From the NCBI GenBank assembly GCA_036387335.1, contig DASVTZ010000238.1, positions 1 to 48,214 of the forward strand: a DNA stretch of 48,214 nt, read 5' to 3'. Under the pieces are notes generated by a model that saw nothing but the letters and a program-made list of their open reading frames with translations, was not told the origin of the DNA and searched no databases. The DNA is from Longimicrobium sp. (GTDB taxonomy: Bacteria; Gemmatimonadota; Gemmatimonadetes; Longimicrobiales; Longimicrobiaceae). This document shows positions 1 through 48,214 of this stretch, piece after piece. The first letter of the stretch is position 1. The number at the start of each line of letters is the position of its first letter. A program made the position numbers and the translations under genes.

Positions 1-1
1 G

Positions 2-724
2 GTGCTGAGCGCGGTGGGGCTGGTGGTGCCGGCCGTCTTCCACATGCTGGTGGGGAACACGGCGCGCGCCGCCGAGCGCAACCTGTCGTTCGAGATCTCG
101 GTGGTGCTGATGCTCACCTACGTGGCGTCGCTCTTCTTCACCCTGCGCACGCACCGCCACCTGTACATGGGTGACGCGGGCGGCGCGGCGGAGCTGGAGC
201 CCGGGCACCAGCACCCGCCGCTTGGGCGCTCCATCGGCAAGCTCCTGATCGCCACCGTGGGCGTGGCCGTCATGGCCGAGTTCCTGGTGGGCGCGGCGAC
301 GCACACCGCCGAGTCGCTGGGGTGGAGCGAGGTGTTCGTGGGCGTGATCGTGGTCGCCATCATCGGCAACGCGGCCGAGCACTCCACCGCCATCCTCATG
401 GCCGCCAAGAACCGGATGGACGCCGCGATCAACATCGCCGTCGGCTCGTCGATCCAGGTGGCGCTCTTCGTGGCCCCGGTGCTGGTCTTCCTCAGCTACT
501 TCATCGGCGGCAAGGGTCTCATGGACCTGATCTTCACCCCGCTGGAGGTGCTGGCGGTGGTGGCGTCGGCCGGGATCATGGCCTTCTGCTCCAACGACGG
601 CGAGAGCCACTGGATGGAGGGCGTGCAGCTCCTGGCCGTGTACATCATCCTGGGCATCGCCTTCTTCTTCCTCCCCGTCCCCGAAGGCGCCGCCGCAGCC
701 TCCGCCGCGACCGGCGGCCACTGA
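2..724 (+). CDS. cax: Calcium/proton antiporter (CaCA/CAX family), C-terminal part
   Basis: The reading frame is open at the left edge, so this is the C-terminal 240 residues or so of a larger protein. The family exchanges Ca2+ (or other cations) for protons across the inner membrane. At about residues 120-160 the sequence shows the second alpha-repeat of the CaCA fold: [19 protein letters not shown] followed by an [14 protein letters not shown] helix, with the conserved acidic residue in GNAAEH. Hydrophobic helices surround it, with a charged loop at about residues 58-80 between the two halves. The last helix ends in a short Ala/Gly tail before TGA. A strong hairpin follows 26 bases downstream. 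The start codon lies outside the window. The family call is solid; the transported ion is inferred. Confidence 0.92.
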
Positions 725-746
725 GCGCATCGGTTGGGCGGGAAGC

Positions 747-778
747 GAGGGGCGGGCGCCGATGTCGGCGCCCGCCCT
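747..778 (+). terminator. Hairpin terminator after the antiporter (32-base repeat, left copy)
   Basis: The 13-base arms 750-762 and 765-777 are perfectly complementary (GGGCGGGCGCCGA / TCGGCGCCCGCCC) and are followed by TGTTGATTG. The same 32 bases, with one change, recur at 6227-6258. A terminator role is inferred from the position 26 bases after the stop codon. Confidence 0.7.
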
Positions 779-1132
779 GTTGATTGCCGTCCTGTTTGTT
801 GGAGCAGAATCCATCCCGCATCGGCGTCTACTGAAAGCAATACGGAGTAGCGGCGGTTGTCAGCTTAACTCCGGACTGTCAAATCGCTGCAGCGTAATGG
901 AACGACACAGCATGGAACCGCTCTGTGACCACATCGTTTTCTCTGATCCGAGTGGGTTCCCCTGGACCGAGAACTCAGTGTTACCCTTGCTGCACGTCGC
1001 ACATGTTCGCACCTTAGAATAGATGCGGTCCATGGGTTAGCTAAACGCCCGGTGCACCATCGCACTTGTATTCGCCGCATCAGGACAGGCTATATGAGTG
1101 TGCGGACCCTTCCCCCCCTGGATTGATTCTGT
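779..1132. other. Intergenic stretch before the ABC-3C operon
   Basis: No convincing coding frame or RNA gene is seen. Base composition drops from GC-rich to mixed within this stretch, which marks the left side of the first AT-richer island. No clear Shine-Dalgarno lies before the ATG at 1133. A TATATG box near 1092 is only a weak promoter candidate. Confidence 0.5.
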
Positions 1133-2332
1133 ATGCGTCACGTCAAAGAACTGGTTCTCCGCCTCTACGGCGATCAGGGCTCAGATACTATTGACCGCCT
1201 AGCCTCACAGGTCGAGTATACAGCTGATCTTTGCATCCAGATGCTGGACCCCACGTCAGGCATCCAAGCGGTAATTCCGGAATGGGTCGAAGACATCTCG
1301 CTAGAGCATCGTGACTACGACGAGTTAATTCAAGTTAAGACTCGTGACGAGTCAGTGGGCTTCTGGACCATAGCTGATGTACTCCCAATCCTTTGCGCGC
1401 TTTACCACCGGAGACATGCGGTCGGGCGGCCTTGTCGTTTTCGTTTCGTTTCTGATGGTAGCGCCGACCCACGGCCAGCATCCGGACGCTCATATGGTTC
1501 ACTATACCGACTCAAGGAACTACTACTCACCCTTGGGCAGGGTAATCCTCTGACCCCAGACGAGACGGCGTTGCTTGCCGAGTTGCGCGCACGTGTTTGC
1601 CCGCGGGTGATGGCGATCATGCTAGCTGAGTATCATGAGTCGCTGGGCGAACACGAAGCGTGGGAATTGTTGTTAAGCACCTACGTGGACACGAACTCGC
1701 CTGTACTGCGGGGGGATCCAGATTATGCGGCTCTTGATCGCGCGTTAGATCTCTACCGTCCAGGACTCCCAGCCCGAGGGATTGCTCAACTTAGGAATTT
1801 GTTTGATCGGCTCGTCAAGCTGATCTCCGATCGGGTGAGACAGGGTACTGACCGCGCAACACGGAAGATCGTGGCGGCGGATATAGGAGCGCTTCTTAGC
1901 CCCCTACCGGTACCTGAGTCGCTTCCGAGCCTCGATGCAGTCCCAGGTACAACGGTCCTCGAGAAAAAGCTGCACCTCGGTGGCTTTGATCCGACCATGA
2001 AGCCCACGTTCAATCGAGAGTGGATGCACGCGAAAGGGGTAGTTCGCGAGATGGAGGTCCAGGGAGCTACACGCGAAATCACTCGATACACAACCGCAGC
2101 ACTCAACCGTCACGGGCGCCTCCGGATGCGGCTCAGCCGGGAACTGCCTGAAACCAATGCGTTCGGCCCTGCGCTGTGGGAATCTCTCGATCAACCCCTT
2201 GCCGACCTTGCTCAACGTGAGCTCCCAGAAGCACTCCAGCACGATGAATCTTTTCGTATCGGAATTCTCTGGGATACGACCAATGACTGCGCGTCTTGGT
2301 GGCACCGCGCTCGAACCACCGTCAGCGAGTGA
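1133..2332 (+). CDS. ABC-3C effector: PD-(D/E)xK (DUF4297-like) nuclease
   Basis: This 399-residue protein is probably the nuclease effector of a three-component ABC system. Residues 56-71 read SLEHRDYDELIQVKTR: an upstream Glu (E58), acidic D61/D63/E64, then Q67-V-K69. This is the active-site pattern of PD-(D/E)xK nucleases of the DUF4297/Mrr type, and the following ILCALYHRR helix also fits that group. The remaining 300 residues are helical and should hold the region that contacts the partner proteins. The frame overlaps the next gene by four bases (GTGA at 2329-2332), so the three genes form one operon. Base use is more AT-rich than the flanking host genes, suggesting transfer. The known family role is DNA cleavage during defence; that this protein cuts DNA is inferred from the motif. 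Confidence 0.78.
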   Translation: MRHVKELVLRLYGDQGSDTIDRLASQVEYTADLCIQMLDPTSGIQAVIPEWVEDISLEHRDYDELIQVKTRDESVGFWTIADVLPILCALYHRRHAVGRPCRFRFVSDGSADPRPASGRSYGSLYRLKELLLTLGQGNPLTPDETALLAELRARVCPRVMAIMLAEYHESLGEHEAWELLLSTYVDTNSPVLRGDPDYAALDRALDLYRPGLPARGIAQLRNLFDRLVKLISDRVRQGTDRATRKIVAADIGALLSPLPVPESLPSLDAVPGTTVLEKKLHLGGFDPTMKPTFNREWMHAKGVVREMEVQGATREITRYTTAALNRHGRLRMRLSRELPETNAFGPALWESLDQPLADLAQRELPEALQHDESFRIGILWDTTNDCASWWHRARTTVSE

Positions 2333-2892
2333 GCATCGTTGCGCCTGCGGACCCGGTTTTCCTGCACGCCGCGCGGTTGCTAATCCTAATCCGGTTTTGC
2401 GGGACCCCTCGTGCGGCGGGGCCCGCCCGGCGGCCCGGCGTCAAAGGTCGGACCTTACTTGCAAAGATCGACTTCTTCTTGCGTTATCCAGCGTACCTCG
2501 CGCGCGCTGCGCAGATTCGCCTCCGCATCAACGTTGGTGCGGCAGAACTCGGGTTGGATCGAATCGAAGATGCGAATACAGTCGAGTCCAGGATGGTCCG
2601 GTATCGCTACGGGCCGTGGGATCACGCCTACTACGTAACGCTCGCCTACCTGATAGGGAAGCGCTTGATCTCAGTTGAACTAGATGCCCGGGGCACAGAA
2701 ACCTTCCGATTGACCCCGGACGGTTTTGCTGCCGCCGAGATGCTTGGGAAAGTCCCTTCCAACGGGGATCTTATTTTGAGGGCTCGTTTGATACAACGGG
2801 TGTTTCCGAGGGTGACGGGAACCCAACTTAAAGATTTTATATATAACCACCTCCCGGATGTGGTTCATCGAGACCTCGGCGCAACAATCTGA
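2329..2892 (+). CDS. ABC-3C middle component (winged-helix-like)
   Basis: The protein has about 187 residues. I chose GTG at 2329 because it overlaps the upstream stop (GTGA) and gives the N-terminus expected for the family: a leader with FLHAARLLILIRFCG, then GRTLLAKIDFFLRYPAYL. The core around residues 85-105 reads VESRMVRYRYGPWDH, the hallmark of the small adaptor between effector and ATPase in ABC three-component systems. It is followed by a winged-helix-like stretch ending LTPDGFAAAEML. A TTG at 2296 would add 11 residues inside the upstream gene and is less likely. The frame closes at 2892, just before or slightly inside the ATPase gene. The family role, linking ATPase sensing to the nuclease, is predicted rather than shown. 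Confidence 0.8.
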   Translation: MSIVAPADPVFLHAARLLILIRFCGTPRAAGPARRPGVKGRTLLAKIDFFLRYPAYLARAAQIRLRINVGAAELGLDRIEDANTVESRMVRYRYGPWDHAYYVTLAYLIGKRLISVELDARGTETFRLTPDGFAAAEMLGKVPSNGDLILRARLIQRVFPRVTGTQLKDFIYNHLPDVVHRDLGATI

Positions 2893-4885
2893 ACTCATGC
2901 TCTCACCTGAACTCCGAATCAACCGAATCGTAGTTGAGGGTTCACTAGGCTTGGACCTCCGACTAAACTCTGGCCTCAATGTTGTTTACGCGGCTTCTGT
3001 CACCGAAGATCCAGTGCCATCGTTAGCGGAGAACTCAGATGAAGCCCGCTATACGAACAAAGCTGGAAAAACGGGGTTTGTTGAACTGATTCAGCACGGG
3101 CTCGGCGTACGACAAGAGAGCCGTGAAAACTTCCATTTTGCTCCGATCGCCACGAAGCTCCGCACGCTGTGGATAGAGGTCGAAACCAACGGTGAAGTAA
3201 TGACCCTTGAGCGTTCGCTGCAGGAGATGGGGGCACGGCTAACGCTTCGAGATCGCCCGTACGCCAAAGGGATATCTTCCACACCTGGAGAAACCGTCGC
3301 GGTCGAGGAGGTTTCCGGCGTAATGCTCCAGCGCTTGCGTATTCCGGAGGTCATGGCACCCAAGGGAGATAAGGACGTTGAGCCTCTATCGTTTCCCAAT
3401 TTGATGCGCGCCTTCATCCTTCATCAGCGGGATAGTTTTGGCGCGCTCATCGACAAGATGCCTCCAATTCGCCGAACGCATATAATCGGGTTCCTCACCG
3501 GCATCATTCCAGAAGCGTTCTTCCGCCGCGCCGCGGTGTTAGGTGATATCAAGACGCGCGCAGACACGCTCCGTTCGCGGTATGATGCTGTGATACGCTT
3601 TCTTGAATCAAGCGGTATCCCAGACGTGACGCTCGCGACCGAGCAGGTGAAGGAAACGCAACGAACCTTCGAAGCGACACGCGAGCGCCGAGCTGCTTTG
3701 CAAGACCGCATGCGCGCGGGAGAAAACGCCTCCGAAGAAGTGCGGGGGCGCCTCGAAGAACTAAGAGCCGAACTGCTTCGAATCGGTAGCAGAAGGAACG
3801 AACTTGAAAGGAGGCGAGTTGCGCTTATCCGGGAGGTCGAGCGGTTAACCGCATTATCAGCGTCCCTCAGGGCTGACTTGACCAAAGCGCGGCGGCTCCA
3901 GACGTCAGAGATGATACTGAGCACTGTTGACTTTCAAGATTGTCCCCGGTGCCTGCTTACGGTAACACCTGAGATGCGGCAGCGTGAAGACCATTCGCGA
4001 TGTGCACTCTGCAATAGGCCGCTCCGGAACCATTCCGATGCTTCGCCTCGCTTTTTGGCGCGCACAGCTGATATCGCACTCCAAGCGGACGAGGCTGAGC
4101 GCGTTTTACGAGATGTCCGGGCGGAGATCGGCCGCACGGATGAATCGTTGGTGGAGCTGCGTGAGAAGGAGGGAGTGCTCGGGGCTGAGCTCGAAACTCA
4201 GTCTCGCAGCTTCGTCAGCCCGCTGCTTGACCAGTTCGTGCAAGTGTCAGCCGAAGTTGCGACGGCAGAGGCGAACTGGGTCACTGCACGTCGTGCGTTG
4301 GAAAGCCGAATCTCGGCAGAGCGCATTCGCGAACAATGGGAGGCGGCTCTGAACGAAGTGCAGGAACTGGAAGACAAAGTTGAAAGTGCCCGGGGCCGTG
4401 CGCGCGCACGTAGATCACGCTTACGCGAACTCTACCGAGAAATCCTCTACGCAGTGCGGTTTCCGGATCTGAAGTCGGTTACCATCGATCCTGTGACGTT
4501 AATGCCTAAGATCAATGGGAACTTGTATCGGCATTCCGGCGTGGCATTCACGGGATTGGCTGTGACCTGTTACCACCTCGCAATGCTCCGCCTGTCCTTA
4601 GAGGAGGAGACATTTTTCCCCCGGCTGCTGGTTATCGACTCGCCAGCGGTGGGCGACCTCAACGATCGCAATCACGACGACTTGCTCAATTACTTGGCAT
4701 CGTTCCAAAAAGAAGCGGTTGACGACGTCGTTCGCCGGGGCGCTGACCCGGCTGATCTTCCCTGGCAGATAATCTTGACGACGCGGCGGATGACACCGGC
4801 TCTGGAACCCAGCACAGTGCTCACCATCAGCAATCATGAAAACGAGCGGCTCCTCACGCCGCGAATGATCCGCTATAGACGATAG
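2858..4885 (+). CDS. ABC-3C ATPase: Rad50/SMC-like coiled-coil protein (DUF3732-like)
   Basis: This protein of up to 675 residues has a split ABC-ATPase head separated by long coiled coils. Counting from 2858, a P-loop TNKAGKTG lies at residues 65-72, without the usual first glycine of GxxxxGKT. Heptad-rich helices at 210-350 and 400-520 flank a four-cysteine module (C362-x2-C365 ... C382-x2-C385) that resembles a zinc hook at the coiled-coil tip. Walker B reads RLLVIDSPAVGD (D594-S-P), with Ser where most ABC proteins carry the catalytic Glu; this DSP form is typical of the group. The signature region is SGVAFTGLAVTCYHLAMLRL. Two starts are possible. ATG 2858 overlaps the upstream gene by 35 bases. 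ATG 2897 begins five bases after its stop and gives a 662-residue protein that starts right before the first beta strand. I think 2897 is more natural, but list the longer form. Confidence 0.82.
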   Translation: MWFIETSAQQSELMLSPELRINRIVVEGSLGLDLRLNSGLNVVYAASVTEDPVPSLAENSDEARYTNKAGKTGFVELIQHGLGVRQESRENFHFAPIATKLRTLWIEVETNGEVMTLERSLQEMGARLTLRDRPYAKGISSTPGETVAVEEVSGVMLQRLRIPEVMAPKGDKDVEPLSFPNLMRAFILHQRDSFGALIDKMPPIRRTHIIGFLTGIIPEAFFRRAAVLGDIKTRADTLRSRYDAVIRFLESSGIPDVTLATEQVKETQRTFEATRERRAALQDRMRAGENASEEVRGRLEELRAELLRIGSRRNELERRRVALIREVERLTALSASLRADLTKARRLQTSEMILSTVDFQDCPRCLLTVTPEMRQREDHSRCALCNRPLRNHSDASPRFLARTADIALQADEAERVLRDVRAEIGRTDESLVELREKEGVLGAELETQSRSFVSPLLDQFVQVSAEVATAEANWVTARRALESRISAERIREQWEAALNEVQELEDKVESARGRARARRSRLRELYREILYAVRFPDLKSVTIDPVTLMPKINGNLYRHSGVAFTGLAVTCYHLAMLRLSLEEETFFPRLLVIDSPAVGDLNDRNHDDLLNYLASFQKEAVDDVVRRGADPADLPWQIILTTRRMTPALEPSTVLTISNHENERLLTPRMIRYRR

Positions 4886-5110
4886 CGATAGGTGAGGCGC
4901 CGAGCGCACGTAAGTCTTGGTGCTATTCATCCGTTAGATGCTCGCAAACTGGGGCCCGCCCTTGGCAATATCGCAATGAGCAGATCGGCTGATTGAAGAC
5001 GGTGCAAGTCTGGAGCAGATCACGCGGAGGGGTAAGCTTAATCCCTTTGTACCGTTCGGGCTTATAGCGCCTAAGTTGGCCGCCGCCGCGAGGGGAGGAA
5101 CTGCGGACCA

Positions 5111-5138
5111 GGGCGGGCGTCGATGCTGGCGCTCGCCC
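5111..5138 (-). terminator. Hairpin downstream of the MqsRA-like pair
   Basis: GGGCGGGCGTC (5111-5121) pairs with GGCGCTCGCCC (5128-5138) with two G-T pairs. It is a degenerate relative of the hairpins at 750 and 6230 and lies 25 bases past the antitoxin stop. The rest of 4886-5162 shows no gene. Confidence 0.5.
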
Positions 5139-5162
5139 CTCGCTCCTTCTTCCTTCGGAGCT

Positions 5163-5627
5163 TCAAGGCGTGACCGGCCCAGATCCCACGACGCTCTCCC
5201 CGAAGTACCCGGTTCCGATCCTCACCCCCCGCTCCAGTGCGAGGTCGTGGAGAGCGTCGGGATGCTTCATGAGGACGCGCATCAGGGTGTCCGCAGTCGA
5301 GCTCTGCGTCACGGTGCCGCGCTCCCACCGTACTACCGTCTTAGGCCCGGTGCCGAGCAACTGCTCGAATTCGGCCTGCGAGATCCGGAGGCGTTCACGA
5401 AAGGCTTTCACCTCGCCGGTAGCGAGGAGGCCGTCTTCGCGCCTGACCTGGTCCGCCGCGAGCCGCTGCAGCGCGTCCGCCTGCTCAGGGAGAAAGAACG
5501 TCTCCCCGCACCCCGAGCACCTCATGAACTCGCCTTCCACCGTGACCGCGCGCTGGCCGAGCAGGACTTCGCGCGGCTCGCGGACCATCTGCGCCTCACT
5601 GTCGCAAACGTGGCATCGTTCGGTCAT
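5163..5627 (-). CDS. mqsA: MqsA-like antitoxin (zinc finger plus HTH)
   Basis: This 154-residue protein has an N-terminal zinc-binding part with C5-x2-C8 and C37-x2-C40, followed by an XRE-type helix-turn-helix at about residues 85-120 (RISQAEFEQLLGTGPKTVVRWERG). That is the architecture of MqsA/YgiT antitoxins, which bind the MqsR toxin through one part and repress their own operon through the HTH. It is encoded downstream of the toxin gene, with the ATGA-type four-base overlap at 5624-5627, so the two are translationally coupled. Toxin-first order is typical of mqsRA. The protein ends about 50 bases before a hairpin on the same strand. The length is close to the usual 130-150 residues. The call is good; the symbol denotes the family, not proven orthology. 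Confidence 0.87.
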   Translation of the reverse strand: MTERCHVCDSEAQMVREPREVLLGQRAVTVEGEFMRCSGCGETFFLPEQADALQRLAADQVRREDGLLATGEVKAFRERLRISQAEFEQLLGTGPKTVVRWERGTVTQSSTADTLMRVLMKHPDALHDLALERGVRIGTGYFGESVVGSGPVTP

Positions 5628-5956
5628 GGCGACGTATCTCGCTTGAAGGAGAGGATGATCGCGAGCCGAGGCTCGCCTGTGCGAGGGTCGCGGCTCAGGT
5701 CGAACTTGATGTACAACGGAATGCCCTCGTACCGAACCCTGTACACGTCCTGCATCGCGCCAGGCGACTTGCTGCTTGGCATCGTCTTCTGGGCGTGCGC
5801 GGGGGTCAGGAGCGCAACCACCTCGCGGATATCGTGCTGATCCAGGCCGAGTACGGTATACTCGGATGGGTCCTCATAAACCCGGTAACGCATCCGCGCC
5901 ACCAGATACTGAATCGTCGCGAGGTCGTGAGTGGATCTCGCACGACTAGAACCCAT
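5624..5956 (-). CDS. mqsR: MqsR-like toxin (mRNA interferase fold)
   Basis: This protein of about 110 residues matches the RelE-fold MqsR toxins by its ordered blocks: YTVLGLDQHDIREVVALL, the basic KTMPSSKSPGAMQDVYRV segment, IPLYIKFDLS and a final LAIILSFKRD. In the family the Lys-rich centre and the C-terminal strand form the RNA-cleaving surface, and the toxin cuts mRNA, preferably at GC(U/A) in the E. coli protein. Starting at ATG 5956 it is the first gene of the pair, and it overlaps the antitoxin by four bases. A perfect 15-base palindrome sits 13 bases upstream of the start, as expected for autorepression by the antitoxin. The first 20 residues (MGSSRARSTHD) are weakly conserved, so a later start cannot be excluded. 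Cleavage specificity cannot be read from sequence. Confidence 0.82.
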   Translation of the reverse strand: MGSSRARSTHDLATIQYLVARMRYRVYEDPSEYTVLGLDQHDIREVVALLTPAHAQKTMPSSKSPGAMQDVYRVRYEGIPLYIKFDLSRDPRTGEPRLAIILSFKRDTSP

Positions 5957-5969
5957 CGCTTGACCTGTG

Positions 5970-5984
5970 GTAGCAGCGTGCTAC
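5970..5984 (-). promoter_or_regulatory. Probable operator of the MqsRA-like operon
   Basis: GTAGCAGCGTGCTAC is a perfect 6+3+6 palindrome ending 13 bases before the toxin ATG. A TATACT box on the minus strand (6003 to 5998) lies just upstream and would serve as the -10 element. Repression by the antitoxin HTH is inferred. Confidence 0.6.
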
Positions 5985-6226
5985 TACCCGCTTGGTTAGT
6001 ATACCCATATTTCAGCGGAATTCCTAGAGGTGCGCCCGTCCTCGAGAGAACGGGTGCGTTCTCGTGGAATCGGATCGCGGAGCCGGGCCTCGCCCGTGGG
6101 GGATGGAAGTACGCGCGGGTTGGAGCGGGGGTCAAGCGGTGGTGGAAAACCGGTTCATCACGTGGCGCGGTGCGGGCTTACGGCGCCCCGAACAGGCCAG
6201 ACGCGCGTCCTCAGGGCCGCAAGAAT
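5985..6226. other. Intergenic stretch between TA promoter and PEGA gene
   Basis: Apart from the -10 box near 6000 nothing coding is seen. Composition returns to GC-rich towards 6200. Long frames here are continuations of neighbouring frames without start signals. Confidence 0.4.
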
Positions 6227-6258
6227 GAGGGGCGGGCGCCGGTGTCGGCGCCCGCCCT
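6227..6258 (-). terminator. Hairpin terminator (32-base repeat, right copy)
   Basis: GGGCGGGCGCCG (6230-6241) pairs with CGGCGCCCGCCC (6246-6257) around a GTGT loop, with TTTCGTTCTT after it on the plus strand. It lies 24 bases beyond the stop of the PEGA gene. It differs from 747-778 at a single base. Confidence 0.65.
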
Positions 6259-6281
6259 TTCGTTCTTCCCCACCGCGGAGC

Positions 6282-6755
6282 CTACCGCAGGACGGCGTCG
6301 CGGAGGATGCGCTGGGTATCGATCAGCTCCGAGACCGGTGTGCCGAGCCGGAGCGCGGCGAGCTGTTGCGGGGTGAGCTGCCCCTGCGCCACCGGCTGCT
6401 GCGCGAGCTGCACGTTCACTTCCTTGGTGGAGAGGACGTACCAGCTGCCCGTCGCGGCGTCCACCACGATCGGCAGGAGGCCGCCGAGCACGTCGAGGAT
6501 CACGTAGGTAGGTGACACCTGTCGCGTGATCTCGTAGTTCGTGTCCGCGAACCCGGCCTTCCGGAACGTGATGGTGTAGTTCTTCCCCTTGGCGAGCTGG
6601 AGCGTGGCGGGCGTGATCCCCCGGTTGGTGCCGTCGATCCAGATCTCTGCACCGGCCGGGTTGCTGTTCATCGCGACGTTCGCGGGGCCGCCGTTGAAGA
6701 GTGCGCCGCAGGCAGTGAGCGCAAAGGTGGGGAGCAGCAAGGTGAGACGCTTCAT
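6282..6755 (-). CDS. PEGA-domain lipoprotein
   Basis: The 157-residue product begins with a lipoprotein signal peptide (MKRLTLLLPTFALTAC, lipobox LTAC with Cys16). It is therefore expected to be lipidated and exported. Residues 26-68 are a PEGA domain (VAMNSNPAGAEIWIDGTNRG, then TPATLQLAKGKNYTITFRK). This is a small beta fold common in surface proteins, usually attached to other modules. A hydrophobic stretch (YVILDVLGGLLPIVVDAATG) follows and is typical of the PEGA lipoproteins that sit alone in genomes. The C-terminal 40 residues are Gln/Leu-rich. The ATG at 6755 is preceded on the minus strand by a purine-rich GGAGGACAT-type ribosome site. The gene is monocistronic with a hairpin downstream. 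Exact function is unknown. Confidence 0.85.
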   Translation of the reverse strand: MKRLTLLLPTFALTACGALFNGGPANVAMNSNPAGAEIWIDGTNRGITPATLQLAKGKNYTITFRKAGFADTNYEITRQVSPTYVILDVLGGLLPIVVDAATGSWYVLSTKEVNVQLAQQPVAQGQLTPQQLAALRLGTPVSELIDTQRILRDAVLR

Positions 6756-7139
6756 GATGTCCTCCGAAAGATGTTGGGGCAGGGTGCCCCGGGGCAGGCG
6801 CGGCGGTGCGCCTGAATGCGAATGTCGATCAAGGTTGCGCAGTGGTGTCCATCTACGCAGTGGTCGGCTAGCGTCAGCCGATGCGTGTGTCAGAATGGAT
6901 GGGGAGCGGGCGGGAAGGTGCCGGCAAGTTCAATCATCGGCCGGAGCAGCGGTTGTCCATTCAACGGTCGGACAGGGCCTGTTGAATTCCCAGGTGCCAC
7001 GGACGCATGCGCGCGTCCTGGGTGCACAGGATCAGGTTTCGCGGCGGCAATAAGATGTATTTGCTCACCGATTGTCGTCAAGGGCTCTACAGAATCACGG
7101 AAGGGATTCTAGCGCGGGCGTGTGCGTGCCGGCTCGCTG
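6756..7139. other. Intergenic stretch with no gene seen
   Basis: The sequence between the PEGA gene start and the end of the next minus-strand gene has no frame with credible start signals or family motifs. It should contain the PEGA promoter near 6780-6860, but I see no convincing -35/-10 pair. Confidence 0.4.
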
Positions 7140-7820
7140 TTATTCCTCGCCGGTCTGCTCGTGCCGCGCGTGGACGGGCTTGCTCTCGGGCGAGTGCTGC
7201 TGCCGGAGCCAGATGGAGAGGACCGCGATGGCGAAGACGGAGAGGAACTCGCTCTGCCAGTTCTGGAAGCTCTCGAACCAGAAGCGCGAGGTGGCGAGAT
7301 AGCCGAGCGTGCTGGCTCCCGGCTCGCCGTGAGCGGCCTGCTCCGAGCTGTACTCCGCCGCGCCCGTGGCTGCGTGGCCCCAGAACGACGCCACGAAGAG
7401 GAGGAACAGCACGATCGAGAGCGAGTTCCTGTACAGCGCCAGCGCGATTCCGCCGCGGCGCACGGGCCACGGCGCGGTTGGATCGTTCCGGTGCAGCCGC
7501 GGGTCCTCGTCGCTGGGCTCCTCGCCGGCGCCCTCCTCGTCGCTCGGCTTCTTGCTCTCGGCCGAGCCGCGCTGCACCAGGAAGGCGGTGAGGAAGACGA
7601 ACACCGCCATCTGCAGGAACTCCGATTCCCAGTTCTCCAGCGTCGCCTCGCCGAAGTGGCCGGTGCCAAAGTACTCCACCAGCGTCACGGGCTGCTCGCC
7701 GTGCGCTTCCTGGGCGCTGTTGTACTCCGCCCGCCCCGTCAGCACCTGCCCCACGAACGCAAACGCGAACAGCGTGATCGCCGCGAGGCTGAGGCTTCGG
7801 TCCCGTATCCATTTCGGCAC
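7140..7820 (-). CDS. DUF6766-like integral membrane protein with internal duplication
   Basis: I chose GTG at 7820: a GGAG lies eight bases upstream, and the product (about 226 residues) then begins MPKWIRDRSLSLAAITLF, as family members do. The protein consists of two similar halves. Each has a hydrophobic helix, a TG-x-AEY-(N/S)S-x-(Q/E) segment with AHGE, a short loop, and an ENWESEF/QNWQSEF block before a second helix. The two halves end in QRGSAESKK and QHSPESKPV. An acidic linker (EEGAGEEPSDEDP) joins them. The protein should span the inner membrane four times. No catalytic motif is visible. The role of the family is unknown. The next gene runs divergently, 195 bases away. Confidence 0.78.
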   Translation of the reverse strand: MPKWIRDRSLSLAAITLFAFAFVGQVLTGRAEYNSAQEAHGEQPVTLVEYFGTGHFGEATLENWESEFLQMAVFVFLTAFLVQRGSAESKKPSDEEGAGEEPSDEDPRLHRNDPTAPWPVRRGGIALALYRNSLSIVLFLLFVASFWGHAATGAAEYSSEQAAHGEPGASTLGYLATSRFWFESFQNWQSEFLSVFAIAVLSIWLRQQHSPESKPVHARHEQTGEE

Positions 7821-8015
7821 GTTCACGGCTCCGGTATGTCGTGGACGCTGGCGCGGCAGGTGACCACTCCGCGTACCTGTGATCACATCAGCGGATCGTA
7901 TGCCATTGTGTTCCAGCGGGCCGATCGTGTCGGGACTTGCGAAACGTGGCGAGCATCACGATTGTCCGCTAGTGTATTCTGGCAGGGCGCACTTCTTCAA
8001 CCTTGTGGATCGATT

Positions 8016-9320
8016 ATGGGTGACCGCGCGCGCGGAGATCGGCGCAAGGTGATTCCCCCGCCGCCGCTCCCGCGCCTGGCAGGGCTGGAGGCGTTGCGTG
8101 GGGTTGAAGACGCGCCCGGCCTGGAGCTGTGGTTGAGCGCGCGTCACGTTCACGATTGGCTGGACACGCCGGCGTCGAGTCGCGCAGGGTTGGTTCCTGA
8201 TGCAACGAAGCCGGCCGGGCGCATCAGGCGAGCGGAGGCGCTGGAGATGGCACCCGAGCTCGCCACCGCACTGCACGTGCTGCGTTGTGCCGCGGCGGAT
8301 CCGCTGGGGCTGGGCGCCGCGCAGCTTGCCGTGGCGTGCGCAGAGGCGGCGGAGTGGGCGGAGTCGCGCGGGGTGCTTCCACTGGCGGTCGCGCTCGCGG
8401 AGGCGGCGGCGAACGCCGAGCCCGAGGCGCCTGCCAGGGCCAATGTGGCCGCGCGGATCTGCCGTCGCGCTGCCGAGTGGGATCGGTCGGCGGCGTGGTA
8501 CCAGCGTGCAATTGGGCTCGCGCGTCGCCAGCGCGATGCGCGTGAGTTCATTCGAGGGCAAGTGGGCTACGGGGCCTCGTTGTACAACCAGGGCCTGCTG
8601 AACCAGGCCCGTCCCCACCTTTCCGCCGCGGCATGGCGGTCGCGCCTGGCCGGGCTTCACGAACAGGCAGCGCACGCATGGCACGACCTTCTCCTGGTCT
8701 CGGCGGAGCTCGGGGCGTACGCGGAAGCCCAGGACTATGCACGAAGGGCGGCCACCGCGTACCCGCTCCACGCCCGCCGCCTTCCCTACCTGGCGGCCGA
8801 TCTGGCGGTGACGCTGGTGTTCCAGCGGTACTACTCTTCCGCGCTGCCGCTCCTCGACGCGTTCGTAGCCAAGATCGAGGAGCCCGCCGAGCAGGTGCTG
8901 GCATTGAGCAACCGGGCGCATGCGGCTGCAGGCGTCGGCGACGTGAAGGGCTTTCAGGGGTTGGCCCCGCGAGTCCTCGATCTGGTAGAGGCGTACGAGG
9001 AGCACGCGCCGGCAGCTCTCGTGAACCTGGCTGCCGGCGCGTACGCGCTGAGCGACTGGGACTTAGGTGAACGCTGCGCCCGACTGGCAGTCGAGCGGGC
9101 CAAGGGGCGCAAGGATGGGGAGCCGGAGCGGCGTGCGCGCGAGCTGCTGGAGGCGATTGCATCGAGGACTCCGGCGCCCGGTGAGGCGCCGGTGCCCGCG
9201 GGAGCAACCGGCCGGCAGCTCCGGGATCTGATCCGCGAGTTGGTTGCCCGCCTCGCGCGGTGGACTCCAGACGCCCGGACCGCGCGACGCCGCGCCATTC
9301 CGGATGAGTCCGTGGCCTAG
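8016..9320 (+). CDS. TPR-like helical repeat protein of unknown function
   Basis: This 434-residue protein runs from ATG 8016. The frame is open further upstream, but that part lies over the promoter region and the opposite-strand gene, so it is rejected. From about residue 70 onward it is almost entirely Ala/Leu/Arg-rich helix pairs with TPR-like spacing (for example AAWYQRAIGLARRQRD, AYAEAQDYARRAATAYP, GERCARLAVERAKGR). The protein therefore looks like a solenoid of about eight TPR-like repeats without a catalytic domain. The N-terminus (MGDRARGDRRKVIPPPPLPR) is basic and unstructured, and there is no signal peptide, so it is cytoplasmic. Its stop codon shares the bases CTAG with the stop of the convergent micro-lipoprotein gene. 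A regulatory or adaptor role with that neighbour is possible but unproven. Confidence 0.8.
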   Translation: MGDRARGDRRKVIPPPPLPRLAGLEALRGVEDAPGLELWLSARHVHDWLDTPASSRAGLVPDATKPAGRIRRAEALEMAPELATALHVLRCAAADPLGLGAAQLAVACAEAAEWAESRGVLPLAVALAEAAANAEPEAPARANVAARICRRAAEWDRSAAWYQRAIGLARRQRDAREFIRGQVGYGASLYNQGLLNQARPHLSAAAWRSRLAGLHEQAAHAWHDLLLVSAELGAYAEAQDYARRAATAYPLHARRLPYLAADLAVTLVFQRYYSSALPLLDAFVAKIEEPAEQVLALSNRAHAAAGVGDVKGFQGLAPRVLDLVEAYEEHAPAALVNLAAGAYALSDWDLGERCARLAVERAKGRKDGEPERRARELLEAIASRTPAPGEAPVPAGATGRQLRDLIRELVARLARWTPDARTARRRAIPDESVA

Positions 9321-9580
9321 TTTCCGGAGCCGTACCCCATCCCGCCGCGCTCCAGCGTAGCCGAATCAGCCGCTTCAGTGGCCGTCGTCCCAGCCGGGTC
9401 GGCGGCCGACGTATTTGTGGATGTGTCGGTCGGAACGACGTTGCCCGAGCCATAGCCCATCCCTCCGTCGCGCGAGGGGAACGCCGGCGCGCGGGGGTCG
9501 GGCACGGTGGAGCCCTCGGTGCAGGCGGCGAGCGAGGCCGCAAAGAGGGAGGCGGCGATGGCGGCGCGAAGGTTCTTCAT
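9317..9580 (-). CDS. Small secreted peptide/lipoprotein with paired GGMGYGSGN motifs
   Basis: An 87-residue product. The first 19 residues form an export signal with a lipobox-like end (MKNLRAAIAASLFAASLAAC). The mature part is Ser/Thr/Pro/Ala-rich and carries two copies of a short motif: RDGGMGYGSGN at about residues 38-48 and RGGMGYGSGN as the very C-terminus. A ribosome site (AAGGA) lies eight bases before ATG 9580. The gene converges on the TPR gene, with both stops drawn from the palindrome CTAG (9317-9320), and diverges from the wHTH gene at 9735. I do not recognise a characterised family. The repeated Gly-rich tag at the exact C-terminus suggests a recognition or processing signal, or a precursor peptide. 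Confidence 0.72.
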   Translation of the reverse strand: MKNLRAAIAASLFAASLAACTEGSTVPDPRAPAFPSRDGGMGYGSGNVVPTDTSTNTSAADPAGTTATEAADSATLERGGMGYGSGN

Positions 9581-9734
9581 GGTCGTTTTCCTTGGCAGGG
9601 ATTAGATGTGCGCCAGGTGGGCGCCGCCGAAGGATAAACACGACCATACACCAGCCGCCAGGATCGCAGACCATACGGAAGGCGCCACACCGTAGGTCTA
9701 GCACCCCTGGTCTACCGCGCCGTACTCTGCCAAG

Positions 9735-10376
9735 ATGCCTACGCCGCGGAACCTTCACCCGATCGACGCAATCGTTCTGGAGTACTTCTGGAATCTGGAG
9801 GCCGCCGGCGCCGGGTACGAGCGCCGCGGCGTGCGGGGGTGGGCACGGCTCGAGGACGCACAGACCGCCACGGGCCATTCACTGGCCGTGCGTGTTCTTG
9901 CGGCGTACACCCGCGGGCTGCTGCAGCGTGAAGACGTGCGGCCGCCCGGCCATGTGCGCCCGCTTTGGGTTTACCGGATCACCCAGGCCGGGGCCGATCT
10001 CGTATCCGAAGCGGAAGGCGGTCACCAGGCGCAGGTTGCTACGCCGTCAGACGCTCCGGACATTTCGGTGTACGTTCCAGACGGGCCGCGGCTCGCCTTG
10101 GACGCCTTGCGCCGCATCATGCAAGAGCGCGTTCCGTGCAGGTGGATACCGGGCGAACTCGGGTGGATTCCCGCGGCCGAGCTACGCCGACGCGCCGAGC
10201 CCACGCCGGCCGCATGGTGGTTCCCGGAAGACTTGGGGTGGCTGGTGCGCGCGCGCCTGGCGGAACGTCGCGACGTGACAACCTCGGGACGGGCCGCGCC
10301 CGTAATCCTGTACCGCGCGTTGAAGGGGAGAGCGGCGCCACCCGTCATGAAGTGGCACGAGTCGCGGTCAGGATGA
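9735..10376 (+). CDS. Winged-helix-like protein of unknown function
   Basis: The product has 213 residues. The N-terminal 95 residues look like a winged helix: helices HPIDAIVLEYFWNLEAAG and AVRVLAAYTRGLLQRED, followed by a strand-turn-strand RPLWVYRITQAGADLV of the type seen in PadR/MarR wings. The C-terminal half repeats a Trp-rich theme (PGELGWIPAAEL, PEDLGWLVRARL), so it may be a second small wing or ligand module; it has no known catalytic residues. The gene is transcribed away from the micro-lipoprotein gene, and the 154-base gap between them probably holds both promoters. It contains the direct repeat AGGTCTAGC / TGGTCTACC at about 9693-9716. Regulation of the neighbouring genes is a reasonable guess. 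The ribosome site is weak. Confidence 0.62.
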   Translation: MPTPRNLHPIDAIVLEYFWNLEAAGAGYERRGVRGWARLEDAQTATGHSLAVRVLAAYTRGLLQREDVRPPGHVRPLWVYRITQAGADLVSEAEGGHQAQVATPSDAPDISVYVPDGPRLALDALRRIMQERVPCRWIPGELGWIPAAELRRRAEPTPAAWWFPEDLGWLVRARLAERRDVTTSGRAAPVILYRALKGRAAPPVMKWHESRSG

Positions 10377-10533
10377 GATTGGACTGGGCGTTCTACGATG
10401 AGGAGCGTTGGCACTCACCCTTACGTTATCGAGCGCGGTGGGTAAGGTGCGCGAGGGACATGCGGACGTGGCGTAAGCAGGTCACGCGGTCTGCGCTGTT
10501 GCATCCGCTAGTTCCCGGAAGTTCGCAATCAAC

Positions 10534-10561
10534 GGCCCGCCACCATTTCAGATAGCGGGCC
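10534..10561. other. Inverted repeat near the left edge of the second island
   Basis: GGCCCGC (10534-10540) and GCGGGCC (10555-10561) can pair. A second small hairpin, GTTGAT-AG-ATCAAC, lies at 10608-10621, downstream of the ASCH gene on the minus strand, and could act as its terminator. Confidence 0.4.
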
Positions 10562-10659
10562 AGTGTGTGCCCGTCGCCTCGGCATCAGTGATCCGGATAG
10601 CTGGCCCGTTGATAGATCAACAGGGGCATGGCTCCTGGCGCTCTGCTGAAACTCCGTAG

Positions 10660-11130
10660 CTAGACCGCCTCAGGCTCAGCGGCATCTCGCTGCCCTAGCA
10701 GAGAACCCAACATTGTGCTCGCCCATGCTCCCATGTTTCCGATGTATCGGAACGCTTGTGGAGGGTGAAAACTTGGACACTCCAGCCGGATTGCATCGAG
10801 CGAGTACGGTGTACAGGCCCTGTCACTTGAGCGGACAAAGATCGCGACTGCTTCATGCGCTCCGTCGAAATATGCATCGTACTCTTCGCGTGACAGACCG
10901 GCTCGATCGGCCACTTGGTCCCACAGGGAGTCGGGGCACGCACTCACGACCTTGTCCACCTCGAACGTTCCGATCACCGCACGCAACGGTGACGAGGCGT
11001 AAACCACTACTACAGAACCGTCGCGAGCTCCACGGGGGCGGGTCCGTCGCAACTCCACGGTTTTCCGCCCTTCTAGGATCTCCGTCGCGAACCTCGGCTT
11101 GATCGAGAGAAAAAGTGCGTCGTCCGGCAT
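10660..11130 (-). CDS. ASCH/PUA-like domain protein
   Basis: A 156-residue protein. Its N-terminal half is a typical ASCH domain: ALFLSIKPRFATEILEG, then the GxKxxELR-like block GRKTVELRRTRPRG, then VVVYASSPLRAVIGTFEVD. ASCH proteins have a PUA-like beta barrel and are thought to bind RNA or modified nucleotides. The start ATG (11130-11128) shares one base with the stop of the upstream multidomain gene (TGATG), so the two are translationally coupled. The C-terminal half (residues 70-156) contains ACPDSLWDQVADRAGLSREEYDAYF-like helices and ends PPQAFRYIGNMGAW. No nuclease motif is seen. In this setting a role as RNA-binding partner or regulator of the PIN protein is likely, but inferred. Confidence 0.85.
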   Translation of the reverse strand: MPDDALFLSIKPRFATEILEGRKTVELRRTRPRGARDGSVVVVYASSPLRAVIGTFEVDKVVSACPDSLWDQVADRAGLSREEYDAYFDGAHEAVAIFVRSSDRACTPYSLDAIRLECPSFHPPQAFRYIGNMGAWASTMLGSLLGQRDAAEPEAV

Positions 11131-13226
11131 CAATCGGAGGTGTGAGTTGCGTTGGCAGCGCGGTAGAGATCGGCGAAGCAGCCGGCGGCGACGCGCACCG
11201 GCCCAGGAAACGTATTGCGTTTCATACCATGTGCAAAGAGGATACTCTGCACTTCTTGGAATGAGAGCGGAGTTGACAAGAGTTCCGTATGCGTGAATGA
11301 GAGACCTGCGATCAGCCCGTGCGGATCTCCCCCAGCCGCGGCGAGTATGTGCTTCCACTCGTACGCACCCAGGCGACGAAAACGGGAAAACAGCTCCTTC
11401 GCAGGTCCGCGAACCGCCTCATCCAACAATGAGACGGCCCGGAGAGCCCCCGTACCCATCAACCCTTTGCCACTGCTCACGTACCAGAGTATCCGCGCCG
11501 GAGCTTGGATGTGTGGCGGCCCCGCTGAACGATAGTAGACGTTTCTAAGGCTGAGTGCGAGGCGCGGGTCTGCCCCGAAGAGATCCTGATCGGCGAGGCG
11601 CTCATCAAACAGATGGGCAGCCCAATGAGGCTTGATCGGAACTATCCAGGTTTCCAACGACGACTCCGCGACGCGTGCAGGCCACAGCAATTTTTCAAGC
11701 CGCGCAACGGTATGGGCATCAATGCGACCACTTCCAGGAGCGAGAATCGATGCGGCGCTATCGAGCACGCGGTCTGACTCCCGGCTACGGATGGCTTCTA
11801 GCACCTGTTCGCGCGTTCCGCATACAGTTAACACGTGCTTTCGCCAGAGCCCATCAACGTCTACGAACCCGATTTGTCGGAGAGCCGAGTCCGCGGACGA
11901 GTGCAGAACCGGTTCCGTTATCTCCACAATTCGCCGCCGCTCTCGCGCAGCCTGCGCAACTGTTTGCCAGAGGACGTAATGTGCCAGCCCATCGGCGACG
12001 GCTCCATTCGCAATCCTGAAGAGGGGAACGCAAATGCGATCTTCCTGGGACCTGTCCCACACAAACAGCGCATCCTGACGTCCGTCCGGCTGTGAGATCA
12101 CACAGGTCTGTTTTGAACGGGGATCGGACAACGCGGAGGCCACGGCCGCCTCAAAAGCACCTTTGGGTTCACGACGCGAGAAGTTCTGGAACCGGCGACT
12201 CAGCGCCTGGATTTCTGAGCCACCGATCCGAGCGACCGAAGACAAACATCCCGCGACCCGCGCGGGCACGTACTCAGCTTGTCTAAGATGTGCGTCTAAT
12301 CGAACGACCAGATCGAGGGGTTTGAGTATGAGCAGGCCGTAGCGCGCCTCGATATCCTTTGCTCTCCCCAGTTGCTTTTCATCAAATGTGACAAAGAATG
12401 CGGCTTCAGAAGCGATGGCTTTTGCCAAATGACGATGATCAGATTCATCGCTCACAGACATCTTCGCAGGAAAAAAATGTCGGATCTCGCTGAGAACTCG
12501 CTCTGCTTCTTCGGCGCCCGGTGTGAGTTGCTTGAACGTGTTCAAGAAGGCTCGACGACGCGACCGCTCGTGGGCGTCCGACGCGCGGCCGATTTCATTG
12601 AGCATCTCATCGGCAATACACAGTTCGATCTCCGAGCTGAGCCAATCAGCCGAGAGTGATCCTACCTGACGACGGTCTGGTTGATCTTGAAGATCGAAGA
12701 CGACGTTCGCGTCAAGCACTGCGGAAGGACGTAGATTTGGATCTTCGCCCGCGGCGATCGTGAAGAGGTCCGGTGCGCCATAGGAGTAATACCAATCCGT
12801 GAGCAAAGAGCCAGCTTTGCTTCGCCCCGGCCTTTCCCTGGCATGAATGAAGCCCAGCCGCGGCCATAATGACGAAGCGGGAAAGTCCCGCCGACAGCTC
12901 AGGCGGGCACCGTGACACTCGTTCGTCTGGGCGCGCATCGCGTCGAAGAGAGTCCGCGCGAGTCCTCTCCCCTGGTAAGTAGCGTCAACGCAGAGATGCA
13001 CGATCGTCGTGTGCTCACGTGAAACTCTATATAGGAGATAGGCGCATACGTCACCCTCGGCTGTCACGGCCGCGATTATTCTGCCCTTTTCGAGTGCATC
13101 GCGGTATGCTCCTCCTGGGAATTGACCGAGATATCGCGAATAGCGCTTCCCAAGAGTGATAACTGAGGGAAGGAGGTTTGAATCACGTGGAAGGGTCCCG
13201 ATGACGGGCTGACGAGAATCGAGCAT
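11130..13226 (-). CDS. Multidomain GNAT - PIN - GNAT-like - PUA/ASCH-like protein
   Basis: The 698 residues read as at least three joined modules. Residues 1-145 are a GNAT acetyltransferase with the acetyl-CoA loop Q85-GRGLA and an internal strand TTIVHLCVDATY. Residues 165-310 are a PIN-type RNase domain with an acidic set in order: D172 (VLDANVVFD), E207/E211 (DEMLNE), D263 (DESDHRHLA) and D282 (VTFDEKQL). Residues 345-475 look like a degenerate second GNAT (VLWQTVAQAARERRRIVEI, then ALRQIGFVDVDGLW). Residues 525-690 resemble a PUA/ASCH barrel (ARILWYVSSGKGLMGTGALR). PIN domains cut RNA, often tRNA, in toxins; GNAT toxins acetylate aminoacyl-tRNA. The gene is coupled to the ASCH gene downstream and has AT-richer codon use than its neighbours. 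Whether it acts as a toxin or RNA-repair enzyme is open. Confidence 0.75.
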   Translation of the reverse strand: MLDSRQPVIGTLPRDSNLLPSVITLGKRYSRYLGQFPGGAYRDALEKGRIIAAVTAEGDVCAYLLYRVSREHTTIVHLCVDATYQGRGLARTLFDAMRAQTNECHGARLSCRRDFPASSLWPRLGFIHARERPGRSKAGSLLTDWYYSYGAPDLFTIAAGEDPNLRPSAVLDANVVFDLQDQPDRRQVGSLSADWLSSEIELCIADEMLNEIGRASDAHERSRRRAFLNTFKQLTPGAEEAERVLSEIRHFFPAKMSVSDESDHRHLAKAIASEAAFFVTFDEKQLGRAKDIEARYGLLILKPLDLVVRLDAHLRQAEYVPARVAGCLSSVARIGGSEIQALSRRFQNFSRREPKGAFEAAVASALSDPRSKQTCVISQPDGRQDALFVWDRSQEDRICVPLFRIANGAVADGLAHYVLWQTVAQAARERRRIVEITEPVLHSSADSALRQIGFVDVDGLWRKHVLTVCGTREQVLEAIRSRESDRVLDSAASILAPGSGRIDAHTVARLEKLLWPARVAESSLETWIVPIKPHWAAHLFDERLADQDLFGADPRLALSLRNVYYRSAGPPHIQAPARILWYVSSGKGLMGTGALRAVSLLDEAVRGPAKELFSRFRRLGAYEWKHILAAAGGDPHGLIAGLSFTHTELLSTPLSFQEVQSILFAHGMKRNTFPGPVRVAAGCFADLYRAANATHTSD

Positions 13227-13312
13227 GGAAGCAGAATCTGCGAGATTGTGCGGACGTGAAATGACATTCGGGGAGGCGATGCGTCGAAACTACCTACTGC
13301 AGGTGTATATTC

Positions 13313-13663
13313 CTAGTAGACGACTACCTCACCCACTCTACGAAACTGAGGACTCTTCCTCGTACTGCTCCGACACGAGCTCTGCTGTTCGCTACGACGC
13401 GATGGGAATCGCAGCGCGGCGAGGGTGCTGCGGGCGCGGTCCGGGCTCACCCACGATATTCCCATGCCGAGGATGAGCGTCGCGAGATGGCGCTCGATCT
13501 CGGCGTCGGAAGCGCCGGAGCGAAGCAGCCGTGCGATGTGCGGAGCGTAGCTCGTGTACTCGTCGCGGGTTTCCGGGGCACCGTTGATGCCGATCGGGTC
13601 CCACACCTCCCGGAGCACCGAGTCGACCCCGGCGATCAGCGCCCGGCTCTGTTCTTTGCCCAT
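13313..13663 (-). CDS. Small DUF1871-like protein, 3' end possibly altered
   Basis: A 116-residue product whose first 75 residues (VDSVLREVWDPIGI, DEYTSYAPHIARLLRSG and AEIERHLATLILGMGI) resemble small helical DUF1871-type proteins of unknown function. The remaining tail is Ser/Arg-rich (RRSEQQSSCRSSTRKSPQF) and unlike the front part. It runs into the AT-richer flank of the second island, so the original C-terminus may have been replaced by the insertion. It lies three bases after the stop of the membrane protein gene on the same strand and could be cotranscribed with it. No catalytic motif is seen. Confidence 0.6.
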   Translation of the reverse strand: MGKEQSRALIAGVDSVLREVWDPIGINGAPETRDEYTSYAPHIARLLRSGASDAEIERHLATLILGMGISWVSPDRARSTLAALRFPSRRSEQQSSCRSSTRKSPQFRRVGEVVVY

Positions 13664-13666
13664 CGC

Positions 13667-14140
13667 TCAGCCGACTCTGGCCGGGGGCCCGGAAGGCGTC
13701 CGCCAGAGCCGGGCCGCACCGATGGCGTAGCAGAGGCCCAGCCCGATGCAGATGGCGGAGCTTACCATCATGAAGGTCATCTTCGCCCGCAGTTGATTCG
13801 GGTACACGTCGTCCACGAACAGAACGACGGGAATGCCGAGGATGCCGCGCGCCAGGTACACCGCGGCGAACAGCGTGAGGGCGAGGCGCAGTAGCGGGAG
13901 GCGGCGGATCAAACCCGCGCCCGAGAAGGCGTAGAGAGCCCACACGCCAAGGATCGCGGCGATGCACGCGGTGACGAAGGCGGGGTAGATGGAGCCGCGG
14001 GCGGCGAGCCGCGCCATCCGCTCGCCCGCTCCAAAGAAGCGGTACCAGTCGGGGCCGCCGACGATGATCGCGACGTGCAGCAGGGCCGCGAGGGCCGTGA
14101 GCGATCCTCCGACGACGAGCGGGCGTTTCCCTGTCTGCAA
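13667..14140 (-). CDS. Small four-helix membrane protein
   Basis: I chose TTG at 14140 because AAGGAG lies eight bases upstream (14154-14149), a strong ribosome site. The longer frame from 14236 has no such signal. The 157-residue product has four hydrophobic helices: LVVGGSLTALAALLHVAIIV, FVTACIAAILGVWALYAF, LALTLFAAVYLARGILGI and FMMVSSAICIGLGLCYAIGA. A polar loop, GGPDWYRFFGAGERMARLA, lies between helices 1 and 2. It should sit in the inner membrane. No transporter signature is visible and I do not recognise a characterised family. It is divergent from the mtfA-like gene. It is followed by the DUF1871-like gene after a few bases. Confidence 0.75.
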   Translation of the reverse strand: MQTGKRPLVVGGSLTALAALLHVAIIVGGPDWYRFFGAGERMARLAARGSIYPAFVTACIAAILGVWALYAFSGAGLIRRLPLLRLALTLFAAVYLARGILGIPVVLFVDDVYPNQLRAKMTFMMVSSAICIGLGLCYAIGAARLWRTPSGPPARVG

Positions 14141-14148
14141 GCGGTTTT

Positions 14149-14154
14149 CTCCTT
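14149..14154 (-). promoter_or_regulatory. Ribosome binding site that fixes a TTG start
   Basis: AAGGAG on the minus strand, eight bases before TTG 14140. It decides the start of the four-helix membrane protein. Confidence 0.7.
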
Positions 14155-14303
14155 GTGGGCCCAACGATCCAGGGATCGGCCGCGAAGAAACCTGCCGAGC
14201 AGCGGCCAAAGGGGTACGCGGTCCTCTATTGCCCACATCCGATTCCTGGGCAGTATACTACCGCACGACCCGAGCGCCATCTCCACCCGAAGCCTGGTTC
14301 ATC

Positions 14304-15080
14304 GTGTTTGGCATCCTGAAGCGGCGCCGCCGCGAGCGCATCCGCGCCCAGCCCTTTCCGTCGGAGTGGCTGGCGATCATCCAGCGCAACGTTCCCATGT
14401 ACACCCGCCTGCCGGAGGCGGATCGGGACGAGCTGCACCGACGGGTGCTGGTGTTCATCGCCGAAAAGAACTTCGAGGGCGCGGGCGGGCTCGAGATGAC
14501 GGACGTGGTTCGCGTCACCATCGCCGCCCAGGCGTGCATCCTCCTGCTGGGCCTGGACGATGACGATTACTATCCCCGGCTCAGGTCCATCGTCGTGTAT
14601 CCCTCTGCGTTCACGGTGCCGCGGGGGGAAAGGGACGGCGGGATCGTACGGGAGGACCACGCGGTGCACCTTGGGGAGTCGTGGGGCCACGGGGCAGTGG
14701 TGCTGTCGTGGAACAGCGCCCGCCGTGGCGCCGCCGACCCGCGCGACGGCAAGAACGTCATCCTTCACGAATTCGCGCACCAGCTCGACCAGGAAGACGG
14801 CGCCGCCGATGGCACACCTGAGCTGGACCGCCTGGCGTTCTACGCACCGTGGGCCAGGGTGCTGAGCGAGCATTACCTGGCGCTGCGCAAGGCGGCGCGC
14901 ACCGGTCGCAAGACGCTGCTGGATCGCTACGGCGCGACCAACGAGGCCGAGTTCTTTGCCGTGGCCAGCGAGTGCTTCTTCGAGCGCCCGGTGCAGCTTC
15001 GCACGCGACACCCCGAGCTCTACCAGGAGCTTTCAGGCTACTACGGTCAGGACCCGGCGGGAGCGATGGGGCCGGCGTGA
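14304..15080 (+). CDS. mtfA: Zinc metallopeptidase, M90/MtfA family
   Basis: A protein of 258 residues from GTG 14304, close to the usual 260-270 of the family. The zinc site is clear: HEFAHQLDQ (HExxH) near residue 155, followed by an NEAEFFAVASECFFE block that carries the downstream Glu ligand. The blocks RVTIAAQACILLLGL, the SIVVYPSAF strand and the GAVVLSWN strand are also family hallmarks. E. coli MtfA binds and inactivates the Mlc repressor and has aminopeptidase activity; whether that applies here is unknown, as no Mlc homologue is visible nearby. The N-terminus begins VFGILKRRRRERIRAQPFP. A TATACT box at 14254-14259 could serve as its -10, with a weak -35. Confidence 0.93.
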   Translation: MFGILKRRRRERIRAQPFPSEWLAIIQRNVPMYTRLPEADRDELHRRVLVFIAEKNFEGAGGLEMTDVVRVTIAAQACILLLGLDDDDYYPRLRSIVVYPSAFTVPRGERDGGIVREDHAVHLGESWGHGAVVLSWNSARRGAADPRDGKNVILHEFAHQLDQEDGAADGTPELDRLAFYAPWARVLSEHYLALRKAARTGRKTLLDRYGATNEAEFFAVASECFFERPVQLRTRHPELYQELSGYYGQDPAGAMGPA

Positions 15081-15128
15081 ACGCCCGGGAGGTCGATTCG
15101 AAACGCGGTTCGCGTTTCGGTGGGTCCA

Positions 15129-15623
15129 TCAGTAATCGAAGTGGCAGGTATGACGGCCTGCGCCGCCGTACGTGGGATTGAGCGCGAGCCGCGCCTGCCT
15201 GCCGATTACGGCCGACCGCACCGCTGAGCTGTCCAGGCGGAGGCGCACCCGCCGGGGCAACGGCTCACCGATGGAGTAACGGGCGACACCGGTCCTGTAT
15301 CCCACGTCCCACAGGGCCACCTTTGCGAAGGTCAGGTCGCAGTACTCGCCCAGCCGCGCGAGGCGCCACGCCCGCTCGGCGGTGCTGGCCCACGCCCAGC
15401 GGCTCTTGAAGCGCACCTTTCCGTCGGGGCCGGTGATCTTTGTTCGTTCCAGCAGGTCCCCCATCGCGCTGGCATCCCGCCAGCTCTGCCGCGCCAGGAG
15501 AAAGGGGATGGGCTCGCCATCGGGGCCGAGCGCCTGCAGCTCCCACTCCGGCGCGACTTGCGTCGGCCAGGGGCAGAGGAGCGCCAGCACCAGGAGAGCC
15601 CACTTGCGCCTTGCGGATAGCAT
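15129..15623 (-). CDS. Secreted hypothetical protein
   Basis: The protein has 164 residues from ATG 15623. It starts with a signal peptide (MLSARRKWALLVLALLCPWP) and has a mature part with a carboxypeptidase-regulatory-like strand pattern (WELQALGPDGEPIPFLL, then TKITGPDGKVRF). The C-terminal half, with RLGEYCDLTFAKVALWDVG and PLPRRVRLRLD, is beta-rich and contains two Cys that may pair in the envelope. A longer reading to 15824 lacks a better start. The gene is convergent with the mtfA-like gene. I do not recognise a characterised family, and no active site is visible. Confidence 0.65.
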   Translation of the reverse strand: MLSARRKWALLVLALLCPWPTQVAPEWELQALGPDGEPIPFLLARQSWRDASAMGDLLERTKITGPDGKVRFKSRWAWASTAERAWRLARLGEYCDLTFAKVALWDVGYRTGVARYSIGEPLPRRVRLRLDSSAVRSAVIGRQARLALNPTYGGAGRHTCHFDY

Positions 15624-15974
15624 CGGCAGCGACGATTCGAATGCGAGGGCCGCGAGAACGATCTGTACTGTAGCTACCTGTCGGCAGTGTTCTCCACCGC
15701 CCTGAGACTGCCCGCCGGCAGGTACGTGATCCAGCGTGTGCTGCCCGGTCACGAACGGGCGTCGAACCAGGTCCACGAACGCAGAATCCCGGCCCACAAA
15801 ACAGCGGTGCCGGGATTCCGTCACCTCAGGGTCGTGCCGCCGTTCGGCGACGGTATAGGACTACCCGAGGAATCGTGATGAAGCACTCTACTCGGTTCGT
15901 TTCGGACACGCAACCCCACCGCTGACGGGTGCTTCTGGGGGAAACCATCGTCGTCCAGCAGCCGCTTCTCGCAC

Positions 15975-18900
15975 TCACCCGCCCGTGCGCCCCGCACCCC
16001 CGGCACCCGACTTCACCTCCACCATGTTCGCGCCCGCGTCGAGGCCGATGAGCTTGCGGTACGGGTCGATGCCGGCGCGGGTGGGGGGGCGGGGGACGGT
16101 GACCGTGACCGTCTGCGCGCCGGTGCGGATGCGGTGGCGGCGGAGGTAGAGCGGCTCGCCGGGGGAGCCGTCGGTCTGCGGGCCCGCGAAGACGCCGATC
16201 TCCACCAGGTCGTTCATGGGGATCGCCGTTTCGCGGCCGATGCTGTCGGCGCGGACCTTGGCGGCGGTGACGTGGAGGGTGACGCGGTACTGGCCCGTGC
16301 CCGTGGGCTCCACGCGCGCATCGCCCGCGCGCACGGAGGTCAGCACGACGTCCGCGAAGAGGTCGTGCAGCAGGGGGCGCAGCGAGTCCGGGGTGACGGC
16401 GCGCAGCTCGGCGTGCAGGTCGCGCGAGGTGGGGTAGGGCGGCACGCCCGCGCGGTTCTTGTTCAGGAAGCTGCGCAGGGCGGCGTTCACGCGCGCCTCG
16501 CCGATGTGCTCGCGCAGCGTGTACATGGCGACGGCGCCCTTGTGGTAGTACAGGTAGCTCTGCTCCTCCACGTCCAGCAGGGGGACCTCGCGGTTGGTGT
16601 ACACGCGCCGGCTCTGGAGGTATCGCTCCATCTCGTACGTGTAGAAGCGGCGCACCTGCTCCGGGCCGAGCTCCTTCTCCATCACCATCATGGCGCTGTA
16701 CTGCGCCAGCGTCTCGCTGAGGAAGGAGGCGCCGCGCACACGCGCGCCGATCACCTGCCCGCCCCACCACTGGTGCGCCGTCTCGTGCGCGGTCACGAAG
16801 AAGGGGCGGTCCACGTCGCCCTCGTACACGCGCGTGAGGAAGGCGCTCCCCTCCGAGAACGCGATGGTGTGCGGGTGCGCGCGGGCGAAGCTGGCGTAGC
16901 GCGGAAACTCCACCACGCGCAGCTCCCTGAACTGGTAGGGGCCGAACTGGGTGCTGTTGTACTCCAGCGACGCCTTCATGCCGCGGAGCATCTGCGGCAC
17001 GTTGAAGGTGTGCGTGGGGTGATGGTAGACGCGCAGCGGGACGTTCCGCCAGCGGTCCTCCGCCACCGCGTACTCGGCGGAGAGGACGGGTGCGCCGAAG
17101 GGGAGCGGCCCCTCCATGCGGTAGTGGAAGTAGCGCCGGCCGTTCTCCGTCCACTCGCGCCGCAGGGTGCCGGGGGTGATGGCGATCTGGCGGCGGTCGG
17201 TGCCGATGACGGCGTCGACGTGCACCAGGTCGACGTTGCGGATTCCGGAGCGGGATTGCAGGGCGCCCGGGTCGCCGGCCTCCGGCGTGGGACGGCTGCG
17301 GGGGAGGCCGTGCTCGCGGCGCGCCGTCTCGTCGCTCAGCTCGTCGGCCGGCTGGTAGCCGATCAGGGGCAGCCAGCGGGCGTCGAAGTAGGCGCCGTTC
17401 CGTGCCACGGCGGTGGGGATGCCGCTGTTGGGGAAGCCGCGCGGCCGGAATCCCACGTCGAACGCCAGGTGCAGCGTGTCGCCGGGCTGCAGCGGGCGGG
17501 CGAGGGCGTAGATGTGGTACTGCGTTCGCTCGTCGCGCAGCACGCCCCGGGCGGGACGGTCGAAGCCGATGGAGCGGACGCGGATCTCCGGCGCGATGGC
17601 GACGTGCACCGAGTCGATCGCCCGCGCCGTCAGGTTGACGAGGCGATAGGTGCCGCGCAGGTCGGCGGCGCCCTGGTCCGGATAGATTTCGACGCGAAGC
17701 TTGGCCGCGACGAGGCGGGGCTGCGGAAGGGCATCGAAGCGCCGGTAGCGGCGCTCGTACTCCGCCTTCACCTCGTCCTGCTCGAAGGGCGTGCGGTAGT
17801 CGTTAAGGATGTTGGTGTTGTAGAAGATGAAGCCGCCCAGCCCCAGCACCAGCATAGCCGCCAGGGCGCCCGCGCGCACCACGGTGCCCGTAAGACGCGA
17901 GCGTGCGTCGGCGACGCGCGTGCGTACGCTCCACTCGCGTCCGCGCACCCACGCGAGGTTCGCGGCGAGGGCGAAGAGGAGCGCCCACGCCGCCCAGTAC
18001 AGCTTGAACCAGACGAACGGCGCGATGAACGGGCCGAATCCGTTCATGTCCGAGTACACCCACCCGGGATCGCGGCCGTAGACCAGCAGGTTGTGCCGCA
18101 CGCCGAAGCTGCCGGCAAACACGCTGAAGACGTAGAACAGCACCACGACGAGGTGCCCGAGGTACTTCTGATTGACGATCGCATGCACCGCCATCGCCAG
18201 CGCAGCGATGAGGACGTAGTCGATCAGCTTCATCCCGAAGAGGATGCGCAGGTACAGCCCGAGCTCGTGGCGACGGTAGCCGCGGAGCGCCTGGAGACCC
18301 ACGCCGGCCGCCATCAGCACCCCCTGCAGGATCACGATCATCGCCACGAGCGCCAGGAAGCGTCCCAGCAGCGCCACCCACCCCGGCACCGGCGCGGCAT
18401 CGGCGATCTCGCTCACGCGCACGTCGCGCTCGCGCCACACCAGCTCGCCCGCGAATAGCGCGATCAGCACCGCGACGATGGTGGCCGCCGCGCCCGTCAG
18501 CACCTCACCCGCGATCAGGTGCGTCACGGGCCAGGTGGAGGTGCCGAACACGAGGTCGCCCACGTCCCATCCCACCACGAAGACGAAGACGACCGCCCCC
18601 GCCGCGATGGCGAGGAAGGCGCGGCTCCGCGCGATCTCCCCCAGCGCGCGCCGCGCGACCTCCAGCGTCTGCTCCATGCGCATGCGCGGCCCGAACGACC
18701 TTGCGACGGCCGGAACGACGATCGGTCCGGTCCGGAGCACGTCGGCGTCCGCCACCCTGCGCCGCGTCTTGCGGCCGGGGGCGCCGCCGGGGTGCCCGAA
18801 GCGGAAGCGGTGGTGGAGGAGGGCCAGGACCGCCATCGCGACGCCGAGCCAGAGGAGCCGGTTCCAGAGCAGGATCGCGGGGAAGCCGATCGCCTGCGAG

Positions 18901-19565
18901 TTGCGCTGCACCGGCGTCCAGTAGCGCGTGATCCCCTCCACCACCCGCACGCCGAACGGATCGGCCAGCGCCGCTGTCGTCCACGCGCCCAGATCCCCCG
19001 CCATCTCCCCCGCGAAGGTGTAGGCGATGAAGAGCGCGACGCCGCTGAGGAAGGCGGGAAGGATCTGCCGGCCGAGCGCCGCGATGGCGAAGAGCACCGC
19101 CGCGGTGAGGACCAGGTTGGGAAGGAGGAAGAGGAGGTACGCCTGCGCGTACGCGGCCAGCCGAAAAGGCCCGAACATCTGCGGGTCCATGTACGGCATC
19201 TGGGAGCCGATGATCTGCCCGAGGGGAACGCCTAGCAGGAGCACCGCGTTGACCGCCAGCGCGCCCAGGAAGCGCCCGCCCAGGTACTCCGCCCTGCGCA
19301 TGGGCGTGGTGAAGACGAGCGGGTGCATCCCCGACGCAAAGTCGCGCGTGGCGGCATCGCCAAAGAGCGCGGCCGTCACCAGCATCCCCAGCATGCCGAC
19401 GATGCCGGAGGTGATGACGACCCTCTCCGGCGAGTTCATCCAGCTGCTGCTGCCGTTGATGATGTGCAGCAGGAGGAATGGGATCACCAGCAGGAGCGCC
19501 GCGTAGATCCACGTGGAGAGGCTGCGCAGCCGGTACTCGATCTCGAAGCGGAAGACCTCGCCCAT
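15975..19565 (-). CDS. ABC transporter permease fused to M1-family metallopeptidase
   Basis: A protein of about 1196 residues. ATG 19565 lies two bases after the ATPase stop (TGAGGATG). The N-terminal half is two sets of six or so transmembrane helices (first set residues 15-260, second from about 330), with RDFASGMHPLVFTTPMRR between them. The C-terminal half (from about residue 600) is a periplasmic gluzincin domain with H927-E-T-A-H931 followed by a Glu in SETLAQY about 20 residues later. The usual GxMEN exopeptidase motif is not visible. This fusion is a known family (ABC permease/M1 aminopeptidase), found next to its ATPase, and is normal length here. It is thought to export and trim peptides or to remodel membrane proteins, but substrates are unknown. 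Confidence 0.92.
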   Translation of the reverse strand: MGEVFRFEIEYRLRSLSTWIYAALLLVIPFLLLHIINGSSSWMNSPERVVITSGIVGMLGMLVTAALFGDAATRDFASGMHPLVFTTPMRRAEYLGGRFLGALAVNAVLLLGVPLGQIIGSQMPYMDPQMFGPFRLAAYAQAYLLFLLPNLVLTAAVLFAIAALGRQILPAFLSGVALFIAYTFAGEMAGDLGAWTTAALADPFGVRVVEGITRYWTPVQRNSQAIGFPAILLWNRLLWLGVAMAVLALLHHRFRFGHPGGAPGRKTRRRVADADVLRTGPIVVPAVARSFGPRMRMEQTLEVARRALGEIARSRAFLAIAAGAVVFVFVVGWDVGDLVFGTSTWPVTHLIAGEVLTGAAATIVAVLIALFAGELVWRERDVRVSEIADAAPVPGWVALLGRFLALVAMIVILQGVLMAAGVGLQALRGYRRHELGLYLRILFGMKLIDYVLIAALAMAVHAIVNQKYLGHLVVVLFYVFSVFAGSFGVRHNLLVYGRDPGWVYSDMNGFGPFIAPFVWFKLYWAAWALLFALAANLAWVRGREWSVRTRVADARSRLTGTVVRAGALAAMLVLGLGGFIFYNTNILNDYRTPFEQDEVKAEYERRYRRFDALPQPRLVAAKLRVEIYPDQGAADLRGTYRLVNLTARAIDSVHVAIAPEIRVRSIGFDRPARGVLRDERTQYHIYALARPLQPGDTLHLAFDVGFRPRGFPNSGIPTAVARNGAYFDARWLPLIGYQPADELSDETARREHGLPRSRPTPEAGDPGALQSRSGIRNVDLVHVDAVIGTDRRQIAITPGTLRREWTENGRRYFHYRMEGPLPFGAPVLSAEYAVAEDRWRNVPLRVYHHPTHTFNVPQMLRGMKASLEYNSTQFGPYQFRELRVVEFPRYASFARAHPHTIAFSEGSAFLTRVYEGDVDRPFFVTAHETAHQWWGGQVIGARVRGASFLSETLAQYSAMMVMEKELGPEQVRRFYTYEMERYLQSRRVYTNREVPLLDVEEQSYLYYHKGAVAMYTLREHIGEARVNAALRSFLNKNRAGVPPYPTSRDLHAELRAVTPDSLRPLLHDLFADVVLTSVRAGDARVEPTGTGQYRVTLHVTAAKVRADSIGRETAIPMNDLVEIGVFAGPQTDGSPGEPLYLRRHRIRTGAQTVTVTVPRPPTRAGIDPYRKLIGLDAGANMVEVKSGAGGAGRTGG

Positions 19566-19567
19566 CC

Positions 19568-20461
19568 TCACTGGGCCACCTCCGCGCGGCGGCCGTGGTG
19601 GCGCCCCATGACGCTGAAGTAGACGTCCTCCAGCCCCGGCTCCACGGGCTCGAACCCCGCGCCGGGCGACGCATCGCCGTACACGTGCACCACGGTGCGC
19701 CCCGCCAGCAGCCGCGTGGAGATCACCGCGTGCCGCCGCTCCACATCCGGCAGCTCGTCGCGCGAGACGATGCGGCGCCAGATGCGGCCGCGCAGCTCCT
19801 CCACGCTGCGCAGCGGCTCGGCCTCCAGCAGGATCTCGCCGCGGTCGATGATGGCCATGCGGCTGCACAGCTCCACCACATCCTCCACGATGTGGGTGGA
19901 GAGGATGACGATGCTGTTCTCGCCCAGCTCGCTGAGCAGGTTGAGGAAGCGCACGCGCTCGGCCGGGTCGAGCCCCGCGGTGGGCTCGTCGACGATGATC
20001 AGCTTCGGATTCCCGATCAGCGCCACCGCCACGCCGAAGCGCTGGCGCATGCCGCCGGAGAACCCGCCGAGCTTCTCGCGCCGCACGTCCCACAGGTTGG
20101 TCTGCCGGAGGAGCGCCTCCACCACCTCTTTCCGCGCGGCCCTCGGGATCCCCTTGAGCACCGCGAAGTGCTCCAGCAGCCGCTCCGCCCGCACGTTGGG
20201 GTACACGCCGAACTCCTGCGGCAGGTAGCCGAGCGTCCTGCGCATCTCGTCCTTGTTGCGCAGCACGTCCAGCTCGCCCAGCCGCACCGACCCCGAGTCC
20301 GGCGCCTGCAGCGTCGCGAGCGTCCTCATGAGCGTGGACTTGCCGGCGCCGTTGGGCCCGAGCAGCCCGTACATCCCCAGCGGAATGGTTAGCGAGACGC
20401 CGTTCAGGGCATGCACCCCGTTGCCGTACGTCTTGGACAGGTCGCGGATCTGGAGTTCCAT
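19568..20461 (-). CDS. ABC transporter ATP-binding protein (partner of the M1 permease)
   Basis: A 297-residue ATPase from ATG 20461. All ABC motifs are present: Walker A GPNGAGKST near residue 37, signature FSGGMRQR, Walker B LIIVDEPTAGLDP and the H-loop ILSTHIVEDV. The C-terminal 60 residues extend beyond the minimal domain and fit the CcmA/NodI-like group that drives exporters. It lies directly upstream of the permease-peptidase gene with a two-base gap, so the two form one operon. A 176-base palindromic repeat occupies the upstream region (20551-20726), between this gene and the divergent KaiC-like operon. ATG 20461 is preferred over the extended frame because it begins directly before the Q-loop strand MELQIRDLSKTYG. 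Confidence 0.95.
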   Translation of the reverse strand: MELQIRDLSKTYGNGVHALNGVSLTIPLGMYGLLGPNGAGKSTLMRTLATLQAPDSGSVRLGELDVLRNKDEMRRTLGYLPQEFGVYPNVRAERLLEHFAVLKGIPRAARKEVVEALLRQTNLWDVRREKLGGFSGGMRQRFGVAVALIGNPKLIIVDEPTAGLDPAERVRFLNLLSELGENSIVILSTHIVEDVVELCSRMAIIDRGEILLEAEPLRSVEELRGRIWRRIVSRDELPDVERRHAVISTRLLAGRTVVHVYGDASPGAGFEPVEPGLEDVYFSVMGRHHGRRAEVAQ

Positions 20462-20550
20462 GGAGATGTGAAGCGAGGGATCAGGTAGGGCGTTGCTCCT
20501 GACCGGACGTAGCAACCAGGTGTTTGGTTTCGCGGGCATCCAAACAGCGG

Positions 20551-20726
20551 GCTCACGCGGAGACGCGGAGACGCAGAGGAAAAACAGCGAACAGCCTCAC
20601 ACAGAGAACACAGAGGGAACCGCAAGCCACAGAGAAACCTTTGTTGTTGTTCTCTCTGTGTCTCTGTGTCTCTGTGTGAGCCAAGCAGTTGCAGTTCTCT
20701 CTGCGTCTCCGCGTCTCCGCGTGAGC
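20551..20726. repeat. Family A palindromic repeat, copy 1
   Basis: The outer arms are CTCACGCGGAGACGCGGAGA and its complement TCTCCGCGTCTCCGCGTGAG; inner arms built of CACAGAGA-type and TCTCTGTG-type units lie inside. The whole can fold as a long hairpin. It fills most of the gap between divergent genes. Confidence 0.85.
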
Positions 20727-20802
20727 CCTGCCGTTCTTTTTGGCGAGTGCCTTGCAGAAGGCCCGGCGAACGCAGCGAACCCCCACGCATGGAGAGGCCG
20801 TC

Positions 20803-22277
20803 TTGGACACCGGCACCGCGCGGCGCCCCACGGGGCTGCCCGGACTCGACGAGGTACTGCACGGCGGTCTCATTCCCGAGCGGGCCTACCTGGTACGGGG
20901 CGGGCCCGGCACCGGCAAGACGACGCTGGGCATCCACTTCCTGCTCGCCGGCGTGGCGCAGGGGGAGAAGGCGCTGCTCATCACCCTGGAGTCCGCCGAG
21001 TCGCAGCTCCGCCAGGACGCCGCGTCGCAGGGGCTGGACCTGTCCGAAGTCGCCATCCTGGACCTGAGCCCCACGCGCGAGTTCTTCGCCCAGAACCAGA
21101 GCTACGACATCTTTTCGCTGGCCGACGTGGAGCGTGACCCCACCACCCGGCGCATCATCCAGACGCTGGAGGAGCTGAAGCCGCAGCGCGTCTTCGTGGA
21201 CGCGGTCACCACGCTGCGCTACATGGCGAGCGACGCCTTCCAGTTCCGCAAGCAGGCGCTCTCCTTCGTGCGCTACCTGGTGGAGCAGGGCGCCACTGTG
21301 GTGCTGAGCTCCGAGCCCACCGACACCGTGCCGGACGACGACCTGCGCTTCATGAGCGACGGGATCATCGACCTGGTGATCTCGCCCGCGCACGGCGTGC
21401 TGCGGCGGACGCTGTGCGTCACCAAGATGCGCGGGTCGGACTTCGAGGGCGGCCCCCACGCCATGCGCCTCACTGGGCACGGCATGGAGATCTACCCGCG
21501 GCTGGTGCCGGGCTCACACGAGCGCGAGTTCGTGCACGAGCTGATTCCGTCCGGGATCGCGGAGATCGACGAGATGCTGTGCGGCGGGATCGAGCGCGGC
21601 ACCATCACCATCGTGAGCGGGCCCAGCGGGGTGGGGAAGACGACGCTCGGCATCCAGTTCATGAAGGAGGCCGCCGCGCGCGGCGAGCGCTCGGTGGTGT
21701 ACGCCTTCGAGGAGCAGCTCACCACCCTGCTTCACCGCTGCGACGAGATCGGCGTGCCGGTGCGCGGGATGGTGGAAGGGGGGTCGCTCGCGGTGGTCGA
21801 GGTGGAGCCGCTGCGCTTCTCGCCGGGCGAGTTCGCGCTCATGGTGCGGCGCGAGGTGGAGGAGAACGGCGCGCGGATCGTGATGATCGACGGCATCGCG
21901 GGGTACCAGCTCACGCTGGCCGGCGACGACCTGGTGGTGCAGCTCCACGCCCTCGGACGCTACCTCAAGAACATGGGCGTGACGGTGATCTTCATCAACG
22001 AGCTGAGGTCCATCACCGGCGAGTTCCGCGCGACCGAGACGGAGATCAGCTACCTGTGCGACAACCTGATCTTCATGCGCTACCTGGAGGTCAAGGGCGA
22101 GCTGCGCAAGGCGATCGGCGTGCTCAAGAAGCGCCTGGGCGACTTCACCAAGACGCTGCGCGAGTACGAGATCACCTGCGACGGGGTGCGGGTGGGCCCT
22201 CCCCTCACCAACCTGCGCGGCGTGCTGACGGGCACCCCGGACCGGTGGCACGACGACGACGACGAGGGCGGCTCGCC

Positions 22278-22281
<4 letters not shown>
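20803..22281 (+). CDS. KaiC-like double RecA-domain ATPase
   Basis: A protein of 492 residues. I chose TTG 20803 because GGAGAGG lies five bases upstream and the sequence then opens MDTGTARRPTGLPGLDEVLH. Two RecA-like domains are seen. Domain 1 has Walker A GGPGTGKTT (about residue 33) and Walker B RVFVDAV. Domain 2 has GPSGVGKTT (about residue 273), an EE pair in AFEEQLT and Walker B IVMIDGI. The family includes KaiC and similar signalling ATPases. At the KaiC phosphosite position the sequence reads EIS-YLCDN: Ser416 is kept, but the following KaiC Thr is Tyr417. No kaiA/kaiB is nearby. The stop overlaps the start of the histidine kinase gene by four bases, and both are flanked by family A repeats. 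Confidence 0.93.
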
Positions 22282-23555
<1,274 letters not shown>

Positions 23556-23590
23556 CTGCCTGGGGAGGGGCGTACAACTGCAACTGCATG

Positions 23591-23724
23591 GCTCACGCGG
23601 AGACGCGGAGACGCAGAGAGAACCAAAAGAGGCTTCCTCTGTGGCTTTCAGTTCCCTTCTGTGGCCTCTGTGTGGGATGCTTTTTCTCTGTTGTCCTCTC
23701 TGCGTCTCCGCGCCTCCGCGTGAG
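23591..23724. repeat. Family A palindromic repeat, copy 2
   Basis: This copy has the same outer arms as copy 1 (GCTCACGCGGAGACGCGGAG ... CTCCGCGTGAG) with a shorter centre. It lies right after the histidine kinase, so the KaiC/kinase operon is bracketed by two copies. It could also end transcription. Confidence 0.85.
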
Positions 23725-23764
23725 ACAAGCGGTTAGAATGCCCGCCGGATTCGGCTAAATGGCA

Positions 23765-24523
23765 TCAGGGGCCGGTCTTCGTCCACAGGAGGACGACGCC
23801 GCAGGCGGCGCCGGTAATGTTGTACTGGGCGGGAACGGTGGCGGGGCTGGGGTACGCCTCGATGCCCGCCAGGCTCTCCGGGTTGATGAAGGAGAGCATG
23901 TCCTCGCGCGTGCTGGTGCGCGAGGGGACGAGGATGCCGTCCAGGAAGATCAGCGGCCCACTGCAGGAGCCGCTCATGTTCGACGGGCCGCGGTTGGTCG
24001 CGATCTCGTAGTATCCCCGCCGGCTCATGATCACGGAGAACCCGCGCATCCGCCGGAAGAGGTCGACCGTCCGCGCCGGGTGGAGCCGGTCGATGGCATC
24101 GCCGGTCATGAAGGCGCCGAATCCCGCGCGCTGCCTGCTGTAGAAGCCCTGCCGCGCCAGCGTCTGGTCGTTTCGCGCGGCCGTCCCCGAGACGCCGGCG
24201 AGCGCCACCGGCTCGCTCTTGAGGATGATGGTGCGCGCCACCGTTTCGCCCGCGCGGAACTCCACCGCCACCCGCCCCGCCGTGTACCCGATGCGCGACG
24301 CGGACACGATCCGGTTTCCGGCCGGCACCCGGTCCATGCGGCCGATCCCCCGGTCGTTGGTGGTCGCGGCGTAGTTGACGCCGGCGATCTCCACCCGCGC
24401 GTTCGCGACCGGCGCTCCCGCCGAGTCCAGCACCGTCACGTCGAGGCGCGCCTGGCCGTGCAGCGCCGCGGGAAGCGCCAGCAGGGCGAGGGTGAAGAGG
24501 AGCGGAGTGCGTGTGCGAGTCAT
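23765..24523 (-). CDS. Secreted carboxypeptidase-regulatory-like plus TonB-plug protein
   Basis: A protein of 252 residues from ATG 24523 with a signal peptide (MTRTRTPLLFTLALLALPAA) and a mature part in two modules. Residues 25-105 form a CarboxypepD_reg-like beta sandwich (VTVLDSAGAPVANARVEIAG, then FRAGETVARTIILK). Residues 120-250 resemble a TonB-receptor plug (DLFRRMRGFSVIM, LIFLDGILVPSR, INPESLAGIEAY), but no beta-barrel follows. It ends after an ACGVVLLWTKTG strand. Such barrel-less plug proteins are common in Gemmatimonadota and related groups and act as outer-membrane or periplasmic accessory factors. The gene is 103 bases downstream of the beta-lactamase on the same strand, so cotranscription is possible. 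Function is not established. Confidence 0.82.
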   Translation of the reverse strand: MTRTRTPLLFTLALLALPAALHGQARLDVTVLDSAGAPVANARVEIAGVNYAATTNDRGIGRMDRVPAGNRIVSASRIGYTAGRVAVEFRAGETVARTIILKSEPVALAGVSGTAARNDQTLARQGFYSRQRAGFGAFMTGDAIDRLHPARTVDLFRRMRGFSVIMSRRGYYEIATNRGPSNMSGSCSGPLIFLDGILVPSRTSTREDMLSFINPESLAGIEAYPSPATVPAQYNITGAACGVVLLWTKTGP

Positions 24524-24626
24524 GGCAGGGCGGGGGCAGGGCGGGATGATGCCGGGGGGGCGCGCGATGCACCCGTCCACAGCATAACCGCGTCCGGTCG
24601 GGCCGTCCAGAAGCCATCGATGAGGA

Positions 24627-25550
24627 TCAGCGCCGCGCCCAGTGCTCGTATACGGTGCGCGCCATCGCCGCCATGTGGGGCGCCACCTGCGCCGTCTGTC
24701 CGGACGGGTTGCGGACGAAGATCGTCAGGAGGACGTGGCCCTTGCCATCGGGCAGGGTGATGATCCCGATGTCGTTGATCGCGCCGATCCCCGCATCGCC
24801 GCCCCAGGTGCCGGTCTTGTGCGCGACGGGCGTGCCCGCGGGGACGCCTGCTACGATGCGGTTCGCCGGGTTCTCGCTGCGCGTCATGTACCCGACGAGG
24901 CGCTCACGGCTGGCGGGGGAGAGGAGCGGGCCCGCCCAGATGGCGCGGAGGAGCGCCACCGCGCCGTCGGGCGTCATGGTGTCGCGCGGATCGTCCCCGC
25001 GCAGGCGGTTCGGCGAGAGCTCGCGGGTGAGGCGCGTGTAGGGACGGTCCACGCGCACGCCGCGGATGCCGCCGCGCGCCAGCTCCGCCGTGACCGCGGA
25101 CGGCCCGCCCATCAGGCGCTGCAGCGCGTCGTTGGCGGTGTTGTCGCTCACCGAGACGGCGCTGCGCACGAGGGCCTCCACGGTCATGCGGGCGCCGTTG
25201 GGGTTTCGGTCGCGGATGGGGCTGGGGCCCCGCGACATCCCGGACACGGGGATGCTCACGGTGTCGCCCAGCCGGATCTCGCCGCGGTCCACCCTGCGCA
25301 GCACGGCGACGGCGAGGGGCAGCTTGGTGACGCTCGACATGAAGAAGCGCTCCGTCGCGCGCAGGGCGACCGTTTCGCCCGTCTCCAGGTGCACGGCGCG
25401 CAGGCCCACGACTCCGCCCGTCGCGCGGGCGTGCGTCTCCAGCTGGGCTCGAAGCTGCGCCATCGCGGGTGAGGCGCGGTTTTGTGCCAGGGCGGGTGCC
25501 GCGCAGCCGAGCAGAGCGGCGATGAACAGCGCGGGGCGATGGAAGCTCAT
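24627..25550 (-). CDS. Class A beta-lactamase
   Basis: A 307-residue protein with a signal peptide (MSFHRPALFIAALLGCAAPA). All catalytic motifs are present: S73-V-T-K76 (nucleophile and base), S135-D-N137, E177-L-S-P-N181 in the omega loop (equivalent to Glu166/Asn170) and K245-T-G. The length and motifs fit a periplasmic class A enzyme that hydrolyses beta-lactams. I cannot assign a named family from reading alone. It diverges from a BlaI-type repressor gene. The 211-base gap holds two palindromes with TACGA...TCGTA ends that overlap the likely promoter, so drug-induced derepression is expected. A TGGAG ribosome site precedes ATG 25550 by eight bases. Confidence 0.92.
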   Translation of the reverse strand: MSFHRPALFIAALLGCAAPALAQNRASPAMAQLRAQLETHARATGGVVGLRAVHLETGETVALRATERFFMSSVTKLPLAVAVLRRVDRGEIRLGDTVSIPVSGMSRGPSPIRDRNPNGARMTVEALVRSAVSVSDNTANDALQRLMGGPSAVTAELARGGIRGVRVDRPYTRLTRELSPNRLRGDDPRDTMTPDGAVALLRAIWAGPLLSPASRERLVGYMTRSENPANRIVAGVPAGTPVAHKTGTWGGDAGIGAINDIGIITLPDGKGHVLLTIFVRNPSGQTAQVAPHMAAMARTVYEHWARR

Positions 25551-25576
25551 ACGAATTGCTCCAGGGTGGGAAGGCG

Positions 25577-25592
25577 TACGAATGCGTTCGTA
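25577..25592 (-). promoter_or_regulatory. BlaI-type operator, beta-lactamase-proximal
   Basis: TACGAATGCGTTCGTA, 26 bases before the bla start, has 6-base arms TACGAA/TTCGTA. It lies just downstream of the inferred start of transcription. Use by the neighbouring BlaI-like protein is inferred. Confidence 0.6.
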
Positions 25593-25608
25593 GTTGCTGC
25601 CCTTCGAC

Positions 25609-25635
25609 AGTATACGATTCGATTCGTAGATGCAA
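25609..25635 (-). promoter_or_regulatory. Putative bla promoter overlapped by the second operator
   Basis: On the minus strand TTGCAT (25635-25630) and TATACT (25614-25609) are spaced by 15 bases. The palindrome TACGATTCGATTCGTA (25613-25628) fills the spacer. The short spacer makes the promoter weak without help. Confidence 0.5.
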
Positions 25636-25683
25636 GGGTGAAGGTCTGTCGTTGATGGCAGCTACAGGATCAAACCGAAGCAG

Positions 25684-25710
25684 TTGACTCCACGAACCTC
25701 ATCGTATTAG
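25684..25710 (+). promoter_or_regulatory. Putative promoter of the BlaI-like/M56 pair
   Basis: TTGACT (25684-25689) and TATTAG (25705-25710) are spaced by 15 bases, 52 bases before the repressor ATG. A partial TCGTA half-site overlaps the -10. Confidence 0.35.
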
Positions 25711-25761
25711 AGTACCGGCAGCGGCTCCGATACGGGCCGATGCACCCGCTCCCCGATCGAC

Positions 25762-26151
25762 ATGCCACGCCGGGACCTTCCGCTGCCCACCGAAGGCGAG
25801 CTCCGCATCCTGCGCGTGCTGTGGGATCGCGGCGCGAGCACCGTGCGCCAGGTGCTCGACGCGCTCCCCGGCGACGACACGGGCTACACGACGGTGCTCA
25901 AGCTCCTGCAGATCATGTACACGAAAGGGCTGGTGATCCGCGACGAGCGGGAGCGCACGCACGTGTACGCCGCCGCCGTCCCGCCTGAGACGACGCAGCG
26001 GCAGCTCCTGGCCGACTTCACCGAGAAGGCGTTCGGCGGCTCCGCGCTGGGGCTGGTGATGCACGCGCTCTCGCCCGAGGTCGCGTCGCCCGCGGAGCTG
26101 GAGGAAATCCGGCGGATGGTGGCGCGGCTCCCGGCCCCGGAGGGCGAGTGA
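25762..26151 (+). CDS. BlaI/MecI/CopY-family repressor (bla-linked)
   Basis: This 129-residue winged-helix repressor is typical in length. The N-terminal DNA-binding part reads LPTEGELRILRVLWDRGAS, TVRQVLDAL and GYTTVLKLLQIMYTKGLVIR, with the wing RTHVYAAAV; the C-terminal helix bundle (QRQLLADFTEKAFGGSAL) makes the dimer. In BlaI proteins cleavage in the C-terminal part releases the operator when the sensor is activated by a beta-lactam. It overlaps the M56 sensor gene by four bases (GTGA at 26148) and diverges from the beta-lactamase, an arrangement expected for a bla regulon. The palindromes in the gap are its likely binding sites. A second, similar pair is at 35842-37730. Confidence 0.92.
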   Translation: MPRRDLPLPTEGELRILRVLWDRGASTVRQVLDALPGDDTGYTTVLKLLQIMYTKGLVIRDERERTHVYAAAVPPETTQRQLLADFTEKAFGGSALGLVMHALSPEVASPAELEEIRRMVARLPAPEGE

Positions 26152-28217
26152 GCGCGGCGGCGCACGTCGTGGGGTGGGCGCTCGTCCACTTCGTCTGGCA
26201 GGGCGCGCTGATCGCGCTCGCCTTCGCGGGGGTGAACCGTGCCGCGCGCCGCTCCGCGCCGTCGATTCGCTACTGGGCCGCATGCGCCGCGCTGGCGCTG
26301 ATGATGGCCGCGCCGCTCGCGACCGGTGCCTGGATCGCCGGCGCCGCCCGGGCTATACCTGCGGAGGCGGCGAAGCTGTCGGGCGAAGGGTGGCGCACGA
26401 TGCCGCTCGCGGAGGCGGAAGCGCGTCCCGCGGATGCGGCGGAGGAGGCGGCGACGCTCGCGCCTGCCCGCCTGGCGCGGCGCACCTCCATCGCCATCGA
26501 GCCGCTGGTGCCGGGACTGGCGGTGGGATGGGCGGTCGGCGTGCTCCTCCTCTCGCTGCGCCTGCTGGGCGGATGGCTGTGGGTGCGGCGGCTGGCGCGG
26601 CGCGGTCTCCTGCCGGTGCCCGCGGAGTGGAGCGCGGTGCTGGCCCGGCTGCGCGCGCAGCTCAGGATCCGGCGTCCCGTCGGCCTCTGGATCTCGCCGC
26701 ACGTGGGCGGGCCGGCGCTGATCGGCTGGCTGCGCCCTGTGATCCTGCTTCCGCTCAGCGCATCGAGCGGGCTCACTCCGCGCCAGGTGGAGCTCATCCT
26801 GCTGCACGAGCTGGCGCACGTGCAGCGCTGGGATTACGCCGTGAACCTCGCGCAGCGGCTCGCGGAGACGCTCCTCTTCTACCATCCCGGCGTGTGGTGG
26901 ATCTCCGCGCGCATCCGCGAGGAGCGCGAGCACTGCTGCGACGACGCGGTGGTGGCGCGGGCCAGCGTGCGCGACTACGTCCTGGCGCTGCTCGCCATGG
27001 AGGAGGCGCGCCGCCCCGTGCCCGCGCTGGCGCTGGGCGCCGGAGGTGCATCGCTCGTGGCGCGCGTGAGGCGCCTGACCAACCCCGCGCGCCGCACCGA
27101 TACCGCCGGACGGACGCCCGTCGCGCTCGCGGCGGCGGCGGCTCTGCTCGCGCTGGCGGCGGCGCGCCCTTCGCCCGCCCCTGGCCATGCGCCGTCACCG
27201 CTCCCGGGTCTATGCGGCGCGGATGCGGCGCCGGCCGGGCTGACGCTGTGCGCGGGGCTGGGCCGCGAGGCGGCGGGGCTGCTGCGCGGCACCGGGCACG
27301 CGGGCGCCGTCATCGTGCAGGACGTGGCGACCGGCGCGGTCCTCGTTTCGACGCAGTCCGATTCGGTGGACGTCACGCAGGCCGCGCTCCCGGCATCGTT
27401 GTGGAAGCTGGCCATCGCCGCCGCGTGGTGGGATCGCGGCTGGCCGAGCGAGGATATGGAGTGTCCGGCTGCGGCGACAGTGGCGGGGCGCCGCATCTCC
27501 AACCCGGGACGGGCTCCCGGCGTGCGCATTCGCGTGCCGGAGGAGATGCTCGTCTACTCGTGCAACACGGCGGCGGTGGAGATGGCGCTGCGGCTGAGCC
27601 GCGACGGGGGGACGGATCGGCTCGCGGCGCAGCTCGGGCGCATGGGCTTCCCCGTGGCGGGCCCGGACGCGCGGGAGGCGGCGGACCCGTCGTTCTGGGC
27701 GAGCACGTCCCCCAGCTTCCGCCGCGCGATGGCCCCGCTGGCGGCGACCGTCCACGTCGGCGGCGCGGCGACGATGGCGGATCTGGCGCTGGGCAAGGAA
27801 GCCGCGCGTGTCACCCCGCTCCACTTCTCGCGCTTCTTGCAGGCGATGGGCAACGGCGGCGTCATGCGCGCGCCGACCATCGAGGCCGCGCTCGCCGGGA
27901 GCGGCGCTTCGGTGCGGGTGATGCAGCCCTCGACCGCCGCCAGGCTGCAGCGCGCCATGCTGCGCACGGTCGAGGCGGGGACGGCGCGGGCGGCGGCGGG
28001 CACGCAGCCCGGTGCCTGGCGCCTCGGCGGCAAGACCGGCACGACCGCCTCCCCTCGCGGCGTGCAGGGCGACGGGTGGTTCGCGGGGCTCGTCTTCGAC
28101 CCCGCGGGCCGGGCGCGCTACACCGTGCTCACCTACCTTCGCCAGGGCGGCCCCGGCGGTGAAGCCCCCACGCGCCTCGCCGCCGAGGTCGCGAAGCGCG
28201 CGATCCCCGGCGAGTAG
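26148..28217 (+). CDS. BlaR1-type M56 sensor peptidase fused to a penicillin-binding transpeptidase domain
   Basis: A 689-residue protein. The N-terminal half is an M56 integral-membrane metallopeptidase with helices AAHVVGWALVHFVWQGALIA, VGWAVGVLLLSLRLLGGWLW and the zinc site H220-E-L-A-H224, then EREHCCDDAVV. From about residue 385 a periplasmic PBP-like domain follows, with S417-L-W-K420, S471-C-N473 and the K629-T-G box. In BlaR1 the sensor is usually class D-like; here the domain looks like a transpeptidase family (GKTGTT). It should bind beta-lactams covalently at Ser417 and signal the peptidase to cleave the coupled repressor. It starts in the GTGA overlap. The enzymatic activity of the sensor is unknown; all three motifs are intact, so it may be active. 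Confidence 0.87.
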   Translation: MSAAAHVVGWALVHFVWQGALIALAFAGVNRAARRSAPSIRYWAACAALALMMAAPLATGAWIAGAARAIPAEAAKLSGEGWRTMPLAEAEARPADAAEEAATLAPARLARRTSIAIEPLVPGLAVGWAVGVLLLSLRLLGGWLWVRRLARRGLLPVPAEWSAVLARLRAQLRIRRPVGLWISPHVGGPALIGWLRPVILLPLSASSGLTPRQVELILLHELAHVQRWDYAVNLAQRLAETLLFYHPGVWWISARIREEREHCCDDAVVARASVRDYVLALLAMEEARRPVPALALGAGGASLVARVRRLTNPARRTDTAGRTPVALAAAAALLALAAARPSPAPGHAPSPLPGLCGADAAPAGLTLCAGLGREAAGLLRGTGHAGAVIVQDVATGAVLVSTQSDSVDVTQAALPASLWKLAIAAAWWDRGWPSEDMECPAAATVAGRRISNPGRAPGVRIRVPEEMLVYSCNTAAVEMALRLSRDGGTDRLAAQLGRMGFPVAGPDAREAADPSFWASTSPSFRRAMAPLAATVHVGGAATMADLALGKEAARVTPLHFSRFLQAMGNGGVMRAPTIEAALAGSGASVRVMQPSTAARLQRAMLRTVEAGTARAAAGTQPGAWRLGGKTGTTASPRGVQGDGWFAGLVFDPAGRARYTVLTYLRQGGPGGEAPTRLAAEVAKRAIPGE

Positions 28218-28228
28218 CGTCCGTGGGG

Positions 28229-28765
28229 CTACTCGATCACCCGGACCGAATTCATGATCCGCTCGCCGATCGCACCCCACTCCTTCTCGAGCTCCCGAGT
28301 CACGTTGAAGCTCACCAGAAGGAATCGGCCCTGAACGGAGGTGCCCACCATGATGTTGCGTGTCTCCGTGTCCAGCGCCGGGGCCCAGAAGTCAAGCAGG
28401 AAGTAGCTTCGCCCCTCCCGCTCGAAGAGCTCGCTCCGGTTCCAGCGAGCGGTGGGGTAGGTGGCCTTGAGCTGCCCCTCCATCGCCGGGTAAGCCAGCC
28501 GGATCTGCGCCGGGGTGATGGCGTCCTGCGTATGTCCGAACGCGATGTTGATCGTCGCGGGCTCGTTGCTCAGCACCTCGGTCGGCCGCCCGGCCTGGCG
28601 GTACTTGATGTCCATGATCTCCGGCTTCAGCGGAGCGAAGTCGGCAGGCACGAGGAGCGAGACTTTGCCCCCGAGCGCGGTTCGCTGTACCAGCCTCGCG
28701 GAGTCCTGTGCCTGCGCGACAGAGACGGTGAGGCTGAGGAGGCAGGCGAGTAGTAGGGTTTTCAT
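28229..28765 (-). CDS. Secreted hypothetical protein (PsbP/DUF1795-like)
   Basis: A 178-residue protein from ATG 28765 with a signal peptide (MKTLLLACLLSLTVSVAQAQ). The mature part has alternating strands (VSLLVPADFAPLKPE, SYFLLDFWAPALD, FLLVSFNVTRELE) and a final helix (WGAIGERIMNSVRVIE), which resembles small PsbP/DUF1795-type proteins. There is no catalytic motif. The stop lies 11 bases past the M56 gene stop in the convergent orientation, so the two genes end nearly together. Function is unknown. Confidence 0.7.
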   Translation of the reverse strand: MKTLLLACLLSLTVSVAQAQDSARLVQRTALGGKVSLLVPADFAPLKPEIMDIKYRQAGRPTEVLSNEPATINIAFGHTQDAITPAQIRLAYPAMEGQLKATYPTARWNRSELFEREGRSYFLLDFWAPALDTETRNIMVGTSVQGRFLLVSFNVTRELEKEWGAIGERIMNSVRVIE

Positions 28766-28935
28766 GTGGGCTAATCGGAGCGGGGAAACCGTGGTGCCCA
28801 TCTGGACCGGCGTGCGTAAGGTAGGCGCGTCATCGTCCAAGTTCCAGCGTGGCGGAACCTGGCGCCTGCCACGACTCGGCTCTCCAGCGCTGGGAGTGCC
28901 GAGGGGGCTCGCCATCACCCACCGTCATCCTGCCT

Positions 28936-29124
28936 CGCCGGCTAGATCCTTCGGTCGCCGCAGGAGTGCGGAGTGCGCGTAGAGGTCGGGGTGGCGGCTC
29001 CCTCAGGATGACAGAAAGTCTGATCGACACTCGGCCAAACATTCCTGTCATCCTGAGCGAAGCGCCCCCCAGATCTCGCCACGACACCGCACTCTGGCGC
29101 GAAGCGAAGGATCTACTGCGCGTG
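28936..29124. repeat. Family B inverted repeat, copy 1
   Basis: The left arm (28936-29013) starts CGCCGGCTAGATCCTTCGGT and ends CCTCAGGATGACA. The right arm (29046-29124) starts TGTCATCCTGAGCGAAGCGC and ends GGATCTACTGCGCGTG. The arms are imperfect inverted copies of each other. A second copy with the arms in the opposite order is at 33170-33362. Confidence 0.8.
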
Positions 29125-29230
29125 CCCAGGCGCTCGGGCCTCAGGCAAGGTCTACGCGTGAGGCTTGCTGTACCGCGAATCCGCCGCAAAACTGGGGGAG
29201 GACCAGCGTACCACTTGCGACGGGCGACCG

Positions 29231-29734
29231 ATGAGCGAGACGGAGATCAGGATCAGGCGGGCTGAGCCGGGGGACGCGGCGGAGATCCACGAGATCTTTA
29301 CGAACCCGCGCGCGGTGTGGGGGACGATGCAGATCCCGTTTCCCAGCCTGGAGGAGTGGAAGGGACGGCTGGAGCGGCCGCCGGAGGGGGCGTACAACCT
29401 CGTGGCGGTCGTGGATGGAAAGGTGGTCGGGATGCTGGGGCTGCACGGCAACCCGTCGAAGCCGCGCCGGCGCCACGCGGCTTCGATCGGGATGACGGTG
29501 CACGACGCGTGGGCGGGGCGTGGGGTCGGGACCGCTCTCATGGCCGCCGCCGTGGACCTCGCGGACAACTGGCTGAACGTGCGCCGCATCGAGCTCAGCG
29601 TCTACGTCGACAACGAGCCGGCGATCCGCCTCTACCGAAAGTTCGGCTTCGAGGTGGAGGGCACCGCCGTCGGCTACGGCTTCCGCGGCGGCGAGTACGT
29701 CGATGCCCACATGATGGCCCGCCTGCGGCCGTAG
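29231..29734 (+). CDS. GNAT-family N-acetyltransferase
   Basis: A 167-residue protein from ATG 29231, a normal single GNAT domain. It opens IRIRRAEPGDAAEIHEIFTN. It has the acetyl-CoA loop GRGVGTALM at about residue 98 and the final block ELSVYVDNEPAIRLYRKFGF. The pattern with DNEPAIRLYRK resembles the YhhY-type amino-acid acetyltransferases. The substrate is not readable. It stands alone between repeats and an ADOP gene on the opposite strand; its stop (29734) lies five bases from the end of that gene, so the two converge. Confidence 0.88.
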   Translation: MSETEIRIRRAEPGDAAEIHEIFTNPRAVWGTMQIPFPSLEEWKGRLERPPEGAYNLVAVVDGKVVGMLGLHGNPSKPRRRHAASIGMTVHDAWAGRGVGTALMAAAVDLADNWLNVRRIELSVYVDNEPAIRLYRKFGFEVEGTAVGYGFRGGEYVDAHMMARLRP

Positions 29735-29738
29735 GCGA

Positions 29739-32393
29739 TTACCGCTCGCAGCGCAGCGCCCCCGCGGGATCGATGCGGCTGGCGCGGCGCGCGGGGAGCC
29801 AGGCGGAGGTGATGGCGACGGCCACGAGAAGGGTGGGGACGAGCGCGAAGACGACGGGGTCCTGCGCCTCGGTGCCCACCAGCAGCGACCGCAGCACCCC
29901 CGCCAGCGCGAACGCCGCCACCAGCCCCAGCACCGCGCCCGCCGTCGCCACCGCCGCGCCCTCGGCGGCGATCTGGCGGACGACGCGGCCGCGGCTCGCG
30001 CCGAGCGCCATCCGCACGCCGATCTCGCCGGTGCGCTGCTCCACGCCGTACGACAGCACGCCGTAGATCCCCACCGCCGCCAGGCAGAGCGCCGCGCAGG
30101 CGAAGAGGGCCAGGAGCGCCGCGTTGAAGCGCGGCTCGGCCACGGCGTCGCCGAGCAGCTCGTCCAGCGTCTGCACGCGCTCCACGGGGAGGTCGCGGTC
30201 CACGCGCCACACGCGCTCGCGCAGGATGCGGGCGATTGCGGCCGGGTCGCCGTCCGCGCGCACGGCCATCCACATGTCGTTCATGGGGAACTGCGCCTGC
30301 GGATAGTACGTCGCCGGATCGGCGGGCCGGCCCACGCCGCGGAACGGCTCGTCGGCCACCACGCCCACGATGCGGAAGTGCGTCGGCTGCCCCGGCCACC
30401 ACATCTGGCCGCGGTTGATGGTCTGGCCTACCGCGTCGCCATCGGGGAAGTGCTCGCGCACGAACGCCTCGTTCACCACCACGGAGCCGGGCGTGCCGAA
30501 GCGGTCCGCATCGGAGACGTCGGTGCCGCGCACCAGGGGGAGCCCCACGGTGCGGAAGTAGCCGGGTGACACGGGGCGGATGCGCGACTCCGGCCACATC
30601 CCCACCGGCGGCTCCGGGCGCCCCACGAGCGAGAAGCTGGAGGTCCACCCCTCGCTCACCGGGTGCTCGAAGGTGAACGACACCGAGCGCACCCCCGGGG
30701 CCGCCGCGACCTCGCGCCGCAGCCGGTCGAAGAAGTCGAGCACCTTGGCCGGATCGGAGTAGCGCCCCTGCGGAAGCTGGAGCTGCACGAATGTCACGCC
30801 ATCGGGCCGTAGCGGGAGGCGGGCGCGCTCGAGCTGCCACAGGTTCTTCACCAGGAGCGCCGCGCCGATGGCCAGCACCGTCGCGAGCGCCACCTCCGCC
30901 ACCACCAGCCCCTGCCGCATGCGGCGCCGGCGGCGGCCGGCGGTGGCGCCGCGCCCGCCCTCGCGCAGCGCGCCCAGCGAAACACTTGCATCGCGGTACT
31001 GGAGCGCCGGCAGCGCGCCGAAGCCGATCGCGGCCACCGCCATCACGCCGATCAGAAAGGCGGCGACGGGCTGGTCGAGCGCGATCTCGCCGGCGCGCGG
31101 GATGGCGGTGGGGACGAAGGCGACGAGGGTGCGCATCCCCGCCCACGCCACCGCCAGCGCCGCCGCGCCGCCGCCCAGCGCGAGGAGGAAGCTCTCCGCG
31201 ACCCACTGGCGGGTGAGCCGCGCGCGCCCGGCGCCGAGCGCGGCCCGCACCGCCATCTCCCGCTCGCGCGACTGGGCGCGGGCCATGAAGAGGCTCGCCA
31301 GGTTCGCGCAGCCGATCAGCAGCACCAGCAGCACCGCGCCGAACAGCGTCAGCAGCGCCGGCCGCGCATCGGCGACGATCGCCTCGCGCAGGGGGATGAC
31401 CGCGGCGCCGCGCTTGGCGTTCTCGGATGGGTACTGCTCCTCCAGCCGCTTCGCCACGGCCGATGCTTCCCGCGCCGCGCGCTCGATGGAGACGCCCGGC
31501 CGCAGCCGTCCGACCAGGGTGAAGCGGTGCGTGGCGCGCGACTCCTCCGCCGGGCCGGGAACGAGCGGCAGCCAGATCTCCGTCTCCGGCGTGAGCCGCG
31601 CCTCGTCCGGCAGCACGCCGACGACGGTGGCGGGCGCGCCGTCCAGCGTTATGCGGCTGCCGAGCACGGACGGCGATCCGCCGTAGCGGCGCTGCCAGAG
31701 GGCGTGCGTGATCATCACCACGGGTTCCGCGCCAGGGCGCTCGTCGCCCGCCAGGAAGGGGCGGCCGAGCACGGGGCGCATCCCCAGCGCGGGGAAGGCG
31801 CTCGCCGTCACGAGCTGCGCGCCGATCCGCGCCGGCCGCGCGCCGGGCGCGGTGAGGGTGACGTCCTCGCCGCGCACGGCCGCCAGCTGCTCGAAGCCGC
31901 GGAGCTGGGCGCGCATGTCGCGGTAGTCCGCGTACGACGACGACTGCGAGACCGCCTCCGGGTCGCCCCCCGTGGCGCGGCCCTGGATGGCGACCAGCCG
32001 CTCGGGCTGCGAGAAGGGGAGCGGCCTCAGCAGCACGCCGTTTACGAGCGAGAAGACCGCCGCCGCGGCGCCGGCGCCCAGGGCAAGAGTCAGCACCACC
32101 ACCGCAACGAAGCCGGGGCGGCGGCGCAGCGAGCGCGCGGCGTACCGCAGGTCGAAGCCGATCATGCCGGTCGCTCCGTGTCTGCGCCACAGCCAGAGCG
32201 CGTCGGACGACGCCCCCAGCGCGCGCCAGTGAAGCCGCGCGCGTGCCGCGGAAAGGTTCTGGCTGCTTCGTTCGGCGCGCCGCCACGCATACGCCAGCTC
32301 GCCCTCCCACTCCGCCAGCCATGCGTCGCGCAGGTGGCGCGGCACCAGCGAGCGGACGGCGCGCACCAGCGCGAACCCCGGAGGCCGGGGCAT
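29739..32393 (-). CDS. ADOP/MacB-type ABC transporter permease (884 residues)
   Basis: The N-terminal 85 or so residues (MPRPPGFALVRAVRSLVPRH...) are the helical extension typical of Acidobacterial duplicated orphan permeases. From about residue 78 a MacB-like first helix appears (MIGFDLRYAARSLRRRPGFV), then a periplasmic MacB_PCD domain with ARIGAQLVTASAFPALGM, then two FtsX domains with helices LLTLFGAVLLVLLIGCANLA and GALPALQYRDASV. The duplicated half ends PARRASRIDPAGALR. Such permeases act as ABC exporters, but no ATPase gene is adjacent. The start ATG (32393-32391) shares one base with the stop of the PadR-like regulator gene upstream. The length is normal for the group. Confidence 0.92.
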   Translation of the reverse strand: MPRPPGFALVRAVRSLVPRHLRDAWLAEWEGELAYAWRRAERSSQNLSAARARLHWRALGASSDALWLWRRHGATGMIGFDLRYAARSLRRRPGFVAVVVLTLALGAGAAAAVFSLVNGVLLRPLPFSQPERLVAIQGRATGGDPEAVSQSSSYADYRDMRAQLRGFEQLAAVRGEDVTLTAPGARPARIGAQLVTASAFPALGMRPVLGRPFLAGDERPGAEPVVMITHALWQRRYGGSPSVLGSRITLDGAPATVVGVLPDEARLTPETEIWLPLVPGPAEESRATHRFTLVGRLRPGVSIERAAREASAVAKRLEEQYPSENAKRGAAVIPLREAIVADARPALLTLFGAVLLVLLIGCANLASLFMARAQSREREMAVRAALGAGRARLTRQWVAESFLLALGGGAAALAVAWAGMRTLVAFVPTAIPRAGEIALDQPVAAFLIGVMAVAAIGFGALPALQYRDASVSLGALREGGRGATAGRRRRRMRQGLVVAEVALATVLAIGAALLVKNLWQLERARLPLRPDGVTFVQLQLPQGRYSDPAKVLDFFDRLRREVAAAPGVRSVSFTFEHPVSEGWTSSFSLVGRPEPPVGMWPESRIRPVSPGYFRTVGLPLVRGTDVSDADRFGTPGSVVVNEAFVREHFPDGDAVGQTINRGQMWWPGQPTHFRIVGVVADEPFRGVGRPADPATYYPQAQFPMNDMWMAVRADGDPAAIARILRERVWRVDRDLPVERVQTLDELLGDAVAEPRFNAALLALFACAALCLAAVGIYGVLSYGVEQRTGEIGVRMALGASRGRVVRQIAAEGAAVATAGAVLGLVAAFALAGVLRSLLVGTEAQDPVVFALVPTLLVAVAITSAWLPARRASRIDPAGALRCER

Positions 32394-32710
32394 CAGGCCG
32401 GCCTCGGCCGCAGACCGCCGGGCACCGCGGTGCCGCGCGCCTCCGGATACTTCGCCAGCGCCTCGCGCAGCGTGCCCGCGCCCGTCCCCGTGAGCTCGTA
32501 GTAGCGCCGCGGCGGGCGCCCTTCTTCGCGCGCGCGCTCCACGTCCTCCCACTCCGACCTCACGCACCCGGCGTCCTCCAGCCGGCGCAGGATCGGGTAC
32601 ACGGTCCCGCTCTCCAGCCCCGTGGCGTCCAGGATGTCGAAGCCGTGCCGGAACCCTCGCGAGAGGGCCAGCAGGACGGTGGCGGTGGGGCGGGTGAGGC
32701 GTAATGGCAT
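32393..32710 (-). CDS. PadR-family transcriptional regulator
   Basis: A protein of 105 residues with the winged helix of the PadR group: TATVLLALSRGFRHGFDILDA-type helices, then GTVYPILRRLEDAGCV, and the wing RPPRRYYELTGTGAGTLREA. It is coupled to the permease gene by one shared base (TGATG at 32395-32391). PadR proteins with permease genes usually repress them until a toxic compound binds. The downstream permease is the likely target. The upstream 32711-33428 region is repeat-filled. Confidence 0.9.
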   Translation of the reverse strand: MPLRLTRPTATVLLALSRGFRHGFDILDATGLESGTVYPILRRLEDAGCVRSEWEDVERAREEGRPPRRYYELTGTGAGTLREALAKYPEARGTAVPGGLRPRPA

Positions 32711-32734
32711 GGAAGTGCGTGAGTGTGTGAGTGC

Positions 32735-33135
32735 GTGTGGCCCCCTCCCCCCGGCCCCCTCCCCCGCCTGCGGGGGCGCAGGGCGGGTGAGGGGGAGAAC
32801 TCCCCGCTCGCCGCGCAGATCCCGTAGGGGCGCGATTCATCGACGATGAATCGCGCCCGTGCCCGACCCTGCTCCACCGCCTGCGATCCGTGGGGCAGAC
32901 CTGCGTTTCGCCGGATGCGCCGCACGCGACGCCGCACCACCGACTGCCATCCGCCCCGTTCGCGGCGGCCTATGTTTGGCACCGGACGGCCCGCGCGTGA
33001 CCGCGCCACCCCGCCATCCGCAACGCATCCGTAGGGGCAGACCTGCGTGTCTGCCCGCCCTCGCCGCGACACCGACCTACGCCCCGCCGCACAGATCCTG
33101 TAGGGGCCGCCCCATGTGGCTGCCCGTGCCCGCCG
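32735..33135. repeat. Repeat-rich tract with family C GTAGGGGC units
   Basis: It begins with a C-rich/G-rich fold (32735-32805). Then four units follow the pattern GATCCxGTRGGGGC, centred near 32826, 32895, 33034 and 33102. Two fold well: GGGCGCGATTCATCG pairs with CGATGAATCGCGCCC at 32828-32858, and GGGCAGAC pairs with GTCTGCCC at 33035-33056. No gene is seen. Confidence 0.7.
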
Positions 33136-33169
33136 GATCGCCGTAGCCCGCATCCGGGAGCGAGCCTTT

Positions 33170-33362
33170 TGTCATCCTGAGCGACGCGCTGCTCCGCCCT
33201 TTCCCGTGCGCCATACTTTGGCGCGGGGCGAAGGATCTACTGCGCGTGACGGGGGGCTCGTGTTTACCTGCCGTCCTCGTGCTTCGCCGGCTAGATCCTT
33301 CGGTCGCCGCCAGGAGGGTGGAGTGCGGCCGTTGTTGGTGGGGCGGCTCCCTCAGGATGACA
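33170..33362. repeat. Family B inverted repeat, copy 2
   Basis: Left arm 33170-33248 runs TGTCATCCTGAGCGACGCGC ... GGATCTACTGCGCGTG. Right arm 33285-33362 runs CGCCGGCTAGATCCTTCGGT ... CTCAGGATGACA. It is the same element as 28936-29124, with the arms swapped in order. Confidence 0.8.
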
Positions 33363-33428
33363 AAATCGTATCTCTACATAGGTAGAGATAGGCGACGAAG
33401 TCAAGGGTTGTATTATCGGCGACCCGGT

Positions 33429-33989
33429 TTACCTGCGGGTGACGCGGGTGAGCCAGGCGGAGAATCGCCAGGTGGCGTGCAGGGCGGCGCCCAGCCAGCG
33501 GCGGTCCGGGGCGGCGGGGAGAGGCTGGTCGGAACCGAGGTGGTCGGGCGAGATCTGGGCGAAGATGAAGTTCTCGGATTCCACGGGGGAGCCGGCCAGG
33601 CGGCGCAGAATCGCGATCTGGCCGGCGTGCGTCATCGCGTCGCTGAAGGGGCCCTGGAGAAGCTGCTCCATCGAGATGTCGCGCAGCGGCGTGCCGGCGG
33701 CGAGGTGCGCGGCCACGTCGGCCACCATCGCGTGGAACTTCTCCACCTCGACGGCGAGGCTCTCCACCTCATCCGGCCCGTACAGGCCGCCGATGAAGTA
33801 CGTGCGCGAGTAGCCGATCACCCCGCGCATGTGGCGCACGAGATCGCGCGGCGTGCGCGTGCCGGCGCCGGCGGAGAAGTCCCCGAAACCCTCGGGCGCG
33901 CCGCGAAGGGCCTTCTGCGTGCGGTACGCGAGGGCGGCGAGGAAGTGGCGGAGCATCTCGCGCTTTACGGCGTCGCTTTCCGTGGGCAT
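33429..33989 (-). CDS. DinB-superfamily protein
   Basis: A 186-residue protein from ATG 33989. The helical DinB-like pattern is seen with LVRHMRGVIGYSRTYFIGGL, a mid helix DEVESLAVEVEKFHAMVADV and a THAGQIAILRRLAG block that usually carries the third histidine of the metal site. The protein is a likely metal-binding four-helix bundle such as thiol S-transferases (DinB/BstA group), but the exact reaction is unknown. A TTG start at 34016 would add nine residues and is less likely. The gene is divergent from the DUF1835-like gene. Confidence 0.82.
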   Translation of the reverse strand: MPTESDAVKREMLRHFLAALAYRTQKALRGAPEGFGDFSAGAGTRTPRDLVRHMRGVIGYSRTYFIGGLYGPDEVESLAVEVEKFHAMVADVAAHLAAGTPLRDISMEQLLQGPFSDAMTHAGQIAILRRLAGSPVESENFIFAQISPDHLGSDQPLPAAPDRRWLGAALHATWRFSAWLTRVTRR

Positions 33990-34098
33990 GTTGGGGATGG
34001 TAGGTGTGCCGATCAATCGCCAGCCGCAACATGCGCGCGGCGGGGATGCGCGGGCAACGATCTTCTTCGCGGGTCAGGAAGCCTTCATCCGAGAAACC

Positions 34099-35100
34099 AT
34101 GTCCGCACAGACTCCAGCGCCCCGCATCCTCCACGTGCACAACGGCGACGTCGTGCGCGACAAGCTGGCGGGCTCCGGCGTGCCGGGCGACCACGCCGTG
34201 TATGCGGACGCGCTCCACGATGGCCCGCTCTTCCCCATCGACACACCCGCGGAGCAGCGTCGGGCAGCGCGCGCGGCGTTCGGCGCGGAGGCGGGGTGGG
34301 CGAGCGAGCGCGACATCCTGGAAACCCTCGCGCGCTGGGACCGGGAGCTGGAGCGCTGGGCGGAGTACGACGAGGTGGTGCTCTGGTTCGAGCACGACCT
34401 CTTCGACCAGCTCCTCCTGGCGCGGCACCTGGCCTGGTTCGCCCAACAGCCGCCCGCGGGCACGGTGCTCAGCCTCATCTGCATCGGGGAGTACCCCGGG
34501 ATGCCGGCGTTCAAGGGGCTCGGCGAGCTCTCGCCTCACCAGCTCGCGTCGCTGCTGGGCTCGCGCCAGCGCATCACCCAGCGCCAGCTCGAGCTGGGCC
34601 GCCGAACCTGGGATGCGCTGGTGGCCGAGGACCCCGCCGCCGTGGAGGCGCTCGTGGCGGAGGAGGATCTCACATCGCTCCCCTTCCTGCGCCCCTCGCT
34701 GCGCCGCTTCCTGGAAGAGCTTCCCGACCTGGAGAGCGGGCTGGGGCGGATCGAGCGCGCCGTGCTGGAGGGGGTGCGCGACGGGACGACGGACCCGGTG
34801 CGCCTCTTCCACGCCGTCCACGATGCGGACGACGTCTTCTTCATCGGCGACACCTCTTTGTGGCACAGCATCCGGACGATGGCTGCCGGTCCGCATCCGC
34901 TCCTCGCCCTCGCGCCGCGCTCCGGTGACGGCCTCGCCCCCTTTGGTGCGCTCTCGCTCACCGATGCGGGCCGCGACGTGCTCGATGGAAGGGCCGACCG
35001 CATCCGGCTCGCGGGGATCGACCGCTGGTGGGGCGGGGTGCACCTGCACGGCAACGAGGTCCCCTGGCGCTGGGATCGCCGGGCCCAGCGCGTCGTTTGA
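34099..35100 (+). CDS. DUF1835-domain protein
   Basis: A protein of 333 residues from ATG 34099. The first 60 residues read ILHVHNGDVVRDKLAGSGVP and DHAVYADALHDGPLF, the N-terminal pattern of DUF1835 proteins. A block EVVLWFEHDLFDQLLLARH follows with conserved acidic residues, then helices around ITQRQLELGRRTWDALVAED. The C-terminal part (LSLTDAGRDVLDGRADRIRL and WWGGVHLHGNEV) resembles the end of this family. No signal peptide is present. The role of the family is not known. A family A repeat follows 45 bases after the stop. Confidence 0.85.
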   Translation: MSAQTPAPRILHVHNGDVVRDKLAGSGVPGDHAVYADALHDGPLFPIDTPAEQRRAARAAFGAEAGWASERDILETLARWDRELERWAEYDEVVLWFEHDLFDQLLLARHLAWFAQQPPAGTVLSLICIGEYPGMPAFKGLGELSPHQLASLLGSRQRITQRQLELGRRTWDALVAEDPAAVEALVAEEDLTSLPFLRPSLRRFLEELPDLESGLGRIERAVLEGVRDGTTDPVRLFHAVHDADDVFFIGDTSLWHSIRTMAAGPHPLLALAPRSGDGLAPFGALSLTDAGRDVLDGRADRIRLAGIDRWWGGVHLHGNEVPWRWDRRAQRVV

Positions 35101-35144
35101 CTCCTGCTCACCCCAATCGCCCCGCGTCGATTCGGTACGGATAT

Positions 35145-35272
35145 CTCACGCGGAGGCGCGGAGACGCAGAGAGAACTGCAACTGCATGGCTCACACAGAG
35201 ACACAGAGGCACAGAGAGAACAACAAAAGGTTTCTCTGTGGCTTGCAGTTCCCTCTGTGCCCTCCGTGTGAT
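35145..35272. repeat. Family A palindromic repeat, copy 3
   Basis: It starts CTCACGCGGAGGCGCGGAGA and contains CTCACACAGAGACACAGAGG in the middle. The right side has TTTCTCTGTGGCTTGCAGTT and ends CTCCGTGTGATG. The outer right arm is shortened relative to copy 1. Confidence 0.8.
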
Positions 35273-35290
35273 GCTTTTCGTTTGTCAGGG

Positions 35291-35770
35291 ATGACAATGA
35301 GAGAGATCCACAGGCTCCACGCGCTGCCCACTGATGCACTTGGCCCGCTGGTGGCGGCGAGCGCCGGGGAGGGATTCCTCTTCCTGGAGCGGCTGCGACG
35401 CGAGTGGCTGGAGGACAAGAAGCGGTTCGACGGGCCGGGCGAGGTGCTCCTGGGCGCATACCAGGGACCCGCGCTCGTCGCGATTGGCGGGGTGACGGTC
35501 GATCCATACGATGACGATCCCGCGGTGGGACGACTGCGGCACCTGTACGTTGCGCCCGAGGCGCGGCGGCAGGGCACGGGCGCGTCGCTGGTGCGCGCGC
35601 TCGAGGATGCCGCGCGCCCGCACTTCCGCACCCTGACGCTGCGGACGGACACCCAGGAGGCGGCGCGGTTCTACGAAGCCCTCGGCTACACGCGCCTGCC
35701 GCCCGGCGGAACGGCCACGCACCGCCGGGAGCTCGCGAGCTCCATCGTGCAGGAGAGAGAAGATCCTTGA
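35291..35770 (+). CDS. GNAT-family N-acetyltransferase
   Basis: A protein of 159 residues from ATG 35291 (ATG 35297 is also in frame). It has the N-terminal helices FLFLERLRREWLEDKKRFDG and the acetyl-CoA pocket LRHLYVAPEARRQGTGASLV, with a later TDTQEAARFYEALGYTRL block. This is a usual GNAT of 150-160 residues. Specificity is not readable. The gene begins about 20 bases after a family A repeat, so its promoter must lie inside or right next to it. The next gene (BlaI-like) follows with its own promoter. Confidence 0.88.
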   Translation: MTMREIHRLHALPTDALGPLVAASAGEGFLFLERLRREWLEDKKRFDGPGEVLLGAYQGPALVAIGGVTVDPYDDDPAVGRLRHLYVAPEARRQGTGASLVRALEDAARPHFRTLTLRTDTQEAARFYEALGYTRLPPGGTATHRRELASSIVQEREDP

Positions 35771-35821
35771 CGCGCCGCAATGCTGGTGCTACGATCGTAG
35801 CATGATGCTGCAATCGTAGCA
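35767..35821 (+). promoter_or_regulatory. Promoter and double operator of the second BlaI/M56 pair
   Basis: TTGACG (35767-35772) and TACGAT (35790-35795) are 17 bases apart, a good -35/-10 pair. The perfect palindrome TGCTACGATCGTAGCA (35787-35802) overlaps the -10. An imperfect copy, TGCTGCAATCGTAGCA (35806-35821), follows. This resembles the BlaI/MecI TACTACA-type operator arrangement. Confidence 0.75.
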
Positions 35822-35841
35822 CCCCCTGGCCGGAGCGCCGC

Positions 35842-36225
35842 ATGACCCTGCCCTCGGAACTGCTCCTAACCGCGCGCGAGCGTCAGATCATGGACGTGGT
35901 GTACCGGCGCAAGCGGGCGACCGCCGCGGAGATCCAGGCGGAGCTTCCCGATCCGCCGGGATACTCCGCCGTGCGCGCCATGCTCGCCAAGCTCACCCGA
36001 AAGGGCCACCTGCGCAGCGAGTACGACGGCCCGCGCTACGTGTTCCTCCCCACCGTGCCGCGCGACGAGGCGCAGCAGGGGGCGCTCGGACGGCTGGTGA
36101 GCACCTTCTTTGGCGGGTCGCCGGTACGCGCGGCGGCGGCGCTGCTGGAATCCGCGGAGTTGTCCGCCGAGGAGCTGGCGGAGCTGGAGGAGCTGCTCAG
36201 GAACGCGCGCGGAGGAAAGGGATGA
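35842..36225 (+). CDS. BlaI/MecI/CopY-family repressor (second pair)
   Basis: A repressor of 127 residues from ATG 35842. The winged-helix part reads LTARERQIMDVVYRRKRATA, AEIQAEL and YSAVRAMLAKLTRKGHLRSE, with the wing GPRYVFLPTVPRDEAQ. The C-terminal dimer helix ends in a Leu/Glu-rich stretch (SAEELAELEELLRNARGG). It overlaps the M56 gene by four bases (ATGA, 36222-36225). A perfect 16-base palindrome overlaps its own promoter, so it almost certainly represses itself and the sensor gene. It is related to the repressor at 25762, but its operator has a different centre spacing. Confidence 0.93.
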   Translation: MTLPSELLLTARERQIMDVVYRRKRATAAEIQAELPDPPGYSAVRAMLAKLTRKGHLRSEYDGPRYVFLPTVPRDEAQQGALGRLVSTFFGGSPVRAAAALLESAELSAEELAELEELLRNARGGKG

Positions 36226-37730
36226 TGCCCGGCGCGGATGCGGTCGTCGCGGTGCTGGCGGGGATGGCGTGGCGGGCGGCGCTCCTGCTGGCCGTCGCGG
36301 CGGGCGTGGACCGGGCGTTGCGCGGCGAATCCGCGGCCACGCGCCACCGGCTGTGGACCGGGGCCGTCTGCGGCGTGCTCCTACTCGTGCCGCTTTCCCT
36401 GCTGCCACCGCTCTGGCGGATTCCGATCCCCACCATCGCGGCGAGTAGCGCGGTGCTTCCGGCGCGGGTGGACTCCGGTGGTTTCGCGCCCGGCTTACCC
36501 GCTGGGTCCGTCCCGCACGACGACGCGCTTCCGTCCGCGGCGGTGCTGCTGGCGGCGCTGTGGGCGGCGGGGGCGCTGGCGGTGCTCACGAGGCTGGGGG
36601 TGGGTGTGGGCCGGCTCTGGTGGATCGGCGCGCGTGCGCCGAGGCTGCTGGACGCGCGCATGGCCGAGCTCGCCCGCCGCTCGGCCGCGGAGGTGGGGAT
36701 CGGGCGGGAGGTGCGCGTGAAGATGGGCGTGGCGGGCTCCGTTCCGGTCACCTGGGGAACATGGAGGCCCACCGTGCTCCTTCCCGGCGATGCGGCACAG
36801 TGGCCGGAGGAGCGGCTCCGCGCCGTCCTTTTGCACGAGATGGCGCACGCGCGCCGGGGCGACTGCGCGGCGCAGTGGGCGGCCGCTGCCGTCTGCGCGC
36901 TGCACTGGTTCAACCCGCTCGCCTGGCACGCCGCCGCGCGCATGCGGCTTGAGGCCGAGCACGCCGCCGACGATGCAGCCCTCGCCCGCACCCCCGCCGC
37001 CGACTACGCGCGGCACCTGCTGCAGGTGGCCGCATCGCTCCACCGCGCCGATACCCGCGCCGCCGCGGCGATGGCGCGCCCGACGCAGCTCCGCCGCCGC
37101 ATCGAGGCCGTGCTCGACCCGCGCCGCCCGCGCGGCGGCGTCGCGCGCTGGGCGTCTGGTGCGGGGTGCATCACGGGCGCCGCGCTCCTGCTGGCGCTGG
37201 GATCCGTGGGCACCACGAGCGCGCATCCCGCCGATGCGTGGATCGCGGGCGACACCGCCGCGCCGGCCGACTTCGCTCGCCGCTACGGTGTGACGCTGGC
37301 GGTCGCAACGGACATCCGGCAGGCGGCGCTGGCGGAGGGGATCGATCCCGAGCTCGCCTTCCGCGTGGTGCGCGCGGAGAGCGGCTTCCGCGAACCGACG
37401 CCCGCGGGCGAGCAGGGGGTGGGCCTGGCGCGCATCCTCCCCTCCACCGCGCGCTCGCTGCAGCCGGGTGTGACCCGCGCCGAGCTGCGCGACCGCGGCA
37501 CCAACCTGCGCCTCGCCTTCCGCTACCTTCGCGCCGCCATCCGCGAGCACCCGTCCGACCTGCCGGCCGCGCTCGGGATCTACCTGCGCGGCCCGCGCGG
37601 CCCCACCCGCTGGGATGCGCCGTACGCCCGCGAGGTGCTGGGCGCGCGTCCGGGGGCGCCCGCCTATCGACGCGCGCCAGAGACGCAGAAGAAAAAAATC
37701 GCCTCACACAGAGCCACAGAGGGGTACTGA
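36222..37730 (+). CDS. M56 membrane peptidase fused to an SLT lytic transglycosylase domain
   Basis: A 502-residue protein. The N-terminal 330 residues are BlaR1/M56-like: membrane helices, then the zinc site H205-E-M-A-H209 and a downstream EAEHAADDAALART block. After a transmembrane segment (CITGAALLLALGS, about 315) a periplasmic domain follows with AALAEGIDPELAFRVVRAES and Glu386, the catalytic Glu of SLT-type lytic transglycosylases, then a GLARILPSTARSL block. The cell-wall enzyme thus replaces the usual beta-lactam sensor. It could sense or cleave peptidoglycan. The final 17 or so residues (APETQKKKIASHRATEGY) are encoded by repeat A copy 4, so the original end may be altered. It starts at ATG 36222 with a GGAGGAAAGG ribosome site. 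Confidence 0.85.
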   Translation: MMPGADAVVAVLAGMAWRAALLLAVAAGVDRALRGESAATRHRLWTGAVCGVLLLVPLSLLPPLWRIPIPTIAASSAVLPARVDSGGFAPGLPAGSVPHDDALPSAAVLLAALWAAGALAVLTRLGVGVGRLWWIGARAPRLLDARMAELARRSAAEVGIGREVRVKMGVAGSVPVTWGTWRPTVLLPGDAAQWPEERLRAVLLHEMAHARRGDCAAQWAAAAVCALHWFNPLAWHAAARMRLEAEHAADDAALARTPAADYARHLLQVAASLHRADTRAAAAMARPTQLRRRIEAVLDPRRPRGGVARWASGAGCITGAALLLALGSVGTTSAHPADAWIAGDTAAPADFARRYGVTLAVATDIRQAALAEGIDPELAFRVVRAESGFREPTPAGEQGVGLARILPSTARSLQPGVTRAELRDRGTNLRLAFRYLRAAIREHPSDLPAALGIYLRGPRGPTRWDAPYAREVLGARPGAPAYRRAPETQKKKIASHRATEGY

Positions 37731-37800
37731 AAGAACAACGAAGACCAGTTTCTCTGTGATCTTGCCTTTCTCTCTGTGTCTCTGTGTGAGGCTTGTCTCT
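37677..37800. repeat. Family A palindromic repeat, copy 4 (overlaps a gene end)
   Basis: It contains CCTCACACAGAGCCACAGAG and the right arm TCTCTGTGTGAGGCTTGTCT. The left outer arm is degenerate (AGAGACGCAGAAG). It encodes the last residues of the M56-SLT protein. It is most similar to copy 5. Confidence 0.75.
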
Positions 37801-37896
37801 CCACCTTCGCCCTGTACGAAACATTTCGTATTATCGAACGGGGCACGGGCTCGTTGTGCGCCTCCGCCTCTCCAGCATCGTCATCGAAAGGGACCT

Positions 37897-39819
37897 ATGC
37901 CCGCTATCCGCCACATCATCCAGGTTACGAGCGTCTTCGTCGGCCTGGGCGCGCTCGCGATTCCTGGTGTGCACGGTCAGGCACCCGACGCGCCCACCGC
38001 ATCCTGCGTGAGCCCGCAGCCTGCCGGGGAGCCGCGCCACTACATCTTCTTCAACCGCGCCCGAGGCCGCATCCGCGATTCCGCGTTCCTGGCGAACCCG
38101 GGAATCGAGGGGGCGCAGGTGAAGTACACGTGGGCGGAGCTGGAGCCGGAAAAGGATCGCTACGACTTCAGCGCCATCCGCGAAGACCAGGCGTTCCTCG
38201 CCGCGCGCGGGAAGCGGCTGTTCGTGCAGTTGCAGGACGTGTCGTTCGACTCGTCCATCGTGAACGTGCCGCGCTACCTGATGACGGAGCCGGAGTTCAA
38301 CGGCGGCGCCACCCGCGACTACCACCAGCCCCGGGACGACGAGGCGCAGGCGGTCCCGGCGGGGTGGGTCGCGCGGCGGTGGGACCCGGCGGTGCAGGCG
38401 AGGATGCACAGGCTGTTCGCCGCGCTCGGCGCCCAGCTCGACGGCAGGATCGCCGGGATCAACCTGCCGGAGACGTCGGTGGGGTTCGGCACCAGCGGCC
38501 GGCTGTGGCCGCGGGGGTACACGCCGGAGCGCTACCGCGACGCCGTGATCGAGAACATGCGCGCGCTGAAGCGTGCGTTTCCCGTATCGGTCGCCATGCA
38601 GTACGGCAACTTCATGCCGGCGGAATGGCTGCCGGGGAACGACAGGGGTTATCTGCGCAGCGTGTACGCGGCGGCGCGGGTGAGCGGGGTGGCGATGGGC
38701 GGGCCGGATCTCTTTCCGTACCAGCGCGGGCACATGAACCACAACTACCCGCTCATCCGCGCCCATCACGGCGCCGCCCCCACCGGGATCGCGGTGCAGG
38801 AGGGGAACTACGGCGTGATCAATCCGCGTACCGGAAAGCCGCCCGCCGTCGTGGAGCTGATCGAGTTCGCGCGCGACTATCTCTGCGTCGACTACGTCTT
38901 CTGGTTCGCCGAGGAGCCGTACTACTCGCGAGACGTCTTCCCCACGCTGCGCCGCAGGGTGCAGGAATCGCCGCGCTTCTTCGCTCCGGGCGTGGTGACG
39001 ATACCGGAGGCGACCACGTACCGCCCCACCTTTTCGCCGGACGGGCGCACCGCGATCTATTCGATGGAGGTGAGCGGCGGGTACGTGCTGGTGGAGACGC
39101 GGATGCGCGGCGGGCGCTGGGACGCACCCGAGGTGCTCCCGTTCTCGGGCCGCTACTCGGACGCGGAGGGGGTGCTGTCGCCGGACGGGACGCGCTTCGT
39201 CTTCGCATCACAGCGCCCGCGAGAGGGTACAGCGCCGCGAACCGACTACGACCTGTGGGAGGTGACGCGCGACCCCGGCGGCCGCTGGGGGACGCCGCGC
39301 CTGATGGAGGGCCTCGCCACGCCGGGGCACGAGCTGTATCCTTCGCTCACGCGCGACGGCACGCTCTACTTCACCCGCAGCAGCCCCGACGGCTCGGACC
39401 TGTGGCGCGCGGCCGCGGGGTACGCCGCACCGGAACCCGTCCGCGAGCTGAACACCGACCGGCGCGAGAGCGGCGGGTTCGTGGATGCGGAGGGCACCGT
39501 GCTCCTCTTCGGATCGAACCGCGAGGGGACGCTCGGCGGGCTCGACCTCTTCGTGAGCTGCCGTGAGGGCGGCGCCTGGGGAGCCGCGCGACCGCTTCCC
39601 GCGCCCATCAACTCCGCCGACCAGGAGAACTCCCCCACCCTCTCGCCGGACGGGAAGACGCTGTACTTCACCAGCAACCGCCGCTCCCCGGACGCCGCCC
39701 GCCTCGGCGACGGCGCGCGCTACGGCGACCTCCTCCGCCGCCTGCGCGAGCCCGGCAACGGCCTGTGGCACACCTACCAGATCGCCACGCCCGCGCTGTG
39801 CCGGCGGCCGGCGCCGTGA
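37897..39819 (+). CDS. Secreted glycosidase-like barrel plus PD40 beta-propeller protein
   Basis: The protein has 640 residues from ATG 37897. It starts with a signal peptide (MPAIRHIIQVTSVFVGLGAL...). The N-terminal 340 residues resemble a (beta/alpha)8 glycoside hydrolase: VKYTWAELEPEKDRYDFSAI, then KRLFVQLQDVSFD, INLPETSVGFG (a likely acid/base Glu) and VFWFAEEPYYSRD (a candidate second Glu). From about residue 350 a TolB/PD40-like propeller follows, with repeated blocks of the type TFSPDGRTAIYS, VLSPDGTRFVFASQ and TLSPDGKTLYFTSN. It is likely periplasmic or outer-surface and binds or cleaves a glycan. The gene sits between two closely related family A repeats (copies 4 and 5). No gene symbol fits. 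The glycosidase part is less certain than the propeller. Confidence 0.8.
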   Translation: MPAIRHIIQVTSVFVGLGALAIPGVHGQAPDAPTASCVSPQPAGEPRHYIFFNRARGRIRDSAFLANPGIEGAQVKYTWAELEPEKDRYDFSAIREDQAFLAARGKRLFVQLQDVSFDSSIVNVPRYLMTEPEFNGGATRDYHQPRDDEAQAVPAGWVARRWDPAVQARMHRLFAALGAQLDGRIAGINLPETSVGFGTSGRLWPRGYTPERYRDAVIENMRALKRAFPVSVAMQYGNFMPAEWLPGNDRGYLRSVYAAARVSGVAMGGPDLFPYQRGHMNHNYPLIRAHHGAAPTGIAVQEGNYGVINPRTGKPPAVVELIEFARDYLCVDYVFWFAEEPYYSRDVFPTLRRRVQESPRFFAPGVVTIPEATTYRPTFSPDGRTAIYSMEVSGGYVLVETRMRGGRWDAPEVLPFSGRYSDAEGVLSPDGTRFVFASQRPREGTAPRTDYDLWEVTRDPGGRWGTPRLMEGLATPGHELYPSLTRDGTLYFTRSSPDGSDLWRAAAGYAAPEPVRELNTDRRESGGFVDAEGTVLLFGSNREGTLGGLDLFVSCREGGAWGAARPLPAPINSADQENSPTLSPDGKTLYFTSNRRSPDAARLGDGARYGDLLRRLREPGNGLWHTYQIATPALCRRPAP

Positions 39820-39903
39820 CTCCGGCAGCAAGGCGGAGGGCGAGTCTCCACTCCAGGAGTGCGCCTCAACGTAGGCGTGGATCGCCGCCCCTCCTTCAAC
39901 GAG

Positions 39904-40003
39904 CGCCAGAGCCACGGAGGGGCACCTGAAACAACAACGGAGGCCGTTGTTTGTGCTCTCCCCGTGTGTGCTCTGTGTCTATGTGTGAGGCTTTCTCTCC
40001 TCC
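39904..40003. repeat. Family A palindromic repeat, copy 5
   Basis: It begins CGCCAGAGCCACGGAGGGGC and ends TGTGTGAGGCTTTCTCTCC. It shares the AGAGCCACAGAGGGG...TGAAA(G)AACAACG core with copy 4, in the same orientation. Confidence 0.7.
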
Positions 40004-40547
40004 TTCTAACGGGCGCGGGACTTATGCGTCACTACACTAGCCGCTGGCGGCCGTGTAGCGACAGGGGCCGAACGGTAGCGAAGAGCGCCCCTGGAGTGCT
40101 CCGGAATCGTCTCTACTTAATCGATCTTTTTGCGTCTCCATTGACACCAGTAGCATTCCTGACACATACTGCGGATCGGGGCCGTTCACCCCAGCAATTC
40201 AGAGCCATATACAGAGTCGTAGGGCCGCACCACAGGCTCGGCAGGAGCTGGGGCTGACCGCGTGGTGGTGCCATTCGCCAAGCCGAGTTGGAGTCGGGTG
40301 CCGGGAAGGGTGAAGACCCGGTTCACGTCGCTGTTAACGTTGCGCGCGAAGCCGTTTATCACTGGGTACTACGAAATACGTCCGGACAACCTTTTCCAGA
40401 GAGGCGGTACTCCCTCGAATGAGAAGATCCTGCGGTACGGGCGCGACGTGTGTCGACGTGCTGGCGCGGCCGATCGCCATGGGACGGACTGGCGCGCCGG
40501 CGATCGTGGGCGGCGCGAGCATCTGTCGGCACGGACAGTAGAGGACG
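40004..40547. other. Long intergenic stretch before DUF2182 gene
   Basis: No convincing gene is seen in 540 bases; frames here lack starts and family motifs. One candidate promoter, TTGACA (40141-40146) and CATACT (40165-40170) spaced by 18, points to the DUF2182/tyrosinase operon but lies almost 380 bases upstream. The base composition is mixed, unlike the GC-rich neighbours. Confidence 0.4.
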
Positions 40548-41330
40548 ATGCGGGCTGCCTTCCGTTCCCGACTGCGAGACTCGGTGCCGTTGATCATCGT
40601 GGTCGCGGCCGCGTGGCTGGTGCTCGCCCTGCGTCCCGCGCACGATGGCCACGGCTCGATGCACGGGATGGGTTGGACACCCGCGTCGCTCGTTGTGGAA
40701 GCGGTGCTGATGTTCGCGGCTATGATGTTGCCGCTGACCATGGCTCCGGTGCGCCACGTGCGCGACTGCAGCCCGGCCGGCCGGGGCGGGTGGGCGGTGG
40801 CGTTGTTCGCGGCGGGGTACGCGCTGCCGTGGATCGCCGCCGGCGCGGTGCTGCTGGCGGCGGCGCAGTGGATGTCAGCCGCCGAGGCCCCGGCCCTGCC
40901 GTGGCTCACGCTGGTGGCGGTGGCCGTCTTCCAGGCCTCGCCCGCGAAGCAGTGGTGCCTGAATCGCTGCCACGCGCATTCGCCGCTGGCCGCCTCCGGG
41001 GCAAGGGGGAAGCTGGAGGTGCTGCGCTTCGGCCTGCGGCACGCCGGGTGGTGCATTGGGTCGTGCGCCGCCCTCATGCTGCTGCCAATGCTGCTCACCC
41101 GGGGCCACCTAGCCGCCATGGCCGGCGTGATGGTGTGGATCGCGGGAGAGCGGCTCCAGGCTCCCGCGCCGCCGCGGTGGCGCTGGAGCGGTCCGGAGAA
41201 CATGGTGCCCCTGATGCTGGCACGGCTGTGGACGCTGCTCATGGCGGGGCGAAGTGCTTCGGCCCGTGCGCGGCTTCCTTCGCCGGCCGTGATCCCGAAC
41301 GCCGCCGCCGTCCCCGTCGCAGAGCGATGA
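40548..41330 (+). CDS. DUF2182 membrane protein
   Basis: A protein of 260 residues with about six helices. The DUF2182 marks are LMFAAMMLPLTMAPVRH, then AVALFAAGYALPW and FQASPAKQWCLNRCH, and GWCIGSCAALMLLPM. The two Cys-containing blocks (CLNRCH and CIGSC) and the His residues suggest metal binding in the membrane. The family is described as predicted metal-binding integral membrane proteins. It is followed after 36 bases by the small tyrosinase-domain gene and then by tyrosinase, so a role in copper supply is possible, but that is inference. The partner DUF1326 often found next to DUF2182 is not seen. Confidence 0.85.
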   Translation: MRAAFRSRLRDSVPLIIVVAAAWLVLALRPAHDGHGSMHGMGWTPASLVVEAVLMFAAMMLPLTMAPVRHVRDCSPAGRGGWAVALFAAGYALPWIAAGAVLLAAAQWMSAAEAPALPWLTLVAVAVFQASPAKQWCLNRCHAHSPLAASGARGKLEVLRFGLRHAGWCIGSCAALMLLPMLLTRGHLAAMAGVMVWIAGERLQAPAPPRWRWSGPENMVPLMLARLWTLLMAGRSASARARLPSPAVIPNAAAVPVAER

Positions 41331-41366
41331 CGGCTGCACACCGACGGCCAGCTTCAGGAAGCAACG

Positions 41367-41747
41367 ATGAGCTTCGCTCCTAAGACCCGCAAATCAGCTC
41401 CGATCTCGGAGGCGGTCGCGGTCGACACCCGTCAGGTGAACGTCGCCGTCGACGGGCTCGACGTCGCTGGAATCGCGGGCTCCTTCAAGGTCCACCTTCT
41501 CAAGGACGGGCAGCGCATCGCGTCGCGCTTCATGTTCCGGCCCTCCGCGGGATCAGACCCCGCTGACGCCATCGCTGGGAACCGGATAGTCCACTTCGAC
41601 TTCCTCCTGCCGCTCGATGCTGTGGCGGACGGCAAACTGAGCGTAGAGGTCGAGCCACTCGAACCGAGCACCCCAGGAGATCTCGTCTCGCCTGAATCGA
41701 TCGGCCATCCCACCCTGAGCGTGTGCCTGATGCTCGAAACGCCGTAG
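41367..41747 (+). CDS. Stand-alone tyrosinase C-terminal-domain-like protein
   Basis: A 126-residue protein that matches the last 110 residues of the downstream tyrosinase. Both share IAGSFKVHLLKDGQRIASRF-type strands, FDFLLPLDAV and a VEVEPLE block. The tyrosinase version carries a CETC pair (C447, C450), whereas this copy has no CxxC. It has no signal peptide. It lies between the DUF2182 gene and tyrosinase, with a 20-base gap to the latter. A caddie-like copper chaperone or a mask of the tyrosinase active site is a reasonable idea but unproven. A tandem-duplication origin is likely. Confidence 0.8.
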   Translation: MSFAPKTRKSAPISEAVAVDTRQVNVAVDGLDVAGIAGSFKVHLLKDGQRIASRFMFRPSAGSDPADAIAGNRIVHFDFLLPLDAVADGKLSVEVEPLEPSTPGDLVSPESIGHPTLSVCLMLETP

Positions 41748-41767
41748 CCCACGAAAGGAGTCCCTCC

Positions 41768-43291
41768 ATGTCCGACGCCACAACAGCCCCGGTCACGAAT
41801 CCCACCTGGTACGGCAACATCCGCCAGATGTTCAACGCCGAGGACATCGCCCACATGTCCAGTCAGGGTTTGGACCTCACTAGTTACGACCAGGTGGTGG
41901 CCAGTGCGAGCTCCATCTACGGACAGGTCGCCGCTGGAAACATGCCTCCCGACCAGCCCTGGTCGCCCGACATGGTCCAGACGTTTCTGAACTGGATGTC
42001 CACCGGCACCCCGAAAGGCACCCCGACCCCAGATCAGGTAGTCCGGTCGCTCACCGCCGTGTCGGCCAAGAACGTGGCGACACGGGTGCGGGAGGACATC
42101 GACACCCTGAGCCCCGCGGAGCTCGACCTGCTGAAGCAGGCCTTCACGGGGATCATGGCCAAGGACCCGTCCGATCCGAACAGCTACTTCGTACAGGCGG
42201 GCTACCACTGGCTTCCGGCACCGCTGTACTGCCTGCATCACGTGCCGGGCTACAACCCGTGGCACCGGGCGTACCTGCTGAACTTCGAGAACGCCCTGCG
42301 CTCCGTGCCCGGCTGCGAGGATGTCACCCTGCCGTACTGGGACATCACCAAGCCCTTTCCGGAAGTCCTGAAGTCGGCGCCGTTCGACTCGTACACCCTC
42401 CCGCAGGACATCGGCCAGGGGTTCAACCAGGGCTACGTCACGCAGCGTTACGCCTACTCCGAGATCCAGCAGAATCTGCTGATGTACAGCGTGACCGACG
42501 ACCTAGAGCGAGCGCTGACCAAGACGGACTGGGAGGACTTCCACGGGTTCTGGTCCAATGCCCCCTACAACACCATCATCGCGGCCCACGACGGCGGGCA
42601 CGGTTCGATCGGACCCACCATGGCGAATCAATCGGTCGCCGCCTTCGACCCGGTGTTCTGGTTCTTCCACGCGAACTGGGACCGTTTGTGGTGGGAATGG
42701 CAGAAGAAGATGGGCGCCACCGACCTCAATGGCCTCCTCTCGACCATCAACAGGACGACTGACCTGAACAGCTACAACATCTTCACCATACCCGTGCTGC
42801 AGAGCCTGGCGCCGTTCACGTCGCTCCCCATCAACCTCGACTCCGTAAAGGTTATCGACTCGGCGGGCTCGCTGGACGTCGACTACGTGTCGCCCGAGAT
42901 TCAGCCGGTCCCGCTGGGCTCCGCGCCCAAGGCCAGCCGCTCCGCGCCCATGGATCGCGGCGTCTCGGTCGACCCCCAGCGCGCGACGGTGACGGTCGAT
43001 GGCGTCAACCGCCTGAAGATCCCGGGGAGCTTCAAGGTGCACCTCTTCAAGGATGGGCAGCGGCTCGCCAGCCGTTTCCTGTTCCAGCCGAACGAGCCGG
43101 ACACGTGCGAGACGTGCGTCCAGAACGCGATCGCGCACTTCGACTTCGACTTGCCGCTCGAAAGGGTCTCCGGCGGCGAGCTGCACGCGGAGGTTGAACC
43201 CGTCGACACGAGCTTCGTAGGGGCTCGCTTCCCCAACAAGCTGATGGGCCGGCCCACCATCTCCGTTCACCTCCCGGTGCAGACTCGTTAG
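41768..43291 (+). CDS. Tyrosinase (type 3 copper polyphenol oxidase)
   Basis: A 507-residue protein from ATG 41768 with the ribosome site AAGGAG seven bases upstream. CuA ligands are clear: H147 (YHWLPAPLY), H157/H158 in a CLHH block with C155 two residues before H157 (the Cys-x-His thioether pattern of some tyrosinases), and H166 in NPWHRAYLLNFE. CuB has H274-x3-H278 (AAHDGGHG) and H301 (FFHANWDRLWWEW). The first 140 residues are helical and do not show a twin-arginine signal. The C-terminal domain (from about 395) is a beta domain with a CETC pair. It should oxidise phenols or catechols to quinones. The substrate is unknown. A hairpin follows the stop. Confidence 0.94.
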   Translation: MSDATTAPVTNPTWYGNIRQMFNAEDIAHMSSQGLDLTSYDQVVASASSIYGQVAAGNMPPDQPWSPDMVQTFLNWMSTGTPKGTPTPDQVVRSLTAVSAKNVATRVREDIDTLSPAELDLLKQAFTGIMAKDPSDPNSYFVQAGYHWLPAPLYCLHHVPGYNPWHRAYLLNFENALRSVPGCEDVTLPYWDITKPFPEVLKSAPFDSYTLPQDIGQGFNQGYVTQRYAYSEIQQNLLMYSVTDDLERALTKTDWEDFHGFWSNAPYNTIIAAHDGGHGSIGPTMANQSVAAFDPVFWFFHANWDRLWWEWQKKMGATDLNGLLSTINRTTDLNSYNIFTIPVLQSLAPFTSLPINLDSVKVIDSAGSLDVDYVSPEIQPVPLGSAPKASRSAPMDRGVSVDPQRATVTVDGVNRLKIPGSFKVHLFKDGQRLASRFLFQPNEPDTCETCVQNAIAHFDFDLPLERVSGGELHAEVEPVDTSFVGARFPNKLMGRPTISVHLPVQTR

Positions 43292-43306
43292 CCCCGGACG
43301 ATGTGA

Positions 43307-43363
43307 GGCCCCCCTTTCCCTGGCCTGGCAATCGGCTGCAGGGGATGGGGGGCCATTCTGTTT
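43307..43363 (+). terminator. Rho-independent terminator after tyrosinase
   Basis: GGCCCCCC (43307-43314) pairs with GGGGGGCC (43347-43354), with a second inner pairing CCCT/AGGG and a tail ATTCTGTTTT. It ends the DUF2182/tyrosinase operon. Confidence 0.65.
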
Positions 43364-43607
43364 TGGGCAACGCCCAGGGGAAGTACCCCTATCTCCAGAT
43401 CCCCGCGGCCCTCCGCCGGAGCGGCGCCACTGAGAAGTAGCGAGCGGGCCGTCACACCGGCGCCGCCATAGTCGTTGTTCCCGCTCGCCCGTGCTCGATT
43501 GCGTCGAGCGCGGGACCATCGGCGGAACAACAGTGTACTTCGCGCGGTTCCACTCACCGGCGCCCAGCCTGGGGCGCCGGCTCGCTCATTCCCGCTATCC
43601 GCAAAGA
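43364..43607. other. Intergenic stretch before SnoaL-like gene
   Basis: No gene or strong signal is seen here. It should hold the promoter of the gene at 43608. Confidence 0.35.
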
Positions 43608-44168
43608 ATGCCAACAACGGTTCGAAGCATCGGTGCCGCCACCCTGTCGCGCATCTTCGCGGTGGTGGCGGTTCTCACGTGGATCGCGGCAGCCCCGGCG
43701 GCCGCGCAGGACGTTCCCGGGGGTACGCGGGTGGACCCGGGCCGCAGCCGCCGCGAGTACACCGCCGATGCGCTGAGGGACTACAACCGCTTCATCGCCG
43801 AGTGGGCCGAGGCGTGGCGGCAGAAGGACATGCGCGCCCTGCTGGGGAGGTACTCCGCCAACCCGACCGTCCTCCTGGGCGACTCGGTGATGATCCGGGG
43901 GCAGGTCGAGCTGCGCAGGTTCCTCGAGAAGGAGCTCCCCGACGGATCGGAGATGCGCCTCAGCATCACCGATTTCGTCGCCGGCGAGGGGCTCAGCTAT
44001 GCGTCGGGTGCGTTCGCGTACCAGCGCACCCCCGATGCCGTGCCTTCCACCGGAACGTACATGATGGTGCTCGCGGAGGAGGGCGGCCGCCTCAAGATCC
44101 GGGCGCAGGTGTTCACCCCCGCCCCGACGTTCACCCCCGCACCTCCACCCGCTCCGGCGACACCCTGA
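43608..44168 (+). CDS. Secreted SnoaL/NTF2-like protein
   Basis: A protein of 186 residues from ATG 43608, with a signal peptide (MPTTVRSIGAATLSRIFAVV... ending APAAAQ). The mature part has one NTF2-like/SnoaL cone: helix ALRDYNRFIAEWAEAWRQKD, ALLGRYSANPTVLLGDS and strands EMRLSITDFVAGEG, TYMMVLAEEGG and LKIRAQVFTP. The end is Pro-rich (TFTPAPPPAPATP). It should be periplasmic. The NTF2-like fold binds small molecules, but no catalytic residue can be named. A strong hairpin follows the stop. Confidence 0.82.
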   Translation: MPTTVRSIGAATLSRIFAVVAVLTWIAAAPAAAQDVPGGTRVDPGRSRREYTADALRDYNRFIAEWAEAWRQKDMRALLGRYSANPTVLLGDSVMIRGQVELRRFLEKELPDGSEMRLSITDFVAGEGLSYASGAFAYQRTPDAVPSTGTYMMVLAEEGGRLKIRAQVFTPAPTFTPAPPPAPATP

Positions 44169-44194
44169 GCACGGGTCGAGCAGGTTGGAACGCG

Positions 44195-44234
44195 CAGAGA
44201 GGGGTGCCGGGAATCATTCCAGCACCCCTCTCTG
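44195..44234 (+). terminator. Hairpin terminator
   Basis: CAGAGAGGGGTGC (44195-44207) is fully complementary to GCACCCCTCTCTG (44222-44234), with a loop of 14 bases. It lies 26 bases after the SnoaL-like gene. Confidence 0.75.
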
Positions 44235-44246
44235 CTGTCTGGCTGT

Positions 44247-44327
44247 GGGGCTCACGCGGAGGCGCGGAGACGCAGAGAGAGAGATCAGCGTCTCTCCTCC
44301 GTGTCTCCGCGTCTCCGCGTGAGCCCC
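44247..44327. repeat. Family A palindromic repeat, copy 6 (short form)
   Basis: GGGGCTCACGCGGAGGCGCG begins the left arm and CGCGTCTCCGCGTGAGCCCC ends the right arm, with only a short centre. This is the simplest hairpin of the family. Confidence 0.85.
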
Positions 44328-44349
44328 TTCTGTAAGCCTTCGGTGCGCC

Positions 44350-46764
44350 TCACTCCGCGCGCAGGGCCTCCATGGGGTCGACGCGGGAGGCGCGGCGGGC
44401 GGGGATCCAGCTCGCCAGCAGGGCGACCGCGGCCAGTAGGATGGGGATGATCAGGAAGGCGAACGGGTCCACGGCGGCCACGCCGTAGAGCGCGCTGCGC
44501 ATGAGCTGCGCGGCACCCAGCGCTCCGAGGATACCCAGCCCCACGCCAGCCCCCGCCAGCACCGCGCCCTCCCCCACCACGCGCCGCACGATGTCCGCGC
44601 CGCGCGCGCCGAGCGCCATGCGGATGCCGATCTCGCGGGTACGCTGCGACACGGTGTACGCCATCACGCCGTACACGCCCACCGCCGCCAGCACCAGCGC
44701 CAGCGTGCCGAACGACCCGAAGAGCGACGCCCACAGCTGCTGCGGCCAGGTGACGTAGCGCCGCACCTCGTCCATGGTGCGCACGTCGAAGGTGGGGAGC
44801 GTGGAATCCAGCGCGCGCATCTCGCGGCGCACGGCGGCGGCGGCCGGGGCGGGGTCGCCCTCGGTGCGCACCATCAGCGCGAAGGTGCGGTTGTGGAGGC
44901 GCGCCGCCGGCATGTACAGCTGCAGGCGCGAGCGGGGCGTCTCCTCGCCGACCTCCTCGTAGTGCAGGTTGCGCGCGATCCCCACCACCGTCATCCAATC
45001 CCCCTTTTCGTCGGACAGTCGCAGGCGGCGGCCGACCGCGTCGCCGTTGGGCCACAGGCGCTTCGCCAGCTCCTGGCTTACGATGGCGACGGTGGCGGCC
45101 GTGTCGCCCGTCTCGGCGGCGGTGAAGGGGCGGCCGGCGGCCAGCGGGGTGGCCAGCGCGCTCCAGAAGCCGGCCGTTCCGCCGAAGAGCTCGCCCATCA
45201 GCTCGTCGCCGCGGGCGCGCGGGGCTCCCTCGGCCTCCAGCTCCACCGCCTCGCCCCCGTCGTCGCCGGGGATGGCGGTGGTGGCGGCGGACGCCTGCAC
45301 GCCCGGGATGGCGTCGATGCGCTCCACGGCCGCGTTGAGGAAGGCGGCGCGGGCGGCGCGCGGCGAGTAGCGGTCACCCGCCAGGTAGACGCGCGCCGTG
45401 AGCACGCGCGAGGTGTCGAAGCCCAGGTCCGCGCGGCTGGCCGCCACGAAGCTGCGGATCATGAGCGTGGCGCCCACCAGCAGCACCATCGCCAGGGAGA
45501 GCTGCCCCACCACCAGCACGCTGCGCAGCCGGCTGCGTCCGCCGGATGCGCCGCGGCCCCCGTCGCGCAGCGTCTGCTGCACGTCGCCGGCGGTGGCGCG
45601 CAGGGCCGGGATGGCGCCGAACACCACGCCCGTGACGGCGCTGAGCAGAAAGGTGAAGAGGAGGACGGGTCCATCCACCTCGAAGCGGATCCAGTACGGA
45701 AGCTCCTCGGGGATGCGCGCGACCGTCCACTCTGTCCACCCCACGGCGATGGCGGTCCCCAGCGCGCCGCCCGCGAGCGCCAGCACCACGCTCTCGGTAA
45801 GGAGCTGGCGGAAGACGCGCGCCCGCCCGGCCCCCAGCGCCGATCTCACCGCGATCTCGCGGCGGCGGCCGGCGGAGCGGGCCAGCATCAGGTTGGCGAC
45901 GTTGGCGCAGGCGATCAGGAGCACGAGCCCCACCGCGCCCAGCATCAGCGAGATCATCAGCCGCAGCGAGCCGGCGATCATGTCGTCGCGGTACGACAGC
46001 ACCCGCACTCCCCATCCCGCGTTCGTCTCCGGGTACTCGGTTGCCAGACGGCGCGCGACGGCGGAGAGCTCCGCGTCCGCCTGCTGTACGGTGGCGCCGG
46101 GGCGCAGGCGCGCGATCGTCCCAAGGTAGCGCTCGCCGCGCGACGATGCGGGGTCCGGGGCGAGCGGCGTCCACAGCTCGGCGACCTCGGGAAACTTGAA
46201 GCGCGGCGGCATCACGCCCACGATCTGCGCGGGCTCGCCGTTCAGCACCAGCTTACGTCCCACCACGTTGGGATCGGCGGCGAAGCGGCGGCGCCAGAGC
46301 GCGTCGGAAAGGAGCACCACGCGCGGCCCCCCGCGGACCCCCTCCTGCGGAAGGAAGGAGCGCCCCAGCACCGGCCTGATCCCCAGCAGCCCGAAGGTGT
46401 TCGTCGCCACGCTGGCGCCCTGCACCCGCTCCGTTTCGCCCGTCCCCGCTACCGCGACGCTGCGGATGGAGAAGGCGGCGATCTCCTCGATGGTGCCCCG
46501 CGACCCCGCCGTCCAGTCCGCCAGGTCCGCCTGCGACAGGTGGCTCTCGTCGTAGCCCAGCCGCGGGTTGGAGGCGTACAGCGACACCACGCGGTCCGGA
46601 TCGTGGAAGGGGAAGGGGCGGAGGAGCAGGGCGTTGACCATGGAGAAGACGGCCGTGTTCACCCCCACCCCCAGCCCCAGGCAGAGGATGGCGACCACCG
46701 CGAAGCCGCGGCTGCGCAGCAGGGTGCGGACGGCGAAGCGCAGGTCCTGGTAGAGCGATTCCAT
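44350..46764 (-). CDS. ADOP/MacB-type ABC transporter permease (804 residues)
   Basis: The protein opens MESLYQDLRFAVRTLLRSRG at ATG 46764 without the longer helical ADOP extension. A first membrane helix (FAVVAILCLGLGVGVNTAVF) is followed by a periplasmic MacB_PCD domain (VQGASVATNTFGLLGIRPVL) and two FtsX domains with LMLGAVGLVLLIACANVANL and GAIPALRATAGDV. It ends [18 protein letters not shown], the usual end of this family. It is the second of two permease genes on this strand, seven bases after the stop of the preceding one. No ATPase gene is adjacent. The function (efflux or lipoprotein-type export) is unresolved. Confidence 0.92.
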   Translation of the reverse strand: MESLYQDLRFAVRTLLRSRGFAVVAILCLGLGVGVNTAVFSMVNALLLRPFPFHDPDRVVSLYASNPRLGYDESHLSQADLADWTAGSRGTIEEIAAFSIRSVAVAGTGETERVQGASVATNTFGLLGIRPVLGRSFLPQEGVRGGPRVVLLSDALWRRRFAADPNVVGRKLVLNGEPAQIVGVMPPRFKFPEVAELWTPLAPDPASSRGERYLGTIARLRPGATVQQADAELSAVARRLATEYPETNAGWGVRVLSYRDDMIAGSLRLMISLMLGAVGLVLLIACANVANLMLARSAGRRREIAVRSALGAGRARVFRQLLTESVVLALAGGALGTAIAVGWTEWTVARIPEELPYWIRFEVDGPVLLFTFLLSAVTGVVFGAIPALRATAGDVQQTLRDGGRGASGGRSRLRSVLVVGQLSLAMVLLVGATLMIRSFVAASRADLGFDTSRVLTARVYLAGDRYSPRAARAAFLNAAVERIDAIPGVQASAATTAIPGDDGGEAVELEAEGAPRARGDELMGELFGGTAGFWSALATPLAAGRPFTAAETGDTAATVAIVSQELAKRLWPNGDAVGRRLRLSDEKGDWMTVVGIARNLHYEEVGEETPRSRLQLYMPAARLHNRTFALMVRTEGDPAPAAAAVRREMRALDSTLPTFDVRTMDEVRRYVTWPQQLWASLFGSFGTLALVLAAVGVYGVMAYTVSQRTREIGIRMALGARGADIVRRVVGEGAVLAGAGVGLGILGALGAAQLMRSALYGVAAVDPFAFLIIPILLAAVALLASWIPARRASRVDPMEALRAE

Positions 46765-46771
46765 GGGTGGG

Positions 46772-48214
46772 CTACTCCGAGCGGAGGGCGACGACGGGGT
46801 CCACGCGCGATGCACGGCGGGCGGGGAGCCAGGATGCGAGAAGGGCGACGGACATCAGCAGGGCGGCCGTGGCGGCGAGGGTGACGGGATCGGTGGCGCT
46901 GACGCCGTAGAGCTGCGACGCCACCAGCTTTCCGGCGAAGGCGGCGCCCGCCAGTCCGGCGGCGAGCCCCGCGGCGGTGAGCCGTGCGCCGCCGCCCAGC
47001 ACCAGCCGCAGGATGTCACCGCGGTCCGCGCCGAGCGCCACGCGCACCCCGAACTCGGAGCTGCGCAGCCCCACCACGTAGCCGAGCACCGCGTAAAGCC
47101 CCACCACGGCCAGGAGCGCGGCCGTCGCGGCGAAGGCGGCCAGCAGGTACATGTGGAAGCGGCGCTCCTCCACCGCCCCGTCCAGGTAGCTCTGCAGGGT
47201 GCGCAGGTTCATGACGGGCTGGTTGGGATCGACCGCCGCCACCGCGCCGCGCAGCGCCTTCTCCAGACGCATCGGGTCGCCGGAAGTGCGCACCGCGAAG
47301 GCACCGGCGATGTCCGGCTGCTGGGCCATCGGCATGTAGATGGCGAGGCCCGGCTTGGACGCGAGCCCCTCCACGTGCACGTCGCCCACCACGCCCACGA
47401 TCTCCAGCGGCCCGTCGCCCACGTCCTGCAGCTTGAGGCCGATAGGGGAGCCGCGGGGGGCGATGAGGCGCGCGAGGGTGGCGCTGACGATGGCGACGGG
47501 GTTGGAGCCGTCGTCGTCGCCCGCGCCGAACCGCCGCCCCGACAGCAGGGGGATCTCCAGCGTGCGGAACGCGTCGGGCGTCACGGCGATGGTGCTGGCG
47601 TTCGGGCGGTCGGCGGGGGCGACGGGCGGGGTGCCCTGCACGTGGAAGGAGTTGTTGTTGCCCATCCCGCTCAGCGGCAGGGAGCTGATCGCGGCGGCGG
47701 AGGTCACGCCGGGGATCGCCTCCAGCCGCTCCACGGCGCGCGTGAAGAAGGCGGCACGCGCCTGTGAGTCGGGGAAGCGCGTCTCCGGGAGGAGGGTGAA
47801 GCCGGTGAGGACGTGGTCGGCGCGGAAGCCGGGGTCGACGCGGGACAGGCTTCGGTAGCTGCGCACCAGGAGGCCGGCCGATGCCAGCAGCACCAGCGAC
47901 ACCGCGATCTCGGCCACCACCAGCACGTTGCGCGAGCGCCGGGTGACGCGCCCCGCCGTGCTCCCGCGCCCGCCGCCGCGCAGCAGCGAGTACGGCATCA
48001 CGCGCGAGGCGTGGAAGGCCGGGAGCGCTCCGAAGGCGAGGGCGGTGGCCACGGACAGGGCGAGCGCCCAGCCCAGCGCCGCGCCGTCCACCCGAGCCCC
48101 CGCCACGCGCGGAAGGCTCTGCGGGGCGAGCATCACCAGCCCCGCCACCCCCGCCCGCGCCAGCATCACCCCGGCGGCCGCGCCCGCGAGCGAGAGCACG
48201 ACGCTCTCGGCCAG
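46772..48214 (-). CDS. ADOP/MacB-type ABC transporter permease, C-terminal part
   Basis: The frame continues beyond the right edge, so the N-terminus is missing. About 480 residues are seen, with the second half of the permease: the first FtsX end ([18 protein letters not shown]), the helix [20 protein letters not shown], the MacB_PCD-like periplasmic domain ([19 protein letters not shown]) and the final FtsX domain ([20 protein letters not shown]). It ends [18 protein letters not shown]. It is on the same strand as the following permease gene and precedes it by seven bases, so they probably form one operon. It is the likely upstream member of the tandem pair. Confidence 0.92.

Follow-up and report, generated by a model that had tools for sequence, protein, structure and literature searches.

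What does a BlaI-coupled membrane protease read when its sensor domain is a cell-wall enzyme? The question is raised by a 48,214-nucleotide stretch of Longimicrobium sp. DNA (the window; contig C238 of a 5.82-Mb genome in 265 contigs), in which two repressor genes of the BlaI/MecI type are each followed by a gene for an M56 metalloprotease. The first protease ends in a penicillin-binding protein (PBP) transpeptidase domain (M56-PBP, system 1) and the second in an SLT-type lytic transglycosylase domain (M56-SLT, system 2). A sequence-only reading had proposed that both sensors report the state of peptidoglycan itself, with lactam binding or glycan cleavage as input. We consider it probable that both loci are autoregulated proteolytic switches of the BlaI–BlaR1 type whose sensor domains were captured from wall enzymes of the bacterial family, system 1 being drug-related and system 2 glycan-related. 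Architecture, zinc and active-site residues, synteny and operator positions were taken from the sequence and from structural models; DNA binding, ligand, acylation, direction of signalling and BlaI cleavage are what we infer.

Both pairs lie where the sequence-only reading had placed them, and the products of all four reading frames score above the Pfam cut-offs (Table 1). In each pair the start of the sensor gene overlaps the stop of the repressor gene by 4 bp. The zinc site is complete in both proteases, with HELAH 220–224 and E261xxxD265 in M56-PBP and HEMAH 205–209 and E246xxxD250 in M56-SLT, and the Asp five residues past the second His is kept (D229 and D214). Both sites match the H201ExxH and E242xxxD zinc motifs of BlaR1 (PMC9834060). 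Below, G000 denotes the genome of the window, and G132, G133, G134, G135, G137 and G367 are comparison genomes.

Table 1. Features of the two BlaI–M56 systems, in window coordinates
Feature	Position	Strand	Evidence and remarks
Class A β-lactamase gene	24627-25550	-	Divergent from blaI1; NF033103 bla_class_A, PF13354
Predicted BlaI1 operator 1, TACGAATGCGTTCGTA	25577-25592		Exact site; kept in G134 amid diverged flanks
Predicted BlaI1 operator 2, TACGATTCGATTCGTA	25613-25628		1 mismatch; kept in G134 as TACGATTCAGTTCGTA
σ70-like promoter of blaI1, TTGACT-18-TAGAGT	25684-25713	+	1 found versus 0.1 in shuffles; consensus match only
Imperfect third operator in blaI1 promoter, ACGAACCTCATCGTA	25692-25706		Same place in G134 and G135
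blaI1, BlaI/MecI-type repressor	25762-26151	+	PF03965 4.1e-21 (Pfam)
M56-PBP sensor, BlaR1-like, 689 aa	26148-28217	+	ORF, Pfam, AlphaFold model
M56 metalloprotease domain of M56-PBP, aa 18-292	26199-27023	+	Peptidase_M56 8e-30; HELAH 26805-26819
Class B PBP transpeptidase sensor domain, aa 386-683	27303-28196	+	PF00905 1.2e-22, above curated cut-off
σ70-like promoter upstream of blaI2, TTGACG-17-TACGAT	35767-35795	+	1 found versus 0.0 in shuffles; consensus match only; -10 overlaps operator
Predicted BlaI2 operator 1, TGCTACGATCGTAGCA	35787-35802		Perfect palindrome; G000 and G134 each have its 12-bp core a single time, at this site
Predicted BlaI2 operator 2, TGCTGCAATCGTAGCA	35806-35821		19 bp away from operator 1; kept in G134
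blaI2, BlaI/MecI-type repressor	35842-36225	+	PF03965 3.3e-26 (Pfam)
M56-SLT sensor, 502 aa	36222-37730	+	ORF, Pfam, AlphaFold model
M56 metalloprotease domain of M56-SLT, aa 29-296	36306-37109	+	Peptidase_M56 2e-31; HEMAH 36834-36848
SLT/GH23 domain, aa 365-464	37314-37613	+	PF01464 1.2e-8, above curated cut-off; E386 at 37377-37379
Second exact predicted BlaI1 operator, TACGAAACATTTCGTA	37815-37830		Ends 66 bp before ATG of the 37897 gene
Predicted BlaI1-regulated gene, secreted protein with PD40 propeller repeats	37897-39819	+	PF07676 1.9e-24; just behind M56-SLT

The active-site letters given for the end of M56-PBP are confirmed, S417-LW-K420 (SLWK, 27396–27407), S471-C-N473 (SCN, 27558–27566) and K629-TG (KTG, 28032–28040), and the transpeptidase call is borne out by the PF00905 match and by the fold. 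In the AlphaFold model (mean pLDDT 86.7), residues 358–689 match class B PBPs in penicillin-acylated form (Z 35.9 over 297 aa, rmsd 2.5), and the fold and family matches listed for the sensor part are all class B PBPs (Z 33.6–35.9); no OXA or BlaR1 sensor is among the fold matches listed, which leaves room for some resemblance. BlaR sensors likewise have a polar residue at the SxN position, and SxN/SCN alone does not discriminate (PMC9045261). The nearest stand-alone relatives of the fused domain are PBPs of about 525 aa, one of which is found in almost every genome of the bacterial family, at 38–45% identity; in a tree the fused domains group together, in a clade that excludes these stand-alone proteins. 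The idea that the call reflects the usual BlaR1 sensor matching PF00905 was rejected on this identity and on the listed folds. Against the full-length model NF000326 (blaR1_generic), M56-PBP reaches 78 bits, from the M56 part only, where the cut-off is 400. SxxK, SCN and KTGT are intact in all five M56-PBP homologues, and comparison with G134 gives dN/dS values of 0.16 for the PBP part and 0.03 for blaI1.

The sequence-only reading had included neither the divergent β-lactamase gene nor operators. The product of this gene scores 215 bits against NF033103 (cut-off 200) and 9.8e-42 against PF13354, and the motifs SVTK, SDN, ELSPN and KTG can be read in it. The gap of 211 bp that separates it from blaI1 holds BlaI1 operators 1 and 2 and the imperfect copy in the blaI1 promoter. 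The exact form of the site, TACGAAN4TTCGTA, occurs twice in the 5.8-Mb genome, against about 0.03 occurrences expected from the base composition of the window. The second occurrence precedes the propeller-protein gene. The PD40 repeats of that protein are C-terminal and its N-terminal part, which has no Pfam match, looks by eye like a TIM-barrel glycoside hydrolase; in G134 only the C-terminal part of the counterpart is kept and the operator is absent.

Over ten genomes of the genus we found seven exact sites, against none for the reversed controls, and the genomes with a site are exactly the five that have a full-length M56-PBP. A class A β-lactamase gene adjoins the operators in three of these five. 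They include G000 and G134, which has the whole region in the same gene order (identities of 98–99% for BlaI, 91–93% for M56-PBP, 89% for M56-SLT and 82% for the β-lactamase). The third is G135, where the site lies between a class A β-lactamase gene and blaI; its sensor is only about 47% identical to that of the window and its β-lactamase 54%, still above the class A cut-off. In a fourth, G137, the sole exact site lies 21 bp before a gene for a subclass B3 metallo-β-lactamase (L184 593–1480, contig C164; 336 bits, cut-off 240), on another contig than the sensor. In G137 no β-lactamase gene lies beside M56-PBP, and the blaI1 promoter there has neither an exact nor a relaxed site. G132 has M56-PBP and two sites, one before blaI and one before the gene for a DUF5916 protein (L176 2551–5280), and no β-lactamase under an exact site. 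A DUF5916 protein is also encoded directly behind the class A β-lactamase of G135 (L175 1638–4352). We read the TACGAAN4TTCGTA sites and the genes downstream of them as the putative BlaI1 regulon, on predicted DNA binding.

The same motif stands in G367 (L177 5380–5395) before a BlaI gene whose M56 partner has a HEAT-repeat tail. Because this HEAT-tailed pair and the PBP-tailed systems share an operator, the operator code follows the BlaI clade and not β-lactams as such, and M56 tails have been swapped among members of a single operator clade.

System 1 is best read as a β-lactam switch of the BlaR1 type whose sensor is a copy of a PBP target rather than an OXA-like domain. The divergent class A gene and the shared operators mark it as a β-lactamase regulator, a resistance gene linked by a shared predicted operator being what is expected of a BlaR1/MecR1-type transducer. 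The β-lactamase regulon strongly suggests a lactam input, as the sequence-only reading had it, and argues for a β-lactam switch and against the other half of that proposal, a reader of peptidoglycan state. In the mechanism we propose, BlaI1 would repress its own operon, the divergent β-lactamase gene and the propeller-protein gene through TACGAAN4TTCGTA. A β-lactam would acylate the class B PBP domain at S417, the domain being a copy of the drug target that acts as a decoy. Acylated M56-PBP would then, by analogy with BlaR1 (PMC9834060), have an active M56 protease, BlaI1 would be removed and β-lactamase would be made.

System 2 likewise pairs an M56 protease that has its zinc site with an adjacent BlaI gene and predicted operators, as in BlaR1/MecR1-type transducers. 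The AlphaFold model of M56-SLT (pLDDT 82.4) matches BlaR1 (Z 19.8, 250 aa) and, in addition, lytic transglycosylases of the GH23 type (Z 11–12). Neither Pfam nor fold comparison gives a penicillin-binding sensor domain in this protein, and the SLT domain stands in its place. The SLT call is borne out by the PF01464 match and the GH23 fold, and Glu386 is present as stated; with the class B PBP domain of system 1 this supports the view that the sensor domains of BlaI-coupled proteins can be of wall-enzyme type and need not be class D-like.

We found full-length M56-SLT in 4 of 394 genomes of the class, scoring the three best candidates per genome, and all four belong to this genus (G000, G134, G132 and G133). 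That the SLT call arose by chance was rejected, as the same architecture recurs in these genomes at 35–89% identity. At each of the four loci a BlaI gene lies just upstream and tandem palindromes overlap a TTGAC-17-TA promoter; the operators are of two types, CTACGATCGTAG in G000 and G134 and CTACANNTGTAG in G132 and G133. At the stringency used, such sites occur nowhere else in their own genomes, so the predicted direct target of BlaI2 is its own operon. A search of G000 with two mismatches allowed gave 19 sites versus 14 in the control, which is noise, and the exact core is found solely at the promoter of the operon itself. Upstream of the remaining 13 BlaI genes, a crude palindrome scan gave two weak candidates only. 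Judged from these sequences, system 2 is real, probably autoregulated and restricted to the genus.

In G134 a polysaccharide deacetylase gene (PF01522, 66 bits; L088 4791–5699, contig C63) overlaps the stop codon of M56-SLT and is apparently the third gene of the operon. As a conserved output of the operon it was rejected, since searches of five other genomes of the genus gave no match. Peptidoglycan deacetylases can confer lysozyme resistance, and given that role the G134 gene offers no more than a hint. M56-SLT of G000 reads with its last ~17 residues into a dispersed intergenic repeat (cacagagacacagag-like) found at 37680–37790 and at about 35150–35300 of the window, and the G134 protein stops earlier.

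The catalytic motifs of the SLT domain bear on what it does. E386, S387 and Y454 are invariant in the four fused domains. The Asn of the AYN motif is lost in all four (IYL or AYY; IYLRG at 37578–37592 of the window instead of AYNxG), and the Gln of GLxQ is lost in two (GLAR in G000, at 37422–37433, and in G134; GLTQ is kept in G132 and G133), counts that represent only one or two independent events. Each genome of this bacterial family has several stand-alone SLT proteins, and in the stand-alone relatives compared, both residues are kept in 27 of 27. In Slt70 the GLMQ segment is needed for the architecture of the site and AYNxG contacts the substrate (PMC550655). The SLT part is under purifying selection (dN/dS 0.26). 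The lost residues point to altered or weakened catalysis, which fits a binding role, inactivity being no certainty; measured against the 27 relatives they suggest a sensor that binds glycan or has weak activity.

For this "active-looking" domain the sequence-only reading had proposed glycan cleavage as input: the domain would be a working lytic transglycosylase that cuts glycan close by, and the cutting or what it releases would be the signal. We regard this as unlikely. The invariant Glu, Ser and Tyr, the GLTQ of G132 and G133 and the fold match to lytic transglycosylases speak for it, and the retained Tyr would permit residual activity. The degenerate motifs, which that reading had passed over, argue the other way, as the residues lost here and kept throughout the stand-alone relatives belong to the segments that shape the site and contact the substrate in Slt70.

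The origin of the fused domain bears on a second alternative. Trees place the M56 domains of the two M56-SLT lineages far from each other, in distant clades, and the topology test rejects a common clade (delta lnL 109, p-AU 2e-44); their BlaI partners are likewise separate (p-AU 8e-5, from few columns and a quick tree). The four fused SLT domains form one clade (96/86, with rather long branches), and the SLT domains of each M56-SLT pair, taken alone, join the same group of stand-alone SLT proteins. A single origin of M56-SLT by descent was rejected, as neither the M56 nor the BlaI parts form one clade. Since the SLT parts are one clade while the M56 and BlaI parts are separate, the SLT head appears either to have been captured twice from the same stand-alone subgroup or to have been captured once and then moved by a chassis swap.

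Both scenarios put SLT domains of the same subgroup on two unrelated M56 chassis, which argues against a part that is only a structural cap or an anchor to the sacculus, carrying no ligand information while the signal enters elsewhere. Retention of E386, Y454 and the TNLRL region weighs in the same direction. In most M56 proteins of the class the tail is non-enzymatic, made of HEAT repeats or of other domains, so that a tail need not sense a ligand, and we found no target gene beyond the operon itself. We hold such a cap or anchor to be unlikely.

With moderate confidence, glycan binding is the most likely reading of the SLT domain of system 2. BlaI2 would repress mainly its own operon, the SLT domain would most likely bind, on the outer side of the membrane, glycan strands or else something that cuts the wall or is released by cutting it, and the M56 protease would be gated by whether the domain is occupied. 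System 2 may in this way sense peptidoglycan or a wall-degrading challenge. A bolder proposal is that M56-SLT represents a new class of BlaR1-like receptor, in which a disarmed lytic transglycosylase reads glycan strands or attack on them by lysozyme or lytic enzymes and steers BlaI. Because the SLT head sits on two BlaI–M56 chassis, any wall enzyme might become a sensor head, with the PBP of system 1 as a parallel. We put this forward tentatively, as possible and still doubtful.

Wall-enzyme tails are found against a background of many M56 proteins. G000 has 15 M56 matches and 15 BlaI-type matches, a large paralogous set with exchangeable C-terminal tails (HEAT repeats, DUF4097 and others); one BlaI gene (contig C241, L029) has no M56 match on its own contig. 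In a sample of 75 M56 C-termini, taken mostly from one class, HEAT repeats dominate (28), some tails are TonB, DUF4097 or Plug domains, and two are transpeptidases (the window protein and that of G135), so wall-enzyme tails are rare. A scan of genome contigs with M56 peptides gave 23 M56 relatives, none of which had such an SLT or PBP domain by BLAST (0/23), and plasmid searches gave no record covering 80%; neither result is a measure of architecture in other phyla. In the open-access literature we found no report of M56 fused with either an SLT domain or that of a class B PBP. A gene for a MacB/FtsX-type permease (29739–32840), beside one for a PadR-like regulator (32393–32710, minus strand), lies in the part of the window that separates the BlaI systems.

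System 1 shares with BlaI–BlaR1 and MecI–MecR1 of S. aureus and B. licheniformis a repressor gene beside an N-terminal M56 gluzincin (HExxH and ExxxD), an extracytoplasmic C-terminal domain of the penicillin type, palindromic operators and a divergent β-lactamase gene. It differs in its sensor, which in BlaR1 is OXA/class D-like (PMC9045261) and here, by the matches listed, is a class B PBP domain. We found one precedent for a PBP as β-lactam sensor, PbpP of the PbpP–RsiP–SigP system of Bacillus thuringiensis, in which a genuine PBP likewise serves β-lactamase induction (PMC8092216). PbpP is a separate protein that acts on an anti-sigma factor via an unknown site-1 protease (PMC8092216), whereas system 1 has its PBP and its protease in a single chain and acts through a BlaI repressor. 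That M56-PBP is instead a working transpeptidase reporting its substrate (stem peptide or lipid II-linked chains), with precursor shortage as the native signal and β-lactamase as one output, is improbable, for its intact catalytic motifs and the propeller and DUF5916 targets, not obviously drug resistance, are outweighed by operators at β-lactamase genes in four of the five genomes and by BlaR1, a switch built alike in which acylation is how the drug is sensed (PMC9834060).

In system 2 the sensor is an SLT domain, which no BlaR1 in the literature we found carries. With the family 1 (GH23) lytic transglycosylases Slt70, MltE and MltC it has in common the fold, the catalytic Glu-Ser, the GLxx segment and the Tyr of AYN; unlike them it is fused to M56 and has lost the residues described above. 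The lysozyme receptor RsiV–SigV of B. subtilis is also a switch in the membrane that works by proteolysis and signals an attack that degrades the wall, as proposed for system 2; there RsiV takes lysozyme as its direct ligand and releases a sigma factor, whereas in system 2 an enzyme-like domain would control a repressor (PMC4183432). The BlaI–BlaR homologue of M. tuberculosis is an M56–BlaI pair too, but it has no sensor domain (PMC9834060).

Together the two systems suggest for the BlaR1 protease the role of a general chassis, onto which a drug target, the class B PBP, can be fitted as an alarm for its own inhibitor, and onto which a glycan-handling enzyme also fits. They predict β-lactamase induction circuits in an environmental lineage, including one for a class B3 metallo-enzyme, that searches by an OXA-like sensor would miss. 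System 2 would offer a directly testable case for the reading of glycan-strand status across the membrane.
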